DNA of 64,000 nucleotides from Verpa conica (taxonomy: Eukaryota > Ascomycota > Pezizomycetes > Pezizales > Morchellaceae). Below are positions 1 through 64,000 of the stretch, piece by piece. Position 1 is the first letter of the stretch, and each line of letters begins with the position of its first letter. The DNA is taken from NCBI GenBank assembly GCA_033030425.1, contig JAUFSD010000011.1:806001-870000 (forward strand). Direction: 5' to 3'. Made by a program: the position numbers and the translations under genes. The notes under the pieces are model-generated. The model ran no database searches and had not been told where the DNA came from. It was given only the letters and a program-made list of their open reading frames with translations.

Positions 1-1968
1 CGTGACGGCTTCCTAGGACCTCAATTTTGGGAATTTCAAAACCCAACTCCTTCAATTCAATCTTCCAACGATGATGATCTATACGTCAATCCAAATAACA
101 TTCCACCCTCACCTTCACCCTCAGCAATGGATCTTGACTCGTTAGTCGGCTCACTTCGACTTTCACAAGCGGCACCGTCGGATCCTATGTCAGAAGTATC
201 ACACCATCCACAGTTACCCCTCGATGAATCCCTACCTTCCTTCCACTCTTCATTTCAAGCACCTAGAACACGCTACGGCAGAGAGATACACCCCTCAAGA
301 GAATGGTGGATAGTACCCCGTGTACCTACTCCTCCTCCTGCATCTTCGGAACATGGGTCCACTCTACCTGATGCTGAACCTCTTATGATTGAAGACACAC
401 CATCGGAAGATACCATTCTGGTGTCAGTTCTCGAGATCAATGAACCTAAGACCTACCGACAAGCTGTTAATTCAGCTGACTCGGATAAATGGACTCTGGC
501 CATGAACGAAGAACTTGATTCACTTAAAGAGAATGAAGTATGGGACGTGGTTGACAAACCACCACAACGAAACATCGTGGACTCTAAGTGGGTATTCAAG
601 GTAAAAGGTGATGCCAACGGACAAGTTGAACGATACAAGGCTAGACTAGTTGCAAAAGGGTTTTCACAAGAACATGGCCTTGACTACGACGAAGTCTTCT
701 CTCCTGTTGTTCGTTTCGACTCCCTACGGCTCCTACTTGCCATCACCGCCATAAAAGGCTGGCGAGTCCGTCAACTGGATGTTAAAACGGCGTTTCTTTA
801 CGGAATTTTGAACAAGGAGATCTATATGCAACTACCTGAAGGCAGCAGGTCAGACAACAAAGTTGCAAGACTAAAACGGTGTATTTATGGTTTGAAGCAA
901 TCCCCAAGGGAATGGTATGGCAGGCTGGTTACCTACCTCCAACCTTACGGCTTTTCTTCCTCTGCTTTTGATCCATGTGTCCTAACCCACAGCTCTGGTG
1001 AAATATTCCTGGCCATCTATGTGGACGACATTACTCTCTTTGGACCAGATAACGATCTAGTCGAGCAGTCCGTACAACTTATGAAGTCGGAATTCAAAGT
1101 CAATGACATGGGCCCTCTAAACTACCTCCTCGGCATCCAAATCGAGTACAACAAGGACGGAATATCCCTATCGCAAACTGCATTTATTAATAAGATCCTA
1201 TCACGCTTCTCAATGTCAGATTGCAACCCAGTCACCACGCCCATCGACCCTAACCATCGTCTGATGAAGGCTTGTGATAATGACGAACGGGTCAATGCAA
1301 CTGAGTACAGACAGATAATAGGCTCTCTTATGTATCTCGTCACTGCGACTAGGCCCGACCTTGCCTACACAATAACTCACCTATCTCAATTCTGTTCGGA
1401 CCCAACAAAAGTACATCTCAACGCTGCAAAGCGCGTACTCCGCTACCTCAAAGGCACAAAGAACCGGAAGTTACTCTACCCTACCGGCACCTCTTTACCT
1501 CTATCGGCTTTCACTGATGCATCTCACGGAAACTGTCTCGATACAAGAAGAAGCTTCTCTGGCTACCTATTCCAACTTGGCCAATCAACTATATCCTGGT
1601 GTTCCCGAAAGCAAAAATCAGTTGCCACCTCTACTTGTGAGGCTGAATATATGGCACTGGCTATGACGGCAAAACACTACCTATGGTTGACTCGTGCTAT
1701 TAACGAGTTGTTAAAGACCCAGATTCCTCACGCCCTTCTCTGTGACAGCAACTCCGCTGACGATATCGCTCGGAATCCTAAGCTAAACGATAGATCCAAA
1801 CACATAGACATCTCCTACCACTTCGTCAGAGAACTCGTCGAAGACGGAACAATCAATCTATTACATGTTGCCTCTGCGGATAACTTTGCAGACATTTGCA
1901 CCAAGGGTTTACCACGACAGACACACGACCACTTATGTAGTTACATCTTTAACGAGACTACAAAGTGA
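1..1968 (+). CDS. Ty1/copia pol polyprotein, C-terminal part (reverse transcriptase and RNase H)
   Basis: The frame is open from the first base, so the 5' end is missing rather than starting at the ATG at 127. It encodes the copia-type reverse transcriptase (RVT_2): the entry block with KWVFKVK and YKARLVAKGFSQ, then LDVKTAFLYG, the CIYGLKQSPREWY block, and the catalytic YVDD box at about 1018-1030. RNase H follows, with the conserved FTDASHG and CEAEYMAL blocks, and the protein ends at a TGA stop just before the purine tract. No frameshift or internal stop is seen, so this part could still be functional. In the cell it would copy the element RNA to cDNA in virus-like particles. The unrelated N-terminal 100 residues are serine/proline-rich, typical of the linker between integrase and RT. 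Confidence 0.93.
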   Translation, partial: RDGFLGPQFWEFQNPTPSIQSSNDDDLYVNPNNIPPSPSPSAMDLDSLVGSLRLSQAAPSDPMSEVSHHPQLPLDESLPSFHSSFQAPRTRYGREIHPSREWWIVPRVPTPPPASSEHGSTLPDAEPLMIEDTPSEDTILVSVLEINEPKTYRQAVNSADSDKWTLAMNEELDSLKENEVWDVVDKPPQRNIVDSKWVFKVKGDANGQVERYKARLVAKGFSQEHGLDYDEVFSPVVRFDSLRLLLAITAIKGWRVRQLDVKTAFLYGILNKEIYMQLPEGSRSDNKVARLKRCIYGLKQSPREWYGRLVTYLQPYGFSSSAFDPCVLTHSSGEIFLAIYVDDITLFGPDNDLVEQSVQLMKSEFKVNDMGPLNYLLGIQIEYNKDGISLSQTAFINKILSRFSMSDCNPVTTPIDPNHRLMKACDNDERVNATEYRQIIGSLMYLVTATRPDLAYTITHLSQFCSDPTKVHLNAAKRVLRYLKGTKNRKLLYPTGTSLPLSAFTDASHGNCLDTRRSFSGYLFQLGQSTISWCSRKQKSVATSTCEAEYMALAMTAKHYLWLTRAINELLKTQIPHALLCDSNSADDIARNPKLNDRSKHIDISYHFVRELVEDGTINLLHVASADNFADICTKGLPRQTHDHLCSYIFNETTK

Positions 1969-1975
1969 GAAGGGG

Positions 1976-2591
1976 TGTTATTTTTTCGAGATTCTCAGTC
2001 TGTCCTTCCTTGATTGTATAACATTTTATCTCCATTTGCTACATTTCATTACGATGACATTTCTGATTGTTTTCTTGATACATTTTTACATTTATTACAT
2101 TTTTACATAACTACTAATGTTTATCGAAAGGTCGCATACCTTATTACTCACATGTATTGCGCCATTTGTTATGAGTCATATTTTGTTGCGCTCATTTATG
2201 TTTACTCAACACACCATTTCGCTTACAGGCATTGTATTACTCATTTCTTTTGGTTCACTTTACTTTGTTACGGTTTTCAGGGTCAAACGGCGTTCCCACC
2301 TCGGTTTTCACATAGTTATCTCGGCTGGAGGATAAAGGACTTTTCTGTATAAATAGCGGGCCGTTCTCCCTCTTTCTGGGACAGTAATTCTCTAGATATA
2401 GAAGACAATCTACTACGCTATCTTGTTTGGTATTACATGCTCAGAATCCTCGCTTGCCTGTTCTTTATAGTAATAGTCTACTCTGTTGCTACCACCCATT
2501 CACTGGCTTTACGCTTCTTTCTGTGCATCGTACCTGTAGAGTTATACCATTAGGACTTGCGTCCTAAGCTGTTACTCCGCTATTCTTCACA
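1976..2591 (+). repeat. 3' LTR of the copia element (616 bp)
   Basis: The sequence starts TGTTATTTTT after a purine tract and ends CTTCACA. A second copy of the same length lies at 3640-4255 and fixes both ends. A TATA-like TATAAATAG lies near 2346. Confidence 0.92.
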
Positions 2592-2617
2592 TGAAGAACA
2601 TTTTCACGGGTTGTTTG

Positions 2618-3013
2618 TCAGTGGTGCCCCCCCCCTTCCAGGCGGTACTTTGAACGCCTTGATAGTGCATCAGCCTTTCCATTTTTTGTTCCGGGTTGAT
2701 AAACGATTTTAAAATCGAACTCGGCAAGGTTTTCCGCCCATCGAGCCTGTCGCCTTGTGAGTTGCTTAGTGGTAGAGAAGTACTCTAGATTACGGTGATT
2801 GGTGTAAACGACTGCCATGTACCTAGCGCCTTCGAGGTATTGCCTCCACTGCTTGAATGCTACCACTATCGCTAACATTTCCTTGTCCCAAACGTCATAA
2901 TTAACTTCCGCCGGGACTAGTTTTCGTGAGTAGAAGGCGACAGGGTGTAACTTAGTGTCGATTTCTTGGAACAGGATGGCTGCAATCGCAAAGTCGCTGG
3001 CGTCCGTTTCCAT
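2618..3013 (-). pseudogene. Gypsy RNase H fragment
   Basis: The translation begins METDASDFAIAAILFQ, the gypsy RNase H block with the catalytic D in TDAS. It continues through the DKEMLAIV block and the W-RQYLEG stretch to the canonical end, GKADALSRR. The frame upstream (3014-3244) is broken by a stop, and downstream it terminates just before the copia insertion. It is part of the remnant at 2592-5886. Confidence 0.85.
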
Positions 3014-3244
3014 GTACGTCTGGCGATCAGGGTCGAAGTGAGCTAGAATAGGGGCTGAGGTGAAGAGGTTTTTGAGCTTGTCAAACGCCTCTTGTGCCTT
3101 GTGTGACTACGTGAGGTTCTTAGCGTTATCTTGTCTGGTACAGTCAGTTATAGGTTTACAGACCCCTGAGAAGTTATGGATGAATCTTCTATAAAAGTTG
3201 GCAAACCCCATGAAAGCTTGCACATCCTTTACGCTCTGTGGAGC

Positions 3245-3541
3245 TCACCATTCCAGAATCGACGTGATTTTGATTTTGTCGTTTGCTATGGAGACACCTT
3301 CAGGGCCTAGCATATAGCCGAGGAACTCGATTTTCTGCTGGTTGAAAAAGGATTTTTTAGGATTGGCAACTAGGTTGTTTTCCCATAACTTCTGGAGAAC
3401 AATTTTGACTAATCGAATGTGTTCCTCTGCTGTTTTGCTATAGATTAGGATATTGTCAAGATAGACTACTATACCTTGGTTCAAGTACTTTCTGAGGATG
3501 TCGTTCATCATGTTCTGGAATGTTGCTGGTGCGTTCACCAT
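3245..3541 (-). pseudogene. Gypsy reverse transcriptase palm fragment with altered active site
   Basis: It begins at the NAPATFQNMMN block of gypsy RT and runs through the catalytic box to the FLGY block. The box reads YLDNILIYS where active enzymes have YLDD. The second aspartate codon GAT is AAT here, a G-to-A transition (C-to-T on the plus strand) that should abolish polymerase activity. The fragment ends at an in-frame stop near 3245. Confidence 0.85.
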
Positions 3542-3639
3542 GCCAAACGGTATTACTAAGTACTCGTAATGTCCATAGCGGGTCCTGAAAGCCGTTTTCT
3601 CTTCGTCCCCTTGTTTGATCCTGACGAGATTGTACCCCT

Positions 3640-4255
3640 TGTTATTTTTTTGAGATTCTCAGTCTGTCTTTTTTTAATTGTATAATATTTCATCTCCATT
3701 TGCTACATTTTATTACGATGACAGGTCTGATCATTTTCTTGATACATTTTTACATTTATTACATTTTTACATAACTACTAAAGTTTATCGAAGGTTGCAT
3801 ACCTTATTACTCACATGTATTGCGCCATTTGTTATGAGTCATATTTTGTTGCGCTCATTTATGTTTACTCAACACACCATTTCGCTTACAAGCATTGTAT
3901 TACTCATTTCTTTTGGTTACCTTTACTTTGTTACGGTTTTCAGGGTCAAACGGCTTTCCCACCTCGGTTTTCACATAGTTATCTTGGTTGGAGGATAAAA
4001 GACTTTTTCTGTATAAATAGCAGACCGTTCTCCCTCTTTTTGGGACAGTAATTCTCTAGACATAGACACCAATCTACTACGCTATCTTGTTTGGTATTAC
4101 ATGCTCAGAATCCTTGCCTGTCTGTTCTTTATAGTAATAGTTTATTCTGTTGCTACTACCAATTCACTGGCTTTACGCTTCTTTCTTTGCATCGTACCTG
4201 TAGAGTTATACCATTAGGACTTGCATCCTAAGCTGTTACTCCGCTATTCTTCACA
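3640..4255 (+). repeat. Solo LTR of the copia family, inserted in gypsy RT
   Basis: It has the same start, end and length as the LTR at 1976-2591. It is flanked by the 5-bp duplication CCCCT (3635-3639 and 4256-4260), so it is a genuine insertion later reduced by LTR-LTR recombination. Removing it together with one TSD copy brings the two halves of the gypsy RT together. Confidence 0.93.
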
Positions 4256-4260
4256 CCCCT

Positions 4261-4525
4261 GTTTTAGGTCTATCTTCAAAAAAATGGTAGAGCCGGATAC
4301 TCGATCTCTGAGCTCATCCATTAGGGGCAAAGGATACTTATGTTTGATAGTTATCCTGTTAAGCCCTTGGTAGTCGACGCAAAGTCGCAAGCTACCGTCC
4401 TTTTTCTTGACAAATAATATAGGCGTGCTGTAGGGCGACTTGCTGGGACGGATCTTACCTAGCCGGATCATTTTTTCCAAGTACTCCTTCAGCACACCCA
4501 ATTCCAATGCCGATAGATTGTACAC
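4261..4525 (-). pseudogene. Gypsy reverse transcriptase, N-terminal fragment
   Basis: The translation has the gypsy RT entry region: a KIRPSKSPYSTPILFVKKKD block, then LRLCVDYQGLNRIT and the first catalytic aspartate in FLKIDLKQG. It stops at the solo LTR, and the rest of the domain continues at 3541 on the other side. Upstream, the frame joins the protease segment through a stop near 4556. Confidence 0.87.
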
Positions 4526-4555
4526 TGGACCCCAAGTAGGCTTTGCGGTTGGATC

Positions 4556-5296
4556 CTAGTCTATGGCATGGTCATATAGGCGGTGAGGGGGCAACTCGTC
4601 GGCTTTTGACGGATAAAACACGTCAAGTAACTCGTGGTATTCCTTAGGTATTAGGCCTTCCAGCTGTTCCCTTTTGGTTAACTCACGGCTAACTGCTTCG
4701 ATTGATTGGGCTTTGGGATCTTCTGCCACACTCTCGTCATAGACTACCACCGGCTTATTAGCGGTACAAGCATGGAGACAATTCTTACCATGGAACTCAA
4801 GCCTTCCGTTAGAATGAAGCACTGGATTATGTTGTTGTATCCACCAGGCTGGTAGAATTGCATCAAAGTCTGCCGGGGTATCTGCAATTTCGAAGGATAT
4901 TTTGAATTGGTGCATGCTTTCTATCATTAGTATAGGTAATGTAAAGGCTTGTCCCGCGCCCGATGCCATTTTTCCATCAAATCCCATTATTCGGGCAGGG
5001 ACGTCTCTTTCCACCTTTGGGACATTATATAAGGAAACAAAACGCGAACTCAAAACCGGCCCTGTGGCTCCGGTATCCAACAATACTTTACAGCGTTTTA
5101 TACAATTAGAAAAACAAAAATCAAAGGTGGCAATAGGACGTGCTCCGTGTATCGGCTCCATCGCTTGTTTTTTCTTCGGGGTGGATTCCTCCTCCTCCGG
5201 TCTTTTTCTTTTAGAACTGTTTTTGGATTTTTCTCCCAGTGAAAGTGTTGCAATTTGGGGCAAATCTAGACCTGGGGGGTCTAGACGCCCTTCCAA
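4556..5296 (-). pseudogene. Gypsy aspartic protease segment with flanking linker
   Basis: A lysine-rich linker precedes a retropepsin-like domain whose active site reads CKVLLDTGATGPVLSS at about 5060-5095. An I-L-P-x-W-W block follows, typical of fungal gypsy elements. The C-terminal part (ELTKREQLEGLIPKEYHELLDVF) is the spacer before RT. The frame is interrupted on both sides. In an intact element it would mature the Gag-Pol polyprotein. Confidence 0.8.
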
Positions 5297-5450
5297 AAAT
5301 CCTCCTCAGATGTGCCCGCGTTATCGAACACCATCTGGGTATCTCCTTCGTTGTCCATCCTAGCAGCAGCTGCGGCGGCTTTTGCCTTGGCCCGATGACG
5401 TTGCTTGCGAGGTCTGGGAGGCTCTTCTGGGGATTCATCCTTCTCCTCTC

Positions 5451-5877
5451 TCAGACGCTTGGTAAAGGTGAAGGCTGAGACAGCAGCACTGGTGTTGATA
5501 TCTGAAGCACAACAGTCTCAGACATGCCCCTTCTTGCCACATCGTCAGCAGGTATCTTCTTTTTCGCGTCTGGCCATGACATCCCGTGAGACGCCTTTGG
5601 TTGCTTCCGCAAAATTGAAGTGCTTTTGAGGGTAAGTTTTCTTTGCTGGAGGGGCGGACTTATCATCCTTTTTCTCCGTGCTCGCCGGTTTTTCCTTCTT
5701 CTCCTCTCCCTTTGCTTGCTTCGCCTTGAACCTAGAGTAGCGTTGCGCCGATTGTTCGCCTCGGGCACCTGGGACTTGAGAGAGCAAACGCTTCATCTCC
5801 AGAGTCTCTTCGTGTCTTTTGCCCGCAACTTCTAGGTTGGTGACAAAGTTGTCATCGTCTTCGGTAACGGGGAACAT
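5451..5877 (-). pseudogene. Gypsy gag C-terminal fragment with a broken CCHC zinc knuckle
   Basis: The frame starting at 5877 gives a charged Gag tail rich in KKEKPAS. A CX2CX4HX4C knuckle follows at about 5513-5552: Cys, a stop, Arg-Cys-Gly-Lys-Lys-Gly-His-Val, a second stop, Asp-Cys. Both stops are TGA where CGA (Arg) is usual in such knuckles, consistent with C-to-T transitions. The 5' part of gag is lost at the LTR-A junction (5887). Confidence 0.75.
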
Positions 5878-5886
5878 GGAGAATCT

Positions 5887-6137
5887 TGTAAAACTAGCCT
5901 ATACAATTGTCCAGGCTACGACACGTCAAGCTCAGAGTTCAGTCCGAAGATATAAGATACCAACTACCAAGGTCTCCTCAGTCAATGGTAGTAGTTGTTC
6001 CTTTAAATCGTACAAGAGAGTTACGAACTACGATATTGTCAAGACTCACTAGAGTTAGTTAGATAAAGCGGAAAGTTGTTCAGTTGAAGCTTCGAAAGTC
6101 ACAGGCAAAATGTTTGTAATAGAGTTATAAAGTAAAG
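5887..6137 (+). repeat. LTR-A fragment 1 (first 251 bp, plus orientation)
   Basis: It begins TGTAAAACTAGCC and matches the first 250 bp of the complete LTR-A at 10565. It stops abruptly where a minus-strand LTR-A begins, so the first 250 bp and 7047-7297 form a long inverted repeat. No TSD is visible. Confidence 0.85.
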
Positions 6138-7297
6138 TGTTGTAGGCACCTGAGAAGAGGAGTATTTCTGGGAACCATGAAGACCACTTGTTTGACTATC
6201 TAGGTAACTAAAGTCCTTGTTCGTTTCTTGAGAAACGCGATAGGGGTTTGGGGAGAAGCGCGTGTGAATATTATTGCTGGCGGCTATCTCCTGCAGGACG
6301 CCCCACTGTGCCACCCACCGGGTGCTGGGGGGGCCCCTCAGAGTTGCTGTAAACGCATAGTAAAAACACAAGCTTTGGACCCCAAAAATAACCCCTGGAG
6401 CGTCAGGAGAATTCGACCGTCTGAACCAAATCCGGAGGGTATATGAGAAGGCATGATTTGGAGCTGACTGGTGAAAGAATCAAGGAAATCGGATAAGAAC
6501 TGACAGAGTTGTGCCCTCCGCCAGTCGGGGCATGTTTCTTAACAAACTAACGGTATGAAGGAAGGCCCCGCTTCCCAGTACTGCTTGCTGATTAGTACCA
6601 AAGAGCTTTGGTGACTCTCTGCCACGAGGAAACATGCAAGGACGGAACAGATACGGTGGTTAGTACACTTATCGGCCCGTCCGCAGAGTACAGATTGGTT
6701 CACTAACAGCTTTACATGATTGCATTACTCTAGTACACCTTCGGGCTTGACTAGAATAGACGATAGGGCCGGGACAAAGTGCTTGGACTGGTCGGGATTT
6801 GTATAAGTATGGGGGGAATGTATTTGTATTGGCGTTTTGACTGTGTTGTAAGATTTGTATTGTATGGCGTGATTGCTTGGCAGGTTTTCAGGGTCTTCAG
6901 GGGTTCCCAGACGTTTGTATTAGGATTTAGAAGAAATCTGCGAGCCCAAACCGCGGTATATAAAATAGTTGGCAGATTTGTCTCTTTACCAGAACATCAA
7001 CGGGAAGAACGAGTCTTATCAATATATTTGAATCTATCGAACTACCTTTACTTTATTTACTCTATCATAAACATTTTGCTTGTGACTTTCGAAACTTCAA
7101 CTGAACAACTTTCCGCTTTATCTAACTAACTCTAGTGAGTCTTGACGATATCGTAGTTCATAACTCTCTTGTGCGATTTAAAGGAACAACTACTACCGTT
7201 GACTGAGGAGATCTTGGTAGTTGGTATCTTATACCTTCGGACTGAACTCTAAGCTTAGCGGGACGTAGCCTGGACAATTGTATAGGCCAGTTTTACA
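6138..7297 (-). repeat. LTR-A copy 2, full length, minus orientation (1160 bp)
   Basis: On the plus strand it starts TGTTGTAGGCACC and ends CAGTTTTACA, the reverse complement of the ends of the LTR-A at 10565-11722. The flanking pentamers (TAAAG and CCTCT) differ, so it was probably placed here by recombination or has lost its TSD. Confidence 0.85.
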
Positions 7298-7299
7298 CC

Positions 7300-7722
7300 T
7301 CTGCAGCTTTGGTGGAGGCTTCAGGAGCAACAAGCCCACCCCAACCACCGGCACCTCCTTCTTCTCCAACTTCACAAGTCTTTAGGAACTCTGAACCTTC
7401 TAGAACCACTCAATTTTGAGATGATCCCGATGGCAACGATGAAAGCTCCAGCAGCTCTCTTCATGATAGCCGAAGTTTTGGAAAACTTAGTGGTTCAGCA
7501 AGGAATATTTTAATTCGTTGCACAGAGCTAATAAGAGAGCATAATTTGCTTGAAGAGCCTTTGCCTTCTCCCGCATGGCTTGTGGTCCTTATCGCAGAGC
7601 TCTGGGAAAAAGCTAGCAATGAAGCTAATATAAGGGCTATTTTGTGTAGTATTAGCAAACTTCACGTAACAGCCCCCAAAGCTTTGATGAAGACCTCCAG
7701 AGCTATTGCTAATACGTTATAG
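7300..7722 (+). pseudogene. Unrecognised protein fragment with one internal stop
   Basis: This 141-codon reading frame lies between two LTR-A copies. It is open except for one TGA at 7417-7419 and ends at TAG (7720-7722). The start is a serine/proline-rich stretch (TSPPQPPAPPSSPTS). The second half looks like folded protein with helical, leucine- and alanine-rich sequence (CTELIREHNLLEEPL, LIAELWEKASNEANI). The single stop follows TTT and could derive from CGA. I do not recognise the family; it may be a gag or host-gene fragment trapped between LTRs. Confidence 0.4.
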
Positions 7723-7905
7723 TTAAAATGTGTTCATTCCCGCACTAGGTCTCACTTGATATACCTAATCAAAGTCAGAATATCTACTGGGGATATATAT
7801 GGGCTCCACTGTTGCAAAAACCCAGGAGAGAAGGCAACAAGGGTCGAGTATCTACTAGTAAAAGACCGATTTCTGAGTAATTCGGAGAATTATCAGGTAA
7901 GATTT

Positions 7906-9057
7906 TGTAAAACTGGCCTATACAATTGTCCAGGCTACGTCTCGTCAAGCTTAGAGTTCAGTCCGAAGGTATAAGATACCAACTACCAAGGTCTCCTCAG
8001 TCAACGGTAGTAGTTGTTCCCTTAAATCACACAAGAGAGTTACGAGCTACGATATTGTCAAGATTCACTAGAGTTGGTTAGATAAAGCGGAAAGTTGTTC
8101 AGTTGAAGCTTCGAAAGTCACAAGCAAAAATGTTCGTAATAAAGTAAAGGTAGCTCGATAGATTCAAATATATTGATAAGACTCGTTCTTCCCGTTGATT
8201 TTCTGGTAAAGAGACAAATCTGCTGACTATTTTATATACCGCGGTTTGGGCTCGCGGATTTATTCTAAATCCTAATACAAACGCCTGAGAACCTCCAAAG
8301 ACCCTGAAAACCTGCCAAGCAATCACGCCATACAATACAAATCTTACAACACAGTCAAAACCACCAATACAAATACACTCCCCCCATACTTATACAATTC
8401 CCGACTAGTCCAAGCACTTTGTCCCGGCCCTATCGTCTATTCTAGTCAAGCCCGAAGGTGTACTAGAGTAATGCAATCATGTAAAGCTGTTAGTGAACCA
8501 ATCTGTACTCTGCGGACGGGCCGATAAGTGTACTAACCACCGTATCTGTTCCGTCCTTGCATGTTCCCTTGTGGCAGAGAGTCACCAAAGCCCTTTGGTA
8601 CTAATCAGCAAGCAGTACTGGGAAGCGGGGCCTTCCTTCATACCGTTAGTTTGTCAAGAAACATGCCCCAACTGGCGGAGGGCACAACTCTGTCAGTTCT
8701 TATCCGATTTCCTCGATTCTTTCACCAGTCAGCTCCCAATCATGCCCTCTCGTATACCCTCCGGATTTGGTTCGGACGGACGAATTTTCCTGACACTCCA
8801 GGGGTTACTTTTGGGGTCCAAAGCTTGTGTTTTTACTATGCGTTTACAGCAACTTTGAGGGGCCCCCCCAGCACCCGGTGGGTAGCATAGTGGGGCGCCC
8901 TGCAGGAGATAGCCGCCAGCAATAATATTCACACGCGCTTCTCCCCAAACCCCTAACGCGTTTCTCAAGAAGCGGACCAGGGATTTAGTTACCTAGATAG
9001 TCAAACAAGTGGTCTTCATGGTTCCCAGAGTACTTCTCTTATCAGGTGCCTACAACA
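7906..9057 (+). repeat. LTR-A copy 3, full length, plus orientation (1152 bp)
   Basis: It starts TGTAAAACTGGCC and ends GCCTACAACA, collinear with the copy at 10565. The flanks GATTT and AAAGC do not match, so no TSD. The stretch 7723-7905 before it shows nothing recognisable. Confidence 0.87.
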
Positions 9058-10121
9058 AAAGCAACAGTATTTTTGTCGCAGGCAGCTCCGTGGGTCGCCA
9101 ACCTCCGCGGAAGCGGGTTGCATTCGCCCCCACTCCTGTCAGAAGGTTGGACCGCCTCAAGACGCGGGTTTAAACTTAGCACCTATAAAAGAGAAACCAG
9201 TTCCGGGCCGGTTAAGCTATCGTGTCGCATGAGGCGTAGGTGGGGCATCAGGGATAGGGTAGAACGGAAGCCCTGAGTGTCTAGAAGCGGTAGGAGAGAG
9301 CCGAATAGGACTGGCGCGTGTAACGGAGTAGTTAGGAGGAAAATAGCTCTAGTATGGGAGTAGTATAGGAAAGGGACTTGCGCGTCGAACATGATATGTT
9401 TGACGGCATTTATAATAGAGAAAGATAACAGAGTAGGGATTTGGGTTGCACGTGGAGGAAACAGGGGGTAAATAAGAAGGGGGCTTCGCCCCCTTCTGGT
9501 GGTATTTCTTTCGTTACACAATCTCTTGTTCTTTTTAGTCTATCAAAGAAATTTTCTGTTTCTTAGATTTGTTATATCTAAGAATACTATCGAAGGACCA
9601 CTGCCGCCGTCCAAGGTTTTTCTGGTTTTCCAAAGTACCCAAACCTTTTTCCGTGTCACCTAGGCACACTCCCCTAGACCCCCGCTACAATTTTGTATAT
9701 AGACTAGAAAATGTATATAGTAAAATTAATAAATTTTTGAAGACTCCAAACCGTGACTACCAGCATGACTACTAGCGTGACTACCAGTGTGACTAGCAAA
9801 GCCCTCCCAGAGACGGCTATAGAGTCCCCTAACGCCTCCAGAGTCGACTATAGGAGCCTCTGGGGCTCTCCTAAAAGCTCTGTGTAACGGCAGTGCTTAG
9901 GGGGAGTGCCTAGGTGACGGGGTACGGCGGGGACTTCGGTTGTGTTTTTGACTGAGCAAAGGGGTAACGACGAGAACTTGGACGGCGACAATGATTCTTC
10001 GGTAAAATCCTTGGATATAAAAGATCCAAGAAAGTAATGGAATTCTTAGTAGAAAACTTAGGAAAATAGAGATTGCGTAACGAAAGAAGTCCTCCACGAA
10101 GCGGGGTGAAGCCCTGCTTAT
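9058..10121. other. Unassigned 1-kb stretch between LTR-A and LTR-B
   Basis: No convincing gene is seen. It contains a perfect short hairpin at 9475-9497 (stem AGAAGGGGG, loop CTTCG) and a 12-bp tandem repeat near 9753. It may be the internal remains of an older element. Confidence 0.4.
9753..9798 (+). repeat. 12-bp minisatellite, about four units
   Basis: Units of the type GTGACTACCAGC, ATGACTACTAGC and GTGACTACCAGT follow each other with one or two changes each. The last unit is incomplete. Confidence 0.7.
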
Positions 10122-11883
10122 TGTAATACAATCAGACACTAGTTTAGTGCAAGCACTGCTCGGCACTAACCTAGTGGATAAATTGCGGTAGGGGGAGGTA
10201 TCAGGCTAAGCCTAGTAGCTATCTCAAAGAGATTGACTAATTAGACTAGACTTGGTAGGCTAATATACTGATATGAACTAAAGGTAGCTGGTCATTTGCA
10301 TATATTGATAACTAACTTAGGTAGCTGAATCCTGCCGACCCAAAACTAGCTAGACACGGCAGGTTTTATACTAAAACAAAAACATACATAAACTAGCCGG
10401 GGCATTCCATGCTCCGGTCCAAAAACAGATAAACAGTAATCAAAAATAACCCGGCACAACCATTCCTCCATTTCTGTCATGTTCCTCCAATCCCAGTACC
10501 CTAATCTCCGATCCATGCCAGGATCAAAACACTAAAGAAATACTAATCATCCCAATCCGGTACCTGTAAAACTGGCCTATACAATTATCCAGGCTACGTC
10601 CTGCTAAGCTTAGAGTTCAGTCCGAAGGTATAAGATATCAACTACCAAGATCTCCTCAGTCAACGGTAGTAGTTGTTCCTTTAAATCGCACAAGAGAGTT
10701 ACAAACTACGATATCACCAAGACTCACTAGAGTTAGTTATGTAAAGCGGAAAGTTGTCTAGTTGAAGCTTCGAAAGTCACAAGCAAAATTGTTGGTAATA
10801 GAGTTATAAAGTAGAGGTAGTTCGATAGATTCAAGTATATTGATAAGACTCGTTCTTCCCATTGATGTTCTGGTAAAGAGACAAATCTGCCGACTATTTT
10901 ATATACTGCGGTTTGGGCTCGCGGATTTATTCTAAATCCTAATACAAACGCCTGGGAACCCCCGAAGATCCTGAAAACCTGCCAAGCAATCACACCATAC
11001 AATACAAATCTTACAACACAGTAACAACACCAATACAATTTCATTCCCCCTATACTTATACAAATCCCGACCAGTCCAAGCACTTTGTTCCGGTCCTATC
11101 GTCAATTCTAGTCAAGCCCAAAGGTGTACTAGAGTAATGCAATCATGTAAAACTGTTAGTGAACCAATCTGTACTCTGCGGATGGGCCGATAAGTGTACT
11201 AACCACCGTATCTGTTCCGTCCTTGCATGTTCCCTCGTGGCAGAGAGTCACCAGAGCCCTTTGGTACTAATCAGCAAGCAGTACTGGGAAGCGGGGCCTT
11301 CCTTCATACCGTTAGTTTGTCAAGAAACATGCCCTGACTGGCGGAGGGCACAACTCCGTCAGTTCTTATCCGATTTCCTTGATTCTTTCACCAGTCAGCT
11401 CCAAATCATGCCCTCTCATATACCTTCCGGATTTGGTTTGGACGGACGAATTTTCCTGAGGCTCCAGAGGTTTTTTTTGGGGTCCAAAGCTTGTGTTTTT
11501 ACTATGCATTTACAGCAACTCTGAGGGGCCCCCCCCAGCACCTGGTGGATGGCACAGTGAGGCGCCCTACAGGAGATAGCCGCCAGCAGCTATATCCACA
11601 CATGCTTCTCCCCAAACCCCTGTTACGTTTTAAGAAACGAGCAATGGATTGAGTTACCTAGATAGTCAAACAAGTGGTTTTCATGGTTCCCAGAATACTC
11701 CTCTTATCAGGTGCCTACAACAGTACCACCCCGGTACAACAATTGCTCCGCTTCCGGCGGGGTTCCCAAACATAGTAAAATAGATCCAAAGAAACAATAA
11801 AGAAATCCCAAGGTGGTTAGTGCCATAACCACATCCAAAACAAGTAAAACAAAGAACAAAGTAACACAGCGGAGGCGGTTACA
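10122..11883 (+). repeat. LTR-B copy 1, solo LTR (599 bp without its nested insert)
   Basis: It starts TGTAATACAATC and ends GGCGGTTACA, flanked by an exact TSD CTTAT (10117-10121 and 11884-11888). It is interrupted by LTR-A copy 4 (10565-11722 plus one TSD copy). The uninterrupted sister at 22654-23254 serves as the empty site. Confidence 0.93.
10565..11722 (+). repeat. LTR-A copy 4, solo LTR nested in LTR-B (1158 bp)
   Basis: The ends are TG (TGTAAAACTGG) and CA (CCTACAACA), flanked by the exact 5-bp duplication GTACC (10560-10564 and 11723-11727). LTR-B copies 2 and 3 have a single uninterrupted GGTACCACCCCGG at this place, which proves the ends. This copy defines family LTR-A as a long LTR. 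No internal coding region of the family is seen in the window. Confidence 0.93.
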
Positions 11884-11888
11884 CTTAT

Positions 11889-12192
11889 ATACAAAAACCC
11901 TGACCCTCCAAGCCTTATTCCCCCACCGGTGTTACCTAAAACCGCTTCAATCCTTACATATACCCTTGGATATGCCATATCCTTCCCCTAAGTCACTTTC
12001 CCATACTAACCCCATACTAAAGATACAAGTGCCTCTCCGGGGCCTTCCGGACGTCCTATTCCTATTCCGTTTTCCTCGACATATGCGCAAACCCTAAAAA
12101 AGCTTAACCCCCAAAATCCGGCATCCCATCAACGTCCTGTGTGACGGTGTGGGCCTAAAGAACCCCTTTCGGGACTCCTTCGTAAACGGGCT
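11889..12192. other. Older host sequence between LTR-B copies 1 and 3
   Basis: C-rich sequence without a clear gene. It leads into the interrupted reading frame at 12193 and may be its 5' region. Confidence 0.4.
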
Positions 12193-12333
12193 ATGTTACG
12201 TCGCACGCAATCGACTCGATCTCCTCGTGGGGGCGATATTGAAGATAACCCGCTTCTGCAGGCGCCGGTCCAGTTTGAAACCGACCGCTCTATACGTTTC
12301 CCCGGTATCTCCGAGACTGCCCGCGACACTCTG
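12193..12333 (+). pseudogene. Interrupted reading frame, left part
   Basis: An ATG at 12193 opens a 47-codon frame that runs to the LTR-B copy 3 insertion. If LTR-B copy 3, the hAT element inside it and one copy of the TSD CTCTG are removed, the frame continues without a stop into 22479-22653. It stays open past LTR-B copy 2 as well, ending at a TAA near 23390. An open frame across three separated pieces suggests a real gene or older transposon ORF destroyed by insertions. I do not recognise the product. The left part has Arg/Ser- and acidic-rich sequence, and no domain is apparent. Confidence 0.4.
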
Positions 12334-12824
12334 TGTAACCACCCCTGCTGTGTTACTTTGTTTTTTTGTTTTACTTGTTTTGGATCCGGTTATGGCACTA
12401 ACCACCTTGGGATTTCTTTACTGTTTCTTTGGATCTATTTTACTATGTTTGGAAACCCCGCCAGAAGCGGAGCAATTGTTGTACCGGGGTGGTACCGGAT
12501 CGGGACGATTAGTATTTTGTTAATGTTTTGATCCTGGTATGGATCGGAGGTTAGGGTACCGGGATCGGAGGAACATGACAGGAATGGAGGAATGGTTGTG
12601 CCGGGTTATTTTTGATTACTGTTTATCTGTTTTTGGACCGGAGCTTGGAATGCCCCGGCTAGTTTATGTATGTTTTTGTTTTAGTATAAAACCTGCCGTG
12701 TCTAGCTAGTTTTGGGTCGGCAGGATTCAGCTACCTTAGTTAGTTATCAATATATGCAATTGACCGGCTACCTTTAGTTCACATCAGTATATTAGCCTAC
12801 CGAGTCTAGTCTAGTTAGTCAATC

Positions 12825-12832
12825 TCTTTGAG
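12825..12832 (+). repeat. hAT target-site duplication, left copy
   Basis: TCTTTGAG, identical to 22365-22372. LTR-B copies 1 and 2 contain it once only (reverse complement near 10222 and 22755), which gives the unoccupied site. Confidence 0.95.
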
Positions 12833-12849
12833 TAGTGTTCGTCATGGGG
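12833..12849 (+). repeat. hAT left terminal inverted repeat
   Basis: TAGTGTTCGTCATGGGG, exact complement of 22348-22364. A GC-rich subterminal zone (12850-13000) follows; it contains the block ATCGCCCCAAACCGCCCC that also occurs just inside the right TIR. Confidence 0.95.
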
Positions 12850-13097
12850 GGGCCGGTCCCCCAATTAGAGCGGGGAATCGTGCCAAGAAATCGCCCCAAA
12901 CCGCCCCACGGGCCGGGTAGGGTCTAAAATTTGACCCAGAACCGCCCCAAGCCCCGAACGGGGCCCTAGTCGAATTTCACCCCGTTGGGGGTACAGTGGG
13001 GCCCTACTGGGAGTAATATCTATAGGGGATCGCTTGGGGGGTAATACAGGGGATTGAACAGGACCCAATGGGGCACCGTACCACTCTCTGTAATCTC

Positions 13098-13275
13098 GGA
13101 GTATGTATTCCGGCGTATGTATTCCGGCGTATGTATTCCGGCGTATGGATAGCCTATATATTCTCACACGTGGGCGTATGGGTAGCCTATATATTCACAC
13201 GTGGGTATATGGATAGCCCATATATGCATCTGGTGGCGTATGAATGCCCTATTTATAGATATCGGCGTATGAATT
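13098..13275 (+). repeat. GGCGTATG cluster 1, subterminal left
   Basis: Six exact GGCGTATG copies plus variants, three of them in tandem as CGGCGTATGTATTC. It lies between the left end and the 3' end of the transposase gene. The long plus-strand reading frame over this zone is an artefact of the repeats. Confidence 0.85.
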
Positions 13276-13476
13276 GTCTCTCTACTAAAGCTACATGTAT
13301 TACTCCTATTGTACAAAGTTTAAGGCTCTATAGAGTAGCCATATCCCTATTGCTTTCCCTTCTTTTGTTGGCCTCTAAGAGAGTATCCTGTGTTTGTTCT
13401 CCGCCTCTTGGAGCTGCGGCTAGGCATTATTCGTGGTGCAACTGCAGATGTACTATGATTGATCTTTGGAAGTCAG

Positions 13477-16400
13477 TTAAACTATCGTGGCAATGTTTCG
13501 TGGGTGAAAACTTACTAGTTGTGTATCTGCCCCAGCTTTACCTGCAGTGGTATCATCCTCCGCTTTGTTATCCGCTTCCTCTGCGTGCTCCGGTCTCTCC
13601 TCAGCCTCATCCTGATAGCCGTCCACCGACTCTATAGCATTTATTCTCTCCCGAATTGTCTCATCGATATTACCAGTATCCTCCTCTTCTTCTGCTCCTT
13701 TTTCATCAGCACTATAACCCTCACTCATGCTACTTAATGAGTCGGTATCATCACCACTTTGGGCCCCATCTAGATCAACTCTATCCACCCAGTCATTCTC
13801 TTGAACTATGGTAGAGGTATCCTCATCGGAGTCGGTAGTAGAGACTTGGGCTATTTGCTTGCCTTTGCCTAAACCTCCTACTCTAGGCTGCCTAGACTCC
13901 GTATACTGAGACTGAACTAGCTTAGGAGGAAGATTAGTTGATGCATCACGATCGAAAGCACGTTCTCCATTATCATCAACAAAACTCCAATCCGTATCCT
14001 GCTTGGAATCCTCATCATCATCAGATATATAGACTGAATGTGGGCTTTGTCGCTTTTGTAAGAAATGCTCAAAATCAGCTTGTAATGCCCGCTTTTCTAG
14101 CTTGATTGAATCAACAGTCTCATTTTCATCCACTGCCTGTATATCTCCGGCTATCTCCGCCCACTGGTAGAGCTTCACTATCATAGAAGCCCGGATCGAC
14201 TTTGGCTTCATACGATTCCGTCTGTATGGAAGCTGATCTCTAGCGACATTAAAGACACGTTCAACTTCAACACCATTAGCAGGAACTGCAAGGATATCTC
14301 TCGCCATTCTTGCTAGGTTAGGCAAGCTTGTAGAGGTAAATTTCCAAAATGGTAAGAGATTCGTCTCGTAAAATATCCCCTGTGGTCGATCAGGATCGAT
14401 ATCTTTGTCGCTAGCTGGCTCAAGAGATTCTATTTCGGGTGGGGAATCAATGTACTGAATTTCTTCGGTAAGCCGAGAGGTTACTGTTGCTTCTGTGGTA
14501 GGTCGTGGTTTAAAGCCCATACGCCGGCGTATAATAGGATCTGCTTGCGCTGCAGTTGTCGGGGGTGGGGCATAGTGCTTCTCAAAATAATCAAGGAATT
14601 GGCGGCGGTAACTGGTGGTATAGGAGCCAGGACTAGCAGGATCGTTGCCCTCAATGCTATCCCATTCCTTATAGAGAGAAAGCTTTTGGTAAGGATTGAG
14701 ACATGTAGCTAGATTGAGAAAGGTGCCTCGTGGATTCTCCGTTTTGCTGTAATAGTCCTTAGCTTTAAGAAGTGCTTTATTCAAAGCAGCTTTGATATCA
14801 GTTTTCCACCTCATCCTCTTTGGTTCAAGCTTGTCTATTTGCTCCTCAATATGATCAAATATCTCCTGATAGACTTCAAAGACTCGGTGGATAGTGACTC
14901 CGTGTGTCTTTGACATCCAAAGGGTCCAAAAACGAATAGGTGCTAGCACTTCTAGAATATACTCGACTTGAGATATTAGATTGGCTTCAATATCGATGAT
15001 AGATATGCTTACTTGCTTCCACTCATCGGGGGTTGACCAAATCACTTTGAACATCGGATACTGCTTGATCCATTCCTTTGTAAATTCTCGCATTCTCAAC
15101 GCCCGCTCCAGCATCTCTAGCGTCGAATTCCACTGTGTTTTGATATCGTGAATTAAGGTAACAGGGATTATAACTCTTCCATCCTGTAGATTGAGGAAGT
15201 GTTCACACCGCTGCGGTGATGCCCCTACAGTAATGGAAAGCTTTCTATGCTAAAGGAAGGTTAGCTTTGACTTCGGGGTATGATTTCTGGCGTCTGTATG
15301 CTGGCGTATGTATTCCGGCGTATGTATTCCGGCGTATGTATTTCCCTCGCAGGAGTCCTCGGTTTGTACAAGATTTGCTTACCTTCTCAATTGTCTTATA
15401 AAATCCTTTCTCTAAGCCCTGTACCTTACTAAGATATGTGTCTTTAAACCCCGATGGCACTTGCTCTTCTTTAGTCTTTATCTTCAATTCCTTCATGAAG
15501 GCTGCAAGAATTAGCTGAATGACGTGTGCCATGCATGGGATATGATATGTCTCGCTATCCCAATCGATTGATAAAAGTTGTAATGCCGAAGCGAGGGCTT
15601 TACTGAGAGTACTGTTATTGCTAGCATTATCAGAAGTGAATCCAAGCAACTGATCTGCGATATTGTAGCGGTGTAGTACGTCTTCAATAATTAGGGCGAG
15701 GGTCAGACCATTGTGCTTGCCCTTGATATGTTCAAAGCCTATTAGTACCTCTTGCAGCTCCCAGTTATCGTCAATGTAATACCCAACGACTGCTAAAAAC
15801 GCTAGCTTATTTGGTGACATCCATGCATCGACTGCTATAGACACCTTCACTCCAGTAGGGATATTACTTTTGATATCATCAGATGCTTTATCGTAAGCGG
15901 CAAAAAGAAGACGAGATAGAGTTGAGGGGGAGGGAATGAGTATATGCTGATTTAAGTAACGGAACATCTTGCGGAAAGCTACGTTGTTCGATGCATTGAA
16001 AGCAAGATTTACTGCAAGCATTCCGTAGAGGAAGGTCTTATCGTACTCTGCCTGGCAGAAAGTTTCAGGTACTTCAACATCCTTTGTTTTGTTGCGAGGT
16101 TTGGTCTATTCTATAGAGATTAGCGGTGTGCGCATAAGGGGCTAAGCATCCGGCGTATGTATGGCGGCGTATGTATGTCTATACAGTACGCTGGGGGGGA
16201 CTTTTGTTCTTTGCATACCTTTGTTCCTCGAGTAAGAAGCTCCTGGATAGTAGGAGATCCCTCAATGAATCCCTTCTCTCGACGTGATCTCAAGCATCTT
16301 CGTGTTTGCGAATGGTCCTTCATTGTACTTGTGCCTCCTGTAGCTGGGTGTGCAACAAGAGTGTGGCAGATGACACATTGAACGGCTGGCCACCCATCGG

Positions 16401-16859
16401 GCTCTGCCAAGGTTCCTGAGCCTGCCTGTGCACACTGAGCAAATCGGCTCCATACCTCCGATCCTCGAAGGTGCGAGTTCCAGTGGATTTTTTGCCTTTG
16501 TATTTAGCCATGAACTTTTCGAATCCTTCTGTAGTCTCCCACCATGATATCCATGAATCGTGATAGCTTTCATCGTAGATATACTGCCCATTGACAACCC
16601 CAAACGGTAGGTTGCTCACTGTACTAGGCTCAATCTCGGTCCTCAGGACTCTTGCAGCAGGGGTTGGAGTTGGAGGGTCGGTGTTCGAAGAAGGGGAGTT
16701 AAAAGAGGATAGTCTCGGGGTAGTAGGTTTTGTATTATTGAAATGGGTTAGCTTGTTACGCCTAGACCCAAATGGTGCTAATGAGCTTTGAACCAGAGAA
16801 TGGGAACCTCGAGCACCTTGTGCAGAGCTCTCACCGGGGAAAACTGGAGTTGAAGGCAT
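13477..16859 (-). CDS. hAT-family transposase with BED zinc finger
   Basis: It would cut and reinsert the element by binding its ends. Three exons are inferred: 16859-16219, 16105-15383 and 15249-13477, separated by GT-AG introns of 113 and 133 bp that join in phase. The total is about 1,045 aa. Exon 1 has a low-complexity N-terminus and then a BED finger at 16460-16330: SEVW...F, CVIC, then H-x5-C. Exon 2 starts the RNase H-like catalytic core, with candidate catalytic aspartates in AVDAWMSP (about 15830) and TSDNASNN (about 15640). Exon 3 begins with the KTQWNST block and includes the hAT C-terminal dimerisation region (about 14375-14150, motif NGVEVERVFNVARDQLP), then a long acidic, Ser-rich tail. 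The BED frame and the N-terminal frame disagree by one base at a run of six A (16488-16493), so this copy may be frameshifted. The start ATG at 16859 is the first in the frame. Confidence 0.9.
15286..15345 (+). repeat. GGCGTATG cluster inside transposase intron 2
   Basis: Three exact copies and one variant lie wholly inside the intron 15250-15382. In the sense strand of the gene they read CATACGCC. Confidence 0.85.
16148..16180 (+). repeat. GGCGTATG cluster inside transposase intron 1
   Basis: Two copies lie inside the intron 16106-16218, in the same plus-strand orientation as the other left-side clusters. Confidence 0.85.
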
Positions 16860-17514
16860 GATATCAGAAGTAATGGATAGAGCTGTGGATAGAGAGTATG
16901 GGAGAGATATAACTGTTACTAGAGACTACCCCTTATATACATTCTCTCGCTGTAGAGTCAGTACACAAATATTAGTGCTGGCGTATGTATCGGCGTATGT
17001 ATGATTGTGTCTATACTCTACTGATACAACTGACCAAAATCGAGTGACAACTTATGCAGGTGAATACAGCTCTCACAGCTCAATAGGTGCTTGCTTGCTT
17101 GCCTTTCGATTTCAGTCAGCCTGGCAGTCTCTGCTAATTTGCGGAAGTCAGTGGCGCAACCAAGTTAAGGGTCTGCAGCCGGAAGGACTAACCACAATAA
17201 GTCTATCCTAAGCGAAAACATGCCTGTTGCTTTGACAAAGGCGTTCTGGTAGTATAGTAGCGACCAAGTGCATAGGCTACGCTAGGGCACCTGCAACTAG
17301 GGAGTTAACGGAAAGCTTATTGAGGAGTTTTTAGGCGTATGAATGGCTGAACGGCGTATGTATCCGGCGTATGTATTCCAATTGAGTATCCCGTGGTATA
17401 TACAGCTTCAGCTTTATTGGCTCCATAGTGATATATATAATCATGGTAGCCCTTCACTACTCCTGCCCCGTTAGGAGCTTTGCATATAGACGGCACTTAT
17501 CAATATCCTCCGCA
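16860..17514. promoter_or_regulatory. Divergent spacer between transposase and 162-aa gene
   Basis: It must hold the promoters of both genes. It contains two GGCGTATG clusters (16978-17003, two copies; 17333-17377, three copies). No other recognisable signal is seen. Confidence 0.5.
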
Positions 17515-18056
17515 ATGTCTTCATCCCCGCAGCTTCAATCTGCGCAAGTCCCCGAGCGATTCTACTTTAGCGACCTATTTTCTCACGTCCATACTATCAG
17601 TCATGCTGCTTCTCCACCTAGCCCAAAGGTTGAACTTCCCCAATCTCCGCTAGCTGTAGCTATCCAGCACCAGGATAATGATTGGGAGCGTGGATCGTAC
17701 GATCTTGAGAGACCTCACCCGTACAGTAGAACAAGGGTTAGAATCATTTGTAAGTACTTTCAGGCATTCATACAGTCAACGGAGCCTAACATGATTTTGT
17801 AGACGATCCAAACTTTGATTTTGACCTCCCACATAAGCCTCCGAAGCTATCCCACCAATACAAACTAGTTCTTTATGAAGGTAGTGGTGCTGGTTACTGT
17901 GGTATTGCCCTCTCCCGAAATGGCTACAATCATGGACGTATCGCTTTCCATAAAGAAGAAGGCAATCGCTTCCTACAAGCGTTGAAGGCATCTATTGATT
18001 TGCACGTTACTGTTCAAAAGCTGGAGATTAGAACCACGAAAAAGGGTACAGGGTGA
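17515..18056 (+). CDS. hAT cargo protein of unknown function, 162 aa, two exons
   Basis: Exon 1 is 17515-17749 and exon 2 is 17803-18056. The 53-bp intron has a GTAAGT donor and a TTTGTAG acceptor and joins the frames exactly. The ATG chosen (MSSSPQLQ) follows a short leader; the frame is open further upstream without another good start. The first half is Ser/Pro/Gln-rich and likely disordered. The second half looks folded (YKLVLYEGSGAGYCGIALS, GRIAFHKEEGNRFLQALKA), alternating beta-strand-like and helical stretches. I recognise no family. Its position between transposase and acidic protein, with GGCGTATG clusters on both sides, suggests it belongs to the element and is not a passenger fragment. 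Confidence 0.7.
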
Positions 18057-18109
18057 TTGCGGGGAAGGCTTTCTTAGAGTTTGTTTTGTGAGGCTTTGCG
18101 TAGCTAGAA

Positions 18110-18180
18110 TAGGCGTATGTATCCGGCGTATGTATGTCTCATTTACTCAATTCGGCTTATGTATCCGGCGTATGTATCAA
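18110..18180 (+). repeat. GGCGTATG cluster in the convergent gap
   Basis: Three exact copies and one variant (GGCTTATG) lie between the 3' ends of the 162-aa and acidic-protein genes. Confidence 0.85.
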
Positions 18181-18323
18181 TAAAGACATAATTTTCGAGC
18201 CCCTAATAATACACAAAATCGATAATAATATAGATACAAAATCTAGCTGTGCCCAGCTCCTACTAGTAGTTAGTAATGACAAAAGCATAGACAGAGAATG
18301 TATAGACCACCAACCCTTTTTTG

Positions 18324-19220
18324 TTAAGCAGAATCATCACGTACACGCGAAAACCTTTCAGCCCTTTTTGCCTCCTGCCTCAGCCCTTCCTCCTCGAAAG
18401 ACCTGAGGAGTCGATAGAATTGACGTTCTCGGAGGTCCTTCAACTCTTCAGAAGTGTACACTCTTACATTGATGTCCTCCAAATCGTCACCTTCTATGTC
18501 ATCACCGGCATTCTCGTCCTCCTCCTCTGCCGCACCATCGGCCGTATTTTCCTCCTCTTGCTCATCCTCATCATATTCATCCTCGGTATCCACACCGTCA
18601 AAATCAAACAGCTCACCCGTCTCGTACCCATCATTCGTTATGCTGTCTTCCTCATCTATCAAGCTATCTGCCACTGATAGCTCACTGTCTATATTATCCG
18701 TCTCATCATTATCTGAATCAGCACCCCCCCCTTCGCTACTATCCTCCTCTGTTGGCTCATAGTCCATATCATCAACGTCGTCGCTATCGTCATTATCGTT
18801 TGATGATACTTCCCGACTCGTAGGGATTACTACCGCAAAATTCACTGTCTCCTTAGCAGCATGCGCACTCCTGAGTCTAGATACTGTTCTTGCTGGGCTA
18901 GGAGTGTTGTTTTTGGCGCTAAACTCCCAAAAGATCTCTTCACGGTCGTTCTGGTAAACCTCCTCTTCATGAGCCCTTATATTATCTTCCATAGCCTTCT
19001 TCTCTGCTTCGGTGGCTGCGTTGTACTGATCTGTCTTCCGCAGCTTCTTTAGTTTAGAAGAAACACGGTTCCCACGGTTTGCTCTTGCCCTTTCGTACTC
19101 TGCAGATAGTGGGCTCAAAGCACAACGATGTCTATTCCTAGCAATTGTTTCAGCATTCATGGACGATCCACCTTCACCACCTGGAAGGGTACTGAAGTTC
19201 CTAATGGGGGCTCGAGGCAT
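18324..19220 (-). CDS. hAT cargo acidic protein, 298 aa (possible histone chaperone)
   Basis: A single-exon gene. I take the ATG at 19220 (MPRAPIRNFS) as the start; an upstream in-frame ATG at 19316 lies among the GGCGTATG repeats. Residues 1-80 are basic with a predicted coiled-coil/helical region (YERARANRGNRVSSKLKKL). The middle, about residues 140-255, is a long Asp/Glu/Ser-rich acidic domain (for example EDEYDEDEQEEEN). The C-terminus is a charged helix (SEELKDLRERQFYRLLRSF). I recognise no domain family. Long acidic tracts are common in histone chaperones and other nuclear proteins, and the gene shares a divergent spacer with the H3-like gene. A chaperone role is therefore a reasonable but untested inference. 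Confidence 0.75.
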   Translation of the reverse strand: MPRAPIRNFSTLPGGEGGSSMNAETIARNRHRCALSPLSAEYERARANRGNRVSSKLKKLRKTDQYNAATEAEKKAMEDNIRAHEEEVYQNDREEIFWEFSAKNNTPSPARTVSRLRSAHAAKETVNFAVVIPTSREVSSNDNDDSDDVDDMDYEPTEEDSSEGGGADSDNDETDNIDSELSVADSLIDEEDSITNDGYETGELFDFDGVDTEDEYDEDEQEEENTADGAAEEEDENAGDDIEGDDLEDINVRVYTSEELKDLRERQFYRLLRSFEEEGLRQEAKRAERFSRVRDDSA

Positions 19221-20141
19221 GATGACGGTGTATGAATCGGCGTATGAATTGGTACAGGGGGTGACCTTGTGGGGTGTACAAAATGGGGTGTGAAGAGGGT
19301 ATGAGTGGAGCGACACGTAGAGTAGGCTTGGATGGTAGGAGGTAGGTAGTGATTAGGAGGCAGGAGGTGGGGTTGTGTTTGCGACGTATGTTTCCGACGT
19401 GTGTTTCCGACGTGTGCTGCGGCGTGTGCTGCGGCGTGTGCTGCGGCGTGTGCTGCGGCGTGTGCTGCGGCGTGTGCTGCGGCGTGTGCTGCGGCGTGTG
19501 CTGCGGCGTATGATTGCGGCGTATGATTGCGGCGTATGATTCAACTTATTGTTTGTGAAGCTGCTGGTTCGTAGGTGTTTACCCTTAGTGATAACCGTTC
19601 AATGAGGGGTAATTAATAAATATGCAAATAAGGGTGCTCAGGCCGCTGATTATATCACTATAGAGTCATTGAGTGATGTCATATATTGATTATCTCGTCA
19701 TAGTGCAAACATTAAAGCAGCAAACCTGATTCTTCACCTATAGAAAGGCATATATAACCGAATTGAGACGCACTAAGACTCTCGTGGAAAGTGGAAGCAG
19801 GGTAAAGAAGCCTCTAGGGGATGTTCCTTGGAAGCAATAGTATGTGAGAACTGACATGATTGGATTATATATAGGGGGGCTCTTCACCTTCGGAGTCTCT
19901 TTTCCACCATTCCCTTCTCCTATCACTCTCAACACCACCTACCCCACTATCACCACCCCCCCTCCAATCTCAACTCCATCCATGTTCACGATTTCCATTA
20001 CCTACTCCACTTCCAACTCTACCACAAGCACCACAACCTTCACATCTACCGGCACTACTATCAGTGCTACCACCTGCACCACATCCTCCTCCTCCTCTTC
20101 CTCTAGCATCTCCATCACCCCTCCCCCCCTACCAGTCCAAA
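19221..20141. promoter_or_regulatory. Divergent spacer between acidic-protein gene and H3-like gene
   Basis: It contains a GGCGTATG pair (19227-19246), the 12-bp tandem array (19380-19545) and, for the H3-like gene, a TATA-like TTATATATAG near 19865. A long C/T-rich leader (about 19885-20140) runs up to its ATG. The layout is that of a shared bidirectional promoter. Confidence 0.55.
19380..19545 (+). repeat. 12-bp tandem array GTGTGCTGCGGC flanked by GGCGTATG units
   Basis: About eight nearly identical 12-bp units, bordered on the left by GACGTATGTTTCC-type units and on the right by three GGCGTATGATTGC units. The unit is clearly a drifted GGCGTATG-type repeat. The minus-strand reading frame of Arg-Ser-Thr repeats here is a by-product, not a gene. 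Confidence 0.9.
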
Positions 20142-21432
20142 ATGGCTCGTACTAAGAAAGCTCCAGTCAAAAAGTCTCTCCACAATGCCGCAATGGAACG
20201 CCCACCCAAAACCGTCATGTTCAATAGTAATGGTTCCAGGCCATGCCCCAATCGCGGCCCTTTATCAGGATTCAGGAGGGTTTACCCCAAACCTGTGGCA
20301 GGCGGGATCCGAAAACCTGCTAAATATAAGCCTGGGCAAGCAGCCCTTTTAGATATATATAACCTACAAAGGGGTGTCGATTTGCTTGTACCACGGCATG
20401 CTTTCGGGAGACTTGTCAGGGAAATCTTGGAAGATCGACACAAAGGCCTACGTTGGCAGGCTGCAGCAGTGGAGGCTCTCCAGTATGCTACTGAGATGCA
20501 TACAATCATCAAACTGAGCAGTATACTCCCTGTTTCTATCTATCTATCTATTGATATTCTCTCTTATACTAATATAGATTGTAGTGGGTCAAGATGTAGC
20601 CTTTCATGCGAAACGGAAGACTCTCATGTCAAGAGACCTCCATTTGCTAGACAGACTGAAGGAAAAGGAGAGTTCAGGTCTAAAGACCGGTGACAATGGA
20701 AAGCCTACTGCTCCAATGCCTGAGACGCGGAATCCCAAGCCTGCTGCCAAACCTACTACAAGGCGTGGAGCAAAATCAGCAGCAAAACCAGCAGCAAAAC
20801 CAGCAGCAAAACTCACTGGCGTCAAAAGCCGCAACACATCAACCGCCACTAAAGCCACTGCACGCCGGTCCTCTCCTCCTGGTTACGAGTCTTCTTTTGA
20901 GCCCTCTTCCTCTTCCTCCTCTTCTTCTTCTCCTGCTGCTTCTCCTGCTGCTGCTTCTCCCCCTGCTTCTCCTACTCCTTCTCTTACTGTTTCTCCTACT
21001 CCTAGTCCTCCCCCTTCTCGTGCTGCTTCTCCTGCGTCACCTCCTGCTTCTCCTACTCCTAGTCCTCCCCCTTCTCATACTGGCACTCCTGCCTCCCCTA
21101 CCCATGAGCGTACGGTCAACAGAAAGACTCCCGAAACCGATATAGATATAAGCCGATCTATTCCTCCTCCTCCTCCTCGTGCTGGCACCCCTGCCCCCCC
21201 TACCAATGAGCCTGTAGTCAACAGACAGACTCCCGAAACTGATATAGATATCAGCCAATCTATTCCACTGCAGCAAGGCACACCCACCCACGCTGACGAG
21301 AGGAGAGACCACAGTGTGCTCCCCGGGGAACAGAGTACTCCCCCCAGCAATGATACTTACGATCAACCCACCAGTACAGCACAGCCTGGTACCCCCGGCC
21401 ACACCAGTGATACTTCAGCACAAATCAGCTAG
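20142..21432 (+). CDS. Histone H3-like protein with long C-terminal tail, hAT cargo (408 aa)
   Basis: Exon 1 is 20142-20520 and exon 2 is 20585-21432; the 64-bp intron joins them in phase inside the long alpha-2 helix. Residues 54-152 align with canonical H3 from Gly33-Gly34 to the end of alpha-3 without a gap, at roughly 40% identity by eye. Landmarks are YKPG, RLVREI, LRWQ, AVEALQ, HAKR and SRDLHLL. Loop 1 has canonical H3 length, not the longer CENP-A form. Counterparts of H3 His113, Arg116, Asp123 and Leu126 are kept. The N-terminus keeps Ala-Arg-Thr-Lys, as in H3K4, but the tail is 20 residues longer and Lys36 is Arg. After the fold comes a tail of about 255 residues: AAKP repeats like linker histones, then Ser/Pro repeats and a duplicated TPETDIDIS module (about 21130 and 21235). 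It probably enters nucleosomes with host H4. Confidence 0.92.
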
Positions 21433-21438
21433 GGCTAG

Positions 21439-21480
21439 CAATCATACGCCGGAATCATACGCCGGAATCATACGCCGGCT
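21439..21480 (-). repeat. CATACGCC cluster after the H3-like gene (reversed orientation)
   Basis: Three tandem copies of AATCATACGCCGG. This is the first cluster in the reverse orientation; every cluster from here to the right end is reversed. Confidence 0.88.
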
Positions 21481-21734
21481 AGCCTTATGGTACTTGTTAC
21501 ACACTGTTATTGTATCTTGATATCTCGTTGTGTTAGGATTAGGCAGAGGAGGCATACCTTTTAGGTTTCCATATATCTTTTAGGCTTTGATATATCTTAC
21601 GTTCTTAGGTCTGCTAGGTTCTCGTTTTTCCTTGGGTTTTCATATCTCTTTAGGCGGCAGGCGTTTCAATATTTCAGGTAAGCATTCATATCTCTTATCT
21701 CCATCTGCCGTATCCACATGCTTACTTGATTAGA

Positions 21735-21815
21735 GATATATCATTCTATTGGGCGAATCATTCTTGTTGGGCATAATCATTCTTATTGGGCGTAATCATT
21801 CTTATTGGGTGTTGG
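21735..21815 (+). repeat. 20-bp tandem repeat, four degenerate units
   Basis: Units like AATCATTCTTATTGGGCGTA recur four times with one or two changes. The zone 21481-22100 around it has no gene. Confidence 0.7.
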
Positions 21816-21959
21816 TTTTTCCTTTTTGGCAGCTGTATTCTTTATGGGCTTCTCTATTACGTAGATTTGCAGAGTTGGTAGGAATTAGGGTAGTGGTATA
21901 TTAGGAAGTGTACTGTACGTTTTAGGCAAGCAATAGTAAATTTATTGGGCTATTCTTTT

Positions 21960-22062
21960 ATTCAAACACTGGTCTATTCATACACCGGTCTATTTATACG
22001 CCGGTCTATTCATACGCCGGTCCATTCATACGCCGGTCTATTCATACGCCGGTCTACGGGGC
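21960..22062 (-). repeat. CATACGCC cluster, subterminal right
   Basis: Five units of about 18 bp (CATACGCCGGTCTATT and variants), three with the exact octamer, in the orientation opposite to the left half. Confidence 0.88.
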
Positions 22063-22347
22063 GTGAAGCCACTCCATAAGCTACAGCCTAAGCGGTATCA
22101 TTTCTATGTGTCCCTACATGATTTCCAGTAGCATGGTCGATGGGCCCCTATCGGTGCACCGGCATGCTCATTCTTTGGTCGATATAATGCAGGGCCCTAG
22201 TAGGTTCCCCGGAGAAATAAGAGCAGGGAACCGCATGGCGGACCCCTGTGTGGGGAATCGCCCTGCGCGGGGCGGGTTTTTAGACAAATATTTAACCCCG
22301 AACCTGTCTTGGGGCGGTTCCATAATCTCAGGAATCGCCCCAAACCG

Positions 22348-22364
22348 CCCCATGACGAACACTA
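22348..22364 (-). repeat. hAT right terminal inverted repeat
   Basis: CCCCATGACGAACACTA, exact complement of 12833-12849. It is preceded by AATCGCCCCAAACCG, shared with the left subterminal zone, and followed by the TSD TCTTTGAG (22365-22372). Confidence 0.95.
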
Positions 22365-22473
22365 TCTTTGAGATAGCTACTAGGCTTAGCCTGAAACCTC
22401 CCCCTACCACAATTTATCCACTAGATAAGTACCGAGCAGTGCTTGTACTAAACTAGTGTGTGATTGTGTTACA

Positions 22474-22653
22474 CTCTGACAGCTAGCCAAGTGTCTCTGA
22501 AACATATTCCGTCTCCTGATCGTCGAATTCCACCACTGTATCCTAAGTCTCAGATGCATCAGATGCATCTGAGAGAAACTTTCAAGTTTGCTGATGCGGT
22601 TTGGGTCTCTGAAAACAAGAAACATTCGCTGCTGGAACCGGTTATTGCCTCGG
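22474..22653 (+). pseudogene. Interrupted reading frame, middle part
   Basis: This continues the frame that begins at 12193 (see there). From 22479 it is open for 58 codons up to LTR-B copy 2 and would continue after that LTR at 23260. Only short motifs are visible (LKHIPSPDRRIPPLYP, FADAVWVSENKKHSL) and no family is recognised. Confidence 0.4.
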
Positions 22654-23254
22654 TGTAACACAATCACACACTAGTTTAGTGCAAGTACTGCTCGGCACTA
22701 ATCTAGTAGATAAATTGTGGTAGGGGGAGGTTTCAAGCTAAGTCTAGTAGCTATCTCAAAGAGATTGACTAACTAGACTAGACTCGGTAGGCTAATATAC
22801 TGATATGAACTAAAGGTAGCCAGTCAATTGCATATATTGATAACTAACTTAGGTAGCTGAATCCTACCGACCCAAAACTAGCTAGACACGGCAGGTTTTA
22901 TACTAAAACAAAAACATACATAAACTAGCCGGGGCATTCCATGCTCCGGTCCAAAAACAGATAAACAGTAATCAAAAATAACCTGGCACAACCACTCCTC
23001 CATTTCTGTCATGTTCTTCCAATCCCGGTACCCTAATCTCTGATCCATGCCAGGATCAAAACACTACAGAAATACTAATCATCCTGATCCGGTACCACCC
23101 CGGTACAATAATTGCTCCGCTTCTGGCGGGGTTCCCAAATATAGTAAAATAGATCCAAAGAAACAATAAAGAAATCCCAAGGTGGTTAGTGCCATAACCG
23201 CATCCAAAACAAGTAAAACAAAAAAAACAAAGTAACACAGCAGGGGCGGTTACA
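22654..23254 (+). repeat. LTR-B copy 2, uninterrupted solo LTR (601 bp)
   Basis: It starts TGTAACACAATC and ends GGCGGTTACA. The flanks CTCGG (22649-22653) and CTCAG (23255-23259) are a TSD with one transition. It carries neither LTR-A nor hAT and so gives the empty site for both. Confidence 0.93.
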
Positions 23255-23484
23255 CTCAGCGCCTCTCTTTGGGGTAAGAGCTTTCAGCTCTATTTACTTT
23301 TCTGGCCTTTTAGTCATGTATATTGAGTGCAATTCTATCATCTGCTCTGGAAGGAGATGTGTAGTTGGTGACAGACTCTGGTCACTATAATAGTGTTGAT
23401 TTACTCAGAGAGATGTTTTTTCTTTTGCCTTTTTCTTGATGGGGGATAAGTATTTTCAGGCCATAGTTTTTAACTGCATGCCAC

Positions 23485-24487
23485 ATTTTGTACCCAGAAA
23501 TCAATAATGATTTGACTTAAAAAAAAAAAAACCACTTGTCTACAACAATAATTGGTAGAGTACAGTATGGGTGTAGTTCTGTGGGCAAGGCTTCAGGGGC
23601 CACTACCATATGCACAGACAATGATATAAGTCATGGCACTGTAGTCTAATTGTTTTTATTCCCCTTCCCCTTGTCTGCAAAAAACATCTAGTAATATACA
23701 AGCCCAAGAAAAATTCACTACAAAGTTACCTTATCTGCAAGTGCTAAAGGGCCTAATAAGAGTGTTGGTGGACTGTTGTCAAGAACGACAAATTATCAGT
23801 CCCTACTCGGTCACAAATTGTCACTTGACCACCAGTCAGTCTTGTTTGTTTGATATCAGTTTCATGTTTAGTCTCATTTATGTTTCATGTATAGAATGAC
23901 GTGGCTTGCCATGTCATCAGGATCTCCTAGTTTCATATCACGTATCATGTTCTTGTTTCATGTAGTCTGATACGCTACGCGTGTCAGCCCCTTCCCTTTC
24001 ATGTTTCGGCGATACTATAAGTATCGAACCATTTCCCCAGTTCTTAGTCTTAGCTCTCTATCCTTCAACTTGCATTCAATACCAAGAACCTACTCTAGTC
24101 CCAGTCTTTCCAGTCTCCTAGTCCATGTGTCCATAGTGTCCCAGTTCTTTAGACATCACCTGCTGTCCCCACTAGAGCAAGGGCTTGTGTACTTTTACAA
24201 CTGTGTTGCAAAAGTTTCACATTTTTGGCTGGCACACTTTTCAGTGGATGGCATTGAAAAGATATGCATCTTGGTCACTAGCATAGGAAAGGTTCCCTCC
24301 CCCGTACACTCGATGGCACCCGGAAGTGCTGCACCTCGGACGCTGGCATAGTAAAGGTTCCCCCCTCAATAAACTAGTCCTGACACGAGTGCTCACGCAA
24401 CTGGGACTTCTCCAACACTTCGGCGTAGTAATCTTATTTTTTATTTTTTTTATATATCAAGTGATTTTATTGTTCTGGGTACAAAAT
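23485..24487. mobile_element. About 1-kb element bounded by 15-bp inverted repeats
   Basis: ATTTTGTACCCAGAA (23485-23499) and its exact complement (24473-24487) face each other. The inner flanks share A/T-rich sequence with homopolymer runs. Inside, 23763-24417 begins TGTTGG and ends CCAACA like an LTR, with a TATAAGTA near 24016, but the adjacent pentamers (AAGAG, CTTCG) do not match. No coding capacity is seen. The gap 23255-23484 holds only the end of the interrupted frame. Confidence 0.5.
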
Positions 24488-25074
24488 CTGGGGGCGTAGT
24501 ACTCTTAGATGCTACGTTCTTTAGAGGGTCTTCCTTTAGTAATCATTTATTAACCCGAGGTCCAGGCCTAAGACTCTCTATGATATTCTGATATTCGCTA
24601 CGTTTACCGATACGGTACAACTGCCGAAACTTGAGCTCTATCCCTACCCTCCGGCAACAAGCCCGACTTGGCACTCCCTGTACTCGTAACCACATTCTTC
24701 AGGGTAAAGTAACATCACGGTCGAAGGGAAATAAAACTACCCAAAACGTACGATATCCCCCGCTTTTATTGGATCTGCGTGTCCTATCAAGCTAGTTACC
24801 GAGAGTATTCTTTATCTAACCAATCGCGCGTACCCGTAATGTATACCTTTCACACTAGAGATGGCGGACAATTCTCTAGCGTAAAGGCATTGCTACTAGG
24901 GATGCACCCATAACTTTAACTCCGGATAAGCCGATCACAAAAGCTTAAAGCAAAGACTTCCCCAGCCTGGCATATACGCTTTATCTTCTCTAGATATCTT
25001 TTCAACTAAATTTCCCAGTTCCACAAGTGCTGGATTTCGTCTCCGTAGTTATAATTTCAAGTTCTTCGGCCGCC
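24488..25074. other. Gap upstream of the MFS permease gene
   Basis: Presumably the promoter of the permease. No gene or strong motif is seen. Confidence 0.4.
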
Positions 25075-27430
25075 ATGACTGACTTCACCTCTCGTCCGCT
25101 GTCCCTAGCTGACAAAGAAGAGTCTAAAGGGGCCGAGCTTATCGAAGATAGGGATCCTGATGCCAACTTGAGCGAGGGGGAGAGAGCTAGGATTGTAAGA
25201 CTCCAATTTTGTTGTGTGAGATCCAGTAGCTGATAAATTACGAATTATTGTTAGGACCGTGATCTGTTACGAAAGTTGGATATGAGATTGATCCCTTGGC
25301 TGTGTCTCCTCTATCTGGCATCATTCCTTGATCGTGAGCTTAAGCCCTATTTAATATTTGTTCAGTACTCGAAGCATGAGCTGATAGTTTTCCGTAGGAA
25401 CTAATATTGTACGTTCACTGACTAGAATTAACTGAAATTTCCCCCCCTTTGTTAAGTGCACGAAGTGGATGAAACCAAAGGCGTTAAATCCTGCCCTAGC
25501 GATGCATAATATGCATTCGTTAAGATCTCTTTTTCAACATATTTAGGATTTCTGTAGGAAATAAGCTTACACTCTCTAACATAGGGAAATGCAAAAATTG
25601 AAGGTTTGGTAACGGACCTTAACATGACGGAAGGCCAGTATAATGCATGCCTTACGATCTTTTTTATATCCTATGTATGGTTGCACTTACCTTTAGTCAT
25701 ATAGTTTTTCTAACCTCAAAGTAGTCTTTATTCGAACCTCTTAGTAACGTACTTCTTAAACGTATGAGGCCAAGCATCTACATACCCCTCATTATGGTAC
25801 TCTGGGGCCTATGTATGACATTCATGGGCTTCACCAAAAACTTTTCAGGCATGATGGCTGCAAGATGGTAAGTAAGCTTGTACTGGGTTTTCAAATGCAT
25901 AAACGATCGTTTAACTAACCTAAATTTAATTTGGATAGGTTCTTGGGATTGACAGAAGCTGTAAGATATTCACTTCTTACTTGGCCTTTATTTCCTAGCT
26001 CCCTCGGCCTTGTTAATATTTTAATCTTTCCATCTTCAGGGACTCTTCCCGTATGTTTTCTATTCCTGGACCGAGATTAGCAATGAATTATACTAAGGCT
26101 CATAACAGCGGTGTTAACTACTACCTTTCCTGTTGGTATAAACGACGTGAATTTGGTATTCGAGCTGCTATTTTTGTAAGTACTCATATTACTCCACACT
26201 TTAGAATCCTCACTCAATATCCTTTAGTTTTCTGCTGCTGCTGTTAGTGGTTCTTTTGGTGGGCTTCTTGCTGCTGCGATCTCCAAGATGGATGGTGTTG
26301 GAGGAAAGAGGGGCTGGGCGTGGATTTTTGTATTTCCCTAAACTCTTTTTATGGGGCGCTTTAACTAATCTTATATAGATTCTTGAAGGAGTCGCTACGG
26401 TTATTATTGGTATTGTTTCCTTCTGGGTGGTGGTAGATTTCCCTGATGATGCTCGATTCCTCAGCGACCAGGAAAGAGCCCGCGTCATCCGAAGGTTGAA
26501 AGATGACCAGCAAAGCTCTGCAGAGCATGAAGATTTTAAGATGTCGTACCTGTGGGACTCACTGAGGGACTGGAAAACCTGGACTGGCATGTTGATTTAC
26601 ATGGGTGTCGATGGCAAGTAATCTAATGCATATCTTTCTAGGGGTTATTATTTCCACTAGTGAAGTTGTTAATACTGGGTTGACTGAGTAGGCGCACTAT
26701 ATGCATTTTCGCTATTTCTTCCTTCTATTATCAGTGAGCTCGGCTACTCATCAACACGAGCTCAACTATTATCGGTTCCACCGTACGCAGCGGCTTGCAT
26801 ATTGACGGTGTTGGCCGGTTGGGCTGCTGACCGTACTAACAAGCGAGGTGTTTTCAACATCGGCATCTCATTGCTCGGGATTGTTGGCTTTGCCATTTTA
26901 CTTGCATCTAGAAATGCGGCGTTGAGCTATGTTGGTGTATTTCTTGGTGCACTAGGTATCTACCCTTGCATCCCAAACACAATCACATGGGTAAGCAACA
27001 ATGTGGAAGGGGTTTATAAGAGAGGTGTTACTCTAGGCTTTGTGATTGGTGAGTATGTCCTTCGTGTATGGAGGTACTAGCTACTGTGGCTATATCAGAG
27101 CTAATACCAGCCCTTAAAAAGGCTGGGGTAATCTCAACGGTGTAATGTCATCAAATGTGTATCGCGCGCGAGATAAACCCCACTATACGCTTGGTCATGC
27201 TATAGTCCTCGGATATCTTACTCTCGGGCTTTTGGGGGGTTCAATTTTGAACTATTTTCTTTTAAAACGTGAGAACAGCAAGAGGAGGAACGGAGAACGA
27301 GATGTTTGGTCTCAAGGTCTAGACCAGAAGCAGATTGAAGATCTAGGTGACAAAAGGTATGAGAACCTATCTATTTTACGAGTACAAACCTAACCGAGAC
27401 TATAGACCTGATTTCTTGTATACCTTGTGA
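25075..27430 (+). CDS. MFS anion:cation symporter, Dal5/Tna1-type permease (500 aa)
   Basis: A plasma-membrane proton symporter of the fungal allantoate/nicotinate permease family. The substrate cannot be told from sequence. Twelve exons join in phase to 501 codons: 25075-25194, 25255-25333, 25558-25674, 25735-25867, 25939-25960, 26040-26050, 26109-26175, 26228-26329, 26379-26613, 26692-27048, 27122-27356, 27406-27430. Family marks are a KLDMRLIPWLCLLYLASFLDR segment opening TM1, NIGNAKIEGL after it, the MMAARWFLGLTEAG block, YYLSCWYKRREFGIRAA, a cytoplasmic loop with FPDDARFLSDQER, and the typical C-terminus KRPDFLYTL. The start has a good context (GCCGCCATGAC). Two exons are only 22 and 11 nt, and the intron at 26614-26691 has a GC donor. 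The coding frame is intact. Confidence 0.88.
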
Positions 27431-30400
27431 ATCACCTGATACAATATGATATCTGGTCCCAGTTATAAGGGACGATAAAAAGCTCTCTTGATATTTTATA
27501 GGAATATCTATTGCCTTTATATATATATTTACTACTGCTTCAGTACATCCTTCAATTGCTGTTGATATGACGTATGATAGAAATTCCAAGTGTTTTTTTT
27601 CGAGGTCAGCTTGCCATTTATTAGGAAATATATATATCACTCTTAGCCTAGAACACTAGAATTAGCGTCACTGTGCTCGAGCCTTTTTCACACTAGTGTA
27701 GTCCACGAGGCCCGGTAGGGAGTAACACTGTGGCGCACAATAGCATGAAAGGCTAAGTGGTACCAGCTACGATCACACCTGTCCTTTACGAATATTATTG
27801 TGGCTCGCTTCTGTTCAGAACTATGTAGCAATCTGTGTACGATTTGAGGATAATTATATATTCTCTAAGAGGTGACAAGCGATCTACCTATCTATCTACT
27901 AGTGCCTCTCGACTAGCGTGCTCCAAAGTATCGAACATCACATATACACTATCCCCTTCCCTAGAATCAATTTTGCTATAGATCCATCCCCTTTTAGGAT
28001 AGATCTACGTTCCCTCAGATACATTACTTTCTAGTATTCGAATTAGTATTCGAATACACAAAGCAGCCCACAGCATGCCTTGCGCCTAGTTCCTATAGAG
28101 GGTCTGCTTTGTCTTTCTTGAGGTAAGACTGGTTGATTGATTTAATCACAACATTGCTTGAGATATATTACTTGTAAAGTATTCAAGAATTGCAAAGTTT
28201 GTGTTTTACAATTTAACCTAAGAATTTTTTAAGAATTCTGTATGTTTCGGGGCTTTTAACTGGTAATTATATTAGTGGTACTAAAGTTATTAAAGTGAAG
28301 GCCACAATATTATCTATATTAGGTCCTCTCAGTTCACTAAAAATATCTGCTTGTCCATAATCAGGGTTATCTAAGGAGGGTAGTTCCTGGTTGAAATCAG
28401 CGGAAAAATAAAATTTTAATGATTTCGAACGGAGGAAGTAGTTGGATTTACATTATGTTCCTACTATGTAGAATTACTCGTTAAAAATGTCATCTGGCGA
28501 CTATAGAACCCGCTTAAAGGGTCCTAAATTCAAAGATGTTCAATAAACGAGGAGCACGACGCTAGAGTACTGTGGTAAGGCTTATGAGTGTTCGGTGATT
28601 GGATCCATGAATGCATGATTGATTAAGTCTAAGAACATGAGTCTATCTATGGGGGGCTAAACCAAGTGGCTTATTCAGCCTTGGCGCCTATCACGTGCCG
28701 CAGTACCTTTCCATCCTTGGCAAATATCAAATTTATGCTGTTTGTACGGCTCTTGGTCTATGATCTGATATTAGTAAGTACTTCCGGGTTAATTACAAAG
28801 TGGGCCTTCCTTGTGTTTCTGCGCCCAGTATATCTAACGACACCCTTTGGAAGCTATCCTCGGTATCTATGGCACTACTTCTGAAAGTTATCCTCTGCTA
28901 CTATTTATATTTCCCTCCTCTCACCAAAGTATATTAAATCATGCTCGGTAGCTTTATTTTCAAGAGCGTACACATCAATGACCTGTTAGAACCCGGTAAT
29001 CCAGAGAGACCTACGACTGGTTTTGGGTTGTCCGGTGTTAGAGGGTCTTTTCCTAACCGCTTGAGGCTCCCATAGTTTTTAAACAGCCCCTCTATACTTC
29101 CTCAAATGGGTCTCCTGAATATTTAAAGTTGTATGAACTATACTTTTTATCAATCTCGAATTCATTATGAAATTATACGCTAATATCGCCTATGAAATGA
29201 CAATCTACGCCCCCCTGCTTTATGGATCTATTGTAGGGGGACATAAATACCTAGTCACCTACAAAGTAACGAAAATTTTGAGATGAGTATCACTACACAA
29301 CAAAAATAGATAACAGAAAGTTCTACTTGAGAAAGAGTGCATTAATAGCCTATGCACTATTTAAATTTATTAATCTATATATTGTGGAGGAATATTATAT
29401 ATATCTAGATGAGGCTCTCGGTTGCTATGAGAGTGACCGGGTATTTTTGTCCCTACAATACTACCACACTCTCTAGTATCACTAATTGGCGACTCTTGTA
29501 ATTATAGTTCCTCATCGAGTGCAATGTAGTAATAGTATTATTTTTACGGTCTTTTTGGGTATGCTTTAACGGAAATCTGTTGATTTTTATACATCGCCTT
29601 GCTACGGAAAGGATGGTATCTGGGACAGGCTTTCTTGTTGAATCTGATCGAATCTGATTAAATAGGATCAATTTGCTCTCACCAGGCATAGTTTGACTTC
29701 TGGTCTTAAAACAAAGTCGTGCTGTTTGGTTTTTTTTTTTGAAAAGAACCATAGATACTATAACTACTGGCCATGTATCACCATAACGATATATGCTCCC
29801 GACGATGCCACCCCGGGTATGTTCGCTGAGATCCGATAGAGTGACTTTTTGCGGTAGCTATGTAAAGGCCACCTTACGACACCCAGGGTTCGGATTAATA
29901 GTTGAAGATATTAAGTCCTGATATACCGCTAAGGGTTTAGGGCTACTTATTTTAGTAGATTCTTTGATTTTAACAGATCACTCAATATGGAGAGCCTTCA
30001 AGGAAAAAATTTGTGACCGCCTGTACTTTCGCAAGGCTCTGGTGCAAATCTGATTTTGATATCCTTGTAAACCTTTTTTTAGCAAGTATATGTGATGTTC
30101 TATATTATTCGTAAAGAGCAGGTGTCAATATGGCTGATACCACCCATACTTAGCCTTTGATACTAGTGCCACAATACCATACTCTGGGCTCTATTAGCTG
30201 AACCCCCATCCTCGTGCCCATCTCTAATACTAGCTAAAAAATTAAGTCTATTTGATTTTGTACTAAGAAACGCCACCCTCCGTTATAGGTGTAGATTGTT
30301 ACAGCGGGTATTGAAACCAAAGTTTCATAAGACTGTGGTACGATTCACTTATGCGGATGGGGATAGCGAGGCTTGTTTCTGGTATTTCTTTTTGGGCACA

Positions 30401-31402
30401 AGCTCAATTAATAAAAATACAGTCACACCTCACTATAAGGAAACCTTGCTGTAAGAAACTATTTCCACATCCTTTCGGGTTTTTCCGCGCCAAAACTACC
30501 CTTGCTATCCCATAGCCCGGTGGAAAATGCTGCCCCCCCAAAGTGGCGGTGCGATTGCTTATTCAATGGCAAATGGCCAATAATAAAGTGTTCTTGAATA
30601 AAGTCTTTGTAATTTTTAGCCAGTCAGGGCCTACTATTTGCTAGTGATGACACTTTTGACCAATAGAAAAACCAGGACTTCTCTTTGGCCTCCACGAAAA
30701 GGTCAGCTTCACCGGGCTATGGGATAAGAGGCGGGATCAGCTAAATGCTTGGTGTTTCTTATGCCGAGGTGCAACTATACATTCTAAAAATGCGGACAAC
30801 AGCCAGAAAGAATTGATTATAAACTTAGTGCTTTTTTTTTGGCTCGTTTATACCATGCCTTGCGATGTCTATGCGGGCTTGTGTTTTCTGGGTATTTCCT
30901 GGTACATGGTAGCCTGAAATATTTATATTTTATTGTGACTCGTTGGAGGGATGCCCCGCCCCCTCCCCCTGATAGGCAGCGCCCTCCGAAAGGATTAGAA
31001 CATATATGTATATAATGTATTAGCTTCTTGCGTTTAACAGAGCTGGTATCCTGAGCTAGCGGGCCCAGAGACAAATGTAGCAGCCTATCATACGTACTGA
31101 TTTTGTATGTATATATTTACTAAAAGAGCTAGAGTCCTGCCTAATGGAGTACCGTGAATGTGTATACGGCTAGAACAGGGTACACAACGGAATCAATAGA
31201 AGGGCCGGGTCACTGGAGTAGGTATTAGAGTAGGCTCTTTGGGCATAGCTAGAGAATCAATAAAAGCGAACTCTCTAGACCTACCCGGATAGTATTTGCC
31301 TAGAAGATATGAGTGATTTAGGGTGATTCAGTCCCTTTCTTTATAGTTTTACATAAGCCTTTCAAACTAAATAAATCACTAGCACTCCGCCTAAATAACT
31401 TA
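27431..31402. other. 4-kb AT-rich intergenic region
   Basis: No gene is supported; only short frames without codon structure are present. It contains one palindromic MITE-like element (30424-30771). The rest shows nothing recognisable. Confidence 0.5.
30424..30771. mobile_element. Palindromic MITE-like element
   Basis: Outer arms CACACCTCACTATAAGGAAA (30424) and the inverted GTTTCTTATGCCGAGGTG (ending 30771) match imperfectly. Inner arms TATCCCATAGCCCGGTG (30506-30522) and 30710-30726 are exact complements of 17 bp. No coding capacity. Confidence 0.5.
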
Positions 31403-34400
31403 TTACATCAAGCTACTTCTCCCTCCCACCTCAGTGCTACCCTGTCCAGTCGGCATCTCTCCATTCCTCTGCCCGACAAACTCTGTATAAATTGCCTCTA
31501 ACCTCTTCCTCTCATCTGGTGCTATACTTGGGCGCGTAGTGTTCAACGAACTTTCAACGTGATCCCACGTAATCATAACCTCCATTTTCCCGTCTCCATC
31601 AAGTGCATTTTCCTCCTCCTCTGCGGCTTGGAAGGCTGTATCTTCCTCCGAAGGGGTGAGGTTACGGAGTCGCTGATTCTTCTTGAGGGCTTCGAGCTGT
31701 ACCACGCTAATCGTTAGTGGTGGGTGGGCAAATGAGCTGGGAATTAGATATATACTTTCTCCATAAGCACTAATCTCTCTTTTAATACTCTTTTTCCCAC
31801 CACCCCCTCTTCAACCTTGCCTTTCCCTTTGCGACTATCACCCCACACAAATTCTAGAAATTCGACCTCCTCACTTCGCTCCTTCTCCTTTTCGTCACTG
31901 CTACCTTGCTCCTCTCGTTTACGCACCTCCTCCCCAATCATTCCCTGAACCGCCTCAAGGTGCGCATTATAGAGCACTGCCTGTAAATCAGCCCCTGAGA
32001 ATCCTTCAGTCCTCCTCGCTAGCTCCCGAAGATCAACAGAATGGTCGATCCGTAGCATGCCGTCACCAACAATAGCCTCAAAGATCTCGAGTCTATCCTG
32101 CGCATTCGGCATATTGCATAACAACGATTTATCCAATCTCCCCGGACGTAGTAGTGCAGGATCGATGAGATCCGGCCGCGATGTAGCAGCAAGAACATAC
32201 ACCCCATCTAATCCCTCTGCCCCGTCCATCTGCGTCAGCATCTGGTTCACCACACGGTCGGTAACACCAGTACTGTCGTGGCCTCTCTTTGGCGCGATAG
32301 AATCGAATTCATCGAAGAAAAGCACACATGGTTTCGCGCCTGAAGCTCTTTCAAATAAGTCTCTCACGCTCTTCTCTGACGCACCGATATATTTATTCAG
32401 GATTTCCGGACCCTTCACGGAGATAAAATTGAGACCGCACTCTCCAGCTACCGCGGAGGCGAGTAAGGTTTTACCACAGCCAGGGTATCCGTATAGCAAC
32501 AGCCCAGAACGGAGGCGGAGAGGACAGGATGCAAAGATAGGTGCATATTTCGTTGGCCATTCGAGTGTCTCCAATAGTATCTTCCGTGTCTCAGTGAGGC
32601 CTCCGATATCCTTCCATCGTGCCCCAGAAGTCTGCAACTTCACGCCACGAAGGCCCGCAGGGACAAAGCCCTTTAGGGCAGCCTCAAAATCAATTCTACG
32701 CAAAATAAGGGCTTCCTGAGAAAGTCGATTCTGACCAGCATCAACCATACGCACCACAGCCTCGTGTCTAGCCCGCCCAACGAGTAGGACAAGATCACCA
32801 GGCATATACCCCTCCGTCCTTGCCGCGATGTCTCTCAAATCCAACCCTTTTTCGAGTACCCCATCTTTACCAACCACACCGTCAAGAACAACCCTTCTTC
32901 CCTCTTTGCTCATCGCTTTCAAACTCACAATCTCCCTAAACACGTGCCCGCCAATGACAAGATTGTGCATGCTCTCCTTCGCCTGGCAACTTCCTAGTAC
33001 CACTACCCCTCTTTTCACTCCCCCGCCGCCAGAGGATGTATATTTCTTGACTGCGGCTACCACCACCTCTGCAATCTGCCTTACGCGAGAATTATCCTGG
33101 TTCTCGGATTCCGACGCACATAGCCGGTCGAGATCATCCAGCAGGACCACTGTCTTGCCACTTTTCCCTGCTGTCCAAGCAGCTTCGTTAAACCAGCGAG
33201 AAACTAGCTCTTTCACTGTTCCAACCCGCTCTTCCGCTATCTTTGAGAGTGAGCCGGGATCGATGATACGGTGGAAGTGGGGGGAACCAGAGAGACGTTT
33301 GGCAATTAGACGGAGTATGCTTGTTTTTCCTGATCCGTGAGCACCTGAAAGGAGAACTGAAGAGGAGGAGAGGAGGTTAGTAGTTATGTTATTGAGAATA
33401 TCATCGACCCCCACAATCAGTGTCTCTGTTTCTTCTGGTATGAAGATCGTCTCGCTTTGTTCTTTCAGCGTAGTCGGCTTTGGAACGGGGGTGCCAAGCT
33501 CTAGAGGAAGACGCTTATCAGTCGCAAGAAACCATTTTATGGCTGCTGCAGAATCAGTGCCATCGGTGGAGGTGAGTTCGATCCGCATGATGCCACCGGT
33601 GGTGATAGGGGAGTCTTTAACGGCAGGAAGAACCAAGTTATCCGTGAGCGCACCCTCGAGAATGTATTCTCCGGGGGAGATCGCGCTCTTATCTTCCTCG
33701 ATCATTGCCTTAGTTCCATTCCGCTGTCTTCTCGGGCCAAGAACTTCTTGGAGTCTCGCAACTGCCATGTCTTCAAGTCTTTTCGTCCCCCCACCCCATT
33801 TTAACCCTGCATCCTTATCGACACCTTGAAAAGGGAATACTTTGATTTTTGCAATGTTCTTGGCAGGAATTTGCGGGGGAGCTTGCTCGATACGAATCAT
33901 ATCCCCCACTTGCCCCGGGACCAGGTGAAGAGCTGCAGATACAAGTCGGGAGAGTGCGATATGTGCACCATCGGGAGCAGACGACCACTGCTTAACAGCA
34001 GCTATGATCTTGATCGCTGGTACAGCCTCTGGGGCAGCATCCTTCTTATCCTTCTTATCCTTTTCATCCGGCTGCTGGGCCGGTGCTTGGGAGGGGTCTA
34101 GTGGGGGTGCAAGACCTGGAGGCCTAACGACCGAGACAACCACATGTGATATACCACGGAGCTGATGGGACGAGAGTAGCATCGTTGGATCAAGATAAAC
34201 CGAGAGTCCCTTTCCACCCTCCCTAATCTCCTGCTCTTCCTCGTTGTCTGGGTCGTCTTCATCATCATCCGTCTTCAGAGTGTATCGGAGCGCTGGTAAT
34301 GACACAGCCCTTAGAAACAATGCATTCGACGATGCAGCTGTACCTTCACTTTTTTTTCTCCCTGAGGTTGTCTTTGTGCTAGTTGCGCTTTTCGCACCTC

Positions 34401-35302
34401 TGCTAGGCCTTCTCTGGCGGGTTTTCGGGGCAACAACAATTTCTGCATCCGGTGAAATCTTTGCAAATCCATTGGGGGAGGAGAGGGCAGATTCAGGCTC
34501 AACCTTGGTTAAGCGGATTGAAGCGGTAGAGGTGGGAGATAGGTAGACGCTGATTGGGTGTGCAGGTGAAACGCACCGAATCTGAGAGATGAGGTTGAGC
34601 TCGAGAAAGTTTGCGTGGAGCTCGATAATCTCCCAGTCGCTGGGAGTTAGGGGCTCTATGTGGAGGGTGTGCGCTGGAGGTGGGTCGAGATGGAGGTGGA
34701 GGGAGACCTGGAGGGTTCACGGTTTTTCAGTAGATAATTCATACTCTCACGCTATTAAAATAGTTGTGAGTACGGGTAGTATCCATAGCCTTACGGCTAC
34801 ATTTTATAGGAAAAGGGATGATAAAAGAAATGAGCGAGTTAAAAGAGGGAAGAGTATTGGAGAGAGAGAGAAAGAAAGAAAAAAAGGGGGGGGGAGGGAA
34901 GTGATAATGAACAGGGTGAGAAGAGATGGGGAAGATATCTAGTGAGCAGTAGCCTGTTACCTTGGACCCTTCACTCAAGCCAACGTTCCTAGCGAACGCA
35001 GGGTCCATCTCGACGATTGCATCTTCTGCTCTGCCTGCCCCTGGTGTATGCTTCCTCTTACTCGACATACCCGTCCATCCGGCATATGCATTTCTCGATG
35101 TGCTTGTTGTACCAGAACTGGGACTTGAGGTTGTCGTCCGGAAGGACAGCTCGACAACTACATTTTGGGCGGGAGTGTTGCTGTTGGCGAGGACATTGAC
35201 GAGAGAGGTTGGAAGATTTAGAAAACAGTTTTTTAGGGGGGTCAGGGAGACAGTTGCGGGGGTCGCAGGGGGGGAGGGTTTTCGTGTAGCAGCGTGGGGC
35301 AT
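31403..35302 (-). CDS. PEX1: Peroxisomal biogenesis AAA ATPase Pex1
   Basis: With Pex6 this type-II AAA ATPase forms the hexamer that pulls ubiquitinated receptor Pex5 out of the peroxisome membrane. Exon 1 (35302-34961) encodes the N-domain start with CFLNLPTSLVNVLA and AYAGWTGM; a 253-bp intron follows (34960-34708, phase 0), then the long exon from 34707. Domain D1 has Walker A GAHGSGKT and Walker B VVLLDDLD. Domain D2 has GYPGCGKT, VLFFDEFDSIAPKRG and the second-region block RPDLIDPALLRPGRLD. The C-terminus (31705-31403, ending EVGGRSSLM) is the conserved Pex1 tail. It is in another frame, so a further intron lies between about 31850 and 31690; its exact sites are not resolved. Total about 1,180 aa, normal for the family. 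It is divergent from MCM7 with an 841-bp spacer. Confidence 0.95.
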
Positions 35303-35765
35303 ATTGGGTGGAGGAGGGGGAGGGGGGTAGGTAGCTGCTGGGAGGGTGGAGAGCTGGGGTGTACTGAGAAAGTATGATTGTGAATGTGGCCCTAGATAAT
35401 CAAGAAACTGAAGGAGCTGGGATATACTAAGTGAACGTGTATAAGTGTGAATTCTCAGTGAGGCGATTGGAGATAGTCAAGAGGGTGGGAGGAGGGAGGG
35501 AGGATGTAGAAGGGAAGAAGGAGTGAGGGGAAAGTCAATGCATGCGTAGGATAGTAGTACTTGTAGGTATGTGTACAGTATATGTATGTCTGTGTGAAGC
35601 CCTCAGCTCCACACTCGTGATCAAACACTGCTGAACACTGAGCTGTCTGAGACTGAAGCCGAGGCTCAAATGGCCTGCAGAGCAACCATGCTAACCCAAT
35701 CCGGTTATTTGCGGGGAATTAACAGCCATTCCGCCTCTCCCAATATGGAGAAATGTTGACCCTCG

Positions 35766-35794
35766 ACGCGTAGGAAAATCATCTCTCAACGCGT
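35766..35794. promoter_or_regulatory. Paired MluI cell-cycle boxes (ACGCGT x2)
   Basis: ACGCGT at 35766-35771 and 35789-35794, about 350-375 bp upstream of the MCM7 start. In fungi the MBF complex binds this motif in G1/S genes such as the MCM genes, so it likely drives MCM7. Confidence 0.65.
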
Positions 35795-35872
35795 TCTTCA
35801 ATGGTGACCCACTATAATGGACACTGGACTGGACTGGACTGCCACCACTAAACCACTACACCACACCACTAC

Positions 35873-35923
35873 TACACTCCTACACTCCACACTCCACACT
35901 CCACACTCCACACTCCACACTCC
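35873..35923 (+). repeat. 7-bp tandem repeat ACACTCC
   Basis: About seven consecutive units in the PEX1-MCM7 spacer, the first with a one-base change. Confidence 0.85.
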
Positions 35924-36143
35924 TACCACCTTCCACCATCCACTACATCCCTCTATATCATTGTAGAAAACCTAACTCATTCTGACAACACAGACAGCCC
36001 CCCCATTGTATATCCCCACATACTTCCCATCCCCCTCCCACCCCCCTCCCCCATCTCTCATCCCCCATTACACACCCCACATTCTCTCTCATTTGCTACC
36101 ATAATCTATAAATCTACCCTCGGAGCACTCACTCCCTACAACA

Positions 36144-39031
36144 ATGGCACTGCTCCCGACTACGAAGCTGAATGTCGATTACGACAATCAGCAGGGTATG
36201 TCCCCCCCTATCATTGACTAAAGCGCCTTTCGTTCACAATGATACAGCTGCTTTCCAATCATTCCTCAAGGACTTCAAGAGCACAGCCGTCACGGAAGCG
36301 GATGCCCGTGATGCGTTATCGAATCTGAACATGGAAGATGAGGACGAGGATCTAGACCTCGGCGACACTCCCGGCCGCCGGACTACGCGATCAGGCGGGA
36401 CGAGGAAACGTGGTGCAAGAGGATCAAGAGCTGTGATACAAGAACCGAAGCTCAAGTATATGATGCAGCTACAGGAGATTGCAAATAGAGAAAGGGATTC
36501 CATCACTATTGAGCTAGATGATTTGAAAGAGGTATATTTCAACCTATGATTCTGTTTGTTTTATTTTTCTTTAATCCACCGGACACTGGTGTGTGGGAGT
36601 TGACTTCTTTATTTCTTTATTTCTTTATTTCTTTACCTCTTGGCTTCTTTCTCATGAAATACTTCAGCCTGTGATTACCTTTTATTCCCTTTCCATTTTT
36701 TGACCCACTAACATGAACGCAAAGACAATTTTTTGCTTTTTTTATTAAAAAAATCTGCGCGGAGAGGGCTAACAAGAAAACACAGTTCGAGGAGGGATTT
36801 GTGGTTGATGAACCGCTGAATCTTGTCTCGTCAATAAACAAGAACTGTGCTCATTACATCGAAATATTCTCCCGAGCCATTGACAATGTCATCCCATCAG
36901 AGACCCTCGAAAACACGTATGACTACTGCGTCCCCACTATGTCCTACTTCTTTGCTAATTTCTCCTAGATACAATGATGATGTCCTTGATGTCATCCTCA
37001 CACAGCGCCGTAACCGCAATGTCGCAGCTACAGACTCAAATGCCGATCCTCTCTCACTCGAAACTGCCCCCCAGCTCTTCCCCGCGCTCCTCACACGCCG
37101 CTACCAGGTCTATTTCAAATCTCTTACTCCCTCAGGCGAATCAGGCACAAAGGCGATGGCTGTCCGCAATGTCCGCGGTGCCCACCTCGGCCACCTCATC
37201 ACTGTCCGTGGTATCGCTACTCGCGTCTCCGATGTGAAGCCAACTGTCCTAGTAAACGCCTACACTTGTGACCGTTGTGGCTCTGAAATCTTCCAAGAAA
37301 TCAAGACAAAGTCCTTCGCTCCACTTGTCGACTGTCCTTCAGACGAATGCAAGAGCAACGATGCCCGCGGCCAGCTCTTCATGTCAACTCGTGCCTCCAA
37401 ATTTCTCCCTTTCCAGGAAATCCGTATACAGGAAATGTCCGATCAAGTTCCTGTCGGTCATATTCCCCGCACTCTAACTGTTCATGCCCACGGCTCTCAA
37501 ACACGTACAGTCAATCCCGGTGAGATCGTTGACATTGCTGGCATCTTTCTACCTACCCCTTACACCGGCTTCAAGGCAATCAAGGCAGGTCTCCTTACAG
37601 ATACCTACCTCGAGGCAATGCATGTAGAACAGCACAAGAAACAGTATGATGACATTGTTATTGACCCACGCACTGTCCGTCGCATTGAGGAGCTCCGTGC
37701 CGCTGGTAATCTCTACGATACTCTTGCCAAGTCTATCGCCCCAGAGATTTACGGGCATGAGGATGTTAAGAAATGTCTCCTCCTTCTCCTGATTGGTGGC
37801 GCAACAAAGGAAATGGGCGACGGTATGAGAATTCGTGGTGACATAAATGTCTGCCTCATGGGTGATCCCGGTGTAGCCAAATCCCAGCTTCTCAAATATA
37901 TCTGCAAAGTCGCTCCCCGAGGAATCTATACCACTGGTCGCGGCTCTTCGGGTGTCGGTCTCACCGCAGCTGTCATGCGTGACCCCGTCACTGACGAGAT
38001 GGTCCTTGAGGGTGGCGCACTGGTCCTCGCAGATAATGGTATCTGCTGTATCGACGAGTTTGATAAGATGGATGACTCCGACAGAACGGCGATCCACGAA
38101 GTAATGGAGCAGCAGACAATCTCTATCTCGAAAGCCGGTATCACCACCTCGCTAAACGCACGCACTTCTATTCTCGCTGCTGCAAACCCGTTATATGGAC
38201 GCTATAATCCCAAGATCTCACCAGTAGAAAACATCAACCTTCCTGCTGCTCTGTTATCCCGTTTTGACATCCTTTTTTTGATCCTTGATACTCCCAGTAG
38301 AGAAGGCGATGAGGAGCTAGGGCGACATGTCACGTTCGTGCACATGGAAAATCGTCATCCCGATATGGACTTTGAACCGCTAACGCCCACCGAGATGCGG
38401 ATGTATATTGCGCAGGCAAGACAGAAGAGACCGGTTATTCCGAAGGAAGTTGCTGATTACATCGTCGGGGCATATGTTAATATGAGGAAGAGTGCTAAAA
38501 AGGCAGAGAGTGAGAATAGGTATGCCCTGTTATTTTTTTTCTATTGGGGGCCCCTATTCACTTCTTTCGGGAATATAGCTAACTTCCACGGGTAATGATA
38601 GACAATTCACGCATGCATCCCCTCGTACCCTTCTCGGCATAATCCGTCTCTCCCAAGCCCTCGCACGTCTCCGTTTTGCCGATACCGTAGTCATCGAAGA
38701 CACAGATGAAGCATTACGTCTGATTGAGGTATCAAAAGCGTCATTATACGGAAAGGATGAATGGGATGAAGATAATACTGTGAGCTCCAAGATCTACAAC
38801 ATTATCCGTACCTTGGCATTTCCTGGAGGCGCAGCGGGTGATGGAAATGGCGAGCTTAATATGAGAGTGGTAAGGGATCGTGTATTGGCAAAAGGATTTA
38901 CAGATGATCAGCTGGCCGAAGTAGTGGATGAGTATGCTGCCCTGGATGTGTGGCAGGTGGCGGGTGAGGGGACAAGGTTGGTCTTTGTGGGGGGTGATGA
39001 TGAGGAGGCGATGGATGTAGATATGTCTTGA
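36144..39031 (+). CDS. MCM7: DNA replication licensing helicase subunit Mcm7 (815 aa)
   Basis: Subunit of the Mcm2-7 replicative helicase, nuclear. Five exons join in phase to 816 codons: 36144-36195, 36248-36531, 36786-36916, 36969-38519, 38602-39031. The start [13 protein letters not shown] matches the Mcm7 N-terminus. An acidic, Arg-rich insert follows, then the zinc ribbon (CDRC ... CPSDEC, about 37266-37350), the conserved Mcm7 run [12 protein letters not shown] and [14 protein letters not shown], Walker [10 protein letters not shown], Walker [11 protein letters not shown], and the arginine finger [28 protein letters not shown] opens the last exon, which carries the winged-helix C-terminus. 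No defects are seen. Paired MluI boxes upstream fit G1/S expression. Confidence 0.96.
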
Positions 39032-40841
39032 CGGGAAACCTGGTAATCGGGGGAGAAATGTTTTATATGATTTGTTACCTGTGTTTTGCAATCGACTATG
39101 TATACGATACCACTGAATATCATGTGTTAACGTTCCCATTTAAATATTTTGGTATTTTGTATTATGAATCTGAAGATGTTGGGTACCATAACCTTAGGGT
39201 TGCATGTACTTAAATGATAAATTCATTCATTCATTCATTCTGAAGATGTTTTCGAATCACAAGTAATCACTCGCTGGCAGCTTCTCATTATTATTAGAGG
39301 AATCTACCTAGTGGGACATCGTGCTAGTATCTAATTAGCGGCCGATACGTGTTGTAAAATAGAGAGAGATAAACTGCTTGCTTGCTTGCTTGGAGACTCG
39401 GTATCCTGAGTCTCCTTTATATGCCCCTGATTGACACTCGGGCCCTCTCCTCTTACTAAGCATACTCGATACTACAACAATACGGGGAGACCTAATTGAT
39501 AGACCCCGGAGCTGAGTGTTTCGATATATAGGGCAAGCCCAAGACGGCACCCCTAGACAAGCAAGCGAACTCTTCAAAACTGATATCTACTCTCTAATCC
39601 AATGCATGTATCCTACAAAACCCTCCTCAAAATACGTAGGACATACGCATAATATTCAGGGTAAAAGCTATTGGGACGATTTAGTTAGCTGACTCCTAGT
39701 TCGGTTTAGTTGTTTTGGCTATTAGCTAAGACAAGGTACTACTTAGAGTGTTCTAAAAAATTTAGAACCAATAGGGAGAATGTTATAATTCATATTTACA
39801 GAAAAGAGAGTAAAGGTACTATGAATCAGTCAAATTTAAGGGTTTAGTTGAGAAGAAACCATTACGAGTATATTTATACTATGGAAGAGCAAATGTGTTA
39901 TAATTCAATTTCCCACTGTGGTAAAATCATAGACCAACATGCTAGAATACAGTATAAAACTGGACAGCCTGTCTGGAATATTATGATGGTCTACAATAGC
40001 CCACTGCTGGGCTAACATAAATATCTCTCACATAACTATCCCCTTAATCCTGATCTAGGCCTTACTTTTCCCTTTAGAGGCAATAGCAAAGGATCCAGCT
40101 TCAAGTGGTGTTCCATGTATTTTGATTGGTAAATTTCAATATCTTGCTTAATCTTTTAATTGTAGACCATTATAGAATTCCAGAAAGGTGGTCCAGTTTT
40201 ATACTGTATTCTGGCATGCTGGTCCATGATTTTACCACTGGTAGGAAAATTCATTTTTGACACATTTGACACCCCATAGCATCTAAGAAAATCGCCTACA
40301 ACAACTCCCACACAAAGACCTTTGACATAAAAAATCACACTAAGCTTATAACTAGTATAGCTCCTGAGAATTTGATAAATGAAAATACCTTTCTTATGGC
40401 TATTGTGGTTGTGGAGTAAAACTTGGTTGAAGATGCTTTTGCATACAAAATGTAGTTGCAACGCAAATGTTCGGGTAGTTTTGCTAACGTATAATTATAT
40501 GACTAAGCAAAGTTGCTCTCAATAAAAGGATAGGAACAGTCCTTATAATACAGTCTAGTTAAGTACCATATTCTAAGCCTACCGATACGCTAGGGTTACT
40601 AGGGCTCTCATTGTATTTATCATGCCACTACTACTACTATACCTCATAATTGATATCAGCATACTTCAGTTGCTCGTTCGCGTCTACCCTAGATCTCTTG
40701 GGTTATTCTCCAAGCTGTATTAACTATTCTAAGGAGTGCTCGCTTACCGCAAACCCTGGCCCTTAATATCCCGTGCGGGGAATCCTCGATAACGAAGCAC
40801 CAACACCCCGTTCCCAATATCACTTGGTTTTTTTTACTCTT
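39032..40841. other. 1.8-kb intergenic region with a MITE
   Basis: It holds ATTC tetranucleotide repeats (39223-39240), CTTG repeats (39376-39391) and the palindromic element 39880-40278. No gene is seen. Confidence 0.5.
39880..40278. mobile_element. Palindromic MITE, 399 bp, arms about 95 bp
   Basis: The left arm (39880-39975) and right arm (40185-40278) are inverted copies of each other, from CTATGG through the shared AATACAGTATAAAACTGGAC. The ends read TATGG...CCATA, compatible with a TA target as in Tc1/mariner-type MITEs. The right end (GAAAATTCATTTTTGACACA) recurs in the short element at 62211-62318, so this is a repeat family. Confidence 0.75.
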
Positions 40842-41941
40842 ATGATGAAGGTCCTCGTAACCGGTGCTGCTGGCTTTATTGGGCAGAGGTTAATCACGGC
40901 ACTCATCAATGATAAATCTATCACTGACGTCACAATCACCGATATCATCCTTCCAAATCCACCGGCTTCAGCGGGTAAGCCGGTTGTCACCATCCAGTCA
41001 AATCTAGCTGATCCGGTGGATCGTGAGAAACTCATTACTCGAGGTCTGGATGTTATCTTCATTCTGCACGGAATCATGTCTGGGATGGCAGAAAAGGATT
41101 TTGAGTCTGGGATGGTAGCGAATTTTGATTCCACGAGAGGGTTGCTTGATCTTGCTAGAAAGGTATGTGGATACATTGTGTATAATCATTACAGGTAACA
41201 AATATTTACGAGTAATTGGAGAGACGGGTTTTTATTATAGGTTACTCCCGGAGTTAAGATAATATTTGCCTCCTCGCTCGCTGTCTTTGGTGGAGACCTA
41301 CCAGACAAAGTCACCGAAACAACAATGCCGACACCGGTCACATCATATGGGATGGAAAAAATGGTATTCACCCAAGTAAATATTTAACCCCTCAGTAAGC
41401 AGTTGTGATTGATCCTTCTATCATCTAGCTTTGTGAATACCTTATCAACGATTACTCCCGTCGACAATATATCGATGGTCGAATCCTTCGTTTCCCCACC
41501 GTTGCGATCCGCCCTGGTGCCCCTTCAGGCGCAGCATCGAGCTTCGTTTCGGGAATTATCCGTGAGCCGCTTAATAGCCAGCATTCAGTCCTCCCTGTGG
41601 GTAGGGAGTTGCCGTTATGGATTTGCTCTCCACGTACAGTAATCTCAAACATCATGCATGCGATATCGATACCTTCTGAGGAATTTGGAATGACAAGACA
41701 GGTGAATATACCCGGGATTACCATCACCGTTGGTGAGATTTTGGATTCACTAGTTAGGGTTGTAGGAGAGGAAATACTGTCATTTATTAAAGAAACAAAG
41801 GATGAGAGTATAGAAAGAATAGTTGGATCTTGGCCTGCGAAATTTGATAATTCAAGAGCACTTGAATTGGGGTTTCAAAAGGAGGGTCTGTTTGATGAGA
41901 TTATTAGACAGTACATTGAAGATCAGAGGATACAGATTTAA
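40842..41941 (+). CDS. D-erythronate dehydrogenase-like NAD-dependent epimerase (DenD type, 322 aa)
   Basis: An extended short-chain dehydrogenase of the DenD type, which in bacteria oxidises D-erythronate at C2. Exons 40842-41162, 41241-41375 and 41429-41941 join in phase. The N-terminus MMKVLVTGAAGFIGQR carries the NAD-binding GxxGxxG. The catalytic Ser and YxxxK are in ASSLAVFGG and SYGMEK. Family-specific blocks are RPGAPSGAASSFVSGIIREPL, LWICSPRTVI, and the C-terminal SWPAKFDNSRALELGF with QYIED. The second of two tandem ATG codons (40845) is an equally good start. The next gene downstream is a four-carbon acid-sugar kinase on the same strand, which supports this pathway over a general sugar epimerase. 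The substrate itself is inferred from the family. Confidence 0.87.
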
Positions 41942-42709
41942 CTTCATAGGTTAAAAATAGATAACTATAGGAGTTCTATCGGAGCTCCTACCGACAATTT
42001 AGAGCAACACTCAAAGACTATAGTCTCGATTCCTAAGCTGATAGCCTTTGGTCTTCAGCTGCGCCATTAATTATCTATTTATCACAGTATCTCGCATTAC
42101 AAAAAACCACCTGCTTCTATACTTCCTGGAGGATTGATCCGTAAGAGATTTTTCTAGTGATTATGTACATCTCACATCCCTCCAGTTAAAACCAAAGAAA
42201 TGGCATGCATGGCTTGGAGGCAACTAAGGACTTCTTAGTCCTCTCTCATTAGTGAACGTTATAGAGCTTTATTCAAAAATACCAAGACATACAAGACTAC
42301 ATTAGTAATAAAGGGAGCTTGGAACTCTAATACATAGTAGGATATATCTTTAATTACCGTGGAAGGAAATAACTAGTGCCATGCACTATTAGCCGCACCC
42401 ATTCTATATATTCGAATAACCCACGAGCAGGTAATCTTGGAATTACCCCTTAGGGGTGGTCTAATGTTTATAATTGCTGTGTGGGAGCTGGCTCTAAGAA
42501 CTGGCTGGATCCTTATAGGCTGGATCATGGGTGTGTAGCGCTGGAGCACATATAACATACCTAAAGTTATTAGGCGAGTGAGATACTATGATAAGAGAGC
42601 TGGCCTTAATTACCCGGACTTCGGTAAATTCAGGCCCATCTGGTGGGGTATTATATGCCAGGTTCGGAGGAGTCTGAGAGGTAGAGTAACCATCAACACA
42701 CTTTCTCCA
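41942..42709. other. Spacer between epimerase and kinase genes
   Basis: 768 bp with no gene recognised; presumably the kinase promoter. Confidence 0.4.
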
Positions 42710-44329
42710 ATGTCATCTCAAGCATCCACAGACTATCACCACCCCCTTCCCCTCCAAGAGACTCTCTCCTCAATCGTCCCTGAATCCAAGTTTACTACCC
42801 GTTCGCAGATCCTAACAACCCTCAAAAACCTCGAAACACCAAAGCTCGTGATCCTCGACGATGACCCTACAGGTACCCAAACGTGCCACGATATCGCTGT
42901 TTTAACGGTTTGGGATATCCCCACTCTACAGTCTGAGCTCCTTAGCTCTCGTCCTGGCTTTTTTATTCTTACAAACTCACGTGCATTCCCACCTACCGAA
43001 GTTCGCCCACTTATTAAGGAGATATGCGAAAACCTCCAGATAGCTGCTGCTGCTGCTGCCCAAACCTTTGAAATTGTTTTACGTGGTGATTCAACGCTAC
43101 GTGGACATTTCCCTTTAGAGCCAGAGATTGTTGAGGAGGTTTTCGGAAAGTCTGATGCATGGATATTAGCCCCGTTTTTCTATCAGGGCGGGCGGTATAC
43201 GATTAATGATGTGCATTATGTCCTAGAAAAGGAAACATTAGTTCCAGTAGGTCAAACACCATTCGCTAGCGATGCGAGCTTCGGGTTTCGGAGCAGTAGC
43301 CTCCGGGATTATATACAAGAGAAGGCGCCAGGAAAATTCAAGCCAAAGGATATTGTCTCTGTAACACTAGACGATATACGGAATGGTGGTCCTTCAAGGG
43401 TAGAGGAGAAACTACTGGCATTAGCTTCCGGAAGCATTGTTATTGTTAATGCGGCGGCCGAATCCGACATGGATGTTTTTTCAGCAGGGCTTTTAGCTGG
43501 TATATAAAATGTTTCAGTTAGATATATCTAAAACTTTTGTTTATTTGACTTGCTCACTGAATACCATGCGCAGCCGAATCCCGTGGGAAGAAATTCATCT
43601 TTCGCACAGCCGCAGCATTTGTGTCTTCACGACTTGGCATCATCCCCAAGCCCCCTATGTCAGCACAAGATATAGACCTCAGATCCAACAAGGGTCCCGG
43701 TGGCCTAATCGTTGCCGGCTCTTATGTCCCGAAAACGACAGCACAACTAAGCTCTTTAATGTCTCTCAGGGGGAGTAAACTCCAGGTTTTAGAGCTTAAT
43801 GTCACAGCTCTGATCTCCAACAACAGAATTAATAATGATCTTATCAAGAACACTGCCGAAGCTGCATCCACTGCTATCAGCGAGGGGCATGACGTCTTGA
43901 TTATGACAAGCCGAACACTCATTAAGGGCAACAACGCTGTAAGCTCACTTGGTATCGGTGGTGCTGTTGCAGCTGCGTTGGTGAAGATTGTCCAACGTAT
44001 CTCTACACGACCGCGGTACATAATTGCAAAAGTACTGTATACTAGCACAACATCTTCAAAAACTAAACCAATAGTATTGCTAACAAAAGCTTAACTATAA
44101 ATAGGGCGGCATCACATCTTCGGATATTGCTACCAAAGCTTTATGCATGAGAAGGGCAATGGTAATTGGGCAAGCAGCGCCAGGAGTACCTTTGTGGAGG
44201 TGTGACGAAGAGACGAGCCAATATTCCGGTGTTCCATATGTGGTCTTTCCAGGGAACGTTGGTGGAGATGATGCGCTGGCGGAAATAGTTGAGAGCTGGT
44301 CCGTTCAAGGCCATGATGTTTCTGTATGA
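42710..44329 (+). CDS. Four-carbon acid-sugar kinase (OtnK/DtnK, DUF1537 type, 490 aa)
   Basis: The family phosphorylates four-carbon acid sugars (3-oxo-tetronate, erythronate or threonate type) with ATP. Exons 42710-43499, 43574-44031 and 44105-44329 join in phase to 491 codons. The N-terminal sugar-binding domain begins at LVILDDDPTGTQTC, with VLRGDSTLRGHFPLE and APFFYQGGRYT following. The C-terminal nucleotide-binding domain has GPGGLIVAGSYVPKT, KGGITSSDIATKAL (Gly-rich) and FPGNVGGDDALAEIV. The start MSSQAST is preferred over the upstream in-frame ATG at 42578 because homology begins well after it. Together with the upstream DenD-like gene it makes a plausible oxidation-then-phosphorylation module. 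Confidence 0.88.
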
Positions 44330-44708
44330 AATCTCACTTAATCCATTCAAGGAAGTTGCATAAGAATGACATTGGTTAAATGTTGTCACTTGGTTTGAGT
44401 TAGAGCGGCCTAAATTCTCAAGTATATAGAACCAGCCTTGTAATAGACAAGAATGAAACTCTACCCTAAGGTCAAGTATCATAGCGTGCGTTTATAGGCA
44501 CTAAACGAATTAAACCAAGGAGAAAAGGTACTTAATTGGATGTACGTGTTCGGCCCTTTATTTACACGAATGAAAAAATCCCATAGGGGGTATAATAGCT
44601 TAACCAACGTATACTTTCCATTGGAAATGACCAATAAACCGGTTCTATATTTTTCGGGAAGCCTTGTACTACGAAGGCCATCGTAAGGTACCTTTGTAAG
44701 GCGCAGCT
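44330..44708. other. Gap before the copia element
   Basis: Original spacer between the kinase and mutarotase genes, about 655 bp before the insertion at 44709. Nothing else is seen. Confidence 0.4.
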
Positions 44709-45033
44709 TGAAAAACAACAGACTAAGTGTGTAGATAATAAGATAGAGCAAAGAACAAACTTGATTGATACCTAAGAAAAGACGCAGGAAAAGCCTGCTT
44801 ATATAGTTACAAATCTGCTAACATAGAAAACATTCCGTAATCCCAAATACAAAATAAAAGCCAATCCGTTGCCATACAATTCTTCCGATGCTCGGATAGA
44901 ATTTCCTTCCATCGGTCATACTGTTCCCCTGCCTGGTTACCCTGCCGGACCATCCGGGATTCTATTCCTCCGGTGTTGCCACACCCCGTATTCGTCATAC
45001 CTTTAACTTCACAGAGTATCACTTATTCCAACA
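44709..45033 (-). repeat. 3' LTR of the full-length copia element (left side)
   Basis: On the minus strand it starts TGTTGGAATAAG and ends GTTTTTCA. Confidence 0.94.
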
Positions 45034-48000
45034 CCCTCCCTTGCTCAAGACAGTTAAGTTGTTTAAGAAAAGTTACATGTTTTAAACGCCCCAGTCCCTT
45101 AGTAAATAAATCTGCTGCATTACCCGCAGTTGGTATATATGAAAGTAAAAAATCTCCTGCTGAATATCTTTCTCGAATGTAATGAAAATGAGTTTCGATG
45201 TGTTTTGATCGACGATGAAAAACTGGATTCCTGGTAAGAGCTAGCGACCCAGTGTTGTCGCCAAATAATTCGTAGAGACGCTTGTCTTTTGTCCAGAGTG
45301 CTAGTTCGTCGAGTCCTCTTTTTAGCCATACCATTTGTCTGGCTGCTTCCGATAGTGCCATGTATTCCGCTTCTGTTGACGAGATAGCTACTGATTTTTG
45401 TTTCTCAGTTTTCCACGTAATCAGGCAGTTATTAAGTAAAAAACAGTTGCCAGAAAAAGATCTTCGGAAGTCCATATCGGAGGCGTGACTCGCATCAGCG
45501 AATCCCTTCAGTAACATGTCTTGGCTGGGTACTCGTGGATACACTAGCGCTTGGTGAATAGTTCCTCGCAGGTAACGAAGTACTCTTTGTAGTGCTATTG
45601 TGTGTTCTGGTCCTGGATTAGACGAGAATTGTGACAAAAAGGTTACCGCGAATGCTATGTCTGGTCGAGTGCCTAGTGCGGCGTACATTAATGATCCTAC
45701 TACTGCCTGATAATGCGCTATTTCCAGACTGGTGGCTGTTCCTGGTTCTGACGCTACTAGTCCGTGATTTTCGAAGGGAGTGGTGACTGTTCGGCATTCC
45801 ATCATATCGAATCGTTCGAGAACTTGTTGGATGTAGGCTGACTGGCTAAGAGCTATTTGCTGTTCGGAGACCGTTACTTTTATCCCAACTATCCAACTTA
45901 TTTTTCCCCCATCTGTCATTCGAAAGGTCTTGGCCAAGTGCGAGGCCACTCGCTTGTCTTCTGCTGTGTCGCAGAAGAAGGTCCCTAAGTCATCAACAAA
46001 GACAGCTATGATTAGGGTCCCGTTCTGATTTATGAACACGCTTGGGTCGAAGGAGCTTCGTTTTAGTCCTAAGGTTTCGAGTTCTTTGAATAGCACTGCG
46101 TGCCATTCTCGAGGTGATTGTTTTAATCCGTAGAGAGTTTTTCGAAGTTTTAGTACTTGTCCCCCTTCTACTTCGTACCCTAGTGGTTGTTCGACATACA
46201 CCTCTTCTTTTAATTTTCCGTTTAAGAAGGCGTTTTTTACGTCGCTTTGTCGTGTGTCCCATTTGGCTGAGTGGGACGCCATAATTGCAAATAGCATTCT
46301 TAGGGACTCGTACCGAAATACCGGGGAGAAGGTTTCTTCGTAATCGATTCCGTACACCTGGGAAAAACCTTTGGCCACAAACCGTGCTTTGTATCGAGTG
46401 ATTTCTCCGTTTGGTCCCAGTTTTTGGGTATACACCCATCTGCTTTTGACCACTTTTTTTGGTTGGGAGGGTCTTGGAACTACTTCCCATACTTCGTTGA
46501 GGATTAGTGCCTCGTATTCTTCTTTCATGGCTTCTTCCCATTTTTCTTTGTCTTTGCCGCTCGTGGCTTCTTTGAAGGTCATAGGGCAGGATGTAATCGT
46601 CAGGAGTTCTTCCACCAAGCGGGCTGGTTTCTTGGTCTCCCTTTGCCCTTTTCTTCTGACCAGGGGAATGTCGGCGTCTTTTGGCTTGACCCACTCGTTA
46701 GGGTGACTCGGTGCGCTTGGTGGTTCCGATCCGAGTGGCCATCGTGGAGGAGTGGAGGGTCCCTGATCTACTTCTTCCATTTCTTCATCTTCGAAAGTCA
46801 TGGTTATTTCCCCTTCTTCTTCTTTATCACTTTCCGAAGATTCGTCTGAAGTTTCTTGTTTTTCTCTGAAGTCTCCAGGGAAGCTGACAAATTCTTTTGA
46901 TAACGGGGGTGGTAGTTCTTGATCGGGAGACTGAGGGGGAACAACCAATTCTTCTTCTTGCCTTGTTTCGGTTCTTTCTTCTTTTTCTGAGTCTGACGAC
47001 GAGTCAGAGGACGAAGAGGATGAGGAGGGGGAGGAGGACGAGGACGAGGAGGAAAAGAGTCGCTTGGGAAAGAAACCACTTGAAGCTTCTTTGTTTTTTC
47101 CGGTAGGTTTCTCAAACCGAACGTCTCTGCTCCGAATTATCTGTTTCCTGGTAGAGATATAGACTCGGTACTCTTGTTGGCTTTCTCCAAATCCACAGAT
47201 CTTGCCTTCTTCTGCTCTGGGGGATAATTTAGTTCCTGGTTTTCTTGCTTCTGGTGGGCAAAAAACATAGGCTGTTTCTCCTAAGTAGCGCAGGTGTCCT
47301 ATCGTTGGTTTCCGTTTGTAATATGCTTCGAAGGGGGTTTGTTTTTCTAGTGATGAATGCGGTAAGCGATTTTTGACATGAGTTAACATTGCCACTGCTT
47401 CCCCCCATAGACTTGGTGGTAATCCCGAGTTGACCCCCGCAGTTCGAACTAGATCCTGTATTGTGCGATTGAACCTTTCTGCTACCCCATTTGACTCATG
47501 GGAATAGGGAACAGTTGTTTCGTGTTTGATCCCCTTCTGGCTGAGTATTTCTTTGAGAGTGGTATTGACATACTCTCCTCCATTGTCCGTTCGAAGCCTT
47601 TGTACGGTTAGGCCTGTTTGTGTTTCTACCGCTAGGATATACTTCCTGATTGCTTCTGGTGCGTCGCTTTTGTTTTTGAGTAGGACAACCACGGTAAACC
47701 GTGAAAAATCATCGATCAGGGACATAAAATAATGGTACCCCCCTGGTGTCTGGGTCGATTGTTTTCCACTAAGGTCTGAGTGGATTAGTTCTAGTATCCT
47801 GGATGTTTTGGACGTGCTAGAGGCTCATGGTAATTTGGTGGCTTTTCCTAGTTGGCAGGCTGTACATCCTTCGAATTTGTCGGGAAGAATTTGAGGATCT
47901 TGTACCATCTTCCTTATTTTTCTTAGTCCGTCTGATGGGAGATGGCCTAATCGTTGATGCCAAAGTGAGGATTTGCTGATTGTCAGTGCCGTTGCCGTGA

Positions 48001-49462
48001 CTTCGGCTTGGTCCAGTGTGTACAGGCGGCTTTGTTCGTCTAGAGTTACTTTTCCTTGGATTACTCCATCCTTTAATATCCGTATTTCTTTGCCTTTTCC
48101 TTCCATGGTAAACCCTTTTTCAGCTAACCTTCTCCACGATATGAGATTGGTGTTACCAAGTTTGGGTACGTGAAGTACTTTGGTTAGTACTATTGGCATT
48201 ACGGATCCTTTGATGTGGGCCGTGCTGTTTCCGGAAATTGGGATGTTGTGTCCTGCCGCGTTGACCATTCCTATTTGTGCCGTAACTGGTCCAAAGGTTC
48301 TTCCTGACATATGATCGGTGGCTCCTGTATCGAAGATCCACTGGTCTTGTCTCCCAGTGGACGTTGTAAGGCAGTGATTATTTTGTTTGGTGACCATCAG
48401 GGGGTCGGCAGGTCTTTCCCAGTTCATGTCTGTCCACTCATCGGCATACTCCGGTGCACTTATTTTGGGAGAGAATTCGGGGTACTCAGTATCAATAAAA
48501 CACTGATCTATGAAGGAGGTGTACGGTGTAGTGGTGACCCAGCATGCTACTGTTATCTCGCTTATGTTGGCCGAATTCTGTTTGGCTTCTTTCTTTGGCT
48601 TCTTTTTCTTATTGCATTCCTTCGTAGTATGACTTTTGTAGTAGTCGCCGTTTTTCTTGCAGTAGCTGCATTCTTTGGTAGGATCCCTGCTAGGTGGTTT
48701 CCCTCCTGCTGGTTTCTGCCCATTTTTGATGTTAAAGGATCCTGCATCCGGTCCCGAAATCTCTCGATTCTGGGCAATAGCCATGAGTTTGTCGTGTATC
48801 TCGGCAAATGTGATGGACTCCTTGCTGAGAACATTTTCAACTACGTTTGCAATGCTTTCGTGTCTGAGGGTTTGTAGCAGAAAATTCTTCTTGGACATGT
48901 TCGACTTGGTCATGTTTTTGAGGTGCCAGGCAAAGTCGTCTGCATCTTCTTTCTGGGCTCCTGCGCATTGTTGTACGACTGTTCGCCATATATTGGCAAA
49001 AGTGGTGAGGTGGTCTTTGAGTGAAATCTCGGGTGAGTACTGTAGACTCGTGAGATTGGCGAACGTCATGAAAAGTGTGGTGACAGTTTGGAGATCAAAC
49101 TGTTCTTCCAGTGCTTTCCACAGGACTGCCGGGTTCCCATCTTGAGGGATCACATCCTTGACTTCTTCGTCGATGTTGTTGAGAATGAAGGAGACTGCCC
49201 AGTTGGTCTTGTCTTCCCACTTTCGGTGTGCCTTTCTGTAGGTCTTCTGTTTCGCTTGGTGATCCGTAGCGGATCCTTCGGAGGTGGAGTCGTATTCTCC
49301 AGGATCCACCGGTTCTTTGGCGGTACCTTTGACGAGATCGATCGTTCGGTAGTATTTGAGTGCGACTTCGGCTTCGAACCTCCATTTGCGGTAATTATCT
49401 TTGCCTGTGAGTTTTTTGGCAAGAGTTGGAATACGGCTGGGGCTGCTTTCGTTGTCAGACAT
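45023..49462 (-). CDS. Copia Gag-Pol polyprotein with one in-frame stop (about 1,480 codons)
   Basis: One continuous frame from ATG 49462 (MSDNESSPSRIP) to 45023, broken only by TGA at 47825-47827; the flanking frame is open on both sides. Domains in order: Gag (about 49462-48740), a CCHC-like knuckle with CSYCKKNGDYYKSH-T-KEC (about 48680-48610), retropepsin with WIFDTGATDHMSG (about 48340), integrase zinc region (H-x-RLGH ... CTACQLGK, about 47960-47830), integrase core (SLIDDFSRFTVV, TDNGGEY, HESNGVAERFNRT), a Ser/Asp/Glu-rich linker, RVT_2 reverse transcriptase (KARFVAKGFSQ, DVKNAFLNG, FVDDLG), and RNase H (GFADASHA, STEAEYMAL). The catalytic box reads FVDD, acceptable for copia. The stop could come from CGA by one C-to-T change and would truncate the protein before the integrase core unless read through. 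Confidence 0.92.
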
Positions 49463-49566
49463 CGTTTCGAAGTGTTTTCAAACGGTATGGATCAAAGAGA
49501 TGTTTTTTTGAGAGTCTTGTTGTTTGTGCGTAGTGGAAGCTTTTTTATCGAGCCGGGCTCATAACC

Positions 49567-49891
49567 TGAAAAACAACAGACTAAGTGTGTAGATAATAAG
49601 ATAGAGCAAAGAACAAACTTGATTGATACCTAAGAAAAGACGCAGGAAAAGCCTGCTTATATAGTTACAAATCTGCTAACATAGAAAACATTCCGTAATC
49701 CCAAATACAAAATAAAAGCCAATCCGTTGCCATACAATTCTTCCGATGCTCGGATAGAATTTCCTTCCGTCGGTCATACTGTTCCCCCGCCTGGTTACCC
49801 TGCCGGACCATCCGGGATTCTATTCCTCCGGTGTTGCCACACCCCGTATTCGTCATACCTTTAACTTCACAGAGTATCACTTATTCCAACA
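49567..49891 (-). repeat. 5' LTR of the full-length copia element (right side)
   Basis: 325 bp, same ends as the left copy. A TATA-like TATATAAG (minus strand) lies near 49660. Confidence 0.94.
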
Positions 49892-50058
49892 CAGCTTTCC
49901 TAGACCAACCCAACAACAAATGCTGTACTGCGGTCCAAAAAAGAAAGCCATTTCTGCACTTTCAGTAGGCTGCGGCCCTCTGGGCAGTGACAAAATTCTA
50001 GGCTGCCATTTGTGAGCGGGGTCGGGATCGGCAATAACTCAGCCGACCCGACGAGGTG

Positions 50059-50066
50059 TATATAAA
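50059..50066 (+). promoter_or_regulatory. TATA box of the mutarotase-like gene
   Basis: TATATAAA, about 100 bp upstream of the ATG at 50167, in the short native promoter left between the copia insertion and the gene. Confidence 0.5.
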
Positions 50067-50166
50067 CCCCCAGTCCACAACAGCCCCACATTCTTCGGTA
50101 GGCTAGTTGTTACCCCACTATCTCATCCCACAAACAAACATCAAACTCAAGATTTCCGTAAAATCT

Positions 50167-50694
50167 ATGTCTACCTCAGCTTCAACCGAAAACCCTCCTG
50201 AGCAGCGATTCGCGCAGCTTGTGCGTCTCCATGCTTCTGCACTAAGGACTTACAAGGAGATGCACAAGAATGTTTGGCCTGAGGTTCTGCAGGCACTCCG
50301 GGAATGTAACATTCGTGATTGTACGTTCCCGTGGACCTAACCTCTATTTCTTTGAAAACCCTCGCTAACGAACTTCCTTGCTGCCACAATAGACTCAATC
50401 TTCTACGATGATCAATCGGGAATCTTGTTTGCGACCTACAAATACATTGGAGCAGACTACAAGGCAGATATGAAGAAGATGTCAGAGAATGAGAAGGTTC
50501 GGGAATGGTGGGACATTACAGATAGGATGCAGGTTCGCGATACTTTTCTTTAAACTCTACTGCCTTGTTTTAATTTTTTATGAGTATGGCTAACAGATAA
50601 CTTACAGGAGAGCCCAATCGTAGGAGCAATTTCTAGCAAAGAGGGCCCAGGTTGGTGGAAGGGTATGAACGAGGTGTTTTTCATGAAGGATTAG
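50167..50694 (+). CDS. L-rhamnose mutarotase-like protein (RhaM family, 126 aa)
   Basis: The small ferredoxin-fold family interconverts alpha and beta anomers of L-rhamnose. Exons 50167-50320, 50393-50532 and 50608-50694 join in phase to 127 codons. Conserved features are RFAQLVRLH near the start, HKNVWPEVLQALRECNIRDYSIF, a YKADMKKM helix, the Trp pair in REWWDITDRMQ and a C-terminal EVFFMKD. Length is a little over that of bacterial RhaM (about 104 aa) because of an N-terminal extension. It is on the same strand as the epimerase and kinase upstream; before the copia insertion it lay only about 650 bp from the kinase. Whether it acts on rhamnose or on another sugar of that pathway is not known. 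Confidence 0.87.
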
Positions 50695-53600
50695 GCGTAT
50701 ATTATAGATAATTACCTTAGTTTCTGCTTATCTCACGACTATTGACTTCTATAGCGTCTTACTATAGTAGAATAAATACTACTTGACCCTTTTAGCCGAA
50801 TTCTTTCATGAATTTAGTGATTCAACGCGCTTTAAGTCAACCTTATACAGCCGTGTCTAATAAATCCCCGGAGCCCCCCCCCTCATAGCAACTACAATTC
50901 CGCAGACCTCAGCGCAGCTATAAATGCTAGTATTAATATGAGAATACATATAGATACTAAAGAGACTATGTGGATATAAGTGTGTAAAGAAATCCGAGAA
51001 AAATTCCACTTTGGGAGTCCTTTGCCCCTATGGTGTGACCCTCAATAAGTCTTGTCAGTCTACACCAAAACAAACACTTAATCAATACTAGTTCATCAAC
51101 CATTTAATGAAATAGTTCAGAACTAATGGGGTAAGAATTTAATCTTGTAGAATATATATGTATTCAATCTGGGCATTTTTTTGGCCCTTATTGCCTCCAT
51201 AAGTATTGAGATAGAACTCTTAATAGATTAGGGGACTAACTCTCTACATATGAGCCAAGCAACCCAGAGGCCTCACTGTAGAGTTAATTGAACCCATCTA
51301 GCTTATCCTAAGCACTTCTCTTTGCAGAAACTTTATGGTTGTTGATGTATCGCAGGGTGACCCTGTTGCTATGGGGGGGGTGGGGCTCCCGGAATTTATT
51401 AGACACGGTTGTACATCGAGGCGGTGTTAGTTTTATGTTTGGTTACCATGCCTCTGCATCCACATTGATATTTACAATGTCACGACTATATCTTAGATCT
51501 TAGAGGATCTTTTGTTTTAGTATTTGAGCAAAAATAAAGTGAATGTTCCTACTAGGGCCGATGGAACTGAAGACTCGGCGAAGCTTTGTGACAGTCACAC
51601 CTGTAACTAACACAAACGACAACTAGTTCAAGCAAAGCTACATTCAATGTTTTAATCTACTATATACCAAGTGACCTACTCGATACTTTCTATACATACT
51701 ATAACCAAATTGAACTCAAGTATTTTAAGGGTAAATTTCGGTATATTAAGGCTCGCAGAACCCCCGGCTCTATCTCCACTTCTGACAACTATTCCTAGTA
51801 TGACTTCAATAATTCCCCCTAAGCTAAAGCTGTGACTAAATATAACGCTTATATTGGCACTCTGCTCGAGACCCTTACTAACGTTGACTATGATGCCACT
51901 AACCTATTGTTATCGGTCAAGCTTTGATTGTCTCTCTAGCGGATTGACCGACAGAAAATTTCCGAGCGTTGATTTAATGCTACGCACTTAAGTCCGCACA
52001 ATTAAACTCTACCTAATCACCTACACTTATTTAGACTTGGGCTAGAGAAGGCAGATACGAGACTTCAGAGACTACTAATGAAGTATCTCCCAGGAACTGA
52101 TAATGAGACTAGGAAGGCGCGTGGACTGATCTACGAGCTAGGGGATGGAGCTCTGCAGTAAGGGCTGTGCAGCACCAGGAATTTAATATCTGGGGTTTTG
52201 GCAGGTTGGTGTCTAACCTGTAAGTCTGATTGCCGTGACAAACTTTTCTTTATTATACGGGGACAAAAATAGCCACTCATTTACCCAGTGAAAACTAAAG
52301 TACCTCCACCTTTAAAATCCAATAAATTGATCAGACAAAGATAAAAACTTTACAGAAATGACCAAATAAATTACTGGACACTTATCCATACCAAGGGAGC
52401 AAATAGAATGTGCTACTTCAATCTAATCTTCTATTCTCAGGATGCCTTGGTATCCAAAACCACTTTTTGTTCTCTATTAGGTATTTTAACTCAGTAGAGA
52501 ATATCACTGTAAACATAAATACCCTATTGAATTCTACCATATAATAGCCAAAAAGTAGGGGTTTTATTTCTATAATGTAGCTGTTCAACGCGAGGGGCAC
52601 GTATGGATTTTTTATATCGATATATGAAGCAGCATCCGCTTGACCTCCTGCTGTGTACATGTAGTATCGGGGCCTTCGCTGGCCTTGGCACCAACCCACG
52701 TCACTGTCTTGGCTAGGATATATCCAGCCTGTATTGTACTACGTCTGCCGGGGTAAGTCTCTCCTGGGAAATAGCCAATAACTTTGGGTGAGGATTGCTG
52801 CTACTGTCAACAGAATTACCCCGGCAAGCGTAGTACGGTGTCTACACTTATATAAATGAAACTGGGGCACGGCTGGGGTTACGCCATTGTGCAATAATGA
52901 ATTCTTACCGGTAGATGAAACGTCAATCCCGATCCCCTACTTGATTAACAAAAATAGCGAAGGGGTAGAGAGTACAGCCAGACCGTACGTCTCTACAATC
53001 GTCAGGGGGATGTGCATGTTGTACAGACATGCAGATGACAGGAAGACTAACTGATCTGCCATGACCTGGGGTTTCTCCCTTCCCTAGCACCAATCACTAC
53101 TGTGTTTGATAAAGGATGTAAGGGAAAGTGTACTCTAATATATGGTACGTGTACATGCAGTTATAGAAGTGCTATTTGGCAGCGTTGGCGGTATTGCAAG
53201 GTTGAACGTAATACATGTATACACATTAGGTCACGGCAGTGTACTTTATAGAACGTTCCCCTCAATACTATACATACATGTACTCTAATACATGTAGCTA
53301 TAGGCCCCCCTATAGTAGATAACTACAACTACAGATCCACTCACATAAGAGTGCGTAGATTTCATTGACTGGTTGCCTTTGGCAATAGTTACGTTTATGG
53401 CTACATTATACACCAAGCCATTCCACAGCCTACTATACAGGTCTTTATCGGGGTTTGTCTAACCAGCCTTGTAGAGGCTGCTCTAGTCACCATACAAGAC
53501 AAGATTCAGCCTCACATTAGGGATCGCACAAGAGTATCAAAATATCACAGCCCGTGTCTTGTGGTATTCCGTCTCTGTGTGACAGGTACACGCAGCTTGT

Positions 53601-53754
53601 ATAAGTTCCTCTCTCCCTCCATTTGCGTGTTGTATACATATACTGCATAGCTATAACCACTTTCCTGCTCTTTACTCCTACCCTTACCCCCCCCCCCCCT
53701 TCCTCTCTACCCCCCAGTCTTACCCCTTTGCGCTCAACCTACGCATAACAGTCA
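50695..53754. other. 3-kb intergenic region with one TIR element
   Basis: AT-rich. It contains the MITE-like element 50848-51411; otherwise no gene is supported. A run of 11 C lies near 53689, just before the vWA gene. Confidence 0.5.
50848..51411. mobile_element. MITE-like element with TIRs of about 45 bp, 564 bp
   Basis: The left end CAGCCGTGTCTAATAAAT and the right end (inverted CAACCGTGTCTAATAAAT) match with one change. The similarity extends imperfectly through GGAGCCCC and the CATAGCAAC block. TA dinucleotides flank both ends (50846-50847 and 51412-51413), as for Tc1/mariner/pogo-type elements. No coding capacity is seen. Confidence 0.75.
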
Positions 53755-56505
53755 ATGGACCGTGAAGAGCGACCCCGCTGGGAGCAATCTGGTAACCTCA
53801 ATACTAGACCTAACTCGGTACTCAGTGGGCTCGACCGTATATTGGCAGCGCAGGAGGGGTTCCAGCAGCGGCAGCAGGAGGCATCGTTTGCTCATAATAG
53901 AACAGCTGCGGTACCACAATTACAGTCGCGGAGCCGTCAGGCCTGCCAGCAGCCATTCCGATTGTCAGCGTTCGGCCCGCCGCAAACGCCGGAGGTCGAT
54001 ATTCCGCGAGCTTCAGAGAATTACACCCCACAAGCTTCAGACTATACCCCGCAAACTTCGGACGACAATACCCCTGGAAGTTCGGAGAGCTTCGCGCAAA
54101 GATTCCCCCCGATACCTATACCAGCATCCCCTGCGACAGGTGGTGGTACTACGGCAGCGCCATACTCGCCATCTACTGCCACCTACACGTGGGGATCTAC
54201 AGTCCATCTACCTCCCAGCTTACCACAACCGCCAACTGCAGGAGCACCCCAGCCCAATAATAGCCCCCCAGAACCATCAGATACCCCCGAAACCCAACTC
54301 TCAGAGCGACTCCCAGGGGGAGCGACTCCATTCCCACAATGCCGCATCTCCCTTGCAGTTGATATATCTGGCTCCACTTCCGGTCGTATTCTCGCCTCCG
54401 AACGTGAGTTCATGACTAAAGTAGTCCTCCAACTACAGCAAGGGAATGTCCAAAAAAATGTGTATGTCCTCCCGTGGAACCATACAGCACCAAATCCATG
54501 CTCTATCAGAAATCTACACACGCTGCAGGCATATGGGGGTACAGACCCAGTTGTCTTACTGAAATCCCAACCGCACCTAACGGCACTGAAGATGAGTAAT
54601 ATATGGTTTCTCCTCACGGATGGGGAGATTTTGACCAACGATGTGAATAGTCTTGCAACTACGCTGGCGGCGAAAGGTATGCATGGTGTTCCATGCGTGA
54701 TTATCGTGTTTGATGCCAAGGGGAATTCCCCTTCGGGATGTAATATCTCTGTTGGTATTTCTCCTTTCGCCGCAGTACCAAACTCTGCCTTATTATACCA
54801 AGATGTGAATAGTAGGACTTGCTATGTCCTCGCTACAAAAGGCTGCTTCAATAGCTTTCTTCCTGAGGGTGCCGAGCAACCTATGTTAGATGATAATACA
54901 AAATGGGAGGATCTACCCACCATTCATCCCGGTTCTGCATTCCAGAACCTAATCATCCCCGCTGCTCAAGAACTTGCCCCAGGGGAGTTGGCTTTGAGTG
55001 ATAATTTGACTATCAACTTCAACGACCTATTCTCATCAGATCTAGATAACACTCAAGTCAACAACCTTCTTGGGAACCAGGACCACCTCCAATCACTCCT
55101 CCTCTCTGCCCAGTCTCGCGGACAGTCCGCATCTGCTCTATCCTGGTTACAACGTCAAAATTCAGTTTCTGCCAATAATAGATCCAGTGTGGTTAACGAT
55201 GCAGCCGCACAGTCTATTCGCACTATATCCGCAGCAATTGCGAACCGACAATCTACCGGCCCTGAATTCGAACGCGCAGTTCAGGAGCTACGAGAGGTAC
55301 ACAGAGTAAACAGCATACATCGAAACTCCCGTGTTCAGGTAATTAATCAGGCAATCAACTCCCTCAACAGTGCTTCCAGTCAAAACTGGCGATCGGGCAC
55401 CCTCTCCGCCGCCCGTAGATCTCACGTTCCACCTGTAGAGAAGCCTTTCGCCCCTTCAATAGCCGACTCCTGCAAAGGTGGTTGTAGTATCTGCTTTGAA
55501 TCCGATACAACCCTTACCCTCCTCCTCAAGCGCCCGGTCTCTTACAATGCCGTCACTGCCGGGAAAAACTTAAACCTCGTCTTCCCGCTCTCTGCAGGGT
55601 CGTCTCCAGAGTATGATATCATATCCGCCTTCCTCGTCTGCGAGAATTGTTCTGTCTATCTTGTCGCCGCTGGAGAAACCCCATTCCGCGAACATGCTAC
55701 CTCTGCCCTTCCACTAGTATCTTGGGCAAAGCACTCTTCACAATGGCGCGATGCATTGGCTAAAGCACTCGACTACTTTAGCCCCGCATACACCACCCTT
55801 ATCCCCATCCTCTTCTTGGCAATCGTCGACCATACACTCCGAACGAAGGAGTGGGCGAAAGCAGACGGTTCCGAGGAGAATATGCAGCGGAACCGTGCTT
55901 TAAGCTGGTGCCGCGACATAATACTAAAGGAAGTGAAGATGAGCGGCGATGGCGCGAAAGGGGCGTTACGGGAATGGATTACGACAATTGTCGTAGCGCC
56001 GACAAAAGGGGATTTGGGGTTGGTGTGGAAATATCCTATGGATGGATTCGTGCTTATGCTTGAAATTGCGAAGGAAAACCATGTACCGCAAGAGCTATTG
56101 ACAAAGATCGTGTGGAAAAAGCTACTACACCATGTCACAACCCGCTACATCTCTAAGCTGGGTCAAGATACGGATAACCGACGAACAGCGGAAATGGCAG
56201 ACCTTGCGATAAATAGAGTCTATTACCCAGGGTGGTTAGAAGAAATGACGAAGCGGGGGTGCAGGCTTGTTGGACGGCGGGATTTAGAGGTGTTGAGGAG
56301 ATTGAGCATGGAGATAAGTTGGATTGAGGATGTGGCAGGGGTGGCCATGGGGAAATGGCTTGGTTGGTTGAAGGAAGTGGGGCTGGGGAAGAGTACGGTT
56401 GAGGCGATCTGGGAAGTAAAGGGACGATGGGGGCACCCAGCGGAGAAGGTTTTTGAGATGCCGGAGGATATGATTGTGGAGATAGAGGGAGTGGTATGGG
56501 ACTAG
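53755..56505 (+). CDS. von Willebrand factor A domain protein (916 aa)
   Basis: A single-exon gene. Residues 1-195 are low complexity, rich in Pro/Gln/Ser/Thr, with short repeats such as TPQASDYTPQTSD. A vWA domain starts near residue 200 with a metal-ion-dependent adhesion site: ISLAVDISGSTSG (DxSxS) and WFLLTDGEI (second metal-binding loop). A middle helical, Ser/Asn/Gln-rich region (residues about 400-560) is followed by a conserved fungal region with a Cys cluster (CKGGCSIC, then VCENC) and a long helical C-terminus with many Trp. No signal peptide or membrane segment is seen, so it is probably intracellular. The family is known in filamentous fungi, but I cannot name a function. Confidence 0.8.
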   Translation: MDREERPRWEQSGNLNTRPNSVLSGLDRILAAQEGFQQRQQEASFAHNRTAAVPQLQSRSRQACQQPFRLSAFGPPQTPEVDIPRASENYTPQASDYTPQTSDDNTPGSSESFAQRFPPIPIPASPATGGGTTAAPYSPSTATYTWGSTVHLPPSLPQPPTAGAPQPNNSPPEPSDTPETQLSERLPGGATPFPQCRISLAVDISGSTSGRILASEREFMTKVVLQLQQGNVQKNVYVLPWNHTAPNPCSIRNLHTLQAYGGTDPVVLLKSQPHLTALKMSNIWFLLTDGEILTNDVNSLATTLAAKGMHGVPCVIIVFDAKGNSPSGCNISVGISPFAAVPNSALLYQDVNSRTCYVLATKGCFNSFLPEGAEQPMLDDNTKWEDLPTIHPGSAFQNLIIPAAQELAPGELALSDNLTINFNDLFSSDLDNTQVNNLLGNQDHLQSLLLSAQSRGQSASALSWLQRQNSVSANNRSSVVNDAAAQSIRTISAAIANRQSTGPEFERAVQELREVHRVNSIHRNSRVQVINQAINSLNSASSQNWRSGTLSAARRSHVPPVEKPFAPSIADSCKGGCSICFESDTTLTLLLKRPVSYNAVTAGKNLNLVFPLSAGSSPEYDIISAFLVCENCSVYLVAAGETPFREHATSALPLVSWAKHSSQWRDALAKALDYFSPAYTTLIPILFLAIVDHTLRTKEWAKADGSEENMQRNRALSWCRDIILKEVKMSGDGAKGALREWITTIVVAPTKGDLGLVWKYPMDGFVLMLEIAKENHVPQELLTKIVWKKLLHHVTTRYISKLGQDTDNRRTAEMADLAINRVYYPGWLEEMTKRGCRLVGRRDLEVLRRLSMEISWIEDVAGVAMGKWLGWLKEVGLGKSTVEAIWEVKGRWGHPAEKVFEMPEDMIVEIEGVVWD

Positions 56506-57537
56506 AGATGGAGTGACATGAGGCTGATGGAGATGTTGATGAGGCATTTCTGAGATCTCTCCCTACATCATTATCTTCACTGGTGTGGGAGTTAATGGGT
56601 ATTTTTGGGAGTTGGACCGCCTATCACGACTACTATACGAATATTTCCTTTCTTTGGGGTATGTTGTGTAATAAGATTTGGGTTATATAAATGGGTGTTA
56701 GCCTCTAATATGAAGAATAATTTCAGGAGTTATATCCGAGCCCGCGCAGGAAATACATGCAGTTCCCCAAAGCTCGAGTGATAACTTATACTCCCATATG
56801 TTTCACAGAGTATCCAAATAAATAAACCTAGCTAGAGCTTCATTATACAAGTTATTTATTTCTCAGTCATAATCTATGGCCGCCCGACTCCATCGCTTTG
56901 TAATAATCATTCATCGCCGCTACCCACCGTACCTCCTCCAGCGACCATTTCTGACCCTTTCCTGGTTGTTTGCCCAGATTTTCAGTGTAGTTAATAGCTT
57001 GTATTTCTTTAGATTTGTAGGTTCATTCACATAAATAGGCAATGGTGAAGAGTGGTAGTGATCAGTACCAAGAATAAATCAACCCTAACCCATAGCGGTA
57101 CTCATGGTATCACTCGATACCTCCCAACATCGGCGCTGTCATCGTTCGAATGAATGAATGAATTAATCATAAGTACATGGGCTGCCATCGTTCCCAAGTT
57201 AGGTAAAATCTACGCCGAAAAAATAGAGAAATATAAAGAGAGTCTGCCTAGGCTCAGGGTTAATAGGAAAAATAACTATAATGAAAATTATACGATTAAA
57301 CATGAACCGAGTTATTATACTACATATGATAGGTAGTGCTATTGTAGTATTCACATGCCTCTGTCTTTTCTTCTCCCGCCTCAGACATAAAGATATCTGG
57401 CAAGTTCACTTCATTGGCCCATACTCATTCTATCAAAGCCTCAACCTAGTCTATTTGTATTCAGGTCAACGACCGCGGGACCTTCTTCCCACTTAGCCTA
57501 TCACAACTACCTATAATATCGAAACCAAGTCCCTAAA
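56506..57537. other. Gap between the vWA and histidine-kinase genes
   Basis: It contains a possible short minus-strand exon (56867-57006) and otherwise nothing clear. Confidence 0.4.
56867..57006 (-). CDS. Possible terminal exon of a small protein
   Basis: An open stretch of 46 codons on the minus strand ends at TGA (56867-56869) and reads like real protein (GKQPGKGQKWSLEEVRW, AMNDYYKAME). An acceptor CTAAAG lies just upstream. A 5' exon with ATG may be at 57143, but the frames do not join cleanly with the splice sites I tried. No family recognised. Confidence 0.3.
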
Positions 57538-60500
57538 ATGACCTCTCCTATAGCCCAGTGGGTAGGATCCGGTGAGTCTTCCTTTCCCTAACATACTCAA
57601 GCCAATATCTGACGTCTCAATGTAGAATATATTGCAGAAGAAAGACACAACAACCAAAAAGGGATAGGTGGTAAGGCACGAGCCTGGGTGTCCCGTGTTC
57701 AGAGGCGTGCCAGCAAGATTGCGAGACAGAGATGGGGTAGTAAATTATCCTCACTGGGTAAGGGAAAGTCCATAACTGGTGAACTACCGAATGCTATATT
57801 TCCTGTCAGGTCAGCTTTGTTACTTACCCCATCTACTTCATTCTCAACTGCTTTTTTACCGGTTCCATGTCCAATACTCCCCCCACCCCTTCCTCCACTT
57901 CTAACACTCCCACCGATGTCTCCCACTGTCCCTACCTCGCTTTTTATTGGTCCTGAACCAACAACCAGTGGAAAAACTAGGTGGAGTAGTGCAGCATCAG
58001 TCTTGAGTGGTATGTGCTTTGAGTTTCTCCAAGTCGACGACAGGCCAACAACTATCCTTGAGGTAAAACCAAAGGCTGGTTTATTTTCTACAACGGATGA
58101 GATAGATGTCGATATTTTATTTACAAACCCTGCCTTCGAACACTTGAAGCCGCGGCTTAGGCTCGATCTTGAGACTTCCTCGGCTATGGGCGGTATATTA
58201 AAGCGGATACCAAGCTCGGCTGAGTGGATTTTACCAAGTGGCGATTGGCAGCTACGGTGTGTCAGTATTGGTCAAAATTCTGCCAAGTGTTGGTCAAAAT
58301 TTCTTACTATTGACCGTCGTATTCCATCGTTAGAGTCTCTACGCGATGATTTTGAAGAGGAAGAATACGTAGATATCATACCTAACGATCATGAAACTGA
58401 AGAACAATATAGCTCGCCAAAGATATCCACCCTTCAGAAGAAAGTGATCCCACAAGGGTTTCATCTAGAGAATTATGGCGGTGGGGGTATGGGGGATGTC
58501 CGGAGGATTTCTATCACTGAAGAGCCCCCTCAGGACATTTCTGCTTCAGCATCGGATGTGACAGTGATCGAACTTGGAGGAGTAGCAGATGGAACTCCTA
58601 ACTCTGTAAAAACAATCACTCCCAACTATACTAGAAGTACAAACACAGCTAGAGGCTCCCTTGTTTCATCTAATTCCACTTCAAGACGATCATCACGGTC
58701 GTTTCCAAGTAATATAAGAGACTCTAGCTCGCTTGGAGTCTCCGAATCCTTAGCGGCAAGACCAGAATCAATTTTAGAGGGAGGATTCGGGGATAGACCC
58801 AATATGGACTGGACAAGAGGCGCAATTCTCCGAAAAAATACCCAGAATCTAGAGGGAATTGATGTGCATTTGAACCTCTTAATGAGAGTGCCGTGGTGAG
58901 AGACACATTGTTAGTCCAAAGACTAAATAAAATCTAAGACATGAATTCGACTCTATAGGCACGAATCGCCTATAGGCCCCCCGCATAGCTGGCCTGTATC
59001 CCTTCGTTGTATTGCAAATGTTGTAATGTATGTCCTCTAGAAACACCTATTATATTAATAGGGAGCTGATAATTTACCTCACCGAGAAAGGTCATTTCCA
59101 CATCCCGCTATGGTTTATTGGGGCAAAGAACTTATTACTTTGTACAATCCTCAAGCGAAGATCATGGCTGGAGAAAATCATCCGGGGGCACTAGGTCAGC
59201 CCTTCGCACATGGTTTTCCTGAATTTAGGGACTATATGATACCAATGCTACAATCAGCACTCAACGGGAAGACAACCCTAAGAACCAATGAACAGCTATT
59301 TCTTGATACTGATGTTCAAAAGGAAGAACGGTACTACAACTTCATTATTTCGCCTATAATTGGGGCATCTGGCACCGCAGAGGGTGTTTTAAAGCAAGCA
59401 CACTCGAGAACATCACAAGTAATTCAGGCCCGCCGAATGGAGACCCTACACAAGATCCGAGAGAACGTGGAGCTTATCCGAGATTTGGACCGAGATAATT
59501 TTTGGGGGCTTATTCTTGAAGGTTTGAGCGCAAACGAGAATGATAGTCCATTCGCAGTTCTCTATAAAGTCGTTTCCGAAAAAAAGTGCGTTCTAGCCGG
59601 AACTTTAGGATTTACAAAACACCTCCTAGTAAATGGAAGTTTGATCCCAAATGAGGTTCAGGTTGGTGGTAAAACTGCAAGTAGCTCTGGAAGGACATAT
59701 ACAGGAGATTCAAGCAAATTCGATATACTTGCACCAGATCTACCCAGAATGACCGCACTTTCTAGTACCGATCATAGCGAAAGTATGACCCCGGTAGATG
59801 AAGGAAATTCTGGTACAACATCATCAAGTGGGTTTGCAGAGATTGATGAACCTTTCTTATTCTTTCAGGAAATGCTATTAGCACGTGAATCGAATTCAGT
59901 TGTGATTAAGGATCTCACAAAAGCAGCACACATATATAAGCAAGAACTCTTGGAAATTAACTATCGGGGTTTTGGGGATCCGTGCACATATGCAGCCGTA
60001 ATACCAATACAGCCAAGCCCTTCAAGAACTTTTGGGTATCTAATACTCGGGCTCAACCCGAGGAGACCATACGATAATGAATACCTTGTGTGGTTAAATA
60101 TGTTAATGGAGCAACTAGCTACTTCTATCGGAAGGGTCAGGCTATTGACAGAAGATCTGAGAAGAGCAGTTCAAGAGGCTCGTCATCAGAAACAATTAGC
60201 ATCCCAAGCTCTAGAGCGAAAACGACAGCAGGAGAATTTTATTGATATCTCTTCACATGAACTCCGTAATCCACTTTCTGCAGTTTTACAATCCGCAGAA
60301 GGAATCATTGGCTTATTGAATAGGCATAAAGACGGCAGAGAACAGACGCTTGACATTGGGCAAATAACTGACTCAGCCCAGACAATTTTACTTTGCGTTA
60401 ATCATCAGAGGATAATTATTGAAGATATTCTTGCAGTAAGCAAGCTGGATTCAAACTTGATGACAGTTACCCCTATCGCAACGGATCCTAGAGACTTGGT

Positions 60501-61843
60501 ATTGAATGGGCTAAGAATGTTTGAAGCCGAGCTTTCTGGGAAGGGGATTGGCTGGGAATTCCGAGTCCTAGAGGGCTATGACTTGCTGGATATTGGCTGG
60601 ATCAAAATTGACCCAAGTCGGACAACACAAATCTTAGTGAATTTAGTTGCAAATGGTTAGCTTTTCCACATACTTTTCCACATTTTAGGCCAAATTTCTT
60701 ATCTCTCCTAGCAATAAAATTTACCGCTCTAAAAGAGGGCAATAAAAAGATCATCGTTTCCCTCGATGCTTCTTTAGAAAGCCCGACAAATTGGTCGAAT
60801 TTCGATTACCTACCTACTGAAAAGTTTGAAGATGATAAAGAAACGCCAGACTGGGGAACAGGACAAATTCTTTTCCTATCCATTGCTGTCAAGGTATTGA
60901 TCAATCGTAGTCGCTTAGTCACTTCATAATGTTCATATATGTCTAGGATACCGGAATCGGGATCAGCAAGCAGAATAAACTCAATTTATTTCAACGATTC
61001 AATCAAGTTCCAAAGACACATATCACATACGGGGGTAGCGGACTCGGACTTTATATCTCTAGACGTTTGTGTCAGCTACAGGGGGGTAATATTGGTGTAT
61101 CCTCCATCGAGGGTGAGGGTAGTACATTCCGATTCTATGTTAAAACCCGTCGGACAACCCAACCAGTAACACCAAGCACATCAATCGGCCCCCCTGTAAT
61201 TACAAAGGGGAGTTCTCAGACGAACCATTTAACTCTTCAGCCCCCAAACCCCGCAAGCAAAAAAGGCCAACCCCGTACACCAGATCACGCCCCGGAACCG
61301 GGTAGTATCCGCGAAGTTACTCCTGAAACCCTGTATCACGTGCTCGTTGTTGAGGATAATTTGATAAACCAAAAGGTTCTCCAACAGCAGTTGATCATGG
61401 AAGGGTGTGGAGTGGATACCGCAAACAACGGACAGGAGGCCTTGGATAAGATCATGCAATCTTGTTTTTTGAAGAAAAACGGGAAACCACTTGATGTGGT
61501 GCTAATGGACATGGAGATGCCTGTGATGGGCGGTGTTGAGGCAACTAGGCTAATACGAAAACTCGAGGCAGATGGGGGATCACTACATGTCCCAATCATA
61601 GGTATTAGTGCAAACGCTAGGCCGGAACAAAGTAAGTGGCCTCCATATTCTATAGAAAAAGCTTTTCATGGATTAATAGCAATATGGTTTAGTGACTGAA
61701 ATGACTAAAGCGGGGATGGTGAGAAAAGATTCCTACTAAATCAATATGTGTTTAATAAATGCTAACTAATAATATAGGATGATGCTATCCCAAAACCATT
61801 TCGGATCCCTGAGTTGCTCCATAAGTTCAAGACTCTTGTGTGA
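57538..61843 (+). CDS. Hybrid histidine kinase (PAS-like, HisKA, HATPase, receiver; 1,275 aa)
   Basis: A sensor of the fungal multistep phosphorelay that autophosphorylates on His and passes phosphate to its own receiver Asp. Seven exons join in phase to 1,276 codons: 57538-57571, 57626-58895, 59091-60655, 60712-60893, 60947-61631, 61693-61718, 61778-61843. The N-terminal third is low complexity with an insert-rich region, then a PAS-like domain (W-S-FPHPAMVYWGKELITLYN, about 59091). A GAF/linker-like region follows, then HisKA with the phospho-acceptor His in FIDISSHELRNPLSA (about 60250). The HATPase has the N-box (NLVANAIKFT across an intron), DTGIGIS and GGSGLGL. The receiver has VVEDNLINQK, the phospho-acceptor Asp in VLMDMEMPVMGG (about 61508) and the Lys in PKPF. 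No transmembrane segment is seen, so it is likely cytosolic. The 26-nt exon is needed to complete the receiver. Confidence 0.9.
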
Positions 61844-62210
61844 TACCACATGGAAGTAGTAGGTTTAAACTCGAATTGATTACGCAAAGCGATGTGAAAA
61901 CTCAAGGTAGTTGGCGCTTGAACCAAAAGGGCTTTTTGTACTTGTTTTGACCTTTTACCCCAAAAGACCAAAGTGTTTACGATGCAGTATTAACGCCTGA
62001 AAGCAAAATCTCACTATGAGTTACTCGTTTCACAAACTTATAAGCCTCAAATGCTAGGACGTGCCCTGAAAAGTACAGAACCTCGTGGTAATCGAATCTG
62101 TACAGTTACTGAGAATCTTTTTTTCCACACTCGAGACGCCCAAATCTTCCCCAGAACCGCCCCAGCTTTTTAGGTGTATACTATTATCTACTGGTAATTA
62201 TAGGGTAAGA

Positions 62211-62318
62211 TATGGAGCGGTGAATGTGTCAAAGCCTATTTTACCGCAGGTGGCAGTTTTCCAGTACTCTAGTACCACCGGTGGGAAAATTCATTTTTGA
62301 CACATTTGACGCTCCATA
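62211..62318. mobile_element. Short palindromic MITE, 108 bp
   Basis: It starts TATGGAGCGGTGAATGTGTC and ends GACACATTTGACGCTCCATA, an imperfect inverted repeat over about 45 bp per arm. The right end is shared with the 399-bp element at 39880-40278. Confidence 0.7.
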
Positions 62319-63630
62319 CACCATGGTAAGATTAATTCACAAAACCCCACGTGTATAACAGAATACTATACTCTTTACATAAATATCACTTTTTGTTGGC
62401 GGTAAAAAATTATATAAAACTACAATTTTCTCCTTGCATGGGATCTCCTCTCTAGGTCTAACAGACCAGTTTGTATTGGGACCCCTTACACATAATTACA
62501 AAGTCTACACTTCACACTTTTGGATTACCCAGCCATTCGGAATTTTGATTAGTTTAAGTGGTCGAATACAGCCCCGATGCGCTGTAGGCCCAATTAATAA
62601 GATTTAACACCTAGTGGTTTATATAGCCCATTCCTCATTCTTCTAGTGTATATTTTATACTAAACAACCGACTTGTGTTAGTGCCACTAAGCAAAAAATC
62701 TCTCGCATATGTACAGATCCCAAGACTTTGTTTCAAGAATGGTCTGGGCCCTATTTTAATAGGAGATAAGGAAATATGGCCTAATTACCCCAAGTTATGC
62801 AAGACTATCTCTATGCATCCAAGGCAAAACAATAAATACATACAAGGAATAAGCACATACAGAAATCATGCTACCCACACCCTCTGCCCTCCAAACACCA
62901 GCAATAACTAGCTTTTGAACCTACTTTTCATAATATATATTAGGAATTCATATGCTTATAAAACAGGTTTACCGAATCCATACGGATACTTACCGCGTGC
63001 AACCACCTAAGCTACGGGGCTCATGTAATTAATGGGAGGTGGGGAACCCCCGCATAAGCTACGGCACAAGAGATGCTTCCCGGCTACTCCAAACCCCATA
63101 ATATAGAGCTACCCAGCTTCCCACAATTATCAGTTTAATATACATCTCACTTGCGTAATATCCTGCAATATATTGATCTATCAAGGCTAAAAACTTAGCT
63201 AGTATAGTTCGTTCATCTTAAAGAGAGACCGCTGTTATACATAGTACCTGTAAAGTCAAAAGACACAGGATGTGAGCATATTAAGATCAAGTAATCCAGT
63301 ATAAGCCAGGGGGGTCTTAGAATTAAACCGAGATCGTGACTTACAGTAAGATGCTAAGAGCTGGCGATAAGAGAAGATTAGCCCTCTCGAGTATATGCAA
63401 TACCATTTGCTACTTAAAGCTAAAGCTATAAGAAGCAAGCCACACTCTCACCCGGCATTTCTCTCCTCTTCCCCACCTCTTGGTACCATTGACGACATCT
63501 TCTCTGCTTGGCCAATAATTCTCGGTCTAGAACTGAGGAGAATATGTACAGACATTAGACCGGCCAGGCCTGTGCCACCATATCTTAAAAGTCCTCTTTG
63601 AGGAAGCCGCACAGAATATATGCGAATGAC

Positions 63631-63690
63631 TAGTCAACTTATGTAAGAACCCTAAATTCCTTCTCATTGGTAGTGACTTTAATTCGCCCT
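63631..63690 (+). pseudogene. Possible fragment of a LINE (Tad-type) endonuclease
   Basis: A short open stretch reads NPKFLLIGSDFNSP, resembling the conserved strand of APE-type endonucleases (usually xGDFN). It is followed at once by a stop and has no continuing homology that I can see. Confidence 0.25.
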
Positions 63691-64000
63691 GATCTATGTA
63701 GCACACTTATGCCTTTGCTTAGCTGGCTGGCTTCAAACCCGGACCTTTACGCTGCACGCAGCTTACTCTATCGCCTCATGCATACTACATGTATGTTGAT
63801 CTAGGCCGATGGCCAAACCACGTGCTAAGGCGGGCCGGGCTGTCGCCGGTCCGCTGCTGTCGTTGTCTTAAAGTTGGCGTCAAATAGTAACGAGATCGCC
63901 CCGACGGCGTCTGGATTACGCCCTACTAGTGGCCGAAGATTATGTCTAGGCGCGGCTCAGATACCCAGAAACCGTCAACTTACATGACTGAAGATATCCG

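Follow-up and report, generated by a model that had tools for sequence, protein, structure and literature searches.

Histone H3-like sequences carried by hAT transposons have been described in two groups of fungi. In Pyrenophora tritici-repentis, the hAT element reported by Manning et al. 2013 (PMC3538342) is about 5.6 kb long with one central ORF, is present in 10 long and 16 short copies, and carries an H3-like gene (H3L) that is described as neither H3 nor CenH3 and for which ESTs were reported, together with a further ORF of unknown function; an effect of H3L on chromatin was already raised there. In Pseudocercospora fijiensis and other Mycosphaerellaceae, hATs with H3-like sequence occur as hundreds of RIP-inactivated copies with one to two H3-like copies each; the published description identifies neither further domains nor any direct or inverted repeats (Dhillon et al. 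2019, PMC6710886). An earlier note on the DNA analysed here knew of no described fungal hAT element with a histone gene, a statement that these two publications contradict.

The element studied here spans 9,532 bp (12833-22364) of a 64,000-nucleotide stretch of Verpa conica DNA, hereafter the window. As in the H3-carrying hATs described in other fungi, its H3-like gene lies inside the terminal inverted repeats (TIRs) and is copied with the element. Like the Pyrenophora element, it has TIRs, the dimerisation domain of hATs, at least one further ORF and an H3-like gene that is divergent and has insertions in its N-tail; unlike that element, as far as its description goes, the Verpa element is 9.5 kb long, has two further genes, two full copies and a long H3L C-tail, and contains motif arrays. 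With the Mycosphaerellaceae elements, as described, it shares a length of about 9.5 kb, an 8-bp target site duplication (TSD), a hAT domain and H3-like sequence inside TIRs, whereas an open H3 core, four genes and the lack of an evident CpA-type RIP bias set it apart. Protein searches with H3L and the transposase named no match for the species of the published elements. New here are the very divergent H3L with its altered tail, the arrays of the motif CGGCGTATG, and two further genes that were detected in this genome nowhere but in the element.

The ends of the element are those of a hAT transposon. The 17-bp TIRs (TAGTGTTCGTCATGGGG) are perfect matches at both ends, while none of 100 shuffled sequences contained two or more matches at up to 3 mismatches, and the 8-bp TSD TCTTTGAG flanks the element on both sides. 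Two sister copies of the flanking repeat (window 23054-22653 and 10522-10122) each contain one TCTTTGAG and no element, with 402 and 401 of the 600 joined flank bases aligning at 95%. All of these features had been proposed from the sequence in the earlier note and were confirmed, as was the transposase, whose C-terminal dimerisation domain, together with the 8-bp TSDs and short TIRs, places the element among the hATs. A BED zinc finger gave no Pfam match in the transposase, and in the relative P0128 the zf-BED match (0.0031) was below cut-off. Besides the transposase, whose gene has two predicted introns, the element encodes H3L, an acidic protein and a small protein, gene 2 (Table 1).

Table 1. 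Features of the hAT element and its borders (window coordinates).
Feature	Position	Strand	Remarks
Left TSD (TCTTTGAG)	12825..12832	.	present once at each of the two empty sister sites
Left TIR, 17 bp	12833..12849	+	exact
CGGCGTATG array, left subterminal	13097..13271	+	7 sites at <=1 mismatch
hAT transposase exon 3	13477..15249	-	dimerisation domain (Dimer_Tnp_hAT, PF05699, 4e-13, over cut-off)
Transposase intron 2 (predicted)	15250..15382	-	4 CGGCGTATG-like sites
Transposase exon 2	15383..16105	-	basis includes relatives
Transposase intron 1 (predicted)	16106..16218	-	2 CGGCGTATG sites
Transposase exon 1	16219..16859	-	frame broken by 1 nt in A-run near 16487
CGGCGTATG sites, transposase/gene 2 divergent spacer	16979..17373	+	5 sites
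Gene 2, 162 aa	17515..18056	+	exons 17515-17749 and 17803-18056; intron 17750-17802
CGGCGTATG sites between gene 2 and acidic gene	18111..18174	+	4 sites
Acidic-protein gene, 298 aa	18324..19220	-	one exon
CGGCGTATG/CGGCGTGTG array, acidic gene/H3L divergent spacer	19226..19538	+	13 sites
H3L exon 1	20142..20520	+	N-tail, alpha-N, alpha-1, alpha-2, by alignment
H3L intron (predicted)	20521..20584	+	GT..AG, 64 bp
H3L exon 2	20585..21432	+	loop 2, alpha-3, then C-tail
CGGCGTATG sites, right subterminal	21443..22051	-	8 sites, opposite orientation
Right TIR, 17 bp	22348..22364	-	exact
Right TSD (TCTTTGAG)	22365..22372	.	

Introns had been claimed for two of the three additional genes, and indeed H3L and gene 2 have one each. 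The frames, which had been called clean, are less so: the C-terminus of gene 2 is shifted by 1 nt near 18043, relative to the second copy of the element and to the relative P0156, and the transposase is also broken in exon 1. At both positions the second copy is one base longer than the window copy, and the two 1-nt shifts are possibly assembly errors.

This second full copy, which was found by a protein search with H3L and was not listed by the DNA search with the whole element, occupies a different locus, is flanked by a TSD of its own (AGTATATC) and contains the same four genes, so that the four genes moved as one unit and inserted independently at two sites. This supports the reading of the earlier note that a hAT carries H3L and two more genes, and shows the four to be mobile as a unit. 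That two TIR copies merely happened to enclose a cluster of host genes, a reading for which no support was found, is refuted by this second insertion and by the empty sites at the first locus, and its probability is practically nil. The four-gene block was found nowhere in this genome outside a TIR pair. Copies of the family without the additional genes, which the earlier note had considered, do exist, but those seen were all short TIR pairs (184-437 bp) or a 3'-end fragment; TIR pairs were present in 14 of the 18 loci examined, with an exact TSD in 2, a TSD with one mismatch in 1, and none in 11.

Judged by its sequence, H3L keeps the H3 histone fold, as it matches the Pfam Histone family (PF00125, 8.3e-20) and H3 chains in the PDB (2e-20). 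Its core is identical to host H3 at 37 of 93 residues, and the identities are concentrated at what we take to be the structural sites of the H3 core (27/47, compared with 10/46 elsewhere; Fisher p 6e-4). H3L lacks the near-invariance of canonical H3: in a tree built by a quick method, for which 4 of 112 rows were set aside because they lacked the core start pattern, its end branch is the longest among 108 H3-type rows (2.13 vs a median of 0.099). Of 327 candidate relatives scored, 109 reached E <=1e-5, those inspected being ordinary H3s or H3s with extensions, and P0014 came closest in the core, with 45% identity across 95 columns; no relative was confirmed in viral contigs. An identity as CenH3 was rejected, since H3L has the same identity (38/96) with the CENP-A-like protein of the host as with host H3, and does not contain the loop 1 insertion that is present in the CENP-A-like protein. 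In the N-tail the MARTK end (K4 context) is kept, the ARKS sites (K9, K27) are absent and K36 is replaced by R, while the C-tail of about 253 residues is basic in its first part and then rich in P/S/T.

The reading that we tentatively prefer, at a probability somewhat short of even, is that of a large hAT family in which H3L, the acidic protein and gene 2 are resident genes acting on the chromatin of the element itself. A strong rival, which we consider rather unlikely, is passive transduplication, in which capture placed an abundant H3 transcript between the TIRs, where it has no function for the element and diverged by drift. Capture is how both published cases were described (PMC3538342, PMC6710886), and Manning et al. 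thought drift of their H3L possible. The H3L intron lies at none of the three host H3 intron positions, which is compatible with an intronless captured copy. Comparison of the two copies does not show constraint, as dN/dS is 2.41 for the whole of H3L (0.61 for codons 1-155, resting on 3 changes), 0.40 for the acidic gene, 0.75 for gene 2, and 0.56 and 0.83 for transposase exons 3 and 2; these ratios are uninformative and partly speak against resident genes. In the assembly the transposase frame is intact in neither of the copies, and the H3L tail of the second copy is shifted by 2 nt. The H3 core, however, is open in both copies; from drift one would not expect an H3 fold that is still open at 40% identity and whose matches cluster at structural sites. 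For the two neighbouring genes, no source was found in this genome.

Searches located the acidic gene and gene 2 solely inside the two element copies, gene 2 having been searched for with P0156, which covers its exon 2; captured host cargo was therefore rejected as their origin in this genome, and the label of cargo is doubtful. The acidic protein consists of a helical N-part, a stretch (residues 126-245) with 52 D/E and 1 K/R, and a C-terminal helix. It has no family match, and a single-sequence model is confident for the helical part (block means 91-93 over residues 51-80) and of low confidence in the middle. No sequence match was obtained for gene 2, which has a single relative, 79% identical along half of the protein; its AlphaFold model, based on two sequences, has a pLDDT of 51.6, and against the PDB the best of 1,152 matches was PURA (E 0.041), with 0 at E <=0.001. 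Pfam recognised no DNA-binding domain in either protein, and relatives sought in genome contigs (query P0120) and in viral contigs (query P0156) were not confirmed.

Classical RIP is not evident, with CpA accounting for 28 of 141 transitions and CpG for 64. Differences between the two copies affect 71 of 789 CpG positions and 91 of 8,619 other positions, an excess that is compatible with CpG methylation. The CpGs within the motif are not significantly better kept (7/125 changed vs 64/664 of the other CpGs, p 0.17). CpG decay is not clearly a peculiarity of the element: the observed/expected CpG ratio is 0.72 there and 0.75 in the rest of the window, and of the transitions between the flanking repeat copies 4/17, 5/14 and 6/17 are in CpG.

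Among the 9-mers of the element the motif CGGCGTATG is the most frequent, with 24 exact sites and none in the remaining window; the 45.8-Mb genome contains 174, of which 47 lie in three element copies. The exact sites are non-coding in 23 of 24 cases (p 9e-9; by clusters 10 of 11, p 7e-4), and their orientation is + over 13111-19538, with one exception in a transposase exon (14518), and - from 21443 onwards. Two other hATs of this genome, 3.1 kb in length, lack the motif, and in the hAT loci L064-L066 our scan found no TIR/TSD pair and no 9-mer above 4 copies. A comparable arrangement is known from VANDAL21 of Arabidopsis (Hosaka et al. 2017, PMC5735166; Sasaki et al. 2023, PMC10398659), in which VANC targets are likewise short element-specific motifs in tandem in non-coding sequence including introns (PMC5735166), with a repeat number that varies between copies as it does for CGGCGTATG. 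VANDALs are MuDR-type elements encoding VANC proteins (DUF1985/DUF287), in whose description there no histone gene is mentioned, and the element proteins scanned here gave no DUF1985 or DUF287 match in Pfam. Other DNA transposons, some of them hATs, act on an epigenetic mark through a gene that they carry, which encodes an enzyme for 5-methylcytosine and not a histone; the hAT-like locus L069 may be of this kind, and it has its own tandem array, unrelated to CGGCGTATG, so that arrays alone do not imply an H3L.

Subterminal repeats of hATs are binding sites of the transposase and change orientation between the two ends. The CGGCGTATG arrays could be such sites, unrelated to H3L, which we regard as possible at clearly below even probability and which would be compatible with H3L as a resident gene. 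The orientation flip between the two parts of the element favours it, while the presence of arrays in internal spacers and introns does not; moreover, ends without the motif seem to be mobile, since the 14 short TIR pairs contain no CGGCGTATG site at <=1 mismatch and three of them have the exact or one-mismatch TSDs noted above, though another transposase could have moved them. By a further alternative, H3L would act off the element as a decoy in trans, occupying host H3 chaperones or tail-modifying enzymes and weakening silencing in general. Its divergent fold, intact MARTK end and long, initially basic C-tail are in keeping with such a role, which leaves the element-specific arrays unexplained and appears improbable.

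The idea of the earlier note that the element marks its own chromatin, which is part of the resident-gene reading that we prefer, is in keeping with the tail of H3L and with the motif arrays as they appear in the sequence. H3L, if expressed, would pair with host H4 and enter nucleosomes on the element. Without ARKS sites and with R at K36, these nucleosomes would be unable to carry the usual silencing marks, and the element would thus stay open for expression of the transposase. The acidic protein may be a histone-binding partner, and the CGGCGTATG arrays in spacers and in both transposase introns may be the address for a DNA-binding protein encoded by the element, either gene 2 or the transposase. 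In its complete form, a transposon that builds its own chromatin from an H3 that takes no marks at K9, K27 or K36, loaded by an acidic chaperone at an address read by a protein of its own, the proposal is unlikely to hold in every part.

Transposons are known to counter silencing by enzymes and by sequence-specific factors (TET/JBP, VANC), and a selfish element bringing along a nucleosome of its own would, if true, represent a different route against silencing. In that case the H3-carrying hATs of several fungi would be examples of a single anti-silencing strategy instead of captures by chance. Even if H3L were inert, a divergent H3 whose fold is kept while its silencing sites are dropped, carried by an element with motif arrays of its own, makes the question of why hATs carry H3, left by the 2013 and 2019 papers, directly testable.

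The hAT element (see the table) is bounded by two exactly matching 17-bp terminal inverted repeats (TIRs), and none of 100 shuffles gave two or more matches at up to three mismatches. It is flanked by the target site duplication (TSD) TCTTTGAG, and the flanking repeat (putatively an LTR, named LTR-B in the earlier note) has two sister copies in the window that carry a single TCTTTGAG and lack the element, with 95% identity to its joined flanks over 402/600 and 401/600 bases. Thus, the TIRs, TSD and two empty sister sites claimed in that note are all borne out.

Features of the element, of the remaining window and of a further hAT locus (L069, locus coordinates)
Feature	Position	Strand	Remarks
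hAT element	12833-22364		two 17-bp TIRs
Transposase	16859-16219, 16105-15383, 15249-13477	minus	three predicted exons; hAT dimerisation domain, 4e-13
Gene 2	17515-17749 and 17803-18056	plus	
Acidic gene	19220-18324	minus	
H3L (histone H3-like)	20142-20520 and 20585-21432	plus	Pfam Histone, 8.3e-20
Frames with PEX1-type and MCM domains	31744-34716 and 36838-38595		probably host genes
Copia-type retroelement	44709-49892		326-bp end repeats, 99.4% identical; two abutting open frames
L069 features of interest	1617-2528 and 3518-5068		
L069 tandem array	2599-2887		26-bp x 11

Contig C8 holds a second copy, 10,086 bp long, in which both TIRs are present (one mismatch in the right TIR) and all four genes recur; its own TSD is AGTATATC. 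The four-gene unit has therefore transposed, and the H3-like gene and two further genes claimed as cargo belong to a real four-gene hAT that moved as one unit. Neither assembled full copy has an intact transposase. In particular, a one-base change within an A-run interrupts the frame of transposase exon 1 in the window copy, and a further one-base shift affects gene 2 close to its end; at both places the C8 copy is one base longer, and these shifts could be assembly errors. Of the clean frames and introns ascribed to the further genes, the predicted two-exon structures of H3L and gene 2 held, but the frame of gene 2, as assembled, did not. In the C8 copy, the transposase is interrupted by 621 bp of inserted sequence, has lost 1 bp and has a stop in exon 3; the H3L tail has gained 24 bp and lost 2 bp, so that the protein is 292 residues long. 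The 621-bp insertion (38% GC) sits at the place corresponding to window 15917; AGAGTT at its start and immediately after it is a possible target duplication, and its first and last 30 bases contain no inverted ends.

The two copies differ at 162 of 9,408 aligned bases, with 141 transitions. Differences fall on 71/789 CpG positions and 91/8,619 others, where counting a CpG in either copy inflates the CpG rate. CpA-type RIP is not evident between them (28/141 transitions in CpA versus 64/141 in CpG), and the CpG bias would agree with cytosine methylation at CpG. However, CpG observed/expected is about equal in the element (0.72) and the remaining window (0.75), and CpG transitions also make up 4/17, 5/14 and 6/17 in flanking repeat copies.

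Further relatives in the genome, whose counts are lower bounds, comprise a 3'-end fragment on contig C10 (88%) and short TIR pairs. A TIR pair spanning 184-437 bp is present at 14 of 18 short loci, with an exact TSD in 2/14 and a one-mismatch TSD in 1/14. These MITE-like pairs (L042-L058) share the TIR and, at most, some 91 bp of left-end and 69 bp of right-end sequence; the absence of matching TSDs in 11/14 is odd for hAT insertions.

The H3L core aligns to host H3 without gaps (identity 37/93), and H3L is 38/96 identical both to host H3 and to the host CENP-A-like protein, whose loop 1 insertion it lacks. In a tree of 108 rows built by a quick method, its end branch measures 2.13 (median 0.099) and its placement is unsure. 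At 47 structural positions, which we take to be the DNA-contact, H3-H3' and H4-facing positions of H3, H3L equals host H3 in 27, versus 10/46 elsewhere (Fisher p 6e-4). The N-tail keeps MARTK, has R at the K36 position and contains no ARKS. Beyond the fold come some 70 residues enriched in K, R, A, P and T and then 183 enriched in P, S and T; the intron position differs from all three host H3 introns.

As for the other products, residues 126-245 of the acidic protein contain 52 D/E against one K/R; this protein has a confidently modelled helical part and no family match; from its charge, one might guess at a histone chaperone. For gene 2, whose structure is modelled at low confidence, a single relative reached E <= 1 out of 18 scored candidates: P0156 (79% identity over half of the query, covering exon 2); a search of this genome with P0156 gave no match outside the two full elements. 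With 612 residues of transposase exons 2-3 as query, 46 relatives were found at 1e-10 among 7,999 scored candidates, the closest of these sharing about 46-63% identity along part of the query, those in Penicillium canescens and Aspergillus niger 30-32%.

The commonest 9-mer of the element, CGGCGTATG, occurs exactly 24 times within it and 0 times in the remaining 54 kb of the window. Its genome count is 174, below the 197 of a reversed control word, so the word is not in itself frequent; of these 174, the two full copies contain 24 and 20 and the C10 fragment three. Allowing one mismatch, 43 of 45 sites in the element are non-coding (non-coding DNA is 40% of it), in 7/9 non-coding intervals, the empty ones being the introns of gene 2 (53-bp) and H3L (64-bp). 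Up to 19538, exact sites are in plus orientation apart from one within a transposase exon (14518), and from 21443 they are in minus orientation. Several indels between the full copies lie in the motif arrays, and CpGs in the motif are not significantly better kept between them. No exact site occurs in two 3.1-kb hATs of the genome (both flanked by an 8-bp TSD, with frames of 532 or 533 residues), nor any at up to one mismatch in the 18 short loci. A further hAT, L069 (G000:C5:1214500-1224000; dimerisation domain 3.8e-12), has its own array unrelated to CGGCGTATG, so the H3L element is not alone in having an array. L069 may end at 825 and 6070, where the TSD would be the palindrome CTAATTAG; a gene beside it weakly matches Pfam Tet_JBP (E 4.7e-5; 23.1 bits, under the cut-off of 34.9), and hATs carrying TET are described from rust fungi in passages of PMC12730594. 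In Arabidopsis, according to PMC5735166, the VANC targets of VANDAL21 are tandem repeats in introns and upstream of genes, a likeness to the CGGCGTATG arrays in layout, not homology.

The earlier note was not aware of any histone-bearing hAT described from fungi; such elements had been published. Indeed, Manning et al. 2013 (PMC3538342) report a 5.6-kb hAT from Pyrenophora tritici-repentis in which a central ORF and a divergent H3L accompany the transposase, and consider chromatin effects of H3L as a possibility. Dhillon et al. 2019 (PMC6710886) report 9.5-kb hATs in Pseudocercospora fijiensis and H3-like repeats in five further Mycosphaerellaceae, inactivated by RIP. Neither a dispersed motif array nor an acidic gene is noted for H3-carrying fungal hATs in the parts covered of the literature, which was searched under other terms than these two features and includes few subscription papers. 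Collectively, the H3-carrying fungal hAT is an already known kind of element, of which that of Verpa conica is a variant. Passive capture is a strong rival explanation; the reading that we judge best supported, as yet unproved, is that H3L, the acidic gene and gene 2 form a resident chromatin toolkit, acting on the element's own chromatin.
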